Positions 1 to 64,000 of a stretch of 64,000 nucleotides of DNA are shown here, one piece after another. Source of the stretch: Branchiostoma lanceolatum (Eukaryota; Chordata; Leptocardii; Amphioxiformes; Branchiostomatidae); assembly GCF_035083965.1 (NCBI RefSeq), contig NC_089731.1, forward strand, positions 4,379,001-4,443,000, given 5' to 3'. The translations under genes and the position numbers were made by a program. The notes under the pieces were generated by a model, which ran no database searches, was not told where the DNA came from, and saw only the letters and a list, made by a program, of their open reading frames with translations. Positions within the stretch are counted from its first letter, which is position 1, and each line of letters opens with the position of its first letter.

Positions 1-214
1 TGGAAATGTGACCTAGTAACCCTAGCTAGGGTTACTAACTAGATTCTAGTTAAGCTTACTATGTGTTAGGTAGGTTCAAATTTAATTTTATTCTCGTATT
101 TTCTGTATTTCTTTAGATTTAGTAGATGTTGATAATGCGCATTTATGGTATAGAGGTAATTTATAGCCATCAATTCTAAGTCCTATTGTAATTTGGGCTA
201 CTTATTTCAAGGCT

Positions 215-445
215 TAGGCCACACCAATTTAATGTCTTGTTTAATGGAATTTTAAAAAAATGCTAGATTTGAAAATCAACATGAAAACAGAATCTCAGAG
301 GAAAGTTTGTACTTTGGTTCAGACAGTTTCAGTGAATGAACAGGGTCAGGTGCAAGTTGTCACCTCGGCCTTCTGTTTTAATGATGTCCTCATGCTAAAA
401 TTAAAAAAAAATCTGTTAACCAGGAAATCAAATTGGTGTGGCCTT
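215..445. mobile_element. Small inverted-repeat element, GGCCACACCAATTTAAT family, copy 1
   Basis: The ends are inverted copies: GGCCACACCAATTTAAT at the left and an AAATTGGTGTGGCC end at the right, both flanked by TTA. A related element with the same ends occurs at 17579-17764, and a lone end occurs at about 7881-7895. No transposase is encoded, so this looks like a non-autonomous DNA transposon. The superfamily cannot be told from the ends. Confidence 0.6.
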
Positions 446-589
446 AGGCTGACGTTGGAGCACACACACAAACACAAACTAACACTCACATACTAATGCA
501 CACTCACAACACAAACACACTAACACATAACTATCTGACACTAGCCACTATTCTACAAGCAGAAGTTAGGCTTGGCAACATAAAGAAAA

Positions 590-675
590 CGGGACAAAAA
601 AGAAAGTCCCACAAAACGCCTAAAACGCGTTTAAAAAAAAAACCCAGCCGGAGCCGACCTCTGCTTGGAGAGTAA
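590..675. mobile_element. Truncated right end of TCTCCAAGCAGA-type foldback element
   Basis: The stretch ends in CTCTGCTTGGAGAGTA and its interior resembles the right arm of the complete element at 2297-2514 (the shared phrase ACAAAAACGCCTAA is recognisable, with differences). No matching left end is seen upstream, so it is a partial copy. Confidence 0.5.
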
Positions 676-1128
676 TGTGCCATTGCACTGTCAGATTTAA
701 TGAACGTTTACATCAACTTTTTTGTTTAGAAGATAAGAATGTCCTTTGTATCTATGCGCATACTGAAGGCAACAGTAGTCAAATTATGTACTGTGCTTTG
801 ATGGCATCAAAATTTGTAGTATTTGTTCTAAATGCTATGAATTTGATTGCCTCTTGTTTACTTACATTCGTTGCAATAAGGTCTTTTGTTCACGCTTTGC
901 TTTTATATTTTGTGGCATCTGCATGTATCTAGTTGTACAAGACTGGCCACCTTGTCCAACAAAGATACATCAGAGCTTTGTGATATTTTCCTCAGTACAC
1001 TATGCATTCCTGTTTTGTAAAAAAATGCAATCAAATAAACTGTTTAAAATCAGATGTGCAGTTACTTTTTATTTACTATTGTATTTTTAGGCATATTAAA
1101 TGCTTTCTCCCTGCCCACCCTCAAACTG

Positions 1129-1660
1129 GTATGAAATCAACGTTCCCTCTCCCTTTATCCTCTGACGTGAAATGGACTTCCATCTCCCCTCAACTTCAAA
1201 TCTCCCACCCAAGTGCATGTGAAATGGATGGTCCCGCCCTTCTCAGACCCTTAACCCATGTCAAATGCATGGTCCCCCTTTCCCAGACCCTTACTCCATG
1301 TGGAATGGATGACCCCTCTCTCCCCTTCAGGCCTTTCTTCCATATGAAATGGATGGTCCCTTCCCAGATCTTTCGCCATGTGAAATTGATGATCCTTCAG
1401 ACTTTCATCCCATGGTTCCTCCCTAACTCATTTGAAATGAATTGTCCCTTTACTTTCCTCAGATCCGTACCCCATGTGAAACGGATAATCCCTCCCTTTT
1501 GATACCTTGAACCATGTAAAATCGATGGTCCCTCCCTTTTAAGACTCCCAACTCCATTGGACATGGATGGTCCCTCCCTTTTCCAGACTCTTAACCCTTA
1601 CTAACTGGATGGTCCCTTCCTTTTAAGACGCTCAACCCTATGGATGCAATACTCTTTTCC
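1129..1660. repeat. Degenerate ~40-bp minisatellite
   Basis: About a dozen diverged units follow each other, each built on the phrase CATGTGAAATGGATGGTCCC followed by a pyrimidine-rich stretch and AGACCCTTAACC. Unit length varies from about 36 to 52 bases. The open frame across part of it is a by-product of the repeat. Confidence 0.75.
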
Positions 1661-2296
1661 GTAAGGCAGCCTGTTTTTATTTCCCGTCATTCGTAGGGAA
1701 ACCCATCTATTATTCGATACATTTTTTTAGTGTCGGTCACGTAATTTGTAGCGAGGCAACCAGATTTTAGCGTAATACGTAGGTGGTTCTTCTGAAATTA
1801 GCGTAAAGCGTTGTAGGGACCAGTACCCCATGCAGACCCTCTAATATATCATACTTGTACCATGGAGTTTTGTTTAAACTTCCTTGCATCTGCGTACATA
1901 TCCAAATCGTTTATTTGGGAAAAGATTTGAGAAAAGATAATTGACATGTTGCAATGACTAAGAAGCCGATGACGATAATGATGTAATGGCAACCACTCGT
2001 ATTATCTTTATTCGTATTCAGATACATAGTACAGATACATAGTACAGATACAAATACAGATCGAGTATGGTGACCGTGTCAATTGACACGGTAGCCTTCG
2101 CGTGAATTTGTTTAAGGTGGATGATAATGATGATGAACGTACAAATTACAGCATTGTGCTGAGTGAGTTGATAATCTAGCACCGCCTCCAGTGTTTTCAC
2201 TGGACCAGCCCAGATATAAGTCAGCCACAGACATGCCCCTCATCACATGACTGTTCTTTCTGGCCTGCTTCACACGTCTATTAGCCTCCCCAGCCT

Positions 2297-2514
2297 ACTC
2301 TCCAAGCAGAGGAGTGGGTCCGGCAGGTTTTTGATGTGTTATTAGGCGTTTTTGTCGGGCTTTCTACTATGTCATGTTTTTTTGTGTCTAGCCAACCACA
2401 CGTACGCGTGTGGGTTGGCTATACAAAAAAAAACATGACAAAGTAGAAAGCCCGACAAAAACGCCTAATAACACGTCAAAAACCTGCCGGACCCACTCCT
2501 CTGCCTGGAGAGTA
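2297..2514. mobile_element. Foldback MITE with 8-bp target duplication (TCTCCAAGCAGA family)
   Basis: A near-perfect palindrome of 218 bp starts TACTCTCCAAGCAGAGG and ends CCTCTGCCTGGAGAGTA. It is flanked on both sides by the identical octamer CCCCAGCC (2289-2296 and 2515-2522). An 8-bp target-site duplication is typical of hAT-superfamily transposition. The element has no coding capacity. Open frames on both strands here come from the palindrome. Confidence 0.8.
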
Positions 2515-3239
2515 CCCCAGCCCAGGTTCCAACCACACTCTTTCCAACGTAGTACTGGTGACAACGAAAGTAACACTATCGTTTATTTGACGAAAACCCT
2601 ACACGCTTTCACTCTATTCAAAACAAGGAGACAAGCAAAGATAAAAGACAAAAAGAAAACAAGCATGCTCCGTAATACACTAATATGCACGACAAATTCC
2701 AACTAAAGCGCAACAAAAGCGCACGTAGAGCGAGGTTGTATCGTTCCAATCTAGTTATCTTCCTCCAAAGTTTTAGACAAAATTGACGCATACGGAATAT
2801 TTGTCGTCACTGTTTGTCCACAACCGAATATTTGTCATCTACACTGTTTTCCCAGCTCCGCCGGTACTCTCATCTCTCGGTTTCCAGTGATAATTCGGGG
2901 ATTTCCAGTAACGAAGTCGCCTCATTGCTGGAAGGCCACAGATGACAAAACTTCATCACTGGAAGTCTAGCGATGAAGGCACCTTCGGTGCTGGACACCG
3001 AGTGATTACTAAGGAACCCGTGACCCCGGTACTTTTGCGTTGTCCATAAAATTGACTTACTGTGGCCAAATGATGATTCCATGTTGGGACTGGCATACAG
3101 GTCACTTATCGCAAAATAAGGGTGGCCAGACCAACCTCCTTGACCATACCAGTCCAACAAGATCACTTTAATCTCCATGCAGATCTTCCGGTAGCAAGAT
3201 CGTTCATCATATAGGCCAATACAGTATCCATGGGCCCAG

Positions 3240-3402
3240 TAATCTCCAAGCAGATCCACGCCGGGCGCGAAAATCGTATATGCTAGCCAGAGAAGGTCCA
3301 GTCAGCCAGAGAGGGTTCATCAGCCCGGCAGACTGGCTGACTGGACCTTCTCTGGCTAGCATATACGATTTTCGCGCCCGGCGTGGATCTGCTTGGAGAT
3401 TA
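3240..3402. mobile_element. Foldback MITE with 8-bp target duplication, upstream of TPRG1L
   Basis: The ends are TAATCTCCAAGCAGATCC and GGATCTGCTTGGAGATTA, and the interior is a long palindrome around position 3320. The flanks are identical: GGGCCCAG at 3232-3239 and 3403-3410 (nine bases match if the following T is counted). It belongs to the same terminal-repeat family as 2297-2514, 18935-19074 and 49388-49512, and sits about 300 bp upstream of the TPRG1L start. Confidence 0.8.
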
Positions 3403-3652
3403 GGGCCCAGTGCCACAGGAGTTGGGAGGTTGAGAAACGTTATAATTTTGCTTTTCTACATCTGCTTTTAATTCTCAGTTGAAAAAAAAAAATGAAACGT
3501 GTCATTTTCGATAACGTTATAACAAATAAACTGCCATGCGGTCTCTATCTGTTTCAACCAATGAGCTAAAAGTGAAAATAAACAAGTTTCTTTTTAAACC
3601 ACTTTTGACTTACTGGTCGCGAAAGTTTGTCTTTGTCGGAACTCCCTTGTGG

Positions 3653-3687
3653 CACGTGATGACGTCATGCCCCTGCGGATGACGTCA
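3653..3687 (+). promoter_or_regulatory. Proximal promoter: E-box fused to CRE, then a second CRE
   Basis: CACGTG (3653-3658) is followed directly by TGACGTCA (3660-3667), and a second perfect TGACGTCA lies at 3680-3687, only 11 bp before the TPRG1L start codon. TGACGTCA is the palindromic CREB/ATF site, and CACGTG is the core site of bHLH-zip factors. There is no clear TATA box. The close spacing to the ATG implies a very short 5' UTR or a start site upstream with these motifs transcribed. Confidence 0.6.
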
Positions 3688-3697
3688 CCATAACAAC

Positions 3698-6600
3698 ATG
3701 GCGGACGACCACAGACAAGAACAGGATCTTTCGACCGTTCAAACTTCTACCGACAACCAAGCTGTCGTGAACATGGAACAGAACCTCGCCGACGAGAAGG
3801 GCGGACTCATGGACCTGTCTGGAGTCAAGCTGGAGCTGAACAGACCGGAGACAGCCCCGCCGGATGCCAGACTGTACAACGGAGCCGAGGCCGAGGTGGC
3901 CTTCGCCGTCCCTTCGGCCGCTCCCGCCTCCGCGCCCGAAGAAAAACCCGTCAAGATCGGAGGGGGAGGGGACATCAGCGAGAACATCGCCAGGGGTTTC
4001 TTCGCGTACAGGGTAGGCTGAAGTTTCTTCTTGTAGGTGTTGTTTTCTTCTTAAGGCTCTTAAGTTGACTGTTGGGTCGCCAAAACATACATGATATGTT
4101 AACGCCCCCCTCCCATCTTTCATGTTGTTGGATCTCTAAGGGGGGCTGGATTATACATGGCGATGTTAAGAAATATTGCGAACAATAAAAATCATACATA
4201 GTTGGATCGGATGAAAGGTGCTGAAGTTTCAGCTGAAAAGTTAAAACATTTCCCTGTAAGAATTTTTAAAGAAATGTTACACTGTAACATATTTACAGTT
4301 GAACTCTATACAAATTCAATATTGTGCTGTACAAATTTATTCTGTATATAAATCTACATTTTATTGAGCAACTCACTTCACAAGGCATTACGCCAGGGAA
4401 AGTCGTCAGATCTCGACTTTCCGTGCTGAGAACCAAATATAGAATGATGCAAAAGGTGTTCAAGAAAGGAGGCAATAATAAACCAGGGTGCATAATACCA
4501 GTCCACCCTAAAAGATATGTCCAAACAGATCTCCAACCCAACGTCCCCCAGTATAATGCACTACTGTATATCTAGACTGTTTTTCAAAGTCCCGAGTTTA
4601 TTTAACCCGGCGGATTAATGTTAATGGCGGTTACTTTTGGTGCAAACACATTATTGTATTTTTTTAGCCTAAGTAGACATGGGTCAGACACGAATGAGTC
4701 ACTACGTAGTTGCAGCCCCAAGTCATCGAGTAATGTCTATTCTTATCTTTTAGTTTTATATATGACGTTGATAGATATTATATATAGCTTTAAACAATGC
4801 TTGGACTGGAGTTTGAGATAAACTACGTACTATGGGTTATTGTTGTGACAGTTTAATGTAATGTGAGGGTAGCCAGCTGCTGTCGTGTCCTGCAAAACTG
4901 GTTTGTTACTGAGATATATGTGCTGAACAAGTCAAATGTTTTAGTTTAATTGCTTTCTTTTGAAAGGTCTGTATGTTTGAAAAGGCATCAATATTAATGT
5001 GACTACTAGTGTTTACATAAGATTAAATCATTATTTTATTGCCAATTTTCTTGGCAAAGTTAAGATTGGTTTATTTTGTATAAGATATTATCTACTTCAT
5101 TCGATTTAGTTTATGATGATTTGGTGGTCATTCGCCAAAGTAAAATTGGAGAGAATATGATCGTGAAATTCTAGCTTTTAGCTGCAGTGAACGTTGAGTA
5201 TATAGCTTATATTTCATATCGTCCACTAGCTCTAGATCTGTCCCTGAAACTCAATTTTCCCCAGAACCTGGATAAAACACACTTATCCAGCCTCTGATTT
5301 CAAAAGGGCCCATTAACTTTAAGGCCTGTCCCTCAATTGCAACCTTGTGTACAATTACAGGACTGGAAGTACCACCGTCCTATATTTGAACAGGTAAAAT
5401 TGTTGCTGTGCTCTACTAGTAGCCTTGTGCTGAGCATGAGTAAGTGTGTATTGATTTTTGATTTCTGTATTGTTAGATAAAGAATGGAAATGGTTTCTAA
5501 ACGATTAGCATTTTGATTAAAATGTCTAGAATCCCCTTGGCAGAAAGTTGAATGTATGCTTTGTTAAGGGCTGACTTGCATGTTATACCTGTTGCAGTAC
5601 CAGTGCAGGCATGCAGAAAAATGTATTTGGAGCCTTGAATTATGCATTCCAACTGTTGCTTAGTGACACTGATGGCACGTGTTAAGACAACACCTCATAG
5701 CCCTCGGGCTAGAACTATTTTTAAGATGTCTGCTTTTAAAAGTGTTAGTGTTTGTCATACATGCAGCTTATGTCTTGGATAATGTTGGATTTGAATGAAA
5801 CAGCTGACTGATAAAACACAAAAAAGTAACATTAGGACTGTGTAACTCGGACCCAATCAAAACTCTTGCCTACATTTGTGGAAGATATTTAAATACCAAT
5901 TGTTTCTCTACACAATAGTGAGTCTACTCAGTGGTACCAGACTTTATTCTGCATGTGCAGGCTAGGGAAGGAATCAAAGGGTTCTTATCAAAGATTATTT
6001 AATATGGATACAAGGCTTCATGTTGGTTGGGAAAAATAGTTACCACAGATAGCTGCACATGTCAACTTCATTTCTTCTTGCACTAACCTGCATATGCAGG
6101 TGGTATACTACTGTAAATGCATTTAAGTTTGTCTGGTTTTGTATTTCGCGGGAGAAAATGGAGTGTTCACGGTGGTTTAAAGTTTGCGTTCGAAACAATA
6201 GTAGCGCTACAGTCATAGGTGGGCAAAAAGTTCCGTGGTAGTTTTAAGTTTGTGCTGAAAGTTCACAGCGAAAACCGTTTTTAACCATTTACTAGTACAG
6301 TATTGCTTCTATCTAAACAAAGTTACATTTCTGACTGTACCTTCCTTTCAAATTGCAGTATGTAGGCATAGACATCCTAATCCTATGTCTGGCCAGTAAA
6401 CACATATAGTCACTTAAAATCCTGCCCTGAAAAGAACCTAGAAAAGAAAACATCAGGGCTTTTAAGCTTAAACCCTTTGGCATCGTACTAATGCACCAGC
6501 TTTACAATTACAGGCACATGGCAGCTTCTACTCCTGTTACAGATACTAGTAATAGATAATGCAACGTTAAAACTAAGGGTTCACTAACAGCTATCGCTAT

Positions 6601-9600
6601 CATGCAAGGCACAGAAATGCTTTCACCTCCATGAAAAATGGAGATATAGTTTTGGGTGTGTCTGTGTGTGTGTCTGTTTGTTTGTCTGTTTGTCTGTTTG
6701 TGTTCCCGGACTACTGTAGTCAGCATAACTCAAGAACCTCTTGATGGATAACGATGATATTTGGTATATGTGGGCGGGTGTTGTAAAGCTGAAATTCAAG
6801 GTCGATTTTGGGCCCCCTGGTATGTGACCTTGGTACTGCAGCAGATATTCCATTTTTGTATATCTTGTTTCTGTCAGTAATTATAGATGGTTACAATTTG
6901 GCAAATGTGGGACTCAGATTACACCTAAAATCAATGGCATTAGATAATAAAATTGATCTTGGAGTACTAGTGGCATTGGCAATTAACTTCAAGTTTAAGT
7001 AAAGATTTTTCTTATGTATGAATCATAATTAGAACTAGCCTTAGATTTTATCTAGATAATTACTGTTAAGTTTTGAAACTCGGTGTAAAAGAGCATGCTC
7101 CTTTTTATGTAAAAGTATTGACATATTTGTGGTGGGTTTACTTTTGCAGCAACCTCTCAAGACCCACAATTTTGTTACCAATTCTTTTCTTTCTTTCTAT
7201 TGTGGCCACTTTGTTTCTGTCACTCATAGCATTACTTTGAGATTTGCTTTCTGCAAAATGTTAACTGTTTTGTGTATGTTCCTTGACCTTCAGCCCGGTG
7301 CATTCGACCTTGCAGTGGAGACGACCAAGTCGGAGGTGTTGTTGCCCGACGTAGACGGTTCGCTACGAGGGGCCTGGCTTCTCACTGAGTGAGTCTGACT
7401 ACTGTAATTCGTGATTTTTTAACTGTAACTTAATCTTAGCTGATTATCAGTCACTTAGTCTACAGCTAAAATTTCATCATCGCAAATATTTGTTCACTAA
7501 TATTTGAGACAGTAGAATTAAGTGCCGTGACCAACTCCATTTCCCCCAACCGCTATATTTTCCTGCCGCTATATTTAAGTGATCTACAGTTACTGTAGTC
7601 TTTTCTTATTTGCTGATCAAGGACAATGTTAGACCAGGCTACTATTAGCAAGCAAGACTTCGAGGATGCCCTACATGAAGGAAACAAAGAAATTAGACGC
7701 CCTCCTTTTGCAGAGGACTTTCTCATTCCCTAATAATTGTGTATACATGACTGCACATGTGGTACACACACTTTCAGTAGTCTGATGACATTTCAAATTT
7801 CTTCCAAGCCTCTGTTTGCATATTATTGAACCATCACTAAAAATTTTGCTCTGAAATGTCAGAAAACAATTTCATAGAAAATGAATTGGTGTGGCCTATC
7901 TTACTTACAGCCAATTTTAGGATCCGGAGTAGTAGGACGGGTAGGACCATACATAACTCCCAAGGGATAGGTGCATAGGTGTGCTTATGTCTGAGAAAGT
8001 CATTATTTTGAATTATTAATGAGTAACATTGTCCCACACTGAATAATGTCATACAGAAAAGACCTAGTACTGCCATTAGACAATTTTGTTACCCATTTGC
8101 CATTTTACTTGTCTTTTCGATCATTGCTGGGAGTGATTGAATGAGTGAGTTTAGTAAATGAGTGAGTGAATGAGTGAGAGTGAGTGAGTGAGTGAGTGAG
8201 TGAGTGAGTGGGTGAGCATGTGAATGAGTGAGGAGTGAGTGAGTGAGTGAGCCTGTGAATGAGTGAGGAGTGAGTGAGTGGGTGAGCATGTGAATGAGTG
8301 AGGAGTGAGTGAGTGAGTGACCTGTGAATGAGTGAGGAGTGAGTGAGTGAGTGACCTGTGAATGAGTGAGGAGTGAGTGAGTGAGCGAGTGAGTGAGCAT
8401 GTGAGCATGTGAGTGAGTGAATGAGTGAGGAGTGAGTAAGTGAGTGAACTTCATCACATAAAACTGATGAAAAACTATTGTAAGATTAACATGACAGATT
8501 TAACTAGAAAATAAGTAGTATAAGCTCGCAAACAATGAGAGGAACGGAAAAAATTTAAAGCTCAGACCAGGAGACAACCCTACTAGTACGCAAGCGTTAA
8601 GCGGTTTGTCCAAGCCCATCACCTGTCTGACGCCGCTGCAACTGACTCAAGTTGAGACCGTGCAAGGCCCAATCACTGTTCACGATGACCATTGCATTTT
8701 TAAGCAATTTGTAACAACATCAACTTTAAAGAAGAAATCATGGTGAAATCAGCCAGTTTGCTTTAAAAAAACTCAAGATCTCTTTCAACAAAACACGCAA
8801 GTCAGAAAATGCCTCATAATGAGTTTTATTATTTTGATTGTCACATATAAAAAGAAGAAAATAAGAAGTAATAACATACTGATTTTGCAGTGTTATGAGT
8901 TTTTTTGCTGCTTGTTGTATTTTTGTTCAGAGTGAGAAAAGTTATTCTGTTGACATTTTTTGTGTTATATAATTGAGTCCCCGTGCTATACCGTACATCC
9001 CGTTTACGCTTGGAATCTCGTTTTCCGCCTCCATTCGGTAAGGACCTTTGCCATCACTTGTCGATGGGTTGCTGTTTCCGGCTTCTTCGTCTTCATATCC
9101 TGCTCGCTCTGCGTTGTCATCTTTCAGTGACTGGTCTTCTGATTGCGTAAATGCTTGTTTGATGATTGTTGCGTGTTGGTCAGTGGTGTTTTCCAGTGGT
9201 GTAGAATCTGCCTCTGTACATGTGTGGCCTCCTGTATCTTGTGGGGGGTCAGGACAGTCTACCCCATACAAGGGGATCTTAAAGTCGTCGTTTTGCGCTA
9301 GGTCTTCCTTGTAGGTCACTGCATACGGCTTGATCTCTGGTCCCTCACCTTCCTCATAGGCCACTGCATATGGCTGAATGGTGTCGTTGTCTCCTGATGT
9401 CTGGTTTTGGGCAAGGTCGGGTTGTCGGCCTGTTGCTGAGCTCCTGCCTGGTGCCTGCTGTCCAGCACAGTCAGAGTAGACCACTGCGCTAGCTGCATAC
9501 GGCTGGATTTTCTGGCTTCCTTCTGTTCCGGAGGAGGCAGGTCTATCATCTGTTCCATTCGGTTGGTTGTGGTCGGCCATGCCTGCACCACGCCAGCGTT

Positions 9601-12600
9601 TGTAGATGAAGATGGCGCCTACTGATGCCGACACAAGGAGGAGGGGCACAACAGCAGCACTTACCATGGCCAGTATATAGGTGCTGTTGTCATTCTTGTG
9701 GGCGATTTTGTCTCCCCCAAGAAGAATGATGATGTGGTCCATCTCTAGATCTGTTGTGTGCTGAGAGAGCGGCATGTCATTTGTGGATGACGACTCTGTA
9801 AAGTCCTCAGTTGAAATGGTGTGGTTCTTCACAGCAGCTGCTGTGATGGACATTTCCTCACGGCCCATGTACTCAATTTCCTCTTGTGGCCCGTCTGTAT
9901 TGTTCTGGCAGACATCTTTGCTAATGGAGAGCAGGACAGTTCCATTGACTTCAGCAGGTGATGCACACCTCAGAGAGTCGGGATCGGAGATGAGCTTCAG
10001 GTGTTGTAGCTTACATATGAACCATGTTAGGTTCTCGTCACATCCCAGCCTGTTTGCATCCATCGAAAGACGGAAGTTTGGGTTTTTCTCCAGGCGTGTG
10101 ACATCCCTTTCGATTAGAGCGATGTGGTTTTCCTGTAGGTCAGCAAATGTCAATGCTGTAGGCTGCAGAAGGGCATCGACTGGAACTGAAGTCAGTTGGT
10201 TCTGGGGCAAATACAGCCTGTCAAGGCGAGGCAGCCCACGGAAGGTATGCTCAGATATAACGGATATCTCGTTCTTGTCGAGACACAAAATCCGTAGGTT
10301 TTCGAGCCCGAGGAAAACATCAGAGTCTGCAGATAAAACAAGTTGGGTTCATCAGTTGGGTTCATCAATAATCAAAACAGGAGAAAACGGCAACAAACAC
10401 TAAGAAGGAATGCCAGTCATCGCAGGGGTGAACTTCTAACAAACCGTCTGTCACTAAGTTTTTTTCAATGAAGTGATCACATGGAACAAAAGTACAGTAC
10501 AAAATAATTGGCCAAGACCTCCTAACAAAGCAAATACATGCAGTTCGTATCTTTCACATTTTTTTAAAACAAAAACATCATAACTTGTTTGTATTTGATA
10601 CAACAGTTCCCAAAGGCATATCGTCAATGAGGTATATGAATGTCAGGATTCGAACTAAAGGACCTCTTTTGTTACCATGCAGGAGATTAGTATATTTACT
10701 CTCCAATTGCAAGCAGAGGTTGTTGGGGAAAATGAGGACTTTCTTGTCACATGCCCCGTTTTTATCAGCTCTCCCTAAAAGATGGGGGCTCACACGGATT
10801 ATGTTGGGGCGACTGCCAGTCCAACCCTACAACCGGTTACTGTCAGTGCCTGATCATGAACAATGTGGCCCGTCAGTTAGTTCCACTCTCATGGAAAAAC
10901 AGAAGATTGAAAACAGTCTTACCTAGACTGGAGATTCGGTTGTCAAACAGATAGAGCCTCTCCAACCATGGTAGGCCGATGAAAGCCCCAGGCTGGATCA
11001 TGGAAATGTTGGATCTTTGGATCTGCAGATGTACAAGGATTGAGAGATTTGGGAAGGACCGCTCCCGAAGCGTAGAGCAGTGTAGATGCCTGATGTAGAT
11101 TCCTCCAGCTTCTTTGAAGCCTGTCGGTATGGCGTCAAGACATGCTTCGTAGCTGTAGGTATGGCCTCCATGTCCAACCCAGCTGCAGGGTTGCAGCTCC
11201 CTGTTCCAATTGTCGTGAGGACAAACGCACATATAAGTGTTTGATTTGCAGCTCTCTGGGCACCTTATTTCAGCTACTACTGGCACAAGAAGTAGACGGC
11301 TCGAGGCCAGAAGAAACAGAACAAGTGCCTTGCTTTGAAGCATCTTGAGAAGTGAAGAAAACTGCAGGAGCTAAAGAAGCTTGCGGCAAACAGGACAAAG
11401 TGGAGAGAGTTGAAGAAGGGCTGATTGCAGCTGCAGGGTGTCCAGGCTACTGCAGCTGCAGGAGAACACAGTGGACTAACTTCTAACAGTAACTGAGAAG
11501 TGATGCGTGCCTCACTGAATTTTTTCATACATTTGAACACTGTACCTGCCTGCTGAATAGAGATAACTATATGTATGAGTATATGCCATTGGCAATTATT
11601 TTGTTGGAAATTGGTCTTTCACATCTTCAAGTTGATAATTGAGATGGGCGTCAGTTAATTTCCTCGTGCGTCACTTCACTTCATTTCATATCTGCTTGAA
11701 TATACATTTTGTACATTACATGCTTTGGCCTGTGCATATCATTCAAGTTTGATGCACTTGCCAAAGTTACAAACATTATGGCAAGGCTTCATTTTCAAAC
11801 TTAATTTCAGTTGCCTAAGTTAAAGTTTTTGGAGCATTTTTCAAAACATTTTGGAGCAGCTTTATGTGGTCGAAACAATGATGATGCAGTTTAATTTTGA
11901 TATTTTGCTGCAGAACTGTGGCAGAATATTTTTCATACATAGTAACATAGCTGTGCTTGGGAAATGCTGTAGTGTTGCTGTGTGGTAGCTTACTAGTACT
12001 GTGGTGTGAAGATTCACTTTTGCATCATAACGACAAGCCGCTGCTCGGCTAAATTGCACTTTTCGTGCTCTAATGGAACGTGTTCCAGTCCTTTAACGCA
12101 GACACATGTAAGACGTTAAGCCAGAGATCCAGTGTTTGAGTAGAGCAACACCTTGAGCACGTTTAAGAACCCACCACACTTCTTGTTTATAAAAAAGAAT
12201 ATATGCCAAGTCGTCCATAGAATCTACTTGTTGTGTTCTAGTGAGAGTTTTGGTCACTCAGCTGGGTTATCGCCTCAGCGCCTGGGGGTACAAGGAAGCG
12301 CCTAGGGGTACAAGGAAGCGGCTGGGGGTACAAGGAAATGAATCGATGTGACCGGACAATCTGTTGTTTGGAATGTCCCTGTAGCTGAACTGGTAGCAGT
12401 GTCATAGTTGAGGTCCATTGGTTCCATCTTAAGCTCTATAGTTGGTAATGTAGATTGGTTTATTTCCACTCAAGGTGGGCAAAAACTGTTGGTAGCCCAT
12501 GGGGCTAAATTGTACAGCTTAGTACTAATTAACATCCACAATTGCATACATTATTATAAAAGTCACACATAATCATACAGTATTCTAAAAGGCATTAATA

Positions 12601-15582
12601 AAAACAATACGAATCGAATATAACTAACATTTACCGTTGAAAAACAGGAGAAAATATACAATTTTAACTGGGAGAGCCCGGTTAAAATCCTGAAAAGGGC
12701 ATCTCTGTTGCACCTGTCTTTCAGAAAGAGTTGTTTCAGAAGAGAATTGGGCTTCAATTCCGTGTGCAAGGAGGCGCCTCAAGCACATTAAAGGGAAAAG
12801 CTATCTTCCCCTGAAGCCTTATTAGGGGTTGCTATTCCTTAAATATGCTATTGAGACAGCAAGGAAACTTGCTGCCCTAGCTATGTGCCAATAGATAGGC
12901 TGCTACCACAAGGTGAACAACTGTTAATTTACAGCAACAACGACAATCTTTTGTTTGCTTCAGGATTGACCACTGGGATAGCGAAAAGGAGCGTCTAGTC
13001 CTGCTAACAGACAACTGCCTTATTGTCGTCTTCTTTGACTTCGTCGCTTCGAAGATTCAGTCCTTCAAGCGTATCGTTCTCAAGAACTTGACAAGCGTAA
13101 AGATCGGACCGTTTGAGTATCCGCCAAACTCCATCATGCCGTGAGTAGAGTCTCGTTTCTTTGTTTCGTTATTTTGTAGGTAAAATGTACCTATGACCAA
13201 TTGCTGTATAAAAATGCAATACACTATTGACTGTTCATTCATTTGTTTGTTCGATCATTCGTTGATATATGCATTCTTTCATTTGTCCATTTCTTTGTTG
13301 TTTTTTTCTTTCCTTCATTCATTCAGTTGCTCATTTACTCAAAGACATTTATTTCAATCACTTACCCTTTCATTCATACATTACTGTTCAAGGGAGAACT
13401 GCACAATGTCATGTATAATTATGTAGCCACCCCACAAGTGCAATAAGGGTTTTTCATTCATATGCATTAACTCAATTACCCATCACTCCCTCACTCAATA
13501 ATTGTTTATTTAGCTGACTTGTGTTTTTTCAATTTCACTTTTAGCTAACAAATTTGTCATATCATTTCCTGTGTTCATTCATTTATTGATTGATTGATTC
13601 ATTTATTCATTGACATTCATTCACCAAGAGCCCTTGTAGGAGTCCAATTGTTTTAGTGACTCACTCACTCACTCACTCACTCACTCACTCACTCACTCAC
13701 TCACTCACTCACTCACTCACTCACTCACTCACTCACTCACTCACTCACTCACTCACTCATTCTTACGTTTGCTCCTTCCAAGCCGCCGTGCCAGTGTCGG
13801 AGTCCAGTTGTTCTGAAGCAGGCAGAAGTGGACATCCCACACACCCTCCCACTGACCCACTCACTGAGCCACCCACCCACCGACCCATCTACCCACTGAC
13901 CCATCCACCAACCCACTCACTCATTCTTAGATTTACTCCTTCCTAGCCGCCGTGCCGGTGTCGGAGTCCAGATGTTCTGGAGCAGGCAGGAGGTGTCTGT
14001 TGCGCAGAAGTGGAACCCGTTCAACCGCGACATCCCCTATGCCATCTTTGCCTCGCACCCGCTGATCGAGAGGACCCTCCGCGACCCGGACGTGTACCGT
14101 GTAAGTTCTCTGGAACCCCTTAAGGTATTGTGACGCTCCTTGTAGGTGGTGGTTGCAGAATTTCTTCTTCGCGGGAACTCTGCATGGGAATGCCATTCAG
14201 CACAAGTTAAGACCTTCCTATCAAATGCACCGGGTGAATTTTCTAACTTTGGTCTGTAAATAGTTTCTTCAGGTGGGTAGGTTTCTGGCATTGTGTTGGT
14301 GTAACGGTTATGGTGTTTGGCCCTGGACCCAGAGGTCCTGGGTTTCCTTGACCTGTTATACCGATGTTGTGCCATTTCCTCACTCCACCTAGGTGTAAAA
14401 TTGGGTACCTGACTTCCGTTGGGAAGGTAGCACGTATACTATTAATAGGTTCTCTAGAACTCCTTAACGTATTGTGACGCTCCTTGTGGGTGGTGGTTGC
14501 GGAATTTCCTCGTGGGAGCTCCTCTGCATTCTAAGGAATGCCAAGCACACTGGTCTATCGATACACCTGGTGAATTTTCTAACTATGGTCTGTAAATACT
14601 GCAAATGCAGAAATGTTTGTGTTGGTTTTATGTTCACGGTTTTCTTTCGCATTGACCTCTTTACCCCTAACTTAAAGCCACCGTGAAAAGCTGACTTTCC
14701 TCACTCCATCTAGGTGTAAAAATGGGTACCTGACTTAGGTTGGGAAGGTACCATATAAGTTCACTGGGTGGTGGTGCCGCAACTGTTAGAGGGGACTGCA
14801 TGGAAATCTGGAGAAGCATGTTTCCAAGTTATAATGCTATGGTCACATTTCAAAACTGGGTTCTGGCCGGGCAGTTTAAGGAAACGAAAAAGATTATAAA
14901 AGACAGCAAAAGCAGAAATGACTAAAAACAACAATCATTATAGTCGTGATCTTTCATTGTTATACACTTTTATTTTTGGTTTCTACAAACAACCTGGCCT
15001 GGCTGCAGTTTGGAAATGTGACAATAGCATTACTCTGCACCTGGTGAATTCTATACCCCGTTTTTTTTAAAAAATTCAAGTTTAAAAGATACAAAAACCT
15101 ATCTATTTTTATTTTATGATAAAAAAAAAAATTATGAATTTGATCGATTGATTGATTGGTTGACTGGCTGATTGATTGATTGACTTGCTGATTGATTGAT
15201 TGGTTGGTTGGTTGGTTGGTTGATACTGAGTTGTTTGGTCGGTGGGTTAGTTGGTGAGTCAATCGGTTAGTTGGGTCGGTCGGTCAGTTGGTCGGTCTGT
15301 TGCAATTGGTAAGTTTTTAAATCTAGTTGGTTTATTGGTGGGTTTATTAATTGATTGATCGATTGATCAATGAACTTTTGCTTCTTCCCGCAGGTTGAAA
15401 CGTTCCATGTGGCCTTGGTGCAGGGCTGCCAGTCCACCCGTGCGACCCAGAGCCCCAACCTGCCGGCGCTAAACGTCATCGAGGGACCCGTCATGATCGA
15501 GAGTTACGCCAGCCTGTGGTCGCTCATCCACAACCAGAGTCGTCTCGGCTTCTCCAGAGAACGGGGCGGCGTCAGCTTCTAA
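3698..15582 (+). CDS. TPRG1L: Tumor protein p63-regulated gene 1-like protein (TPRG1L/Mover), five exons
   Basis: Exons read 3698-4012, 7294-7388, 12964-13140, 13947-14100 and 15394-15582. All junctions are GT-AG and phases fit, giving 309 residues. The first 100 residues are low-complexity and acidic. The conserved part starts at FFAYRPGAFDLAVE and runs through [21 protein letters not shown], the FDF segment, WNPFNRDIPYAIF and the C-terminal LGFSRERGGVSF. This order matches vertebrate TPRG1/TPRG1L proteins (hSac2-type domain), which are about 270 residues. In vertebrates TPRG1L is a vesicle-associated presynaptic protein; that role here is inference. A paired E-box/CRE promoter precedes the start codon. 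Intron 2 (7389-12963) contains a whole antisense receptor gene, and introns 2 and 3 carry complementary microsatellites. The 3' UTR probably extends to an AATAAA at 18506. Confidence 0.92.
6104..6302. mobile_element. Dispersed inverted-repeat element (ACTGTAAATGCATTTAAG family), copy 1
   Basis: It begins ACTGTAAATGCATTTAAG and ends near CATTTAC-TAGTACAGT. It contains the phrases GGTGGTTT and ATAGTAGCGCTACAGTCATAG, which are also in the copy at about 44086-44306. A truncated copy is cut by the window end (about 63885-64000). It is non-coding and located in TPRG1L intron 1. Confidence 0.6.
8130..8457. repeat. (GAGT)n microsatellite/minisatellite in TPRG1L intron 2
   Basis: GAGT tetranucleotides run for about 320 bp. 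They are partly arranged in a higher-order unit of roughly 38 bp marked by GCATGTGAATGAGTGAGGAG or CCTGTGAATGAG variants. Threonine/histidine/serine/leucine open frames on the minus strand are artefacts of this repeat. A complementary (ACTC)n tract lies in intron 3. Confidence 0.95.
8825..8830 (-). terminator. Polyadenylation signal of LRR-TM A
   Basis: AATAAA on the minus strand lies about 112 bp beyond the LRR-TM A stop codon, a normal spacing for a short 3' UTR. Confidence 0.6.
8942..11343 (-). CDS. LRR-TM A: LRR single-pass membrane receptor, two exons, nested in TPRG1L intron 2
   Basis: Exon 1 is 11343-10923 and exon 2 is 10326-8942, with a phase-1 GT-AG junction, giving 601 residues. 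There is a signal peptide of about 25 residues and a cysteine-rich N-terminal cap (RCPESCKSN, CVCP, CSWVGHGGH). A few LRRs follow (NISMIQPGAFIGLPWLERLYL, LCLDKNEISVISEHTF, LTSVPVDAL), then an LRRCT-like cap (NRLGCDENLTWFICKL, LRCASPAEV). The stalk has several N-glycosylation sequons, and a transmembrane helix lies at about 355-380, followed by KRWRGAG. The tail has recurrent tyrosine motifs (IQPYA, IQPYAVAYEE, IKPYAVTYKE, IPLYGVD). It is paralogous to LRR-TM B at 32.4 kb, with an identical exon-1 coding length of 421 nt, but lacks B's LYNP repeat tail. The ligand is unknown; a signalling role is inferred from the tail. Confidence 0.88.
10696..10760. mobile_element. Truncated TCTCCAAGCAGA-type element inside LRR-TM A intron
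   Basis: The left end TACTCTCCAATTGCAAGCAGAGGTTG resembles in pieces the start of the complete element at 49388-49512, including the following GTTGGGGAAAATGAGGAC-like stretch. No right end is seen nearby, so this is a fragment. Confidence 0.4.
12285..12480 (+). mobile_element. 22-bp triplicate followed by tRNA-derived SINE-like head
   Basis: Three copies of a unit containing GGGGGTACAAGGAA (about 12285-12345) precede GTCCCTGTAGCTGAACTGG, which fits a pol III A box (TAGCTGAACTGG). A B-box-like GGTTCCATCTT follows about 40 bp later. A related head, TGTCCCTGTGGCTCAACT, occurs at about 40078. This suggests a tRNA-derived SINE. I did not find matching direct repeats around it. Confidence 0.45.
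13657..13760. repeat. (ACTC)n microsatellite in TPRG1L intron 3
   Basis: About 26 nearly uninterrupted ACTC units end about 185 bp before TPRG1L exon 4. ACTC is the reverse complement of the GAGT repeat in intron 2, so the two tracts can pair within one transcript. Confidence 0.95.
13767..13845 (+). pseudogene. Decayed copy of the start of TPRG1L exon 4
   Basis: The stretch beginning GCTCCTTCCAAGCCGCCGTG repeats the acceptor and first ~45 bases of TPRG1L exon 4 (real exon at 13947). The AG is retained (CCAAG instead of CCTAG). Read in the exon's frame it hits TGA where the real exon has TGG, so use of this copy would truncate the protein. Confidence 0.75.
14109..14800. repeat. Tandem ~345-bp duplication in TPRG1L intron 4, with SINE-like unit
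   Basis: The block at 14109-14450 is repeated at 14452-14800 with divergence. Both contain ATTGTGACGCTCCTTGT, GGTGAATTTTCTAACT and the tail CTAGGTGTAAAA-TGGGTACCTGAC. The first block also holds TGGTGTAACGGTTATGG plus GGTCCTGGGTTT, resembling A and B boxes of a tRNA-derived SINE whose tail is the GTAAAA-TGGGTACC phrase. The second block seems to lack this head. Confidence 0.55.
15130..15370. repeat. (TTGA/TTGG)n low-complexity tract before TPRG1L exon 5
   Basis: Imperfect TTGATTGG and TTGGTCGG tetranucleotides run to within about 25 bp of the exon 5 acceptor. Confidence 0.85.
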
Positions 15583-18511
15583 GGTGTTCCAACCAAGATC
15601 GAGTTTAGAAGACTGCTTGCGATGATTGTTGTCGTTTGAAATAGAACTCAACTGGAGAATGCTTTATTGTATTGAAACAAGAATTTAGCTTTCAGCAACA
15701 GAAACGAAAAATCAAGCCACTATACTGGTAGCTTTAAAAGATTGCAGACTGAGATAGAACTACTAGAAGTTTCTAAAATGGTGATTTGTTTTACTAGATA
15801 AGTTGTTCTGTATGTAAAGTATCTATATGATGGTATAGAAATAAGGGGACGCTTGTAGATTTAGATATCTAAGTTAGTCTTTTTTTTTCTTTTCAAATTC
15901 CAAGGCCACCATTTAGACAGCAAACTATCCCTCTATTCTCATGCATTTGAACCTAAATTACTTCAGTCTGTCATGCATAATGTATAAAGTTACAGATAAT
16001 TATTTGACTGTGAATATTTCAGGAGATTTCAAGTTTCCAGCGTCCATTGAAATTTGAATTCACCAGTGTTACAGTATTTTGATGGGGTCTTCATTTTTTT
16101 GGGTTGCATTGTTTTTATATACCTTAAAGGTATCTTAGTTAGCATTTAGGGCAAAAAGAGTGGAGGAATATCTAAATTTTTATATTGTGGCAGGGGAAGG
16201 TTTTGCTGTTTTTGTGTGTTTTTGCAGCTGTCAAAACAGGGCAGTAAAGACAAGTTTGTACCTTTTTTCTTTCTTTTAAACATCAACCTAGAAACATACC
16301 ATTTAATTTATGTATGTTAAACAAGTGAGAACAAAACCCCTGTGGAAGTGACCTTTAGGACATTGACCCCTGATGACTCTCACAGACTGATAAAGGCAAC
16401 TTCCATTCTCCAACTAATTTTGTGCCTTACTTAGCCTTGAACTTTCTATGGGTGGGTCGCTGGACCAAATTTATATTAGCTAGCAGTCTGGATACCACGG
16501 GGAAAAACACGGAAGTAATAAAACTTCTAGAGAATAGTGTCTGCATACAATGTACATGTAAGTTGTAAGAATACAAAAAGAGATGCAGGCTTTCATTTTA
16601 ATTAGCATTTTGCAATCTTCTTTTCATATTATTCTTGCCTGATCTGTTACAAAATGTTATAGCAGCTTCGAAAACTGTAGTGCCTTAAACAAGACAACCT
16701 GGAAATGGTAAAAGAAGTTGCTTGAACTAGTCAAAAGTGGTGCCTATATTGTGACAATGCAATCAGCCCATGGAGCTTGCTGTAGGATTCTATATATTTT
16801 ATAGCTAAGAGATTTTGTTTTAAGAATATTGTGGAAAAAACAAAATTCAAAGTGCTGCATATCTAAGCTGTATCTTTTAGTTAGGTTAACTATAAGAAGG
16901 TGAAGCAGAAGGAACTGATCAAGCTTTTGGAAAGATGTGGAAAATGTTGACACTAAAATTTGTAGTCTTTTTCCAAGTGTCAGTTACTATTCAGTAGTGC
17001 CTTTCAATGAAAAATTGTAATCCTAGTGACATCTTTTGTGAAAGCTTGTTTCTTTATTTTTCGGGACAATGCAATTTTCAGGGGCCTTAAAACAGGTGGG
17101 AAAATCACTACCTCCTTGCTAAAATGTTGTCTATTCTCGTATCTCTAAGAAATATAAAAGAGTCCAAAAGAAGTTATATTTTGATTTGCAAAGAAAACTT
17201 GAATGTCAAGCACACTCAGCCTAGCCTAGGTAAAGCCAGCTATTATTTTTTCAGGGTAGCGAGTGTAGGAGCCCTGGTAGTAATCCAATGAAACCCAGGC
17301 CTGCTTGTTGAAAAATGCTGTCAAGTAATTTGTATAGTATACGGTATTACATATTGTCACACTTGGTGCCGTTATTGTTTAATGGGCTTTCTCAACTTGC
17401 CAGATATTTTAGTACTGTTGACGGTGACTTCTATTGATATGCAATATGAAAAATTTGTTCTGTAACATCAACACTCATAATTCTGCTGGGTACTGGAAGA
17501 AGGAAAAGAGATTATCGAGCCCATTTCAAGAATGGAGATCTAGAGTGTGCATATCTTGGGGATTACTGATGCTGCATTAGGCCACACCAATTTAATTTCT
17601 AGGTTAACGGATCTTGAAAACAGAAGGCTGGGGTGAAAACTTGCACTCCCTGAAATTGTGTACACCAAAGTACAAACTTTCCTCTGATATTCTGTTTTCC
17701 TGTTGATTTTCTAATCTAGCATTTTTTTAAAATTCCGTTAACCAATAAATTAAAATGGTGTGGCCAAATAGCTGTCTCTCATGTGTTCAAATATGGCAGT
17801 CTAGTAGGGTACCTAGTAGAAATATGAGCATTGATGTTACATTCCATTTGAAGTTAGTATGCTACATTCTGTTAGAAGTTTGCCTTTACTTTTTACCATT
17901 GTGAAAAGGGATAAAAAGTTTATTTCATTGAACTATTTTCTTTCCTTTGATTGTATCAGCAAACGAAGAGAAAAACTATAACAAGCTCTTTAAAATGCCT
18001 GTAGATGTCTAAATTCTAATTCTATGCAAATGAAGAATACCATACCCCTCAATTATATTTTGTGAAGTTTAAACAAGCTGCAAACCTTGTAATTTCTCCT
18101 ATTTTTCTTATGTAGATAGAACAGACATTACTGGTGTCTTTTTGAAGGGTTTTGAGATTACTGTAGTAGAGAATGAGCAAGAGAGACTACATAATTGAAC
18201 TGGCAATTGAAATCAATGGCCTGGTTGAAGATACATTTTTGTACCTTGTGAAATGGTGTCTTGAAGGTTGGTTTTTGTTTGTTCAATACTAGAACTATTT
18301 GTACATTAACGTTAACTAGTTTAGTTAAAGGAAATAATGTTATGCTATCAAATTTTGGAGGTGAAAAGAAAGATGAAGAAGAAAGCATGCATGTGCATTG
18401 TAAAATCATGTCTGGCTGTGATGCAAAACAATTTTTCCTGTATGTAACTGTACATACAAGTGTATAGGGCAAAAAGATAATGCCCTTACGAACTGAGACT
18501 TTATCAATAAA
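15583..18511 (+). other. Probable long 3' UTR of TPRG1L
   Basis: There is no further gene between the TPRG1L stop and an AATAAA at 18506-18511. The stretch is AT-rich, with short open frames only and one embedded inverted-repeat element (17579-17764). I infer that it is 3' UTR from position and the poly(A) signal; transcript data would be needed to settle the end. Confidence 0.4.
17579..17764. mobile_element. Small inverted-repeat element, GGCCACACCAATTTAAT family, copy 2
   Basis: The ends GGCCACACCAATTTAATT and AATTAAAATGGTGTGGCC are inverted copies. The interior shares inverted phrases with copy 1 at 215-445 (AGAATATCAGAGGAAAGTTTGTAC-like and GAAAACAG). Confidence 0.6.
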
Positions 18512-18934
18512 GACTTTATCCAAAATGCTATCAACTTTTCTCTTGCAAATGTCTTTTGTGAGTTGATAACTCTACTCTCACAGTTTTAACAGTTTTTGAC
18601 ATATATGTTCGCAACAAATATTCAGTTTCTCTGACATATCAAATATGTTAACATTATCAAACAAGAAAAGGACAATCTCCAAGCAGATGTAAGGATTTAG
18701 CTCATTCTGTGATAAATTCTGAGTAAATTACATGTGTTGCACTTTTAGGTGAATCGTTAAAAGTGCAATACTAGATAAATGTACTAGATATTGTAAAAAG
18801 CAAGGACATTATATTATACCAAGGAGGTTTTATAAAATATAGCTTGATTATACAAACACTAAGTATTTGTGTAAACTATTAAACCTCTTTGTTATAATAT
18901 ATTTCAACTTATCAGTCTAAAAAGCACATACCAG

Positions 18935-19074
18935 TAATCTCCAAGCAGATCCAACGGTTGCAAATAACTGAATCCAACTGGCAGAAAAAAAAATTGTTGC
19001 AAAATTTCTCTTTGCAAGGAGGTTTCATATAAAACCTCCTCGGTCTTTGCAACCGTTGGATCTGCTTGGAGATT
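18935..19074. mobile_element. Foldback MITE upstream of zinc-finger gene 1
   Basis: The ends are TAATCTCCAAGCAGATCC and GGATCTGCTTGGAGATT, and the inner arms share CAACGGTTGCAAA and its complement. The flanking octamers CATACCAG and AATACCTG agree at six of eight positions, consistent with an aged 8-bp target duplication. It lies where the other zinc-finger units have their octamer/AACCGGTT promoter. Confidence 0.65.
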
Positions 19075-19149
19075 TAATACCTGTTGTCTACTAATTTATT
19101 ACCATGTTGGTCAAAGGTCACATCCGGTACGGTCCCATGCCCACAATTC

Positions 19150-19279
19150 CTCTCAATTCCTGTGTTCATTTCTGACTCTGAGAGACGCAGAGAGCGGCGT
19201 TGTCTACACAGCTGGTTGTCTATCTCTATTTGTCGCTGAATAATCTTGCAGTCCCTTGGTTAGGAGCGTTGCATCTTTC
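19150..19279 (+). other. Probable non-coding first exon of zinc-finger gene 1
   Basis: The phrase CATTTCTGACTCTGAGAGAC-GCAGAGAGCGG and the closing TAGGAGCGTTGCATCTTTC, followed by donor GTAAGTACAG, match equivalent stretches before zinc-finger genes 2 (25366-25441) and 3 (about 29460-29543). The conserved donor and spacing to each ATG exon support a shared 5' UTR exon. The exact transcription start is not visible. Confidence 0.55.
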
Positions 19280-19768
19280 GTAAGTACAGTTGTTTTTGTA
19301 TAGACAGATTCTTGACTGCCTGTACCATGTGTTTATTTTTATGTACACCGTAACTCGGATTTTCTGAGCATCCTTGGTATTAGATGTAGACAGAACAAGT
19401 GAAGTGAAGTGAACTTTATTGCTATGAGCAAGGACAGTTACCACGTCCCGTGCTAGCCTCCAACAGGCCTCCCTACATGGGTATGGATAGTAGAATTTAG
19501 CGAAAGGGGGAATAATAGGACAGTCAGTCTGTGTGATCGTGAATGAAACCCCGTGGTGACCAAACTCCCGTGGCAAAATAGTACTTCCTAGCGTAGTTTA
19601 ATAGCGTATTCTACTTTAAACCATTGCAAAGTGTATAAATATAAGGCAGGACAGACGATTCAGAATTTCTTTGCATTATGTTACTGAGGAGTTTGATATC
19701 TCGACGTTGGCGGGAGAACACATGGGATATGTAGCTGACTCCAGATGGTCGCCTAGCAACATCGACCG

Positions 19769-19832
19769 TTGTAGGGCCTCTTTTGTTTGCAGTCTTTTCA
19801 AAAGTTGTCTGCTAACAAAAGAAGCCCTACAA
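19769..19832 (+). other. 64-nt hairpin in zinc-finger gene 1 intron
   Basis: The arms TTGTAGGGCCTCTTTTGTTT and AACAAAAGAAGCCCTACAA pair over about 24 bp with two mismatches around a 16-nt loop. The size is like a pre-miRNA, but nothing else supports a miRNA call; it could be a small foldback element. Confidence 0.35.
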
Positions 19833-20340
19833 TCCCTACAGTACAGCCCTTCAGTAGTCCTGGCTAGATGGCTGCCGTGCAAATCATGTCGACAGCCGGG
19901 ATGAGGGATGAGACATAAGAGAATAACTCAATAAGAGTGGTTTCCGAAAAATGGTCATTTACAGTAAATAAACATAAGATCATGCTCAAATGTGGCAGTC
20001 AAATAAGAAGTGATTATCATCTCAACCAACTTTTGTGTCCCCATAACCTCGACAATTCTGACGACTTTTGTGGACTGCACTCCATAATTTGATTTTCAAT
20101 GGGAGGCGATTCTGAATTACGTATCACATGGTGGGGTTTGTGGCATCTGTTAATTACAGGAAAAGGGTTGTACACTATGGATTTTATTTCGTATCACTAT
20201 TAGGTTAACCATAACCTCCTTGGGTTAACTGTGTCGTGGAATTTGACTGTAGAGTTGCTGCATGTACCACAATGTACCTTGCAATGCTGAGCATGCGGTT
20301 TTGCTTTAGCTTGGTATCCAAACTTTTCATAGATTCAGAG

Positions 20341-20533
20341 TAGTCTCTACCAGACTAACCGCGTCGGAAATAGAGAGAACATTTACCGGGGGCCATGGAG
20401 GATAACATTCCCATCCAGGGTTGCAATATTGGACCCTATCGCCATAGCCGACCCCCTTCATACAGTTGACTCTATTTGGCCAATTTCTACTATTTTCCCA
20501 GCGACCCGCAGAGGCTTGCACTGGCAGAGTCTA
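20341..20533. mobile_element. MITE, TAGTCTCTACCAG family, 9-bp target duplication
   Basis: It starts TAGTCTCTACCAGACTAACC and ends in a decayed GCAGAGTCTA. The interior phrase CATAGCCGACCCCCTTCATA is shared with other copies. The flanks GATTCAGAG (20332-20340) and GATTCGGAG (20534-20542) match at eight of nine bases. Nine-base duplications are typical of Mutator-like (MULE) elements. Confidence 0.65.
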
Positions 20534-20797
20534 GATTCGGAGTCTCTTTGTCCGCTGTCGCAAATGGGTCTGACCCCGGTTGACTATTTGAAAGAGAGGA
20601 CAAAGCTATAATATAGGTTTGAATACTGCACGGGCTAGATTTCTTGCTTCTTTGTCCTGCCTTCATTGGGGTCTGCCTGGCTGATCTGATAGCCTCCATC
20701 ACCAGGGCCTCCTACGGGCGTATAGTGATCGTAGAACTCGGCATAAAAAGGAATTATTAGCCAGTAGAGTCAATTAGCGGTGAAGATTACATTTCAC

Positions 20798-21061
20798 TAG
20801 TCTCTACCAGACTAACCGCGCCGGCTATTGGGAGAATATTTGCCGGAGGACTTTGGCCATCGAGGGTTACATTCACAGGTGCATTTTGGACCCTCTTTCC
20901 GTAGCCGACTCCCTTCATACAATTCACTTTATTTTGAGAATTCCCATTTTTCCAGCTATCCGCGTAACCTGGTTGAGGCTAACATTTCAGCCGTGTAACC
21001 TGCAAATGAAACCCTGGCAAATATTATCCTGTAGCCGGCGTTGTTAGTCTGGTAGAGACTA
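20798..21061. mobile_element. MITE, TAGTCTCTACCAG family, complete inverted ends
   Basis: The ends TAGTCTCTACCAGACTAACC and TTAGTCTGGTAGAGACTA are almost perfect inverted copies, and the subterminal GCGCCGGCTA is mirrored as TAGCCGGCGT. No target-site duplication is visible, unlike the other copies, which may mean recombination between elements. Confidence 0.65.
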
Positions 21062-21226
21062 GGAATCGAATACCCAAGCAGATTTCAAGGGAATAGGGGC
21101 ACCATCAATGCTCTGCGCTAAATTCAGACATGCAGGGGCAACATGTTACGTTACATTTTGCAGGTTGGCCGCCCTTTACCCTAAATTCAGTCCGCATGGG
21201 TTCCGTATTGACTTTTTTATGTAAAG

Positions 21227-21660
21227 CCCCTGTCACACTTGTGCGTATATACAAGCCCGCATGAGTTGCGCATTAACATGATTTTGGTTTAGGTTGTTGC
21301 GTATTAAGATGACTTTGGTTTAGATTAAGTTTGCAGCCGAAGAAGTAATTTCTTTGGTTTGATAACTAGACTGCTCAATGGTGGGTCAAAATAGAAAACA
21401 ACTTCCTCCCCGCAAAATTTACTTGACCCAAAAAAATGTTACCATGGAACTCATGCGCGCTTGAATATACGCACAAGTGTGACAAGGCCCTAAAGTTTGC
21501 GGCCGAAGAATTACTTTGTATTTTTTCGGTTCGACATTTAGGCTGCTCAACGGGTAAAAGTGGAAAACAACTTCTTCATGCAAACTTTACTAAAACAAAA
21601 ATGTCAATACGGCACTCATTCAGACTTCATTATACACATTCGTGCGCCCGCACCCCCTTC
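21227..21660. mobile_element. CCCTGTCACACTTGTGCG element plus partial tandem copy
   Basis: The complete unit 21227-21490 has ends CCCCTGTCACACTTGTGCG and CGCACAAGTGTGACAAGGCC. A second partial copy (21491-about 21660) repeats interior phrases such as TTTGCGGCCGAAGAA and GAAAACAACTTC. TAAAG occurs on both sides of the complete unit, but because of the tandem copy I do not trust it as a target duplication. Confidence 0.55.
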
Positions 21661-21811
21661 CCTACATTCGGGCGGTCCAGATACGAATTGCGTAAATGGA
21701 ATTAAATCAGATGATTACACTGTCGGAAAGGGACACACAGATGTCATTTTGACAAATCACTTTCAGTGAATTGATGTAAAGTCTTTCTTTTTACACAGCC
21801 ATTAGACCATT

Positions 21812-23167
21812 ATGGAGAACAGAGCCGAGATCGGTAAACAGCTAGGAGAAGTTTCATTTGACAACAATCAGCAGAACCGGAGTGGTGAGACCGGCAACAC
21901 GGCCATAGAGAGACAGTCTGGCATCGGTGAAAAAACACATGGCAAGTCCAGGGGTCAGCTGTCTCAAACAAATCAACAAACGGGAAATAAAAGAAAGACG
22001 AAACTTAGACACCAATGTGAGGTGTGCAAAAAGCAGTTCGAAGGGCCAAGTCATCTGAAGACGCACATGCGCACTCACACTGGTGAGAAACCTTACAACT
22101 GTGAAAAGTGCAACAAGAGGTTCGGAAATCTTGCTTGTTTAAAGTCTCACATGCGGACACACACCGGTGAGAAACCGTACAAGTGTGAGCGATGCGACAG
22201 GCAGTTCAGTCACTCGAATAGCCTAAAGTCGCATATGAAGACTCACACTGGCGAGAAACCCTACAGATGTGAAACGTGCAACAGAAGCTTCAGTGGTCTG
22301 AGTAATTTGACGATACACATGCGGACACACACCGGGGAGAAACCGTACAAATGTGAGCAGTGCGGCCTTCAGTGTAGTCAGTTAAGTGCTCTTAAGACCC
22401 ACATGAAAATACACACTGGTGAGAAGCCGTACCAGTGTGAGAAATGCAACAAACGCTTCAACCAGCGTAGCAATCTGAAGACTCACATGCTAACTCATAC
22501 CGGGGAGAAACCACACAAATGCGAGGAGTGTGGCAGACAGTTCAGTCAGCTGGCTAATCTGCAAAAACACATAAAAACGCACACTGGTGAGAAACCGTAC
22601 GGATGTGAGGAGTGCGGCAGACGGTTCGGTGAGCTGAGTTATCTGAAGAAACACATCCGCACTCACACTGGAGAGAAACCTCACCAGTGCGAGGAATGCA
22701 AGAAACGCTTCAGTCGACCAACGCATCTTAGGGCGCACATGCGGACTCACACGGGGGAGAAACCTTACGAATGCGAGGTGTGTGGCAAACGGATCAGTCG
22801 GTCGGAGCATCTGAAGTCGCACATGCGGACTCACACTGGAGAGAAACCGTACAAATGTAAGGAATGTGGCAAACAGGTGACTAAGTTGAAGGAACACATG
22901 AAGACACACACTGGTGAGAAACCATACGAGTGTGAGGAGTGTGGCAAATCCTTCAGTCGGATGCGTGTTCTGAAGGATCACATAAAGATACACACTGGTG
23001 AGAAACTGCACCGATGTGAAGAGTGCGGCAAGCAGTTCCGTCTGTTTGCTGTTCTGAAGACCCACGTGCGGACTCACACTGGTGAGAAACCGTACGGATG
23101 TGAAGAATGCGGCAAAAGCTTCAGCCAGCCAGGTCGTATGAAGTCACACATGGACACTCACCGCTGA
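21812..23167 (+). CDS. C2H2 zinc-finger protein 1 (14 fingers)
   Basis: A single coding exon of 451 residues starts 13 bp after acceptor TTACACAG (ends 21798) and follows a remote 5' UTR exon at about 19150-19279. The first ~65 residues are polar without a KRAB, BTB or SCAN domain. Then come 14 consecutive C2H2 fingers joined by TGEKP linkers, indicating a sequence-specific DNA-binding nuclear protein. Finger 11 (CKECGKQVTKLKEHMKTH) is three residues short between the second Cys and first His. It is the first of three tandem paralogues on the same strand and more diverged between fingers than the other two. Targets are unknown. Confidence 0.93.
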   Translation: MENRAEIGKQLGEVSFDNNQQNRSGETGNTAIERQSGIGEKTHGKSRGQLSQTNQQTGNKRKTKLRHQCEVCKKQFEGPSHLKTHMRTHTGEKPYNCEKCNKRFGNLACLKSHMRTHTGEKPYKCERCDRQFSHSNSLKSHMKTHTGEKPYRCETCNRSFSGLSNLTIHMRTHTGEKPYKCEQCGLQCSQLSALKTHMKIHTGEKPYQCEKCNKRFNQRSNLKTHMLTHTGEKPHKCEECGRQFSQLANLQKHIKTHTGEKPYGCEECGRRFGELSYLKKHIRTHTGEKPHQCEECKKRFSRPTHLRAHMRTHTGEKPYECEVCGKRISRSEHLKSHMRTHTGEKPYKCKECGKQVTKLKEHMKTHTGEKPYECEECGKSFSRMRVLKDHIKIHTGEKLHRCEECGKQFRLFAVLKTHVRTHTGEKPYGCEECGKSFSQPGRMKSHMDTHR

Positions 23168-25237
23168 ATGGTCCCATTATGGCTTTTTCCAGTACTGCGG
23201 TGGAAAGTCCAGTTTTCTTATCTTTTGGATGTGTTTTGGATTATGTTACGATCGTGATTTTGAAATTTTGAGTAACATATAGATTTTAGTGAAGATAGTA
23301 AGTTTAAGAAAAGAGTAGACTAGGAGAAACGTATTAATTTCTCTCATGTCCATAAGTCCTTTTAGTTTCCGTGTTTATTTTCCAAGCTTTCTACTCTTAT
23401 GTTGTCTGTGGCTATCACAGTTGCAGAAAGTGTAGGTGCAAAACGAGAGAGCGGTGGAAAAGGGGTGAAACACAAAACGAACATTTTCATATGATACAAT
23501 TTTTTTTTGATAGACGTCTAATTCACTGTTTGTTTTAGATTTTGGAAATGCAGTGGTTCATTCATAGACGCAAAACAAATCTTTGGGAATGTCCTACACG
23601 ATAGACACCTCTTGTGTAAAGCTATATAAACATGTAGAGGTATTTAGTAGACCATCTGTAAGATAAGTCACTAAACAACTAGACAATTGACTATGCTGTC
23701 ACGTTGAATTCGGTACGTGTCCATTGATGCGTATAATAAGAGAGATGGAAGCCCCCGATCTAAACATCTGCTTAGTGTTCAATATGTAAATACAGAACCA
23801 CATCTAGTTGTATAGAATAGAACTGTTTGGGTTTTGACGTATCAGCTTCTATCCGTTAAACTCTAGTCAGTTTGCCTGTTTCAGCCAATCAGTAAAGATA
23901 AGTTAGTTATTGAAGTTATTGTACTTACCACATGCACTAATACCTAGCCTGTAGATACACTAACTTAGTACGAAACAGTGGAAGGTTAAAGCTCCGATGA
24001 TATGTTGTTTAAAGCTTAAGGTATCAGCTTCTATCCGTAAAAGCTCAAATCAATGTTGAGTGTTTTGGTCAATCAGTACATGTAAGGTAGTTATTGTACT
24101 TACCACATGCACTAATGCCTAGCATGTAGATACACTAACTTAGTACGAAATAGTGGAAGGTTAAAGATGCGATGATAAGTTGTTTAAAGCCTCAAGGTAT
24201 CATCCGTTAATGCTGTAATCATTTTGACTGTTTCAGTCAATCGGTACGCGGTACAGATAAGGTAGTTATTGTAGTTATTGTACTTAACGCCTGGAATAAT
24301 GTCTGTATATATATATACACTAACTAGCAACTTAGTACGAAATAGCGAAATGATAAAGATGCGATAATATGTTGTTACTAATGTATGTATAGTGGAGTTT
24401 TTCTTCTCTTTTTCACAACCGGGAATGGCCAATATCTCTCTCGCCTGCTTCTGTTTCGATGCATCTTCGTCAGAGCTTCAGACTACGTACATACATTGGC
24501 TACATAAAGCGGCGAGAAGCTCTGACGAAGATGTCTGATATACGCATCGATTATCGAAATGCAAGCAGGTGAGAGACATTCATGGTTGTGAAATTCTACC
24601 AACCTGACAAATTAATGTCGGATGTATTGATATTAGTTATAGATTAACATTGTGTGTTTTCTCTTATAGGAGTTGACCATTTTGTGTATTGTATTATTTC
24701 TAATAAGATAAAAACCATTGATACTTTGTTGTTTTTTCTTGTGAGAGGGGAATACTCATTTTTTTTCAAATTAAACTTATTAGTTAAAAGTTTAACCAGA
24801 AAACAAGTAAACACCTTTTCTCTTTGAATATTATCATTGTATATTTATCTGATCAATGTTCCCTCCGTTGTTTCTAGTGTTTGAAAGTGTGTGTGTGTTT
24901 GTGAGCAGCATAGATAGACAATTCGTTGACGGATAACTATAATTATGATACATGTATTGGATGTTTCGGCAGGGCTTGGCAAAATGAAGAAACCATGCAT
25001 TAGATTATTGGTCCCATATCGGCTTTTTCCGGTACTGCGGTAGAAAGTCCTGTCTTTTTATCTCGTGTTTTGGATTATGTTACGATCGTGGTTTTAAAAT
25101 GTTGAGTGACAGTTAGGTTTTAGTGAAGATGGTAAGTTTAAAAAAAGAAAGGAGAAACGTATATATTTCTCCCATGTCCTTTCAGTTTCCGTGTCTATTT
25201 TCCAAGCTTTCAACTTTTATGTTGTCTGACCCTCCGT
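23168..25237. other. Spacer between zinc-finger genes 1 and 2, with triplicated ~170-bp module
   Basis: There is no gene. Three diverged units starting near 23838, 24020 and 24196 share GTATCAGCTTCTATCCGT, GTAGATACACTAACTTAGTA and GATGATATGTTG. A foldback at about 24434-24580 pairs TCTTCGTCAGAGCTTC with GAAGCTCTGACGAAGA. The same module and foldback recur after zinc-finger gene 2 (28306-28660). The stretch CATATCGGCTTTTTCCGGTA at about 25015 resembles 23174-23200, showing further duplication. Confidence 0.6.
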
Positions 25238-25344
25238 ATGCAAATTAGTGCATCAAGCATTGTACTTTGTTTTGTTCCATGATCAACTGTAAACCAACCA
25301 AACCGGTTTTACTGCCGCCCGTCCACTCAGTAGCTGCATAAAAG
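25238..25344 (+). promoter_or_regulatory. Zinc-finger gene 2 promoter: octamer, AACCGGTT, TATA-like box
   Basis: ATGCAAAT (25238-25245, POU octamer), CCAAACCGGTTTTACTGC with palindromic AACCGGTT (25301-25308, a Grainyhead/CP2-type site), and CATAAAAG (25337-25344, TATA-like) come in this order. The same three blocks with similar spacing precede zinc-finger gene 3 and an orphan site at 28163. Confidence 0.6.
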
Positions 25345-25365
25345 AGTTGTCTAATCAGATTCTGT

Positions 25366-25441
25366 CATTTCCGACTCTGAGGACGCAAGAAGCGGTATTG
25401 CTGATGACACATCATTCAGTCTCTAGGAGCGTTACATTTCG
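25366..25441 (+). other. Probable non-coding first exon of zinc-finger gene 2
   Basis: CATTTCCGACTCTGAGGACG and CTAGGAGCGTTACATTTC are followed by donor GGTGAGTACAG and parallel the first exons of genes 1 and 3. It starts about 25-30 bp after the TATA-like CATAAAAG. Confidence 0.55.
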
Positions 25442-25721
25442 GTGAGTACAGTTTGTATTGTTTTATTGTAATGCCCTAGCAGTTTATGTATATATACCAG
25501 GAGGGAGCTAAACAGTCGAAAATTTTGGTAAGTCAAAAATACTCCAAATACTTGTGTTGGAAATTTTAGTTTAACTTTTTACAGCATGATTTCTACCAAC
25601 ACAGATGAACTTTCCTGTGATTGTGTTCTTATTGTAAGTCATGGTTTCAGGTGATTTGTGACAAATTATTCAGACGTTAAATGTATCATCCCTCTATTTC
25701 TTTCCCAGTCGTTCCGCCATC

Positions 25722-27110
25722 ATGGAAAATAGTGCCAAAACCAGCGAACATTTAACGAAGAATGCGGACGAAATAGCAGAAGGTTCCATCTTCAACATGG
25801 CGATGCATACTGGCACCAGTGAGAGACCACACACGGTCAATGAAACGAAGAAGAAACCGCTCAAATGTGTGGAGTGCAACAAACAGTTCGGTTGGCCGAG
25901 TGAACTGAAGAGACACACGCGGACACATACGAAAGAGAAACCGTATCAGTGTGGAAAATGCAACCGAAGCTTCAGTCATAAGGGTTACTTACAGACTCAC
26001 ATGCGGACACACACGGGCGAGAAACCGTATCATTGTGAGGCGTGCGGAAAACATTTCAGTCGGCTTGGTCATCTGAAAGAACACATGCGGACTCACACTG
26101 GTGAGAAGCCTTACAAATGTGAAGAATGTTGCAAAAAATTCAGCCAGCTCAGTCATCTGAAGGAACACGTGCGGACTCACACTGGTGAGAAGCCGTACGG
26201 ATGTGAGGAGTGTGGCAAACAGTTCAGTCAACTGGGTGATCTAAAGAAACACATGCGGACTCACACGGGCGAGAAACCTTACAAATGTGAGGAATGTGGC
26301 AAACAGTTCTGTCATCTGTACCATCTGAAGAGTCACATGCGGGCTCACACAGGCGAGAAACCTTATAGATGTGAGGAGTGTGGCAAACAGTTTAGTGACC
26401 TGGGTCATTTGAAGAGACACATGCGGATTCATACAGGTGAGAAACCGTACAGATGTGAGGAGTGCGGTAAGCAGTTCAGTGACCTAAGTCATTTGAAGAG
26501 ACACATGCGAGCTCACACTGGTGAGAAACCCTATCGTTGTGAGGAGTGCGGCAAAAAATTCTGTCAGTTGGGTCAGATGAGAGAACACAATCGAACTCAC
26601 ACTGGCGAGAAACCTTACAAATGTGAAGAATGTGGCAAACAGTTCATTCAGTTCAGTCATCTGAAGGGACACGTGCGGGCCCATACAGGTGAGAAACCAT
26701 ACGGATGTGAGGAGTGTGGCAAACAGTTCAGTCAGCTTGGCCATATGAAGCAACACATGCGGACTCACACTGGTGAGAAACCTTTTAAATGTGAGCAATG
26801 CGGCAAACAGTTCAGTGCCCTGGGTAATCTGAAGGAACACATGCAGACTCACACTGGGGAGAAACCGTATCATTGTGAGGGGTGTGGCAAACAGTTTGGT
26901 CAGTTGAGGAAATTGAAGTACCATATGCGGACTCACTCTGGTGAGAAACCTTATGGATGTGAGGAATGTGGCAACCAGTTCAGTCATCTGGGTAATCTGA
27001 AGAGACACATGCGGACTCACACTGGTGAGAAACCGTACAGATGTGAACAGTGCGGTAAAAGCTTTACTCGGTCAGCTCATCTGAAGAAACACATGGACTC
27101 TCACCAGTAA
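25722..27110 (+). CDS. C2H2 zinc-finger protein 2 (15 fingers)
   Basis: One coding exon encodes 462 residues, starting 13 bp after acceptor TTTCCCAG (ends 25708). The N-terminus [17 protein letters not shown]... with GSIFNM is shared with protein 3 (GSIFNM also present), marking recent paralogues. Fifteen C2H2 fingers with TGEKP linkers run to the C-terminus; the first linker is TKEKP. Many fingers have near-identical contact helices (for example QLGDLKK, DLGHLKR, DLSHLKR), which points to recent internal duplication. The product is expected to be nuclear and DNA-binding; no effector domain is seen. Antisense open frames across it are shadows of the repeated finger units. Confidence 0.94.
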
Positions 27111-28162
27111 ATAGCCATACATAACATTGTGACAGTTAGTAGTAGTATCTGGTATCACTAGATACTGGAAGTGTAGACCTTTGGGTAACCGAAACAAGGC
27201 ATGTACAATGAGGAGCAACCGGGAAATGAACGTTTTTACATGTGTGAGTCTTGATTCATGCATCTGCACGGCTCAAAGAGGATACTCACGATTGTTCTAT
27301 AAAGTGTTATAAATATGTCTATATAAGACCGGTGCCACCAATAAAGTCAGAATCTTAAAGCAATTGCACCATCATATGTTGTCATCGTAAGTTTCACGCT
27401 CGTTTGAACTTTGGTTATTATAATTCATGTACGTCACACCCTTCTGTAATGCTTACCTGTCGAAATGGAGGCAGGGGGTTTAGAGTAGAACTGTTCAGGT
27501 CCAAGATGCACCATATTCTTGTTAGTTTTAGAATAACTTTGTTTTCTGTCAAAGCTTTTCTTTGCACTATGTATTTTGCACTATGTTATTTCCAATACAC
27601 ATGTATGATTAGGACTTAACCACTTCATATTTTATTGTAAGGAAGAAAAACACAACGGCATACTAAGAAACCTGAAATAAACACCTTTTATCTTTATTTA
27701 TTTCTCTTCATATTTTCATTATCATACTTTTCAACTTTGTTGCTTCAATGCTCTGGTGTTTTACATTATACAAAATAAACATTATACAAAATAAATCAAC
27801 TACAGGATATGGTCTCTAACTGAATCAGACGTTTAAGATAGCACCCGTTGTCTTTCATAGAAATACCGAAAATTTGAAGACTAGTGGAACTAATATTAGG
27901 TTTCAAAAAGTATCTAAATTCTTACTACAAAGACAAAATACATGTACTATATCTTGTTGTCTTCAGACTCGCTGCCAATTCACTGATCAAAGTCAGTGGA
28001 TGCTGTTTGCTTGAAACACCCGACTCTGTTACTGTTAGAGACCATATGCCGTTTTATGTTTTACTTTATATTTTGTACTTTGTTGTCTAACCTTCATCAA
28101 TGTTGATTGCCATGCTTACGTATGCTAAGCTATCGTCTTTCATAGTTGTCTGATCTCTCCCT
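27111..28162. other. 3' flank of zinc-finger gene 2
   Basis: There is no gene. The AATAAA in GCCACCAATAAAGTCAG near 27341 is a plausible poly(A) signal for zinc-finger gene 2. The rest is AT-rich and anonymous. Confidence 0.5.
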
Positions 28163-28290
28163 ATGCAAATCAATGCATCAGGCCCTGTACTTTGTTCTGT
28201 TCCATAATCAAGTTTTAACCTACCAAACCGGTTTTACTGCCATTCGTCCACTCATCAGTAGCTGCATAAAAGACGTGCCCACTCTGACTC
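28163..28290 (+). promoter_or_regulatory. Orphan copy of the zinc-finger promoter module
   Basis: ATGCAAAT (28163-28170), AACCGGTT (28226-28233) and CATAAAAG (28265-28272) repeat the promoter blocks of genes 2 and 3, followed by CACTCTGACTCTG of the first exon. Instead of a donor and a gene, the sequence passes at about 28306 into the 3'-side module seen after gene 1. This looks like the promoter of a zinc-finger gene whose body was deleted. Confidence 0.55.
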
Positions 28291-28305
28291 TGTTATCAGT
28301 TTTAA

Positions 28306-29330
28306 AGGTATGAACTTCTATCTCTTAAAGCTCAAATCAGTTTAACTGTTTTAGTCAATCAGAACATATAAGTTAGTAATTGAAGTTTGTGTACTTAACG
28401 CCTGGAATACTAGTAATGTCTGTAAATACACTGACTAGTAACTTAGTACAAACCAGCGAAAGGCGCGTTAAAGATGCGTTAAGATGTTGTTTACTAACCC
28501 ACGTATTGTTATCATATTGGAGTTTTCTTTCTTTCTCACAACCAGTAATGTCTCCCACCTGCTTACGGTCCGATGTCTATCACACACCTTGGTCAGAGCT
28601 CCTGACTACATACTAGTACATCGGCTACATAAAGCGGCCAGAAGCTCTGCTCCTGGTTTTGACAAAATAAAGGAAAACTCCAATATCCTATGTTGTAGCA
28701 ATCTGATTAGAATTAATGTGCTGGTATTAGTATTAGTTATCGATTAACATTCAATTTGTTTTCTGTTATAGGACTTGACCATTTTGTGTATTGGATCATT
28801 TCCAATAAAATAAAAAACAATTGATACTTTGTTGTTGTTTTCTTGTAAGGAATACTAAAAAAAAATTCTAAGTTAAACTTATTAGTTAAAAGTTAAAAGA
28901 AACTATAAGTAAACATCTTTTCTCTTTTAATGTTATCATTAGATATTCATCTGATCGTCGTTCCCTCCGTTGTTTCTAGTGTGTGCAAGTGTGTGTGTGT
29001 TTGTGACCAGCATAGGTAGAGAATTCGTTGATGGATAATTATGTTAGATGTAGTTGGCATTAAGGTAGGGCTTGGCGAAGGGAATAAACCATTAAATTTT
29101 TGGCCCCATATCGCCTTTTTACGATACTGCGGTGGAAAGTGTTTCTTTCATTTTTCGTGTTCTGAATACATTACGATCGTGATTTCAAACATTTTTAGTA
29201 ACAGATAGCTCTTGGAGAATGGAGTAAATGTCAGAGAATAGTACGAGTCTTTATTTCTCCTAGCAGACTATTCCTTTTAATGCCGTGTTTATTTGCCAAG
29301 CTTTCAATATATGTTGTCTGACTCCTCCTT
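28306..29330. repeat. Second copy of the zinc-finger 3'-side module
   Basis: Phrases of the 23.8-24.7 kb region recur in the same order: TATCTCTTAAAGCTCAAATC, GTACTTAACGCCTGGAATA, the CGGCTACATAAAGCGGC foldback centre, GATACTTTGTTGTT and TTCCCTCCGTTGTTTCTAGT. No gene is seen. It shows that the duplicated unit includes flanks as well as coding sequence. Confidence 0.6.
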
Positions 29331-29437
29331 ATGCAAATCTGTGTATCGAGCATTGTACTCTGTTTTCTTCCATAATCAAGTGTAAACCTACCAAACCGGT
29401 TTTACTGCCGTCCGTCCTCTCGGTAGCTGCATAAAAG
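29331..29437 (+). promoter_or_regulatory. Zinc-finger gene 3 promoter: octamer, AACCGGTT, TATA-like box
   Basis: ATGCAAAT (29331-29338), AACCGGTT (29394-29401) and CATAAAAG (29430-29437) occur with nearly the same spacing as in the gene 2 promoter. The first exon with GACGCAAAGAACGG and donor GGTGAGTACAG (donor at 29544) follows. Confidence 0.6.
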
Positions 29438-29757
29438 ACTGTCCACTCTGAGCCGGTCATTCTGGCTCAGAAGACGCAAAGAACGGGACGGGTGTTGCCG
29501 CTGGAATATCCTGCAGTCGCTTGAATTGGAGCATTACATTTTGGTGAGTACAGATTGCCATAACTTCTACTCCAGCGTCTTACGTGCCTCGTTGAACACA
29601 AGACAACAGAGACCAATAAACGGACTGAAATGTGGCATCTCATAGTAGAGATTAAAGTACAGTTAGTAGGAGTACTAGGTATTTTGATAGAGTTGAAGAT
29701 GTTTTCTAAGCTAGCTGACTCGTTTTAGCATTATAGAATTATTCCGAACTATTATGT

Positions 29758-29906
29758 TAGGCTCTACCAGCCTCCGCGGGTCGCTGGGAAAATAGAAAAA
29801 AATGGCCAAATAGAGCCAATTGTGTGAAGGGAGTCGGCTACGGAGGAAGGATCAAATATGCGCCTGCAAATGTTCTCCCTGTAGCCGGCGCGGTTAATAG
29901 AGACTA
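29758..29906. mobile_element. MITE, TAGNCTCTACCAG family, perfect 9-bp target duplication
   Basis: It starts TAGGCTCTACCAGCCTCC and ends GTTAATAGAGACTA, with interior GGGAGTCGGCTACGG as in the other copies. CTATTATGT flanks it exactly on both sides (29749-29757 and 29907-29915). It ends 34 bp before the acceptor of zinc-finger gene 3. Confidence 0.8.
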
Positions 29907-29953
29907 CTATTATGTAACTTCTCCTTTCTTTTATACACAGCCAGGCGACCATC

Positions 29954-30769
29954 ATGGAGAACCGAGTAGAAATCTACCAACATCCGGCTGAGAATGCGGA
30001 CGGACGAGGACAAGGTTCCATCTTCAACATGACGACGCAGTCTGACACCGGGGATAGACCAAATGAGGAGTCTAACAGTCCACAAACGGAAAATAAACCG
30101 AGGAAAAAACAATGTGAGGAATGTGGTAAGCAGTTTGAAAAACTGAGTAATCTGATCAGACATATACGGGCTCATACAGGGGAGAAACCGTACCGATGTG
30201 ATGTGTGCGGCAGACAGTTCAGTGCGCTGGGTGATCTGAAAATACACATGCGGACTCACTCTGGAGAAAAACCATACAAATGTGAGGAGTGTGGCAAACA
30301 GTTTAATCAGCTGTGTAATATGAAGAAACACATGCGGACTCACACTGGTGAGAAACCGTACGGATGTGAGGAGTGTGGCAAACAGTTCAGTCGCATTTTC
30401 AGTGTGAAGTGTCACATGCGAACTCACAACGGTGAGAAACCGTACACATGTGAGGAGTGCGGCAAACACTTTAGTCGACTGGGTCATCTGAAGACACACA
30501 TACGAACTCACACTGGTGAGAAACCCTATGGATGTGAGGAGTGCGGCAAACAGTTCAGTCAGCTGGGTGATCTGAAAAGACACAAACTGACTCACACTGG
30601 TGAGAAACCGTACAGATGTGAGGAGTGTGGCAAACAGTTCAGTCGCCTAGAATGTGTGAAGATCCACACGCGGACTCACACCGGTGAGAAACCGTACAGA
30701 TGTGAACAGTGTGGTAAAAGCTTCATTCGGTCAGCTTATTTGAAGAAACACTTGAAAACTCATCAGTGA
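29954..30769 (+). CDS. C2H2 zinc-finger protein 3 (8 fingers)
   Basis: One coding exon of 271 residues starts 13 bp after acceptor TATACACAG (ends 29940). The N-terminus [17 protein letters not shown] followed by GSIFNM is clearly related to protein 2. Eight C2H2 fingers follow with TGEKP, SGEKP or NGEKP linkers, the last ending [12 protein letters not shown], the same closing pattern as protein 2 ([12 protein letters not shown]). It probably acts as a nuclear DNA-binding protein. It is shorter than its neighbours, consistent with loss or gain of finger blocks by unequal exchange. A poly(A) signal AATAAA lies at 31239. Confidence 0.93.
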
Positions 30770-31740
30770 ATGGCTACGCATACAGATCTGACACTTACAG
30801 GAAGAGAGGAAGTCTTTGGATAGCCGAAACAAGAGAGGCAGAATAATCTGAAAAGAAACCTGAAAACAAACATTTGCTCATTTGCGTTTAACCCACTCAA
30901 ACAGACAGCGTAGAAGATGTGGGAAAGTGTACTCTTCCTCGATGGACGAATCACAATATTAGCGCGTATGCACCATGTGACCTTAGTATGTAATATGCTG
31001 TCACAATGAATTCAATGCACGTCAATGTTTCCCAACAGTGTATAAAATTGGGTTGTATGAGTCAATTAGTACATATCAGTCAGTTATCGTATTTGACACT
31101 TGGACTGTTAATATATTGATTTGGTAGGAAACAGGTGATAAGATGTTGGTTGATAACCTGCTAGCATGCTATGTTTTCATTAGTTATAGATTAATCTTAT
31201 TTTCGGGCTTTGTTTGTGTTGTGCATTGTATCATTTCTAATAAAACACAAATGGTGGAACTTAAATGAATTTCTGTGTGTTTTCCTTTTCTTGATAGGGA
31301 TCCTCAGAGAAATATTTTCGAAGTATTACTAAACAGTTTCCGACATGTCGTCCGTGCTCTTATATTCAATCTATTCCGTTTTACAGTTTGTGATCCCAGT
31401 GTTATCATGTTAGCAAATATCAGGTCAAAACAGAATCCAGCCAGCGAAATTGTAGCATGGGAACACTTTAAGAAGTCTCTACTGAGAAAAATGTCTAGTC
31501 TGTTGAATGATAAGTACAGTCCACAGAAAGGCATATCCAAGCTAACAATGCCCCTCCCACACTTTCGGGGTGTACAGTAAGTGCGAAATGGAGTGAAATT
31601 GGACGAAACGAAAAAAATAGAACTATAGAGAGTGAGAAATGGAACTAATTGGAAAAAATGAACTACAGAAAGTGTGAAATGGAACGAAATGGACAAAAAA
31701 TGCAGTCGTATGTTTAGTTCATACGTATGAATATGTATGA
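30770..31740. other. 3' flank of zinc-finger gene 3
   Basis: It includes a diverged copy of the 3' module (GTACATATCAGTCAGTTATC near 31068) and AATAAA at 31239-31244. A 101-codon open frame at 31275-31580 has no domain I recognise and I do not call it a gene. Short GAAATGGAAC repeats lie at about 31588-31695. Confidence 0.5.
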
Positions 31741-31977
31741 ATGCTCCGGCAGGACCTCGCCAATGACCGACCCAGCTGGAGGGTCACACTGTCCAGGCAG
31801 CTAAAACCGGGAGAAGATAGACTGATGCACAGCGCAGAAGAAAAGTGGATCCGGAGAAAAGAACTTGGAAACAGAACTAAGTCAGATTTCAGATGCGCCC
31901 TATGTGGCAGAGACTGTCATTCTCGTATAGGGCGGTTTAGCCATAGCCGAAGCTGTTTAAGGGCTGATATAAATTAG
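31741..31977 (+). pseudogene. Relic of a non-LTR retrotransposon ORF2 C-terminus
   Basis: The translated tail contains RPSWRVTL, a basic helix and CALCGRDCHSRIGRFSHSRSC. A C-x2-C-x-DCHSRIG-x2-SH-x2-C pattern is the usual C-terminal zinc-knuckle-like end of many LINE endonuclease/reverse-transcriptase proteins. Only this end is present; no reverse transcriptase motif is seen upstream, so it is a fragment. Confidence 0.65.
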
Positions 31978-32414
31978 GAGTTTTACCATGGTCAATACTC
32001 ACTGAGGAAGGCCATATATATGAATGCTCTAAACTAATATATGAATGCTCTAAACTGTTGTGAAGAATGGAAGTCAAAACTACAGTCAAAATTTAACTTG
32101 CGACACTTTTGAAGGAACTGATCAGAAATAACTTTCAATATGTAGCCATGCCGTAATGTATGTAACTTTGACGGTTGCATCATACTGTTGATTAAATATG
32201 GCAAACGTGCGAAAGTATATTCAATCAATGACGCATGAGGAAACTGACTGACGCACATACAACTGTTGCAATCATCAGCTTGAAAATGAGAAACACCAAT
32301 TGGCGGCAACATGATTGCCAATTGCATTTTATATCTATACATAGTTATGTCTATTCTACATACAGATATTGTAATGCATAAAGAAATTTAGTGAGGAACA
32401 GATCATTTCTCAAG

Positions 32415-35400
32415 ATGCCGCGATGTAAGGCACTGGTTCTGTTACTGCTCGCCTTCAGGTATCTACTTCTTGTGACAGAAGCAACTGCCAGGTGCCCAGA
32501 CAGCTGCAGAACATACAGAAATAATTTTTCGTGTCGCTGTCCTCGTAACGATAGGAAGGCTTCCTCCTGCAGCTGGTTTGGATATGGAGGATATACGCAC
32601 AGCTTTGAAGTATGTCTTGACGCCCTGCCAACTGGCTTCCTCAAAGAAACTCGAACAGTGTACATCAATTATCTCCGCTCCTCTACGCTTCTGGAGCGGT
32701 CTTTCCCAAACCTCTCAAGCCTTCGACATCTGCAGATACAAAAGTCAAACGTTTCCACGATCCGGCCAGGGGCTTTCCGAGGTCTATCATCACTGACAAG
32801 GCTCCATATGACTGACAACCGAATCTCCAGTCTAGGTAATGGCGCGGTCACATTCTTTGTAGGCTGTTGCACAATTTTGATGTAGAATTTTCAAAAGCGG
32901 GCTGTGACAGACTTAACCACAATCAAGGAGCTAAGACAGCCCATTCCAAGTCATAAATCAATAAAAACAAAACATGAAATATCTCAATAATCTACACGAA
33001 TGACATTGTCAAAATCTAATATCAAGTAAGTTAGAAGTTCAGCCCATTTGATGAATACATTTCTTCTTTTGCTGTTTTCTTATTGATGAGTCCTATTTTC
33101 TTTCATCTGCAGATTCTGATGTTTTTCTCGGGCTCAAAAGCCTAACACAATTGTTCCTCCAGAAGAATGTAATCTCAGCCATATCAAAGCACGCCTTCCG
33201 CGACCTTCCTGCCCTGATCAATCTACATTTGTCCAGCAACCAACTGACTTCTGTGCCGGTTGATGCAATTCTGCAGCCCACAGCATTGACAGTTGCAGAC
33301 CTACAAATGAATCTCATCGCACTAATCGAAAGCGATGTCATGCTTCTTGTAGGAAACCCGATGTTTCGTCTATGGTTGGTAGCAAACAAGCTGCGATGTG
33401 ACGAGAACCTGACATGGTTCATCTGTAAACTACCACACCTGAAGCTCATCTCTGATCGCGACTCTCTGAGGTGTGCATCACCTGCTGAAGTCAAAGGATC
33501 TGCCCTGTCCTCCATCAGAAAGGGCATCTGCCCGACAAATACAGACAAGCCACGAGAGGGAATTGAGTTCATGGGGCATCATGAAATGTCAATCACAACA
33601 GCTGCTACAGAGAAGAACGGCACATTTTCTAAAATGAACACCACCTATCTGTCCAACCACACCGTTCCTACTGAGAACTATAAAGAGTTGGCACCCACAA
33701 ATGACACGCCACTCTCTCATGATCATCATACAACAGAGATGGACCATGTCATCATTCTTCTTGGGGGAGACCCAACAACCCAAAAGAATGACAATAGCAC
33801 CTACATATTGGCCATGATCAGTGCTGTTGTTGTGCCTCTCCTCCTAGTGTTGGCAACATCAAGTGTCCTCCTCTTTTACAAACGCTGGCGTGGCGCAGAT
33901 ATGGCCAACCACGACCAACCGAATGGAACAGACGATAGACCTGCCTCCTTCGGAACAGAAGGAAGCCAGAAGATTCAACCTTACGCAGTGGTCTACTCTG
34001 ACTCTGCTGGACAGCAGGCACCAGGCAGGAACTCAGCAACAGGTCGACAACCCAAACTTGCCCATAACCAGACATCAGGAGACAACGACACCATTCAGCC
34101 ATACGCAGTGGCATTCGAGGAAGGTGAAGGACCAGAGATCAAGCCATACGCAGTGACCTACAAGGAAGACCTAGCGCAAAACGACGACTTTAAGATCCCC
34201 CTGTATGGGGTAGACAGTCCTGACCCCCCACAAGATACAGGAGGCCACACAGAGGCAGATTTCACACAACCAGAAAACGACACTGACCAACACGCAACAA
34301 TCGTCAAACAAGCAATCAACTCATCAGAAGACCAGTTACTGCCAAAAGATCCCAGCGCAGAGCGAAGATATGAAAACAAAGAAACCGAAAACGGCAAACC
34401 ATCGACAAGTGATGGCAACGACCCTTACGGAATGGAGGAGGAAAACGAGATTCCAAGCGTAAGCAGGTTATACAGCAAAGGATCGCAGCCCACTGGTTCA
34501 GAAGAGAACAGCAAATCTCACATCCTGTACAACCCAGCTCATGGACAGCTTGAGAGTAAGGACAGTACATCTCATGTCCTGTACAACCCAGCTCATGGAC
34601 AGCCTGAGAGTAAGGACAGCACATCTCACATCCTGTACAACCCAGCTCATGGACAGCAAGAGAGTAAGGACAGCACATCTCATGTCCTGTACAACCCAGC
34701 TCATGGACAGCCTGAGAGTAAGGACAGCACATCTCATGTCCTGTACAACCCAGCTCATGGACAGCCTGAGAGTAAGGACAGCACATCTCACATCCTGTAC
34801 AACCCAGCTCATGGACAGCAAGAGAGTAAGGACAGCACATCTCATGTCCTGTACAACCCAGCTCATGGACAGCCTGAGAGTAAGGACAGCACATCTCATG
34901 TCCTGTACAACCCAGCTCATGGACAGCAAGAGAGTAAGGACAGCACATCTCATGTCCTGTACAACCCAGCTCATGGACAGCTTGAGAGTAAGGACAGCAC
35001 ATCTCATGTCCTGTACAACCCAGCTCATGGACAGCCTGAGAGTAAGGACAGCACATCTCATGTCCTGTACAACCCAGCTCATGGACAGCAAGAGAGTAAG
35101 GATAGCACATCTCATGTCCTGTACAACCCAGCTCATGGACAGCCTGAGAGTAAGGACAGCACATCTCATGTCCTGTACAACCCAGCTCATGGACAGCAAG
35201 AGAGTAAGGACAGCACATCTCATGTCCTGTACAACCCAGCTCATGGACAGCCTGAGAGTAAGGACAGCACATCTCATGTCCTGTACAACCCAGCTCATGG
35301 ACAGCTTGAGAGTAAGGATAGCACATCCCATGTCCTGTACAACCCAGCTCCTGGACAGCTTGAGAGTAAGGACAGCACATCTCATGTCCTGTACAACCCA

Positions 35401-35514
35401 ACTCATGGACAGCCTGAGAGTAAGGACAGCACATCTCATGTCCTGTACAACCCAACTCATGGACAGCCTGAGTGTCCAACAAGCGAACCTTCAGTGCTGT
35501 ATGGAGAAGACTAG
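32415..35514 (+). CDS. LRR-TM B: LRR single-pass membrane receptor with 18-copy tyrosine repeat tail, two exons
   Basis: Exons 32415-32835 and 33113-35514 (phase-1 GT-AG) give 940 residues. I prefer the ATG at 32415 to 32391 because it gives the same 421-nt exon 1 as LRR-TM A. Order: signal peptide, cysteine cap (RCPDSCRTY, CRCP, CSWFGYGGY), LRRs (NVSTIRPGAFRGLSSLTRLH, LFLQKNVISAISKHAF), LRRCT-like cap (LRCDENLTWFICKL), glycosylated stalk, transmembrane helix at about 370-395. The tail has IQPYAVVYSD, IQPYAVAFEE, IKPYAVTYKE and IPLYGVD, as in A. From residue ~609 to ~928 come 18 copies of ESKDSTSHVLYNPAHGQP, varying at few positions (V/I, P/Q/L, A/T). The repeated tyrosine suggests multivalent binding of an intracellular partner; this is inference. 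Confidence 0.9.
34507..35480 (+). repeat. 54-bp coding minisatellite (18 LYNP units)
   Basis: The 54-bp unit encodes 18 residues, so copy-number change keeps frame. Units differ at one to four bases (CTTGAG/CCTGAG/CAAGAG; GTCCTG/ATCCTG). Sub-blocks such as P-then-Q alternation suggest that expansion proceeded by multi-unit duplication. The first and last units grade into unique sequence (ENSKSHILYNP and HGQPECPTSEPS). Confidence 0.95.
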
Positions 35515-35587
35515 ATGGACACTGCACCTCCCCATGAGCAGCGATAGACCGTGTCAAAATGCTTGTCTAGAAAAACAATAATCAGCC

Positions 35588-35593
35588 ATTAAA
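35588..35593 (+). terminator. Possible poly(A) signal of LRR-TM B
   Basis: ATTAAA lies about 75 bp after the stop codon. No canonical AATAAA is seen close by. Confidence 0.35.
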
Positions 35594-36010
35594 ACAAACT
35601 AGACTTAGTCATCATTCACTTATTAACGTATGGTAGTTTTTTTAACACAGCATTATCATTTGTGCTTTGGACTAGGAAAAAATAAGTAGATATCCATGTT
35701 ATTCAAAAGACCTTAATCTTTTTGCACAGTTAGGACAGGTAAAACAAGTTTGACTTTGCAGAGGCCCACTGGCAGGTAGATTCAATGTTATTTCCGTGAT
35801 TCTTGTACATGTATTTTCAACTTATTTCACTGAGAATATACAATACAAATAACTCTTTAATTGGTCTTTAGAGAAATGTATGCAGTACTGTACGTTGTGT
35901 AGCTTGTTTTATTTTGTATACATACATTGTACATGCATACGTTTAAGACATGTTTTTATTCTCTCAAACTTAAAAAGTACAGTTAAGAAGACAGTACTAC
36001 AACATCAGAA

Positions 36011-36300
36011 GTGTTTCAACATATTCATATTGAGTCCCCGGGACATAAAGTGACACTTGACAAGGTGCACATTTTGGATAAGGAACAGGACTGGTTTGTG
36101 AGGGGCGTGAAGGAGGTGATTTACATCAGGGCTCATCACCCCTCCCTGAACCGCAACGGTGGAAGATTCCGTCTGCCCGCTGCATTCGATTCACTGCTGA
36201 CGTCATCACGTCTCCGACTTCCCGGCGTTCAACGCAGTGGATCGAACATCTGGAGTATCCAGCCGAAAATTTATGGTGAGTTCAACTCTTGGTGTTGGAT
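36011..36300 (+). pseudogene. Relic of a Penelope-like retroelement C-terminus
   Basis: The frame reads VHILDKEQDWFVRGVKEVIY, then IRAHHPSLNRNGGRFRLPAA and FDSLLTS. This resembles the segment after the GIY-YIG endonuclease of Penelope-like elements (W-x2-RGVKEAIYIR...PSLNR-GGR-LP). The GIY-YIG core and reverse transcriptase are absent, so it is a terminal fragment. Confidence 0.55.
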
Positions 36301-36910
36301 CAAAGTTTAAAATTTTCCAATATGTACTCCACCCAACACAGATGAGCTGTCATGCGAAGCAAAATTAAGGTTACAACATCCCAAGGTATTTGGGAAAACT
36401 TAATTATAAGATTTAGCAAACCATACAGACAGTACAAAAAAACTCTTCAGCAACAAGATGGAATAATTAGAATTCACTCCCAATGTCATTGGGAGTGAGT
36501 GATTTCCATTGAAAATTTCTTCAAGGTGATATGAAGCAAACCATACAAACTGCGAAAAATTCTCCAACAGGGAGGCACAATGAGGTATATATATATATAC
36601 ACTGGGAGGGATCAACGTTCAGAGATCTAGGAACAAAGGGAAACTAAAACGTGCATCCAGGCCAGAAAATTTACATGCACAAAAACAACTCTGTTCCAGC
36701 ACAATACGTCATGACGTCAATATGCGGATAAAGAAGAATCGAATAGGCTTTAAAAAATTCTCAATGTACTCCTGAAAACTTGAACACAACATGATGATCA
36801 TACAACCTGGACAGCATGACACAGATGAAAACTAAAAAAATAGACAAAGAAGCTCAAATGTCCTAAGGAAAGAGCAATAACTTGTTTGAATAAGTCTATG
36901 TGCCATAATC

Positions 36911-36955
36911 TTTGTCCAGCAACAAACTGACTTGTGTGCCAGTTGACGCAATGTT
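36911..36955 (+). pseudogene. 45-bp scrap of an LRR-TM exon 2
   Basis: TTTGTCCAGCAACAAACTGA and what follows up to GACGCAATGTT matches LRR-TM B around 33230-33275 (the SSNQLTSVPVDAI segment) with a handful of differences. No surrounding LRR sequence remains. Confidence 0.55.
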
Positions 36956-37444
36956 TCATTTTATATTTTTCATTGTGAATTCAACGGAGGAACTTGAATT
37001 TTTCAACTGCGTCGTGCCATCTTGATGATTTTTCCTGTGGCGACATGGTTATATTCACGCAATCTCACATCCTACAATTTGGTCTGAGCTTTGAAATACA
37101 CAACTAAAAAGTGAATGGCCTTACTGCTCAATTACGAGACTTGCGCTTGCAAACCCAAACTACAAAGGCTGCTAAAAATATGTAAAATTCTGCTGAGACA
37201 GGCTGAAACATTTTTTTCATATTCTTTTTGTAAAGGGACAGCTTTCTTCAAAATGGAGGAGAGATTTGAAAACAAAATTGGCATAGTGATTTTTATTGCC
37301 GTGGCGACGGTACCTGCCATGTAAGCAGATCCCACCTGCTTCCCGGTGTTTAAAAGGACAGACTGGTCAATTTGCGAGCCTGCCAAAAACCCTCATACCG
37401 ACCAGTCACTTTCTACCGCCCTTTCTGAGAGATATAAGACTGAG

Positions 37445-39686
37445 TGCCGAACTCTTGCAATTACAACAAAGGCTACAATGAATCTGCTGAAATGACAAAT
37501 TTACAAGCAGGAAACTGTTTTCTCAATACTGAATGGCTGGGGTTAAAAGGGTTGCAGCTTAGGAAATTATCGTCTCAAAAATTAACTTTCATCAATTCCT
37601 TTTCTCTTAGACGCCTTGTTCTTGTAGAAGCGGGGATAACTAAGATAGACAACGCTACATTCAAAGTTTTTAGGGGATTGAAGGAATTATATCTAGACTA
37701 TAACTTGCTAACGCACATCCCTAGCAACTGGCACAGCGGCACGTTTGTGCAGAGGGAATATAAGCTCAACCATCTTTCGATTTCCCACAATAAGATCTCC
37801 AGTTTAGGTCCTGCTTGTTTTCAGAACCTTTGCAGTTTATTGTCATTACATCTAGGACACAATGATTTGAGAGAAATACAGAGCCAATGGTTTATCGGTC
37901 TGGACAAACTAGAAGAGCTATATCTCAATGAAAACAAAATTGAAACAGTCTTATCCGACGCGTTTGAATCTCTGAACCAACTGAAAGTTCTAGATCTAAG
38001 TTACAATGACATGGTGTGTCTACAAAGAGAAAAAATTAGAGCTTTTGAAAACATCGATAGAGTCGTACTCGCCGGAGAAGATCTGACCTCAACAGCGAAC
38101 GTTGTGTGGAGTATGGCATGGCGCGCTGTGTTTGAACACTGCAACCCGTTGTTGCCATGGCAATGGCTACAGCTTTCCGCCACGCAGTGGATGCGATTCG
38201 ATGTCGCAGACATGGTTTTTCACATCAATTACGTAGAAACTGAGGAAAGGTTTGACATTGATTGGTTTAGCGTGTTGTCAAGGAAGCATTACGAAAAAAA
38301 GGAGTACCCTTGTATGCGCCTGATAGAAAGCTTTAGTTTTGCGGCCATCTCTCCTTTTGTCGTTATAGCAACGAACAGTCAAGAAAATATGAACAATAAA
38401 TTTTCACCTCAATGTGTGGAGGCATGGGAAGGGTCGGGTGGTATCACTTTTCGTCCAGTTTACGATTGTCCGCCGTAGGAACAAGTGACAAACCATCTGC
38501 ACCCAGATCGGAAGGTTTTAGCATTGTAGTAACCACGCTGAAAAACCAAACGGTTGTCTCTCAAAATACATCTTCGCACATGAACGGTAGCAGAAATAAT
38601 GACTCTTTGACAAGAGTCGCCTGTTTTGTTATCATTCATGACAAAATGAATGAGTTGTTTTTCAACGTGTACACCACAAGTAAAGCAGGTGACACTAAAT
38701 CATGTTTTCCGTTTAAGACTGTTAAAAATGAAACCAAAATGGCAGAAAATAATAAAACGCTTGACAATAGATATTTCTCCAGCCCTGGTAGCTCAGACGA
38801 TAGAATGCATAGATCGAACAACACAACATCCTCCCCTCCATTCGGTTTCATACTGACCACTCAAACTGAGAATGCTACAGTAGGGTCAACAGGTGGATTA
38901 ACGTTGTTTTCTCTCCCACATACAAATGTGAGTTCAAATGTGGACGGCGCCACGTACATAACGATTCCTCTGATAGTGGGCTCTGTAGCGGCAGGTCAGG
39001 TCTTTCTAATGATTTGCGTTGGTTTGTTATGCTACAGAAAGAAAAGAAATAATGTAAATCCATCCGGCAGTAGACAAGTCCTTCCTTTATCAAAAGTCAA
39101 TGTCACAGCGGCCTTACAGAGTAACCCAATGTACAACGGTAAGACGGCAAGCACACTTCAGAATCACAGCACGCAGGATTCTTGTCAAGCAAACGACAAC
39201 ATGTACAATGAGATAAACGAGGATGAACTGTACGTTCCTCATGGACACAGCTACTGCGAAATAAACGATGAGGAGGCCAGCAGTGAAGATAAGCGACTGA
39301 CAGACAACTACGATGACGTCACTGATACACCAGAACAGGCCTCACGAAACGAGAACCTTGAGGACGATGACTCTGTGACTTTCTATGCAGCTTCAGCTAA
39401 AGTTGTGTTACCCACTGCTAGAAAAGCCGCAGCTAAAACTTCGCTCTATGAGGAAGGTTCAAAGACAAAAGTTTCAAGACAAAAGCAGACAGCTTATAAA
39501 CTGACTGACTTGAAGTTCGCAGATGCATCAATTGTCAAATCTAGAACAACGGATGATGTCGCGAGTGACTCCACAGAGGAATTAGAAACGGACCACTCAG
39601 GAGGGCTTGGGGATACCAGTGTAGATGGTACTAGAGATGTCGAATTGAGAGTCGAAAACATGCCGAAAACATGTCGGAAAGACTAG
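37445..39686 (+). CDS. LRR-TM C: LRR membrane receptor with ITAM-like tail; frame interrupted at about 38.44 kb
   Basis: The first frame (to TAG at 38476) encodes LRRs (LRRLVLVEAGITKIDNATF, LKELYLDYNLLTHIP, LNHLSISHNKISSLG, LEELYLNENKIETVL, LKVLDLSYNDM) and a C-terminal ectodomain part with few cysteines. A second frame, open from 38400 to 39686 in the -1 register, continues with a Thr/Asn-rich stalk, transmembrane helix ITIPLIVGSVAAGQVFLMIC and basic stop KKRNN, then an acidic tail. The tail has MYNEINEDELYVPHGHSYCEI. Removing a 38-bp GT...AG stretch (38441-38478) would restore the frame. Alternatives are a sequencing indel or a pseudogene. The N-terminal start and signal peptide are not resolved. 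It is distinct from A/B in sequence and has no intron in the LRR part. Confidence 0.65.
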
Positions 39687-40004
39687 ATTCTTGGGAAAAA
39701 ATCTAAGGCGTCATTGCGTCATGAAGTATTTCAGTGTTGTGAATATCACATTTGTCTTGTGATAAATGAATAATGAAATATGTATATTGTGCTAATGATA
39801 TATATATGATGATTGTGAAAATATGTAATAGTCAGTTGAAAAGATGGTGACTAGATATTTGCCGATGTTGTGCTCCTATTTTGCACTTTACTAGAATTTG
39901 TAGGGATTACTCATACATGTACATATGGTATGATATTGTGTAAAATTGTTATTGTCATCATTATGCACTTCATTCATGTCATTCAGTGAAGTTGATGGAT
40001 GATC

Positions 40005-40010
40005 AATAAA
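40005..40010 (+). terminator. Poly(A) signal of LRR-TM C
   Basis: AATAAA in GATCAATAAACAG lies about 320 bp after the LRR-TM C stop codon. Confidence 0.5.
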
Positions 40011-40806
40011 CAGTTCTTGTATGAAACCATGCTTGTGTTTTCATGATTCTATGAAGAGCGTTGCCCAGAACTAGGGATGTCCCTGTGGCTCAACTTAAAG
40101 TAGCCTCTCAGGTGATCTCCTAGCTCCAATTATCATCATGTTTTTTTTATTGTTGTTCGACAGCTTGCCACCACACATGGCTGTACAGACATCACAACAA
40201 ATCTATTTCCAATTAGTAATGCGGAACAGACGTTAAAAAGTAATTCGGTACACACGTTAAAATTATGAAGTACAAACACATTAGAATAACAATAACAATA
40301 AATTTTTTGTTATGAAACAAAAAAAATCGCAAAAAATCGTCATTTCAAAATACACTCGTTGACGCGCATAATTCGTGATGTATTACTATCATGTGAATTC
40401 CTGCAAAGTTATACTAATAAATATCGAAGTACAAGCCAAGGAGAGCCTTTTTTTCTAAAAATGGGCGTGGCCTTATAAATCTTGATGACGCAATCATGAC
40501 GTCATACTAATTTGCATAAATTATCACTTTGCTATAAGGTATTACCTGCAAAAAAATTAAGGTTGAGGAAGGTTTATAAAGCTTAAGAAAGGGTTTTTTC
40601 AATAACATCCCAAAACTGCTCAGCCACCCTTCAACGGTACCTTAACTGTAGCTTAGAATATACTTAAAATTAACGTTACAAGTTTGAAGCAATTTAAAAC
40701 TATCATTGTACTTGGAGCATTCGTAGTACGGGTGCTGAGTGGGTTTCGCAGGATGGGTGAAGAGCACGGGGTATGGACTAAATTTACATGCAAATGGAGC
40801 TATCGT

Positions 40807-41125
40807 CTAGTAGAGCGAGGAATTTAACAGTCTGACAATATGTGGGAAACTGCTATTGTGGAAGCGAACAGTTCTAGCAAAGATTGTGTCCAGATTGTTG
40901 CATATTCTGGTATGGCGTCCGCTGATCTCTCCACGGGGCAAGGGGAGCCAGCCCCGTAAGGCGGTAGAGTTTATAAGTCCGCGCCCAAACGTCCTGCACA
41001 GCTGTTCACGTCTGGACTCCATGGTGTGAAGTCTAAGTTGGGTGCAGGCTTCTGAGTAACAGATTTATGTTAGCCCAGAATTGTGCGGCATGCCCGACGC
41101 TGAATGCTGTCAAGCTGTTTTGCAA
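40807..41125 (-). pseudogene. Relic of a non-LTR retrotransposon reverse transcriptase C-terminus
   Basis: On the minus strand the sequence reads LDSIQRRACRTILG, then after a frame change MESRREQLCRTFGRGLINS, LPLPRGEISGRHTR and FPHIVRLLNS. The IQRRACR-I-G...RRE-LC-FG...RLLN pattern is the usual end of LINE reverse-transcriptase proteins. The frame break and lack of the catalytic domain show that it is dead. Confidence 0.6.
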
Positions 41126-41203
41126 TTAGTTGGTAACTGTGAGACCCCAGTTCAATGAAAAAAAATGTGTACGCAGTTGGTGCCAATCGTCTCTTACATC
41201 ATG

Positions 41204-41322
41204 CATAACATAACATAACATAACATAACATAACATAACATAACATAACATAACATAACATAACATAACATAACATAACATAACATAACATAACATAACA
41301 TAACATAACATAACATAACATA
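41204..41322. repeat. (AACAT)n pentanucleotide microsatellite
   Basis: About 24 uninterrupted units of AACAT. The apparent MLCYV-repeat open frame on the minus strand is an artefact of this satellite. Confidence 0.98.
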
Positions 41323-41995
41323 ATAATGTAATGTTTTAGTGGATTAACATTAGATGCATGTAGTACTACGTATACATGTATGCTTTGGCCAGGTAAGGTA
41401 AATAATTGCCCTGAGTTCTTTCATCGGCCTGACTGTAGGTGAATGACCTTAGGTTACCCCTGTCATGTGCCGGTCTGAAGATGCAAATAGTACCAAAGGT
41501 CACTCAGAGCCTGCGCAGGTAACGTTAGTGTATGGACACGAATTTGTTGGGTTGAATAGAACGGTAAGTCCGCCATTTTACTACAAATTTCGTACATAGA
41601 TATTTACAGGTACAATATGTTTTGTTCACGTCTGCTACTAGTAGTCAAACGTTGCTGATTCTGCATGTACTATGACTGCATGGCAGAACGAACTGTCGCC
41701 AGAACGGGCCCTAAAAGACAGCCTGTATAGGATTAAATATACGACGAACCTGTTTGAACGACAACTAGTCTGTGTAACACAAACTCCCCTGTTCGAAGCT
41801 ATAACGGCCCCTCCCGGTGCATGTTGTGTGGGCCGTTATAAGCGCGATCTATTCAGGCTATAAGACGACGTGAAACGCTTGTAAGACAGTCTGTATGTTT
41901 ACTTTCGGAACATATTTGGTTGCTATTTACGACAAGGTACTTAAAGCAGATCAAGCAATGCTAATCATTTTGTTTCTCTGTTATAAAGTACAAAA

Positions 41996-44900
41996 ATGAT
42001 ACCCAGGATGTTGGACGTCTACCTGGTGGTGCTTGTTTCCCTGTCGCTCTTCCACGGGACCTCGGCTTGTCCGAAGTACTGCGAGTGTTTTGACCTGGAG
42101 AAGGACGAGTACTCGGTGTCGTGTCACGGGCCGAACATCACCGCAATCCCGAGGGATATCCCCAAGAACACCACATACATGGATATAAGTAAGGCAACTT
42201 TAGCCTCTACCAGGCTCCACAGGCGACTGGAAAGAGTAGAAATTGGCCAAATACACAAAAAAGAACATACAAGAGAAGTTAGTCTGCTATAGGGGTACAG
42301 TCTAGGATGGCATATTGGACCCTCTCTCCGTAGCCGACTCCCTTAGCATACTATTCACTCTATTTGACCAATTTCTACTATTTTCCAGCCATCCGCGGAG
42401 CCTGGTAGGGGCTTAGGCAACTTAGCAATGATATCAATTTATGGGGAAAAATAACGATATAAGAACACTTCAGTTCAAGAATTATGTCATACATTTCTGT
42501 ATCATAAAAAAGACATTCATAAATCAGCAGTACTCCCTTGGAAATCAGTTACTCAGTTAACTGAAGGGACTACCCTTAAGATTTATAAATACATAAGTAA
42601 ATAAATGCCAGACAGTATGATATATGCATGCCCTTGGACCTATTTATTGTCTTATAATGTATGGGGTTGCTTTTTTTTACAATATATCATATATGACTGT
42701 ATGCTATCTTTTTGTTTCAAATAAAGTCCAATAAAAATACAACTTAGCAATGCTGAGTAGTTTTGCGTAAATAAAGCCAATATAGCAGTTTTTGTTGTCT
42801 TTGTTACAATACCATTATATTAACTAACGAGGGTGTTCCGTACAATAGGTTTCACACCGATAACCATGCTTCGACGAGGCGATTTTGTCGACATCCCCAA
42901 ACTCCAAGAGCTGAATGTTTGGTGGAACCTCAATCTGACGATGGTTGAACTCGGAACGTTCGACAACCTGCCTACCATCACGGCGCTCGGACTCTACAAC
43001 AACTCTTTCACCAAGCTGCCGCCCGGCCTGTTTGACAAGCTGACGAATCTCACCCGATTTGACGCCCATAACAGCAGGTTAGAGACCATTCCTCGTGGCC
43101 TGTTCACTGACCACCCTTCTCTCCAGGAGATCAGCCTTTTCTACAACAATATTGCTCATCTAGAGGCGGGAGCTTTCAGTGGCATTCCACACCTGAAGGA
43201 ATTGATTCTCTTCGAAAACGAACTCACTTCTCTGGACAAGTCCGTATTCGTGGGTTCACCAAAGCTGACGTCACTAAATGTAGATGGCAACTTCATCACC
43301 AGTATTGACAAAGATGTCTTCTCAGAAACACCGCATTTCCAAAACTTAAACCTGAATGACAACAAAATCCACACCATAGAGGCGGGTGCCTTTTCACCAC
43401 TCCGTCACCTCCAATCAGTGTCCCTCTCAAGTAATCAGCTTACCAACATCGAGGGTATTTTTCAAGACCTCCTAGAACTCGAAACTATCACTCTGGATGG
43501 AAACCAAGTCTCAAAAATTAACGAGACTACGTTTGTCAATCTTCCTGGACTTACCTCACTGTCCATGAACTACAATAACATCAAAGAAGTGGTGGATCAT
43601 GCGTTCAAAGATCTTGACGGCCTTCTAACTCTGTCCTTGGATAATAACGAGATTGAAGAAATCAACCTGGTGGGTCTGAGCTCCCTGATGACGCTGTATC
43701 TTGAATCAAACAAATTGAAATATTTTCCAGCTAATCTACTATACGCCTCACAAATACAGACGCTGTCTTTGGAGGATAACCCGATCCAAGAACCACTGGA
43801 AAATGGCCAATTTTTAGCCTTGTTCAGGTGAGCTAGCGATATAGATGTGATAGAATTCTTCCTACACGATAGAATAATATCATACACAGAGAAATTCTAT
43901 TCACGCGTATTGTCACCAGAGTGCATTATGGTGAAGGTATCAATAAGACTTAAAATCACCACTTACAAAACTGATATCTATCCACAACTTTAAACGTTTA
44001 ATTACGTTTGTTAGTCTCCATGCTACCAACATGTATAGTACTGAGATACTTAATGAACAAATTAGTCAGTTGTATAAAATTGAATACTTTTGATGCATTT
44101 AAGTTCGCGTGGTTTTTATTTCGCGGTCGGAGAAAATGGAGTGTTCGGGGTGGTTTTAAGTTCGCGTTTGAAACTGTTACAATAGTAGCGCTACAGTCAT
44201 AGGTGGGCAAAACGTTTCGCGGCGATAGTTTTAAGTTCACGCTGAAGAACTTACTACGAAAACCGCGAACATAAAACCACCGCGAACATTTCTGCATTTA
44301 CAGTATGATATTGACAATGTATTAACAGTTGTACATAGGCTGTACATGTACTATATATGGCTAAAGCATGTTGTTCACATCTCTTCTAACCAGGCTCTCT
44401 CGGCTTTACCTGTCGAACATTACCTGTCTGAAGTTGGCGGGAACTCTGAACCCCAAGGCTCTGTGTGGTTCAGACGCCCTAGACGAGGTGTGGCTGTCCT
44501 ACAACGGACTTTCCACTCTCCCATCTACAATCTTTGAGTGTACTCCAGTCGTGTCCACTCTCTGGCTACAGAACAACAACCTGACGGAGCTGAGTCCTCG
44601 CTTGTTCCACGGGATGACCGAGCTGACCTGGCTGGACCTGTCCTATAACCGCCTCAGCCGCCTGGATCCGGACATGTTCACCGGGCTGGACAAACTCAGA
44701 ATCCTAGACCTCACAGGTGGGGACATTTGGTGGTTTGGTGTGGGTTTTTTTACATTTAAAGCGTTATGTCACAGGTCTGTGGTACGTTGGCTACCTCACT
44801 GCGACCTAAATTGGAATTTGTGGTACCCTTGACTTTGTAATAGGACAAACTCAGACTCTTAGATCTCACAGGTGGGAGAAGTTGGCTGCTTGAGTGTTTA

Positions 44901-46035
44901 CCTTTAAAGCGCGAGTACTAGTGTCTCGCTGCTCTGTGGCACGTTGGCGACTTCGCTGCGACCTAAATTGAAATTTGTGTTACCCTTGACTTTGTAATTG
45001 GACAAATTTAAACTCAGAATCTAAGATCTCAGGTTGGGAAACTTGGTGGTTCTATTCAACGTTTGCACAGTCTGTATATGCTGTCTCCAGATTGGCATAT
45101 TATTAAATAAATAAATACCAGCCAACCAGGGCTAGGCATGTCGGCAAGTTTTTTTAGGGTCTGTCGCGTGATCGGAAACACAGCATTTTCCCCAGTCTTA
45201 CCTATTAAAGCTACGTCTCCATATGGTCTGATTATAAAGTGTCACCCATCATGTCTGTTACACAGGAAACAACTTCACCAACATGGCGCACGTGGCTCCG
45301 ACTCTGGCCAGTCTTCCTATCCTGGCATCACACGATCTGGACAAGAACCCGTTTGTGTACCTCGGCCCTGAGTCCTTCCCTACCCCAATGAAGCACGCTA
45401 CAGCCCTAGATGTGTCCGGGGGACATATTCACGTGGTGGACGAGGGGACCTTCACAGCCGCCACTTTCCCCAACCTCACCCGGCTGCTGATGTATGATGG
45501 GAACCCTCTGCACTTTGTACCTGCCGACATACTGAAGTGGCTTCACAACCTCACAGCCTTCATCGCCGACAACGACCCTTTCCACTGTGACTGTCAGATG
45601 AAGGGCTTCGCTACATGGCTGGGCGAACAAACCAAACCTCCGTTTGTCTATCTGTTCTGTGCCAGCCCTCCGAGTCTCAAGGGTAAGAATCTTAATGATG
45701 TTCCCCTCGCCAACCTGACCTGCGACTGCCAACACGAAGAAGCGCCCTCTATCGACACCAGCGGGAGCGACACCTCCGTTCATGAAGGCCAGACCGCCAT
45801 GCTGAAGTGTAAGATTTCAGGCTGTCCCGAAGCGGAGTTTTTCTGGACCACCCCGACTGGAGCCATGTTGGCTGTGGAGTCGGGGTTCCCTAGGATGGAG
45901 GTACTGGACAGCGGTGCCCTGGTGGTGACAGAAGCGAGGGAGGAGGACACAGGGGTGTACACCTGTACCGCTGTCAACTACAGGGGCAAGGCTAGAAAGG
46001 AGATCGCTCTTCGAGTTCTTGTGAACGATCCTTAG
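41996..46035 (+). CDS. Secreted LRR-Ig protein, four exons
   Basis: Exons 41996-42188, 42849-43827, 44394-44716 and 45266-46035 join with compatible phases and GT-AG ends to 754 residues. Order: signal peptide (MIPRMLDVYLVVLVSLSLF), LRRNT cap (CPKYCECFDLEKDEYSVSC), a long run of about 18 LRRs across exons 2-4 (such as LPPGLFDKLTNLTRFDAHN, LDLSYNRLSRLDPDMFTGL), LRRCT cap (DPFHCDCQMKGFATWL, FCASPPSLKG, LTCDC), then one Ig domain with C...W...DTGVYTCTAVN at the C-terminus. There is no transmembrane segment or GPI-like tail, so secretion is predicted. The domain order resembles LRR-Ig matrix or adhesion proteins, a class expanded in amphioxus; the partner is unknown. Intron 1 holds a MITE just after the donor, and intron 3 contains copies of the end of exon 3. 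Confidence 0.9.
42201..42414. mobile_element. MITE, TAGNCTCTACCAG family, in LRR-Ig intron 1
   Basis: It starts TAGCCTCTACCAGGCTCC and ends GCGGAGCCTGGTAGGGGCTT, flanked by identical AGGCAACTT (42192-42200 and 42415-42423). The left duplication begins 3 bp after the exon 1 donor GT, so the insertion occurred almost at the splice site. Interior phrases CTCCGTAGCCGACTCCCTTA and CTATTTGACCAATTTCTACT are shared with the copies at 20341 and 20798. Confidence 0.8.
44086..44306. mobile_element. Dispersed inverted-repeat element (ACTGTAAATGCA family), copy 2
   Basis: It runs from TGATGCATTTAAGTTCGCG to CGCGAACATTTCTGCATTTACAGTA. The arms contain TTCGCGG and its complement, and the middle shares TAGTAGCGCTACAGTCATAG with 6104-6302. 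It is located in LRR-Ig intron 2. Confidence 0.65.
44745..45060. repeat. Tandem copies of the LRR-Ig exon 3 end within intron 3
   Basis: The exon 3 end plus donor (GACAAACTCAGAATCCTAGA and CCTCACAGGTGGGG) recurs with changes at about 44842-44880 and again, more decayed, at about 45000-45045. Each copy is preceded by ATTTGTG-TACCCTTGACTTTGTAAT. That preceding block is also found at about 48855-48890 inside a transposon-like element. Confidence 0.7.
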
Positions 46036-47369
46036 TATGGCTTTTATGAATCTTGCTTTTGCTGTAGCTAGCTACTCATTTACTCCGGGTTTAGAACAGC
46101 AATGTTTGTCTGTAATAGATGTTTTTGCTGGTAATTTCAATGTAAGCCAGTTACAGTGAAATGAGACAAAATGATAGAAGGTGGGAGAAGTTAAAACTTG
46201 CCTTAGACCATAGTTCCTCCCGGAACTTAAAGGCGGGAGAAAAGGTAATCAACTGCTTTTTAAACAGCATAAATGTGATTCTGTGATGTTTGTTGACAAG
46301 ACTTGACATAAGCACAAACAAATTGATAATAGCTACTGTATAAGCAAACTAAGGATTCGAAGTCACAAACTGAGCATTGAAACAGCATTGCACGGTTTGC
46401 ACCGTTGTGTTTTTGAAGGATTGTAAATTCCTAAGACCAGCTGTTCAAGGATAATAAAACTTTGTTAAAATAACACAATTGCGAATGTATTTCTTAATAG
46501 CTAATATGCTATACATGTAAAGGGAAAGAAATATGTAAGTCGAAAATTGAAATACTGGAGTAAGGTAATTTTAAAGAGAACCATGTATTTTTGGTTTGAA
46601 CATAATCGTGGTTACTAAGACGGTATTCTTATTTTAGATGATAATAACATGGCGATTTAACCAGATTATTCGTGATTTGGAGTAAAACAATGCCACCAAA
46701 AACTTAAAACTAGACCAGGGGCGAAAAATATATAAGATAAAAAATTACTTAGGAAGTGTTACGTATGTGCAAAGGTGTCCTCTACAATAAAATAAGATTG
46801 GAATAAGTTTAAAAACATATGTTTGAGAAAAATGTATACATACACATTGCATATAAACAAATGTTTCAAAACACGTCTTGATTTTTGTTAAAGGGATAGA
46901 ATCAAACACATAATACATGTTTGCGAAGGTGATATATCTTTTTGAATACAATAACGCATTTCACACAAATATATAAGTAAAACTATACGAATATTGAAAC
47001 GGTACTTTAAACTATTTCTGCCGAATAAGAATGGTGTTAAGAAAACTCCCTAATATTTAAAATAACACAAATATCGTCCCTGAAACACCTTGGATTGTAA
47101 AACACTATTGTTAAAAAAAACCCACAAACCTATGTAACGTTACATAAAGATATATACAATCCGTGTAAGTAGCGTATGTAGTTTAAATCATTTTGGCAAG
47201 TTACAAATAACGCCTAATGCTTGGATCACATTTTCAGGCCGGGTTGAAAATGAGCCAAGGCCATAGAAAATCTACTCAGAGATTAACCTTCTTCCTGCTA
47301 CTTAACCCCGTAACCAATAGAGAACTGGGCGCCAAATGGCTGCTAAAGGTTAAAGAGGATCGTGAAGTC
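46036..47369. other. Convergent 3' region between LRR-Ig and DDAH
   Basis: There is no gene. AATAAA at 46453-46458 is a likely poly(A) signal for LRR-Ig. The two genes converge here, so the DDAH 3' UTR must also lie in this stretch, but I see no unambiguous minus-strand signal for it. Confidence 0.5.
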
Positions 47370-50300
47370 TTAGAACAGAACCGAGCAGCAGGAGAGCCCG
47401 GCATCCACCTTCTTCAGCTCGCCCACCGACAGCTCGACGCGCCCAAACCCCATCAGCTTCTCCGCAAACGTCTGCAGCAAAAACATCGACAAACTTGGAT
47501 GAATGAATGTAGTAAAAACTATACCTTCCTTGACAAAAACAACAACAACGAAACTCCCTTCCACAGAGACAGAAAGCGTAACTTCACAATGATTAATGTA
47601 ATTAATCCGCATTACCTTGTAGCTGTTCGGCCACTCGTCCTCCCTACAGTGGATAACAGTCCCGTTCACGTGGATACAGTTCAGACCATCGTAATCAGGA
47701 ACCCACAACGATTCATACGTGTGTTCGCTGCTTTCACGGATGATCTGCAAATATATCCGATCTCATTTTATGTTACACATGGCGAATCATGTTTTTGTTG
47801 TTAAATTACATTGACATTACAATACTGGATACTACGACTACTACCATTACAAACTTCCTTACTTATTTAGTTCGAGCTAAAACAAAACAAAATCACATGT
47901 GTAAGTCTGTTTCAATCAACAAAATCTTATAAACTTTGTGAATTGGCCTGAATAACTATAACTAAATAGAGTCAATTCCACATTACCGAGAGGGTGTTTG
48001 TTGCCTTTTGTTCTAACATTTACAAAACCTTTGTAACAATCTATGTGAGATAAGTAACTGTTAAGAACAATTTCCAACATTTATTTGATGTTCTAAATAT
48101 TTTATGCTATGTTCCAACAGGTTAAACAAATTTCCAACATTGAACACATTATTTGTATTAGTTTCTAAACTGTTGCAACATAGATTGATCATTTGTTTGA
48201 ACATGTTCCAACATTCTACAAATATGATATAACTGGGTCAGTGGGCTGGGAACAGGGCAATTCACACATCCCTTCAAAGTATAGGGGATTAGGCCTAGGT
48301 GCCATGCATAGACACTTAAAGACAAAAGAGTTGCCAGTGTCCAGACGTGAAATCTAAAAATATACAGAGGCAGACAATAGAGCGTGATTAGCACCTACTT
48401 TTATGGGGGCAATAACCCAAATCTACCATTTTGAGAATGATGCAAAATGTTGGAACATGTTCCAACAGTAGAACAATCACACAGATGTTTGAAAACTGTT
48501 CTAAATAAAGAGATATTTGTGCAAATACTTTCATAATATTTCCAAAATATATAGATCAGTTCAAACATGTTCAGACTTTCATTTCTAATTGTTTGAACGG
48601 TCTGGAATTATTTTGACTGAAATAGTCTTTTCTCTAAAATTGTTCAAACTTATTAGCAATATCATCTGAAAACCCTCTCGGTGACATGGAATTGACTCTA
48701 AAGTCTCTAGTGATTTGATTTGTAACATGCGACATTATGAGAAGAAGAGTTTGTCTATATCGTACTTCCGGAAAGTAAACCTTGGTGCCAGATTCTTAGA
48801 CTTAGTGCCCCCCTCTTACTGGACCCGCGGCATGCTGGCGGCGTCGCTGCGTCCTTAACCGGATTTGTGTTACCCTTGACTTTATAATTGGAATATCATT
48901 CAGAACGTACAAGTATAACCAACAAGTCATACAAAGCTTAAAAAGATTCGTTTTTGTCGATGAAATTCGTTGAGTGCTGTGTCAATTCGATCGGCCGCAG
49001 CGACGCAGCCAGCGTGCCGCGGGTCCAGTGAGGGGGGGGGGGGGCGGCTTTAGTGCCTTCCCTATTGCTCACCTCCCAGGCCCTACGTCCCGCCTTGTGG
49101 TTCCCGACGGCGATGATACCCGGGCCCGCGCAGCAGACCAGCCCTTTCAGGTGGAACTCCGGCGGCTCCACGGGGATAGAGAACACGGGGTAGTCAGGGA
49201 AGGTTTCCGCGAGGATCTTCCGACCAGCTTTATTGGACTGTGTCGAGTCACCTACGAAGAACTCTTTTCCTGTCAGAACGGAACAACACGGAAGTAAATA
49301 GTGATCGATCCATTTCAAGTTCTCAACAAACAAACAAACTAACTAACTAACAAACAGAAAGACAGACAAACTAATGTTCCGATTCGCTACTCTCCAACTC
49401 CAAGCAGAGGTTGGTGGGGAAGATTGTGACCGTTTTATCATGTGCTGCGGACAAAAAACGGGGCATATGATAAAACGGTGACGATCTTCCACACCAACCT
49501 CTGCGGAGAGTACGATTCGCCTCCCAAGAGGACGACCGGTTTCATGGTTGGATAACAGACCTGTAAAGATGACGTCACCGCCCTCCAGTGTTGCTCCCTT
49601 GTCTTTTATCCTGTTTACCTCCAGACCTAAGTCCGTCAATAGCTTGTCGACGCAGTCGACCTGAAGAGCAAAGCAAACACGTTACGTATGTTTTGAAAAT
49701 AATCAAGTTCATGGAACGCAGTGAATTTATAGAATCATTTACCGTAATTAACACATAGTGAAAATCATTAAAACCAACATTTTCGACTGATCAGCTCTAG
49801 TCTTTTTGAAGGAATGAGCAATCCACTGCTTCTCACGGTGACTCTACAACCATCCCTCGACAGAGACGGGGGGCGCCATAGCCTTTTTGCAACTTATAAT
49901 AGTCCACTGCTCACCCAGTCACAGAAGCAGTGGATTACTTATTCCTTCACAGAGACTGGAGCTAATTAGTATATAATTTTGACTAAGTCCAATTTTTGTG
50001 TTGGCAGTATGCAGTTCAACTTTGATTGAGAATGACTTCTTATTTCCAACACAGATGAGGAATCTTTAATACCTCTTTCCGACGTGCTTTATCTGCGGGC
50101 CTGGTGACCAGCGCCCTGTTACCGACCACCACGCAGGTGTCCTCCACAAACGGGCAGTCCGGGGTGGCCTCGTCCGCCGGTAGGACGGTCACCTCTAGCC
50201 CCAGGTCCCTCAGGGCTTGGGTGTACCGCTCGTGGTCCTCCCGAGCTTTGCAGAGGTCTATGATGTCCTTCGATCGTCTTTTCTTCCACTTGAAGGCCTC

Positions 50301-50378
50301 GGAATTGTCCCGTATGGAGTCAGGAACCTCGCGCACTATGGCTCTGGAGTACTGTGGCAGGCTGTGGCCCTCAGCCAT
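47370..50378 (-). CDS. DDAH: N(G),N(G)-dimethylarginine dimethylaminohydrolase (DDAH), five exons
   Basis: Exons on the minus strand are 50378-50073, 49660-49561, 49269-49073, 47744-47616 and 47471-47370. Phases fit and give 277 residues, near the 285 of vertebrate DDAH1. The enzyme hydrolyses asymmetric dimethylarginine to citrulline and dimethylamine in the cytosol, relieving inhibition of nitric-oxide synthase. Diagnostic segments are CPFVEDTCVV (acidic residues ~79/80), TLEGGDVIFTG (~126-136), FHLKGLVCCAGP (His ~175) and the C-terminal LSCCSVLF (catalytic Cys ~273). All catalytic-site positions known in the family are present. Introns 1, 2 and 3 each hold at least one small transposon. 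Whether it groups with DDAH1 or DDAH2 cannot be decided by eye. Confidence 0.95.
47969..48698. mobile_element. 730-bp inverted-repeat element with TA flanks in DDAH intron 3
   Basis: The ends GAGTCAATTCCACATTACCG-AGAGGGT and ACCCTCTCGGTGACATGGAATTGACTC are inverted copies. TA lies directly outside both ends, as expected for Tc1/mariner-like insertion. The interior is built of recurring GTTCCAACA/TGTTGGAAC and TGTTCAAAC phrases and has no transposase. Confidence 0.7.
48810..49049. mobile_element. 240-bp element with 8-bp target duplication beside DDAH exon 3
   Basis: The left end CCCCTCTTACTGGACCCGCG and right end CGCGGGTCCAGTGAGGGGGG are inverted copies, extended by GCATGCTGGCGGCGTCGCTG and its mirror. 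TTAGTGCC flanks both ends (48802-48809 and 49050-49057). The right duplication is only about 15 bp from the exon 3 donor. Eight-base duplication suggests a hAT-type origin. Confidence 0.65.
49388..49512. mobile_element. Foldback MITE with perfect 8-bp target duplication in DDAH intron 2
   Basis: The ends are TACTCTCCAACTCCAAGCAG and CTCTGCGGAGAGTA, and the arms pair ACCGTTTTATCAT with ATGATAAAACGGT. CGATTCGC flanks both ends exactly (49380-49387 and 49513-49520). It belongs to the same family as 2297-2514. Confidence 0.8.
49792..49963. mobile_element. Foldback element in DDAH intron 1
   Basis: The arms AGCTCTAGTCTTTTTGAAGG and CCTTCACAGAGACTGGAGCT pair, as do AATCCACTGCTTCT and AGAAGCAGTGGATT. 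No target duplication is obvious. Confidence 0.55.
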
Positions 50379-51448
50379 CGGTCTTGGCTCTATATCTGGC
50401 TCTATATTAGTTTCTTGGATAAAACTTGAACGAAGGCCTGGTGAGCTTACAAGACCTTACAAATGAAAAGGGACCGTTATATGAATCATAAATGGCAGTT
50501 ATACCTTATAAACACTCCAGAGGCATGAAAATATAATTACCCCAGTGAAAAATCATACTAGATGAGATAAATCCAAACCTGTAACTTCTTGAAGTTGAAG
50601 TTTACCCGCTTTTTTCTGGGCCAAGCGGTTTGCCGTATCCCGGAAGTAAGTGTCGGACTTCCGTAGCAGTGTCATGGGTCAAGGCTGTAATGCAGTTCAC
50701 AATCGGTAGATGTCCTCGTTGGCTTGGCCTTCTCTGTCGGCACTGTCTGGACGACGGACGGTACTTCTCACCATGGTAACGCCTTTCTCCTAGCCTGACT
50801 AAATCGCGCTCCTAGCGTCCGGCCCGACTGTTACCGCCCCCTAGGGAGGGGGTCATTAACCCCAGTCACAAATGTCAATACCTTTATATGATCTTATATA
50901 ATTTAAAAAGATAAAAATACAACGAGGACGTGACGTTGAAGTTAGCTATCGAGTTAGTCGACAGTTGCATCTCCTAATACTTTCACTTCGGTTTATTCCA
51001 TAAATGCTCAATTATTCTTTAAACTAGAAAAAATCGCCTAACAGTGCGTCGTCCGCTATGTCTCGAATTATGTTAAGGCCGGCAAAGAAGGCTAATATAG
51101 AATATAATGATGAAGATTCTACAGTCACCATTTTCAGCCATATCTTGTTAATTCGTTATTGGTTCCTTTAGAGCAGTGGTCAATGGATTGTCTCTCGCTT
51201 TGCGAAATGATTACATTGTAACGTTACGTTGTGTGATTTTAGTAGAAATATCTTTTTTCTATTTCTTTTAGATAACTAAAGATATTTTTCCTTATTAAAA
51301 CTTGACTTGAATATTTGCGGTTATCTGTAGTTATTTCTGTTTTTACGTTGCTTATAGTCTTTCTATTTAAAAAAACAAAAAATTAATCGGAGAAAATCCC
51401 ATTATTATTGAGCACATACTGTTAGATAGCTCAAACAATTGCCGAGAA

Positions 51449-51921
51449 TAGGGGTGGGTACCGGTACATAAAATTCAGGTCCGGTCCAGGTCCAGGTCCA
51501 GAGGGTCAGGTCCAGGTCCGGACCTGTACCTGTACCTGATTAAAGTAGTGTCGCAGTACATCATATTTTGGAGAGAGAGACACACGTAAAAGTCTCCAAA
51601 TAAACGTAATGTCTGGAACGATATAATTTCTTAGGTTTGCACTTTGTCTCAAAATTATAACTATGCTCTCCTCGCCGTCCGTTTACTCATCCTTTAAGTG
51701 TTTCTAGATATGATTCACAGCTAACGTCTTCGATTCGTTAAATCTGCTGTTTTGTATTTTCTTAGACCAGTTATGTGGCCGCCTACTTGTAGCCTGGTAC
51801 TATGAATTTTCTAATCGGTCCATAGGCCGGTCCACTGATCTTTTACGGACCGTTTTTTTTGGACCGGTCCATTAAGAAATACCGGTTTTGTACCGGTACA
51901 CGGTACCGGTACCCACCCCTA
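51449..51921. mobile_element. Non-autonomous hAT element (TAGGGGTGGG ends, 8-bp target duplication)
   Basis: The ends TAGGGGTGGGTACCGGTAC and GTACCGGTACCCACCCCTA are perfect inverted copies, and GCCGAGAA flanks both (51441-51448 and 51922-51929). The (C/T)AGGGGTG terminus and 8-bp duplication are typical of hAT transposons. The interior has an AGGTCC tandem near the left end and no transposase. Confidence 0.85.
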
Positions 51922-52176
51922 GCCGAGAACAAAACTTGCAAAAGTGTCAAAACCGTCCAACAAATAAAAAGAGGCTTAGTGATCAAGGTTGATTTTCCGT
52001 GTTGCATTGAAATACCAATAGTATTAGTTTAAACGGCATAGAATTGTTACAAATTATTCCCACGCAAAATCAAACCACATTAAAAAGATATATTCACCTA
52101 TCATAACCTACAAACTCCGCCTCTTTGCCATATATGGTGACTCTCCTGCGGTATCCGGTATCACCTGGTCTTTGTT

Positions 52177-52196
52177 ATGCAAATGAGCTGACGTCA
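52177..52196 (+). promoter_or_regulatory. RhoGEF upstream promoter: octamer adjacent to CRE
   Basis: ATGCAAAT (52177-52184) and a perfect TGACGTCA (52189-52196) lie about 180 bp upstream of a likely non-coding first exon ending at donor GCGGTAAGA (GT at 52376). The pairing of octamer and CREB/ATF sites suggests a regulated promoter. The transcription start is not determined. Confidence 0.45.
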
Positions 52197-53046
52197 GAGG
52201 TCAGACGACCGGAAGAAGACCCCACTACTTTAAGAATCAAAACTTTGGTAGCGTAGCTGTAGGAAGTGACACATAATTTACCGCGGACAGCCGTTGTTGT
52301 AGACCTGTTTGTCTCAGAAACAGTCTGGTTGTAAGTAGGAGAGGACGGAGCATTCATCTTGGAGAAAATTTAGCGGTAAGAATGTTTTGTTGTCATTTTT
52401 GGGAGGATAAATTCTGGGTGTCCCAGAAAAAAGCACCTGATGCCCAAAGAAGTTTTGTAACAACATTACGCTGCTTTCCATTTTCTCTCGTCTTTCGTGC
52501 ATTTAAGTTGATCTTAGAAGAACACTGGCAAGCTGAATTTGCTAGATAAAAAGGGATTCTTCTAAAACCGAGGAAAAAAACCGAGGTAAAATCATTTGCA
52601 GACGACGGCTGGGGAGGACTTCAGACGATGTGGGGTGGGATGAGTTCCAGGAAAAAATGGCGGAAACTTATCCCCAAGCAGATGTTTGTTTGGGTTGGAA
52701 GAATTTACGACTGCCCAGCTTTTCTCGATCCGTGAGCTTTATTCGGTATTTGGGTTGAATATTGTAACGTTTTCAGTTGTAAGGGAAGGCATCAAAGTCA
52801 GGAAAGGGCAGCAAGGGTATCAAGGAAACGTGAAAATCTTACACCCCGACATCTTTGAGATTGTAGTATGAAACCCAACATGTCCCTAAAACAGACTGTT
52901 TTTATCTTCTGTGAGACGAAAACATAAACGTGCCGCCCAACTGACCCAGAAGTTTACTTAACCATGACAGACCCTAAGAGCAGCTGGGGTATGTCAGGAA
53001 TTGAGGAAAGGTGGATTTACGGTAGTTTACTAATAGTAGGGCAGGT

Positions 53047-53153
53047 TTATCCTCCAAGCAGATGTTGGGTTGAGTGGCTGTCAGAGAAGCCAGTCAGTCA
53101 CTGACTGAGTCAGGAAATCTTTGACCATGACCCCAACATGTGTTTGGAGATCA
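53047..53153. mobile_element. Foldback MITE in RhoGEF 5' intron
   Basis: It has a TCCTCCAAGCAGATGTTGGG left end and a CCCCAACATGTGTTTGGAGA right end, with GGGCAGGT and GGGCAGTT flanks (seven of eight match). It is a diverged member of the TCTCCAAGCAGA family. Confidence 0.55.
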
Positions 53154-53465
53154 GGGCAGTTTCGATAGCCCAGATAGTTTAGAATGATAATAACAGGTTT
53201 GATACAGTCATTCCTGTCAGGCAAAGTATAGGCAAACAACTACAAGTATCAATAAAGTATATATACTAATATAGTGACAGGGCCTTTAGTAATAGGGTGA
53301 TATCCCTGCATACATGTAAGGAGATGAAAGATTTACTGTAACAGTACTATGAGTATGAGGAAGTCCTGAATCAAGTCCTGAAAAGAATATTTGGGATTGT
53401 GTTCTAAAGCTATCATTTTCAATACAGTTTTGTCACTAACCAACCCCTTTTTTTCATTTCCAGCA

Positions 53466-56400
53466 ATGGCGGAAGGCACCGGTGACGGACTGTCCATATT
53501 GGATCGGATTAAGCAATTTGACAGCAGCTCGCAACCAACTCAGCCCGTGAGTCATGTCAAACCCAAGAAACCTTCCCTCAAGAAAAGACCTGGACAAAAA
53601 GCTCACGTTATTTCTTCTCATGGCCACATTGCCAAGTCCAAACCACCGCCGCTGACCAAGAAAATTTCTTCACACAGGCTCGTGATGGTGGAAAAATGTG
53701 TCACATCACCCAAGTCAAAGAACGCAGACTTTTCCTCCCGGTTGCCTACCAGCCCCTCAAAACCCATACAGCTGAGTAAACCAGCTCTTAAACCACCTGT
53801 TGCCAATAGGAGCAAACCCTTACGGCCTATGCGGTCAGTTGACGACGATTCTAAACCCTCTCCACCAAAGACAAAACCTGTTGTTGCAACCAGGAACAAA
53901 GTAAACGCTGGTACGGGACAGAATGCTAACAAGAACAGTGCAGAAAATTTTCAAGTAGAAGCTCGTGAGTCTGCCGGCAGTATTTCGGCTCTTGCCAAAA
54001 AGTTTGAAGCTGGTGTTTCGACGAGTTCTACAAATGGGGAGAGTTCACGCACAAATGGACATGAGCAAAAGAAACCAAAGATTGTTCAGAGGAAAATCAG
54101 CAAAGAGCCGGCTGATGTTGAACTTGAGGAGTCGACGCCAAAATCCGTGGCCCAGAAATGGAAGACATTAGAACAGTCCACAGCAGCCAGCAGCAAACAA
54201 GTGCCCAGAACTCCTGAAAAAGTACCAGTGAAGAAGTTTCCACCTGTTGTCACTTCTACATCTGGATCAATGGCAGCAGGTATGTTTAATGTTCATCTAT
54301 ACTTTTTATAGTATAAATACTACTGTACCAAATTGTTGAAAATAGAAAAAGGTATGAAAGATTATAAAAAGAATAATTACTTTTTTAAGTGGTAGCTTGA
54401 TTATGAAAGGAAGGCCTTGTGAGCTTGAAATAGAAAGCAAAACATCTCCAGAAATATTGTTTCTTACTCGGACATGTATTTTCTCTTTCATTAAACTGAA
54501 AGGTATGTTCCATGCTCTGTGCATGTTGGATATGCAGGAATACTAGTATTTGAAGCCCCAGGGATTACTTACCAGTAGACTGTGCCAAGCCACATGCTGC
54601 TGGTTTGAACCCAAAAGTAGGCCAGTCCTGGATAATAGCCAATTTGCAAATTCCTACACATCATCGTGTACAGACAGTACTGACAGACATTTTGCTTTTG
54701 TCACACAAATACATATTGTTCCTAAGATTTACTTAAATAAAGTAATACGCGTACACTATCCATAAATTGTGCATTGTTTGTTTTATCAAGGACAATGTGA
54801 CAAGAAGACATTGTTTCTTGCTGATAATGACATTGTCATACTGTTCATCAGTACTGTTCATACATGTAGGCGAGTCAGCAGAAAAATAGATGATGTCAGT
54901 TGTAACATGTTTCAGCTATTTCCTGACTTGTCATGATCTTGACCATGGATAATTAATCAAAAGATATATATATAGCACAGGCTGTACTGGAGTCACTTAT
55001 CACAGTCTGGTACATGTCTAAATTGGTTTACTTACTAGTATTAAAGTCATTTAATACACTAATGTCATGAAGTTGAATGCATCTACATGTATATGGCAAC
55101 TCAGTCATATATGAATGTTAGTTAATACTTGTAAAACAAAGTAGCAAGGTTGACAATTTTAAACATTTATCATTACTTTATGAATATAAGAAAAGGTACA
55201 GTAATTTATTAAAGAGTACTTGGGTTATGGACTTATGGCTACAGAATACAAAAGGCTGAATGTAGAATGATGATATAGTAGTAGTACTGTGTAGAACAAT
55301 TTACATTGTAATTCATATGTAAAAGTCGGATTCTACAGCTCTTGATTCACTGTTATAATGAATACCTGTCAGTGACTTGCCAGGGTCACTGTCAGCTAGA
55401 AGTTGGCTTTTCCTGTTGCCACACAAGAAGGCACCTGCTTGTATCTTCAAGATCTTAATTACAGTTAATACAGATGATTACCAAAGCTAAGTTGATAAAG
55501 ATGTTTGTCTTAGAGCTTCTCAGGATACTGGACTTCCTGTACATAGTTCAGAGAACCCAGGTATTACACCTGCTGGGTTCTCTGAACTACAGGAAGTTCT
55601 GTATCCTGAGAAGCTCTAAGACAAACATCTTTATCAACTTAATCTTTGAGTAAACATAAATCAAAAATAGAATGACGTGGGTGAAACAAACAACCAAGAA
55701 ATGGAGTCAATGTGGCTTTCTTAGAAATAGTTTTTTTAGATTTATTTCAAATTGTAAATGCAATTAGCAGATTTTAAGAAACATCTCAACTGTGATGTAA
55801 ATGGTCTTTTCAATGGATACATTTAATCATGTATACATTATTAGGTACATATTCAGTTGGACGGTGTAGAAATGGGATGATCTGCATTTTCTGTATTATA
55901 TTATGCTATAATAATGCATGGTTCTATTGTAACAATTACAGTAATACTGTAACTATCAGTAGGTAACTCTTCCTTTTGTTAGTGCTAGAGTCCAGGCTAT
56001 ACTTCAAATCTACCAAGGAATGTGTGATTTGTCCATATTTGCATGAGTAAATGTCACTGCCTCGTTGGCATCATTGTGATGTGTATACAGTACATGAATG
56101 TAGGGTATGCTGAAAAGGCACTATTGACCCCTTGTTAACAAAAACATCACCCCTACAATTTGTCTATTATCTAGTCCCAGGTGAAGTGGTTCAACAGGAT
56201 GTCCCAGCACCCAAGAGCTTTCTTCACCAGAACAGGTAATAATTATCATGTGGACAAGTTAATGTCATTAAAGATTGATTGACATGTTGACAAGCATGAA
56301 AGCTGTAATTGATAGTACTATAGTTACATTGAGTCCAACAAATGTAACTATAGTACTATCAATTACAGCTTTCATGCTTGTCAACATGTCAGAAACAAGT

Positions 56401-59400
56401 ACAGCAACTACTAGGTACTGTAAATCTTAACACATTCGCAGCAGTTTTAATACTTTTATTATTATTTTTTTATTGTGACCTTTCCTTCACAAATTCATGA
56501 CACTTTGAGTATGAATATGCATTTCCGATACTGTACTTCAGAATTATTTCAACTGCAAACCTAAACACTGCAAATACCTAAATTCCCCCTCTATGATCTA
56601 TCACAAAATTCAGTCCCTGTGAAAATAACGAAAAATTACAGTCACAGTAGCCGACTAAATCATGCTCCTTGCTGCTGGCCGGACAGCTACTGGCTCAATG
56701 AACCTTAAACTTTAAGTTAAAGCTAGCCAGCAAGAAACATGTAAACACACGGCTACAGTCTTTTCATGTCATTTATTTTCGGTTTGTTGAAATGGTTTAG
56801 ACCAAGCAGGCAGAGTAGATCTGGTAGTAGGAAGTCTCCCTCAGCCAAGACGCGACCACTGCTGCCATCGGACGGGAGGGACAAGGTCACAGCTGTGACA
56901 GTCGAGGAGGATGACTGGGATGAGGATGAGGAGTATGAGGATGTGCTGTTACCTCCCAGAAAGGTAGGGAAGAGATTTCCTTTAGACTAATACTTACCCT
57001 CCTACTAACTATAAATCTTGAAATGTTTGCATTTATACATGTATATGGTTTAGATTTCTTAAAATCTCATGACACTGCCAATATGTACTGTTTCAGCTGC
57101 AAACCTTCTTTCTTTCTATACCATGAAATTCACCAGATGGTCGACTAGAATTTTGTAACATTCTCTAGCTAGTTCAAATCAAGAAAACTCAATTTATCTT
57201 TTAAGAATATATGAGACAGTTTGAACATTTTCTTCATGAGTGGAAAAATTGTGTAAAGTTTTTGCTAATGCTGAAGGAAAAATGATTTTTAAAGTCATTC
57301 TAATGATCAATCCCGAAACTTTTGTTGATTACTGTTGCTATAGAGTACACTCAAGTGGACTTCTAATATTGAATTGTCCTCCTCTGACATGTTAAAAGCA
57401 GACTTAAGCTTGACATAAAGTTGAAGAATCAATATTATTAGTGTAATGTATTTTTTATTTTATTTTTCCAGGTGCCGTCTGAAGGGAAAGTCAATGATTC
57501 AGATTCCTGGGAGACAGATGAAGATGATGATTACATGCACGAATATCACGACATCTATGAGTCGATTGCCATTTCACCTCCAAATGTCGACGTCAGCAGG
57601 CAATCCAAAAGCACTGTCGTACCAAAGCCCACCCTACCACCCCCACCGGTTCCTTCTAAACCAGTTCGGGATAGACTGGCTAGAAACTCTGCTGCCTCGG
57701 AAGACGCACCATCGGGAGCTGTGAATACTGTTCCCAAACCACCCAGAACAACTGGCAAACGCCTCACCCCCTCTCCCAACCCTCCTGATAGGGTTGCCAG
57801 CCTGGTAGACGCAGAAGAGGCTACAAATAAAACGAAAACAGCCCCTGCTACCATCCCCAGAAACATACCGCAGATCAAAGTGGACATAGAAAAAGCGAAA
57901 AACAAGAAAATTCCACCAGTCGAAGGAAGCTCACCGCAGACCAAAGGCTTAGGAAAGTACACGGGTGTAAAGTCCTTTTTGCACAACATGCTGGCAAAGT
58001 CCAAGTCAGGAGGGGATCTCACGGTGGATCAATCTCTAAACCCGTCGTCTTGCCCGGATACTCTCTCACCTCTGGCATCTGCTGCCTTGGAGGGAAGGAA
58101 TTGGAAGTCGTTAGAGAAACTCGGTGAACAGAGAGAAGAGTATGAACACATGGCGTCTACGAAAAAGGGCGCCGTGGGTGTCCCGAACTTACCCCGCCGC
58201 GATGACAGACCACCTGCCACCCTGCCTAGAGATCTGACAGGTACGTTGTTCGGTATACATTTTGTATAACACCGTGTGTAGACGATTACAGAGTAGTCAT
58301 AACATTTCTTTCTACAGGAAATACCTATCAAAAGGCTCTGTGGATAGAGTCGGTGGTATGCGGTATCACAGATATTCGCAGATGTAACCACAGGAATGTT
58401 GTTTTGGCTGCCAAAGTCGGCAACCAGGTTCAATTTCTGTAGTCATGGTCTACTGATTCAGAATTTCTTTGTTTTCAGTTTAATTAGATTTCATTGTTAT
58501 GATTCCAACAATGTATCAAGCAATTAAAGTGCTGTATTTGTAATGATTTAAGTAAAATGTTGAAGTTTTGGTTGTCTCTGACAGATATATCATACATATC
58601 TTTGCAAGGTTTGAAACTATAGCAGTTTTCCTTGTCTTAATTTTAACATTACTTTCTCAAGAACATGTAGATTGTTTACATATTTTGTATTCAAAGAAAG
58701 TTAGTTATAATAAATAATATAAGTTAAAGTTCATTGTACACAATTTCGTATTATTTTCAACAGTAGGTGGACAGACTCAGATTGAATTTTGTTTCTTTGA
58801 ATCCTGATTACGTTTTTACTTACTTGACTATCCCAATAAAGTACAACATTTGAAGTACTAGTAGTTGAAACTACTTCAGAAACATGCTTTATTACATTAG
58901 TCAAGCATTTCATGTGGCATGTGACTTAAGGGGGGATTAGGGTATTCCAGTTTGGGCGGCAATACATGCATTCTTATGGGGAAGTTCACAGAAATTAGGT
59001 GTCATTATCTCAGGAACCAAAGATTCTGACCAAGAAAACTTACCCTTAAATTCTGACCTGTTCTGCAGACCGTCATCTATCAGAATTACGAGAACTTCTA
59101 TACGGCTATTCACCGGGGAAAACACCCCCTCTTTAAATTTTATTCTGAGCTCTCTCATCCTGGGGTCTAGGCGCCTGCGCTAATACCCTCGTCCCCCCTT
59201 AAGTATACTTAGCAATTCTTTTACCACTTACTTTACTCTGACTCTTTTCCCGGCAGTGCAACAGTGGTCGTCCATGGATTCAGACACATACATGGGCACA
59301 GAGTATCTGGATATTGTGGAGTTTCCAGACAACCCACAGGGTGGTGATGATGACCTTTATGTCTTGCCAGACAACGGTGACGATGAAGTTTATGAGGATG

Positions 59401-62151
59401 TTCTTGTATCAAGAGGTATGGAAAGAAATGTTAACTTAAATCTATGTTAAAAATATAGATAATATAAATTGTAATCTTTAGAAAATGAACTATACCTGTA
59501 GTTTATGGTAGTTACTATAATGAAAAATCTTGAAATATTTGTTGCCGTGGTATATTTTTCTTGTTGTCACTTTTTTTCCACCCTTAACTCAGTGACTACT
59601 ACATGATCTTTAAAACCACAAACTCAAAGATGCCTCAGATGCTGCCCATGTTTTTCCCATGTTGCAAACCTTAGTAAACTTAAAGGATTTTATTTTTTTC
59701 ATGTTATACATGGATTTGTCTGGGGTTTTTTCAGGAGTTCATGAGCAAGACATGTCCGAGCCCCTCTCGGGTACGTACATGGACTTTGATGAAGTCCCCA
59801 CTCTCCAACAGCCGAACGCACAGATGGAACGTTCAGAGTACGAGACGCCTATGTTTCCTGGGGGGGAGATGCCTGCATTCCTCACACCCATCAACCAAAG
59901 GTTGGCAGATGTCTTTTTTTTTTCAGGTTTCTTTTTTTCAGGTTTCTTATATATATGGATTAAAGGGCATGGCTTTAAGGCCTTTGGATAAGTACATAGC
60001 CAAAAAATATATGTAGTCACAAAACTGCAACTTCATTATTCTTGTGAGGCTAGTTTCTTAAAATATATTGTGTGTACATTGTGAAATATTAATGTTGTAA
60101 ATTGAAGTCAAATGATACTGAAATTTCAGTACATTTAAAGCTCTTAGACTAGTAAGTGGACCTGTGAGCTTTTTCTTCTTTTTCTTTTTGAAATAATTAA
60201 TCATGACATCTTAGATGTGTCATGCAAGAGTAAGCAAAAAGAAAACAAATCTTCTTCCAAACTGTGTGTGAATTGTTATAAAATGCACTTTGTCCCAATC
60301 AGTAAAATAGGCTCAGACCCATTTTGACAGTTACCTAACATTATACAATCTAGGGTATGGCAGGGTACTATAAGTGATATGTTTATCTCTGTTTGTTTAT
60401 ATCTGCTTGGTGTGAGGTGACATTAAACATAACCTTGGATAACCCCAAAAAGTAAACAAAACTGAACCTTGCAATCTAAACAGAAACTACTGTGACATTT
60501 AGTTTATTTCTAATCATAGTTGAACTTCTTGCTTTGATTTCTCGCATGTAGAAGACGTGAGGAATGCAGCAAGTTTTGCAATGGCAACAAGTGTATAGAA
60601 AGAAGACAATTGGTTCATGTTTTATTTTTAGAACTTGAGTGCTTTGCTATTCCCTAAGAAGGAGACCAACACTTCTATTTGTTGCTGGTTTGTGTTATAT
60701 TTTTAGAGCTTTGCTCGCAGCATTCTTTTTTGTCAGTAATTTTACCCATGTCCTTGTCCAGGATTTAATATGCATCTGAAAATGTGTTCAATGTTGATAT
60801 TTGTAACACAGGGTGGAGCCAGCCCACAGTGACAATGCAGATGCAGATCTGAGGGTGGACTATGTTGCCAGAACCAACAACAGGCAGAGCAGGTTTTTCC
60901 ATGGTAAGTGCACTGTCATACTGCCATATAGCTTCCTTGCATGCATAATAAATGGCCAACTTACATGTGAAACAAACAAAAAAGATTTATGCTTGAAACC
61001 TGGGTATATGCCAAGATTTTTTGATATTATCATCTGTTTGAAAGACTATAAAAATTATAGTTAGTTTTTTTGCATATATCTGTGCTCGTAAACCTTACTG
61101 TGAATTGTAGAACCAAGCATTTCTTGATTTAAGAACAGATCATAAATACATTGTGTATACTATACAATGTATTACAATTTTCAATGCATGCTTTGATAAA
61201 ATGCAGCACTCGAAAAAGAATGGTCAAAAAATGACAGGACAAAAGTGCAAAGTTTTGTCCTAAAACACATTCAACAACACTTATTTTATTTATATGTAGA
61301 GTACTAAGAGTAGAAACCTAGTTTATTTTCCTTGACTATCATAGCTTTTTTGATGAAATGTTTCAGTGCAGATATCTATCTTAATCTTGATATGTAAATT
61401 CAATAATTATTGTTTGTACTTTCAGAGCCCCTGTACCAGGTGTATAGAGCACAAAAGTCAGCGAGAAGTATCAGGAGTAACCGTTCAGATGCCATCACAG
61501 AGGAGGAGCTAGATGTGGTACAGGAGGATGATGATGATGATTATGAAAACGTTGCATCCATGTCTGCCAGTGAAGCCTCCCTCAAGAGAACCATGTGGAA
61601 AGACCTTCCTGAGGTACTGTACATTCTGTTATTTTAGCGGGCACTTAATTTTGTAGTTTTTTTATATTTCAAGTTCAGAGGTAATACATTGGAGATTACT
61701 TAACTTTATCATAATTTTGAAGCAATTTATAGGTGTGGAGAGGTCACAGCAAAATTGGCAAAACTAAAACCACCACAGACATTTCAAAATTTACAGTTAC
61801 TGTAAAGAGACTTGCAAACTCCTAGGGAAATGACTTTATTTGTCAAGCGATTGCCATCAGTTTTACGACTTGTAGTGGTACATGTCTACCTGGGTTGCAA
61901 GAAAGAATACTAAAATGATAAAGACATTTGATTTAGAAGTGCCAAAATTTCCTAAATCCAGTCTTTTCACAGAGTATTGATGACTAAACTCGACATGTTT
62001 CCACACTTTTTATGACAAGTCTAGTTCAAATTAGTATCATTAACTTAACAATACTGACAAAAAGATTCTTGGTACATCTCAGGTGAGAGGCAGTGGTGTC
62101 CTGAACTCCCTGAGCCCAGCTGAGACGAAGCTGCAGGAAGCCCTGTTTGAG
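53466..62151 (+). CDS. Ephexin-family Rho guanine-nucleotide exchange factor, N-terminal part (continues past window)
   Basis: Nine coding exons are visible: 53466-54279, 56175-56235, 56801-56963, 57472-58240, 59257-59415, 59735-59900, 60812-60903, 61426-61613 and 62083-62151. They total 827 codons in one frame. Exon 2 could start at 56181 without changing frame. The long N-terminus is basic and proline-rich (PPPPVPSKP, KPPRTTGKR) with several Tyr motifs in acidic settings (EEYEDVLLPP, YHDIYESI, EVYEDVLVS, TYMDFDEV, DDYENV). The last exons read EPLYQVYRAQ, LKRTMWKDLPEVRGSGVLNS and LQEALFE, matching the entry into the DH domain of ephexin-type RhoGEFs (NGEF, ARHGEF5/15/16/19/26). DH, PH and SH3 domains should lie beyond the window. 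The acidic Tyr sites suggest kinase/SH2 regulation, as known for ephexins. Which vertebrate paralogue it matches is unresolved. Confidence 0.82.
55488..55641. mobile_element. 154-bp foldback element in RhoGEF intron 1
   Basis: The arms from TAAGTTGATAAAGATGTTTG to the mirrored CAAACATCTTTATCAACTTA pair almost completely, interrupted by a 4-nt insertion and a few mismatches. A short unpaired centre lies near 55562-55570. Confidence 0.7.
56280..56391. repeat. Perfect 51-bp inverted repeat with 10-nt loop in RhoGEF intron 2
   Basis: Positions 56280-56330 and 56341-56391 are exact reverse complements over all 51 bases, with loop GAGTCCAACA. The structure starts 45 bp after the exon 2 donor. A perfect arm match implies very recent origin or ongoing correction. 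Confidence 0.9.
58930..59198. mobile_element. TTAA-flanked MITE (piggyBac-like) in RhoGEF intron 4
   Basis: Left GGGGGGATTAGGGTATT and right AATACCCTCGTCCCCCC are inverted copies, with TTAA on both sides (58926-58929 and 59199-59202). Insertion at TTAA is the hallmark of piggyBac transposition. No transposase is present. It ends about 55 bp before exon 5 of the RhoGEF. Confidence 0.75.
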
Positions 62152-64000
62152 GTTTGTTTATTTATTTTCTGTCATCTTTTTCCAGGGTTGCAATAAATGT
62201 ACTAAATGTATATGAAGTGATGTGCAAACAGAAAATTAACATAAAATGTTGTACAATAATGATGATAATGATATGCTTATAATAAGAACAAAAACAATAG
62301 TTATAACAATTACCAATGAATAAAAACAATGATAACAAACAGGCGACACTTTAATTCCGGACTGACACTCTAATTCCGGACGACTTTCACCATTAAGGCA
62401 TAGTTTGAGTAGGAGACTTGATATTCAAGAGTATGCTATAGTACTTAATGAAAGTTACGTAGGTATCATCGGTAGGTCCCCTGGGACTTGGTCAGTTTTG
62501 CAGAATTTTGCAGAATTCTGCATTTGAGTGCAGAATTCTGCGCATCATCTGCAGAATTCTGCGATCATCTGCAGAATTCTGCGCATCATCTGCAGAATTC
62601 TGTGCATCATCTGCAGAATTCTGTGCATCATCTGCAGAATTCTGCGCATCATATGCAGAATTCTGCGCATCATATGCAGAATTCTGCAAGCCATATGCAG
62701 GATTTTTCTGCCAAACACAAAATATGAGTGAATTTGCAGTGCTCACGGTAATAGAGGGTGGAATAACCTGTGGATATACACTTGCTTAACTATAGCAACA
62801 TATAAAGTCCAATTGATTCAAGATGCACATTGTCCTCGACTCCTTGTCATATCCAAAATGTCACTATACTCTGTATCTGTGTCTATATAGCCGGTATAAC
62901 CAACCTTCCGTGTAACACACAAGCTTTGCAAGCACGTACCACGGAGGCAGCTGGTTATATTACACCGAATGACATGTCACATCTTACCTTCCCAGGTTTA
63001 AGTTTGAATACATGGAAGATCGTATATTGTCTAAAAGTGAGTGCTAGGTGGAAAATTACAGAGGGAAGTGAATGACAGTCTTAATCTAGGCCTGGTTTCC
63101 ACACAGTTTGCATAACATCGCCAACATTACCTGCCATCTGTACGGCCCCTTCGGGGTGGCTTTAGGCACACTGCCAGGCATGGCGCTTGTACTTTGGTCA
63201 AGACCCATTGTAACCTCGCCCAAATTCCAAAATAGCAGAAGAACAGCTATCGTTTTTTGTTCATGACGAATTAGATTATGGTAATTTTGTAGCTCACTTA
63301 CAAGGATCCAAGCAAATGTAGAACACAGGAGGCAGTTGATATAAAGGGGGAAAGACGGTGCATGGCTAGAATGGAGAATCAACCCATACAATTATTTTGT
63401 ACAGTACATGTACAGTAGAAGCCACTTAATTGCACCTCGGATAAACGCACATTTCATTTACCTGCACCGAATCCCAAAATCCCAAACCGGTTCCTATTCA
63501 CTGCATTGTTAGTGCCTCCGCATATCTGCACGGCGCATTGTCATCAATGCCGGATAACTGCACCAATTTTTTTCAATCGTCGACAAGTTAACTAAAAAGG
63601 TGCGGTAAACATCGGCAAACGCGGTACAAATGAGCCGATAAGTGCCTGTGTAGAGGCACAATAACGCCAATATGTCTAAGATTGTTTTCACTAACAAAAT
63701 AAGGTGGTCTCCATTGACAATCACATTGATAGTGATCCTATGGGAGGTCCTCGGTGGGTCACAGGGCGTGTCGTCACCGTAAAGAGACGCACGTCTGCCA
63801 AAGCAAACTTTAAGGCAGCATTGCGTTTTGGCAGACAGCATGCTGTACTCAATAAAGATTGGTCTCTACCTGTACACTGTCTTATTACTGTGAATGTATT
63901 TAAGTTCGCAGAGATTTGATTTCGTGTTTAAAGTATGACATGGGTGTTGTCGGCGGTTTTAGGTTCGCGGCAGCGCTATATTCACATACTGCTGCAATAG
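62152..64000. other. RhoGEF intron to window end
   Basis: I see no further coding exon. The stretch contains a palindromic 21-bp minisatellite (62495-62700), a possible pogo/Tigger-like terminus CAGTAGAAGCCACTTAATTG at 63413 without a visible partner, and a truncated ACTGTGAATGTATTTAAGTTC element (about 63885-64000). Confidence 0.5.
62495..62700. repeat. 21-bp minisatellite with palindromic core
   Basis: About ten copies of GCAGAATTCTGCGCATCATCT occur, with variants (TGTGC, ATATG). Each carries the 12-base palindrome GCAGAATTCTGC. Because the unit is a multiple of three, several frames stay open on both strands; these are not genes. Confidence 0.9.

Follow-up and report, generated by a model that had tools for sequence, protein, structure and literature searches.

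Among the described systems that come closest to the locus presented here is BbLcLRR of Branchiostoma belcheri, a type I LRR receptor with several tail tyrosines. In human Jurkat T cells, three of these tyrosines are reported to be phosphorylated by Lck, and the receptor to bind SHIP1 and, to a lesser degree, SHP1/2; the sites DDYATV and HDYSEV are loose ITIM matches, while HDYDDP was termed ITIM-like (PMC8211107). Since these sites function, non-canonical tyrosines can work in such tails (PMC8211107). A second B. belcheri protein, the membrane LRR receptor FrLRR, has been linked to the SH2 adaptor Grb2 (PMC10199209). Outside amphioxus, tandem tyrosine segments are described in CagA, in which the number of EPIYA-C segments varies and multiple copies are said to increase phosphorylation and SHP-2 binding, although, at later times, the strains were comparable in elongation (PMC5591203), and the title of another CagA paper gives IL-8 secretion as occurring "irrespective of the number of repeats" (PMC3567036). 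An in-frame minisatellite in an intracellular receptor part is found in DRD4, in the form of the 48-bp coding VNTR of exon 3 (PMC7031506). Coding repeats of 5-20 aa with near-identical copies are a common feature of at least one invertebrate proteome, and the Nematostella survey that describes them indicates that most such tandem-repeat proteins are predictions (PMC2805694).

Here, we describe a probable receptor gene of Branchiostoma lanceolatum, LRR-TM B, whose predicted cytoplasmic tail ends in 18 near-identical, tyrosine-bearing units, together with its inverted paralogue, LRR-TM A. Both lie in a window of 64,000 nucleotides (contig NC_089731.1, positions 4,379,001 to 4,443,000 of the forward strand), the coordinates of which are used throughout. 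The features concerned are as follows.

8942..11343, minus strand: LRR-TM A, 601 aa, without the array and with unrelated last residues (gene model and alignment)
32415..32835, plus strand: LRR-TM B exon 1, signal peptide and N-terminal LRR part (ATG at 32415, donor CTAG/GTAATG)
33113..35514, plus strand: LRR-TM B exon 2, LRRs, stalk, transmembrane segment, entire cytoplasmic tail and stop (acceptor CTGCAG/ATTC, TAG ending at 35514)
33796..33885, plus strand: transmembrane segment, about aa 369-398, followed by KRWRG (hydropathy)
33886..34512, plus strand: cytoplasmic tail upstream of the array, with 9 tyrosines (IQPYA/IKPYA block at about aa 401-540, then a poorly conserved stretch)
34513..35484, plus strand: array of 18 units of 54 bp, or 18 aa (TRF and codon register)
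35485..35514, plus strand: C-terminal EPSVLYGED and stop, including Y937, a possible degenerate 19th unit

The predicted two-exon model of LRR-TM B has a phase-1 intron and a continuous frame, its spliced product being 940 aa long. Comparison of this product with Pfam identified LRR_8 in three stretches (7.1e-22; 77.4 bits against a cut-off of 27), and the best 60 of the 130 matches of exon 2 to PDB sequences, which include the Nogo receptor, LRIG1 and LRRC15, all fall in the LRR part. No Pfam match above cut-off was obtained for the cytoplasmic tail. The Kyte-Doolittle profile peaks at 2.54 at aa 372, in the transmembrane segment; elsewhere, a value of 1.6 is exceeded only in windows that begin at aa 2-7, in the signal peptide. 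LRR-TM B has the make-up of a type I LRR transmembrane receptor, its signal peptide and transmembrane segment being called by hydropathy alone, and is, on its predicted sequence, probably a cell-surface receptor of this type. Because a signal peptide is followed by a single transmembrane segment and then by KRWRG, the array is predicted to be intracellular, as the initial annotation had proposed. The tail and array are acidic and fall on the disordered side of the Uversky line (a matter of composition only), with 28 tyrosines in total, 9 upstream of the array, 18 within it and one downstream. A polyA-like ATTAAA stands at 35588, downstream of the stop.

TRF placed the array at 34508-35472 (period 54, 17.9 copies, 94% matches, 0% indels), and its score of 1734 is the highest among the 45 rows returned for the whole window. 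Read in codon register, it consists of 18 units of exactly 54 bp each (34513-35484), devoid of indels and enclosed in a single frame that stays open between the proposed acceptor at 33113 and the stop ending at 35514. The 54-bp repeat array is real and far beyond chance, and these data bear out the initial annotation, which had announced an in-frame 54-bp minisatellite encoding 18 copies of an 18-residue unit with one tyrosine in the context SH[VI]LYNP[AT]. That context is present in 18/18 units (V in 15 and I in 3; A in 16 and T in 2) within the consensus [KT]SH[VI]LYNP[AT][HP]GQ[PQL]ESKDS; the LYNP codons, CTG TAC AAC CCA, are identical in every unit, and successive LYNP tyrosines, one per unit, are always 18 residues apart. 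As 4 of the 6 frames across the array are free of stops, the open frame is not in itself evidence of coding; in the gene model, tandem units of a length divisible by 3 lie within exon 2, which makes the array a coding minisatellite. A search of the rest of the window with two units as query revealed no further copy, the best blastn match being of 12 bp (E 0.3).

The first 17 units comprise nine distinct sequences, with a mean pairwise identity of 0.953, while in unit 18 the final 12 bases have diverged from the array consensus. Leaving these 12 bases aside, bases confined to a single unit occur only in unit 1 (two) and unit 16 (two), and the A-to-T replacement of unit 17 is also present in unit 18. 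Codon 13 is the most variable (CCT in 9 units, CAA in 5 and CTT in 4), and the other variation outside the diverged end of unit 18 amounts to V/I, A/T, one H/P and one T/K replacement, plus silent changes. Codons 11, 12 and 14 (G, Q and E) are invariant in all 18 units, just as the LYNP codons are. Units 2-4 equal units 5-7, giving an exact run of 199 bp at a shift of 162; as 2482 of 20000 permutations of the unit order also repeat a block of 3 unit types, this is not strong evidence of block duplication. Overall, the pattern of the units is consistent with a minisatellite homogenised by unequal exchange, of which it is no proof. From a list, made by hand, of 11 distinct base changes among the units, 5 leave the encoded residue of the consensus unchanged, where 25% would be expected (binomial tail 0.115; with the doubtful T-to-A at base 39, seen in CAA only, scored as a replacement, 0.287), and the probability that none of the 11 hits the 12 LYNP bases is 0.063. 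Selection on LYNP cannot be shown, either from the silent excess or from the invariance of this motif.

Beyond the last unit, Y937 (in VLYGED) lies exactly 18 residues past the final LYNP tyrosine, in register. The in-register identity of the C-terminus to the unit is 17/39 nt, the best of 54 offsets, a value that 232 of 20000 codon shuffles reach, and the gapped protein alignment is not significant (179/2000 shuffles); the case for a degenerate unit 19 is suggestive only. Y594 (SRLY), the final tyrosine common to paralogue A, was considered as a degenerate unit 0 and rejected (410/1000 shuffles for DNA, 635/2000 for protein).

LRR-TM A has its intron at the same split codon position as LRR-TM B. 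Each of the 9 tyrosines that precede the array in B is aligned with a tyrosine in A, and A carries one more, opposite F475 of B. With nine further tyrosines, all aligned with the paralogue and mostly in or near the conserved block, the tail of LRR-TM B resembles a tyrosine-signalling tail even apart from its array. Conservation is uneven along this tail: (i) the three windows of aa 401-540, which hold IQPYA, IKPYA and IPLYG, show amino acid identities of 0.87-0.93 and dN of 0.04-0.07, (ii) aa 521-580, just upstream of the array, show an identity of 0.57, dN of 0.30 and dS of 0.25, and (iii) the last window, to aa 607, shows dN of 0.27 and dS of 0.37, including columns beyond the end of homology. 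The homology between the genes ends at position 34473 of B and 8993 of A, 40 bp upstream of the array, and B 35485-37000 yielded no plus-strand match to the 3' flank of A at E up to 10. Of the claim that the paralogue lacks the array in an otherwise similar tail, the former part stands, whereas the comparison behind the latter is weak, as homology ends before the array and the 3' ends are unmatched. For the same reasons, the absence of the array from A is not readable as a simple gain or loss.

Over 197 tail codons, A and B share a nucleotide identity of 0.87, with dS of 0.23 (Nei-Gojobori) or 0.22 (YN00), against 0.76, 0.45 and 0.37, respectively, over 351 ectodomain codons. With codons treated as independent, this difference in dS was reached in none of 400 permutations, and the ectodomain dS was not above the tail dS in only 2 of 400 bootstraps. 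The tails of these inverted paralogues are closer than their ectodomains, as if the tails swap sequence while the binding parts diverge; gene conversion of the tails would be one explanation of their lower dS.

Several other features of the window, all on the plus strand, deserve mention. Between the two paralogues (21806-30769) lie three long ORFs with C2H2 zinc-finger linker arrays (HTGEKPY, recognized by eye). A segment of 42 bp at 36911-36952 is 90.5% identical to 33228-33269 in exon 2 of LRR-TM B (E 3.4e-12); it is not among the tblastn matches of the B protein at E 0.05, and is perhaps, from this resemblance, the relic of a third receptor copy. Adjoining the array gene, 37444-39686 contains an LRR ORF (LRR_8, 4.2e-27), overlapped by a second, tail-like ORF that abounds in tyrosine contexts (NPMYNG, NMYNEI, ELYVPHG, DNYDDV and TFYAAS). 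ORFs of an LRR-plus-Ig gene (LRR_8, 2.3e-82; I-set, 8e-16) occupy 42824-46035, near the receptor cluster. Farther downstream, the ORFs at 53382-61637 encode an acidic, proline-rich and tyrosine-rich protein (YEDVLLPP, VYEDVLV, DYENVAS, HEYHDIYESI), presumably resembling an FYB/ADAP-type adaptor; a Pfam scan of two of these ORFs found no family at E 0.01.

To characterize the tyrosines of the tail, we scored seven patterns, namely ITIM, ITSM, NPxY, YxN, YxxP, YxxM and YxxPhi. None of them matched within the array, which accordingly contains no YxN, YxxP or YxxM for docking of Grb2, Crk or PI3K, and the entire tail, array included, is devoid of ITIM ([SIVLT]xYxx[ILV]), ITSM (TxYxx[VI]) and NPxY, in agreement with the earlier view that LYNP is neither a canonical ITIM nor NPxY. 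Outside the array, one YxN (YEN, Y560) and one YxxPhi (Y431) were found. Among known families, the OCRE domain, an octamer aromatic repeat, fell short of its cut-off (23.4 against 24.7 bits) and the period of the array is 18, not 8, while the CagY type 1 repeat reached 22.7 bits against a cut-off of 25.8, its best stretch being 17 residues; both were rejected. Orthology with BbLcLRR was also rejected, since the 7 Pfam families found up to E = 1 do not include WSC and the three mapped tyrosine contexts do not occur. The whole array has no match up to E = 1 among the 177635 distinct sequences of PDB. Six units (108 aa) gave no pattern match in viral_contigs and 10 in genome_contigs, none of the latter confirmed by tblastn, neither being an animal collection. 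In the literature, a search combining LYNP, tyrosine and phosphorylation yielded, among the matches listed, mainly papers on cancer drugs and signalling, no title on such a repeat (Lynparza being a chance match), and no such array is described in the titles and abstract openings, with few subscription journals, retrieved for amphioxus receptors, repeats and phosphotyrosine tandem repeats.

Our best reading, held tentatively and at somewhat less than even chances, is that an in-frame minisatellite encodes a disordered, multi-tyrosine docking tail. In this scheme, the final exon of a gene for a type I LRR receptor harbours a 54-bp minisatellite that has undergone expansion and homogenisation, a pattern visible in the units themselves, whereas the process, unequal exchange or replication slippage, is inferred. 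The outcome would be a disordered C-terminal tail extension in which 18 tyrosines, or perhaps 19, follow one another at even spacing, nearly all of them in [VI]LYNP. Upon engagement of the LRR ectodomain, a Src-family kinase, whose preference is suited by Leu at -1, might phosphorylate these tyrosines; the phosphorylated repeats could then recruit several copies of one SH2 protein, and the number of repeats would set avidity or signal amplitude. The substrate domain of p130Cas, with its many serial YxxP tyrosines docking one SH2 type, offers a parallel, albeit with a different motif and no homogenised minisatellite. By analogy with BbLcLRR, an inhibitory outcome through SH2 phosphatases is plausible, although the motif gives no indication of it. 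BbLcLRR itself is set apart from LRR-TM B by its description as a protein of 699 aa with a WSC domain, for which the available text mentions no repeat array (PMC8211107). FrLRR differs in its predicted GPI anchor and the lack of a cytoplasmic tail, and its link to Grb2 is possibly indirect (PMC10199209). The likeness to CagA is an analogy, with no homology claimed, CagA being a bacterial effector with EPIYA instead of LYNP (PMC5591203), and DRD4 differs in carrying 16-aa units in the third loop of a GPCR, with known population polymorphism where a single sequence is at hand here (PMC7031506).

Against the docking reading count the position of the array, beyond the homology with the paralogue and after a poorly conserved stretch, and the invariance of G, Q and E, which equals that of LYNP, as well as the failure of LYNP to fit any of the seven patterns and of the unit changes to show selection. 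The first of these points also favours a neutral expansion, which we place close to docking and regard as nearly as credible: the array would be a minisatellite, in frame and harmless, that arose where constraint is weak, at the 3' end of the last exon and outside the conserved block of the tail, and the identity of its tyrosines would reflect recent homogenisation. The divergence between units, at about 5%, is below that between the paralogues (13% in the tail and 24% in the ectodomain DNA), and 4 of the 6 frames across the array are open. Like the array, the Nematostella repeat proteins have 5-20 aa units and several open frames, and they are mostly coil or disordered, with few shared across lineages; H and Y are among their enriched residues, but E and K, both present in the array unit, are depleted (PMC2805694). 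They also differ from the array in not being on receptor tails, and Branchiostoma is not named in the main text of that survey (PMC2805694). What a neutral origin leaves awkward is that no unit change touches the LYNP codons and that each tyrosine follows V/I-L in a receptor tail already rich in tyrosines, weak points both.

A role for the array that needs no phosphotyrosine, as a long disordered spacer, a crowding brush, an element for turnover or trafficking, or a repeated short motif acting independently of phosphorylation, would suit its low hydropathy, acidity and repetitiveness, as well as the G, Q and E codons as invariant as LYNP; we nevertheless deem it decidedly unlikely, as the array lacks YxxPhi and NPxY and its one aromatic residue per unit would be left unexplained. 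Least probable by far, and in our judgement very improbable, is that the array is absent from the mature protein as drawn, being spliced out or shortened, or that the assembly misstates its copy number. The donor-like sequence GAGA/GTAAGG occurs in 17/18 units and an acceptor-like CAACCCAG/ (CCCAG) in 16/18, and all 120 donor-acceptor pairs would excise 36 + 54k bases (36 to 792) in frame; judged by the consensus of splice signals, however, the donor is without the expected G at -1 and T at +6, and the pyrimidine tract of the acceptor is poor. As to assembly, repeats reportedly confounded the B. floridae assembly at VCBP loci (PMC2632668), but the distinguishable unit variants and their mixed order in the present array argue against a simple assembly duplication.

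Taken further, the docking reading would make LRR-TM B a receptor with heritable and mutable valency, in which alleles differ in their counts of phosphotyrosine sites, RNA-level trimming might add to this variation, and innate immune responses would be tuned through a new [VI]LYNP motif and its adaptor; this extension we hold to be rather unlikely. If the sites are phosphorylated, the locus would amount to a titration of multivalent SH2 signalling set up by nature, its alleles differing chiefly in how many identical docking sites they carry, and receptor tails could shift signal strength through repeat length, not point mutation. If the array is neutral, it shows the tolerance of a receptor tail for repeat sequence.
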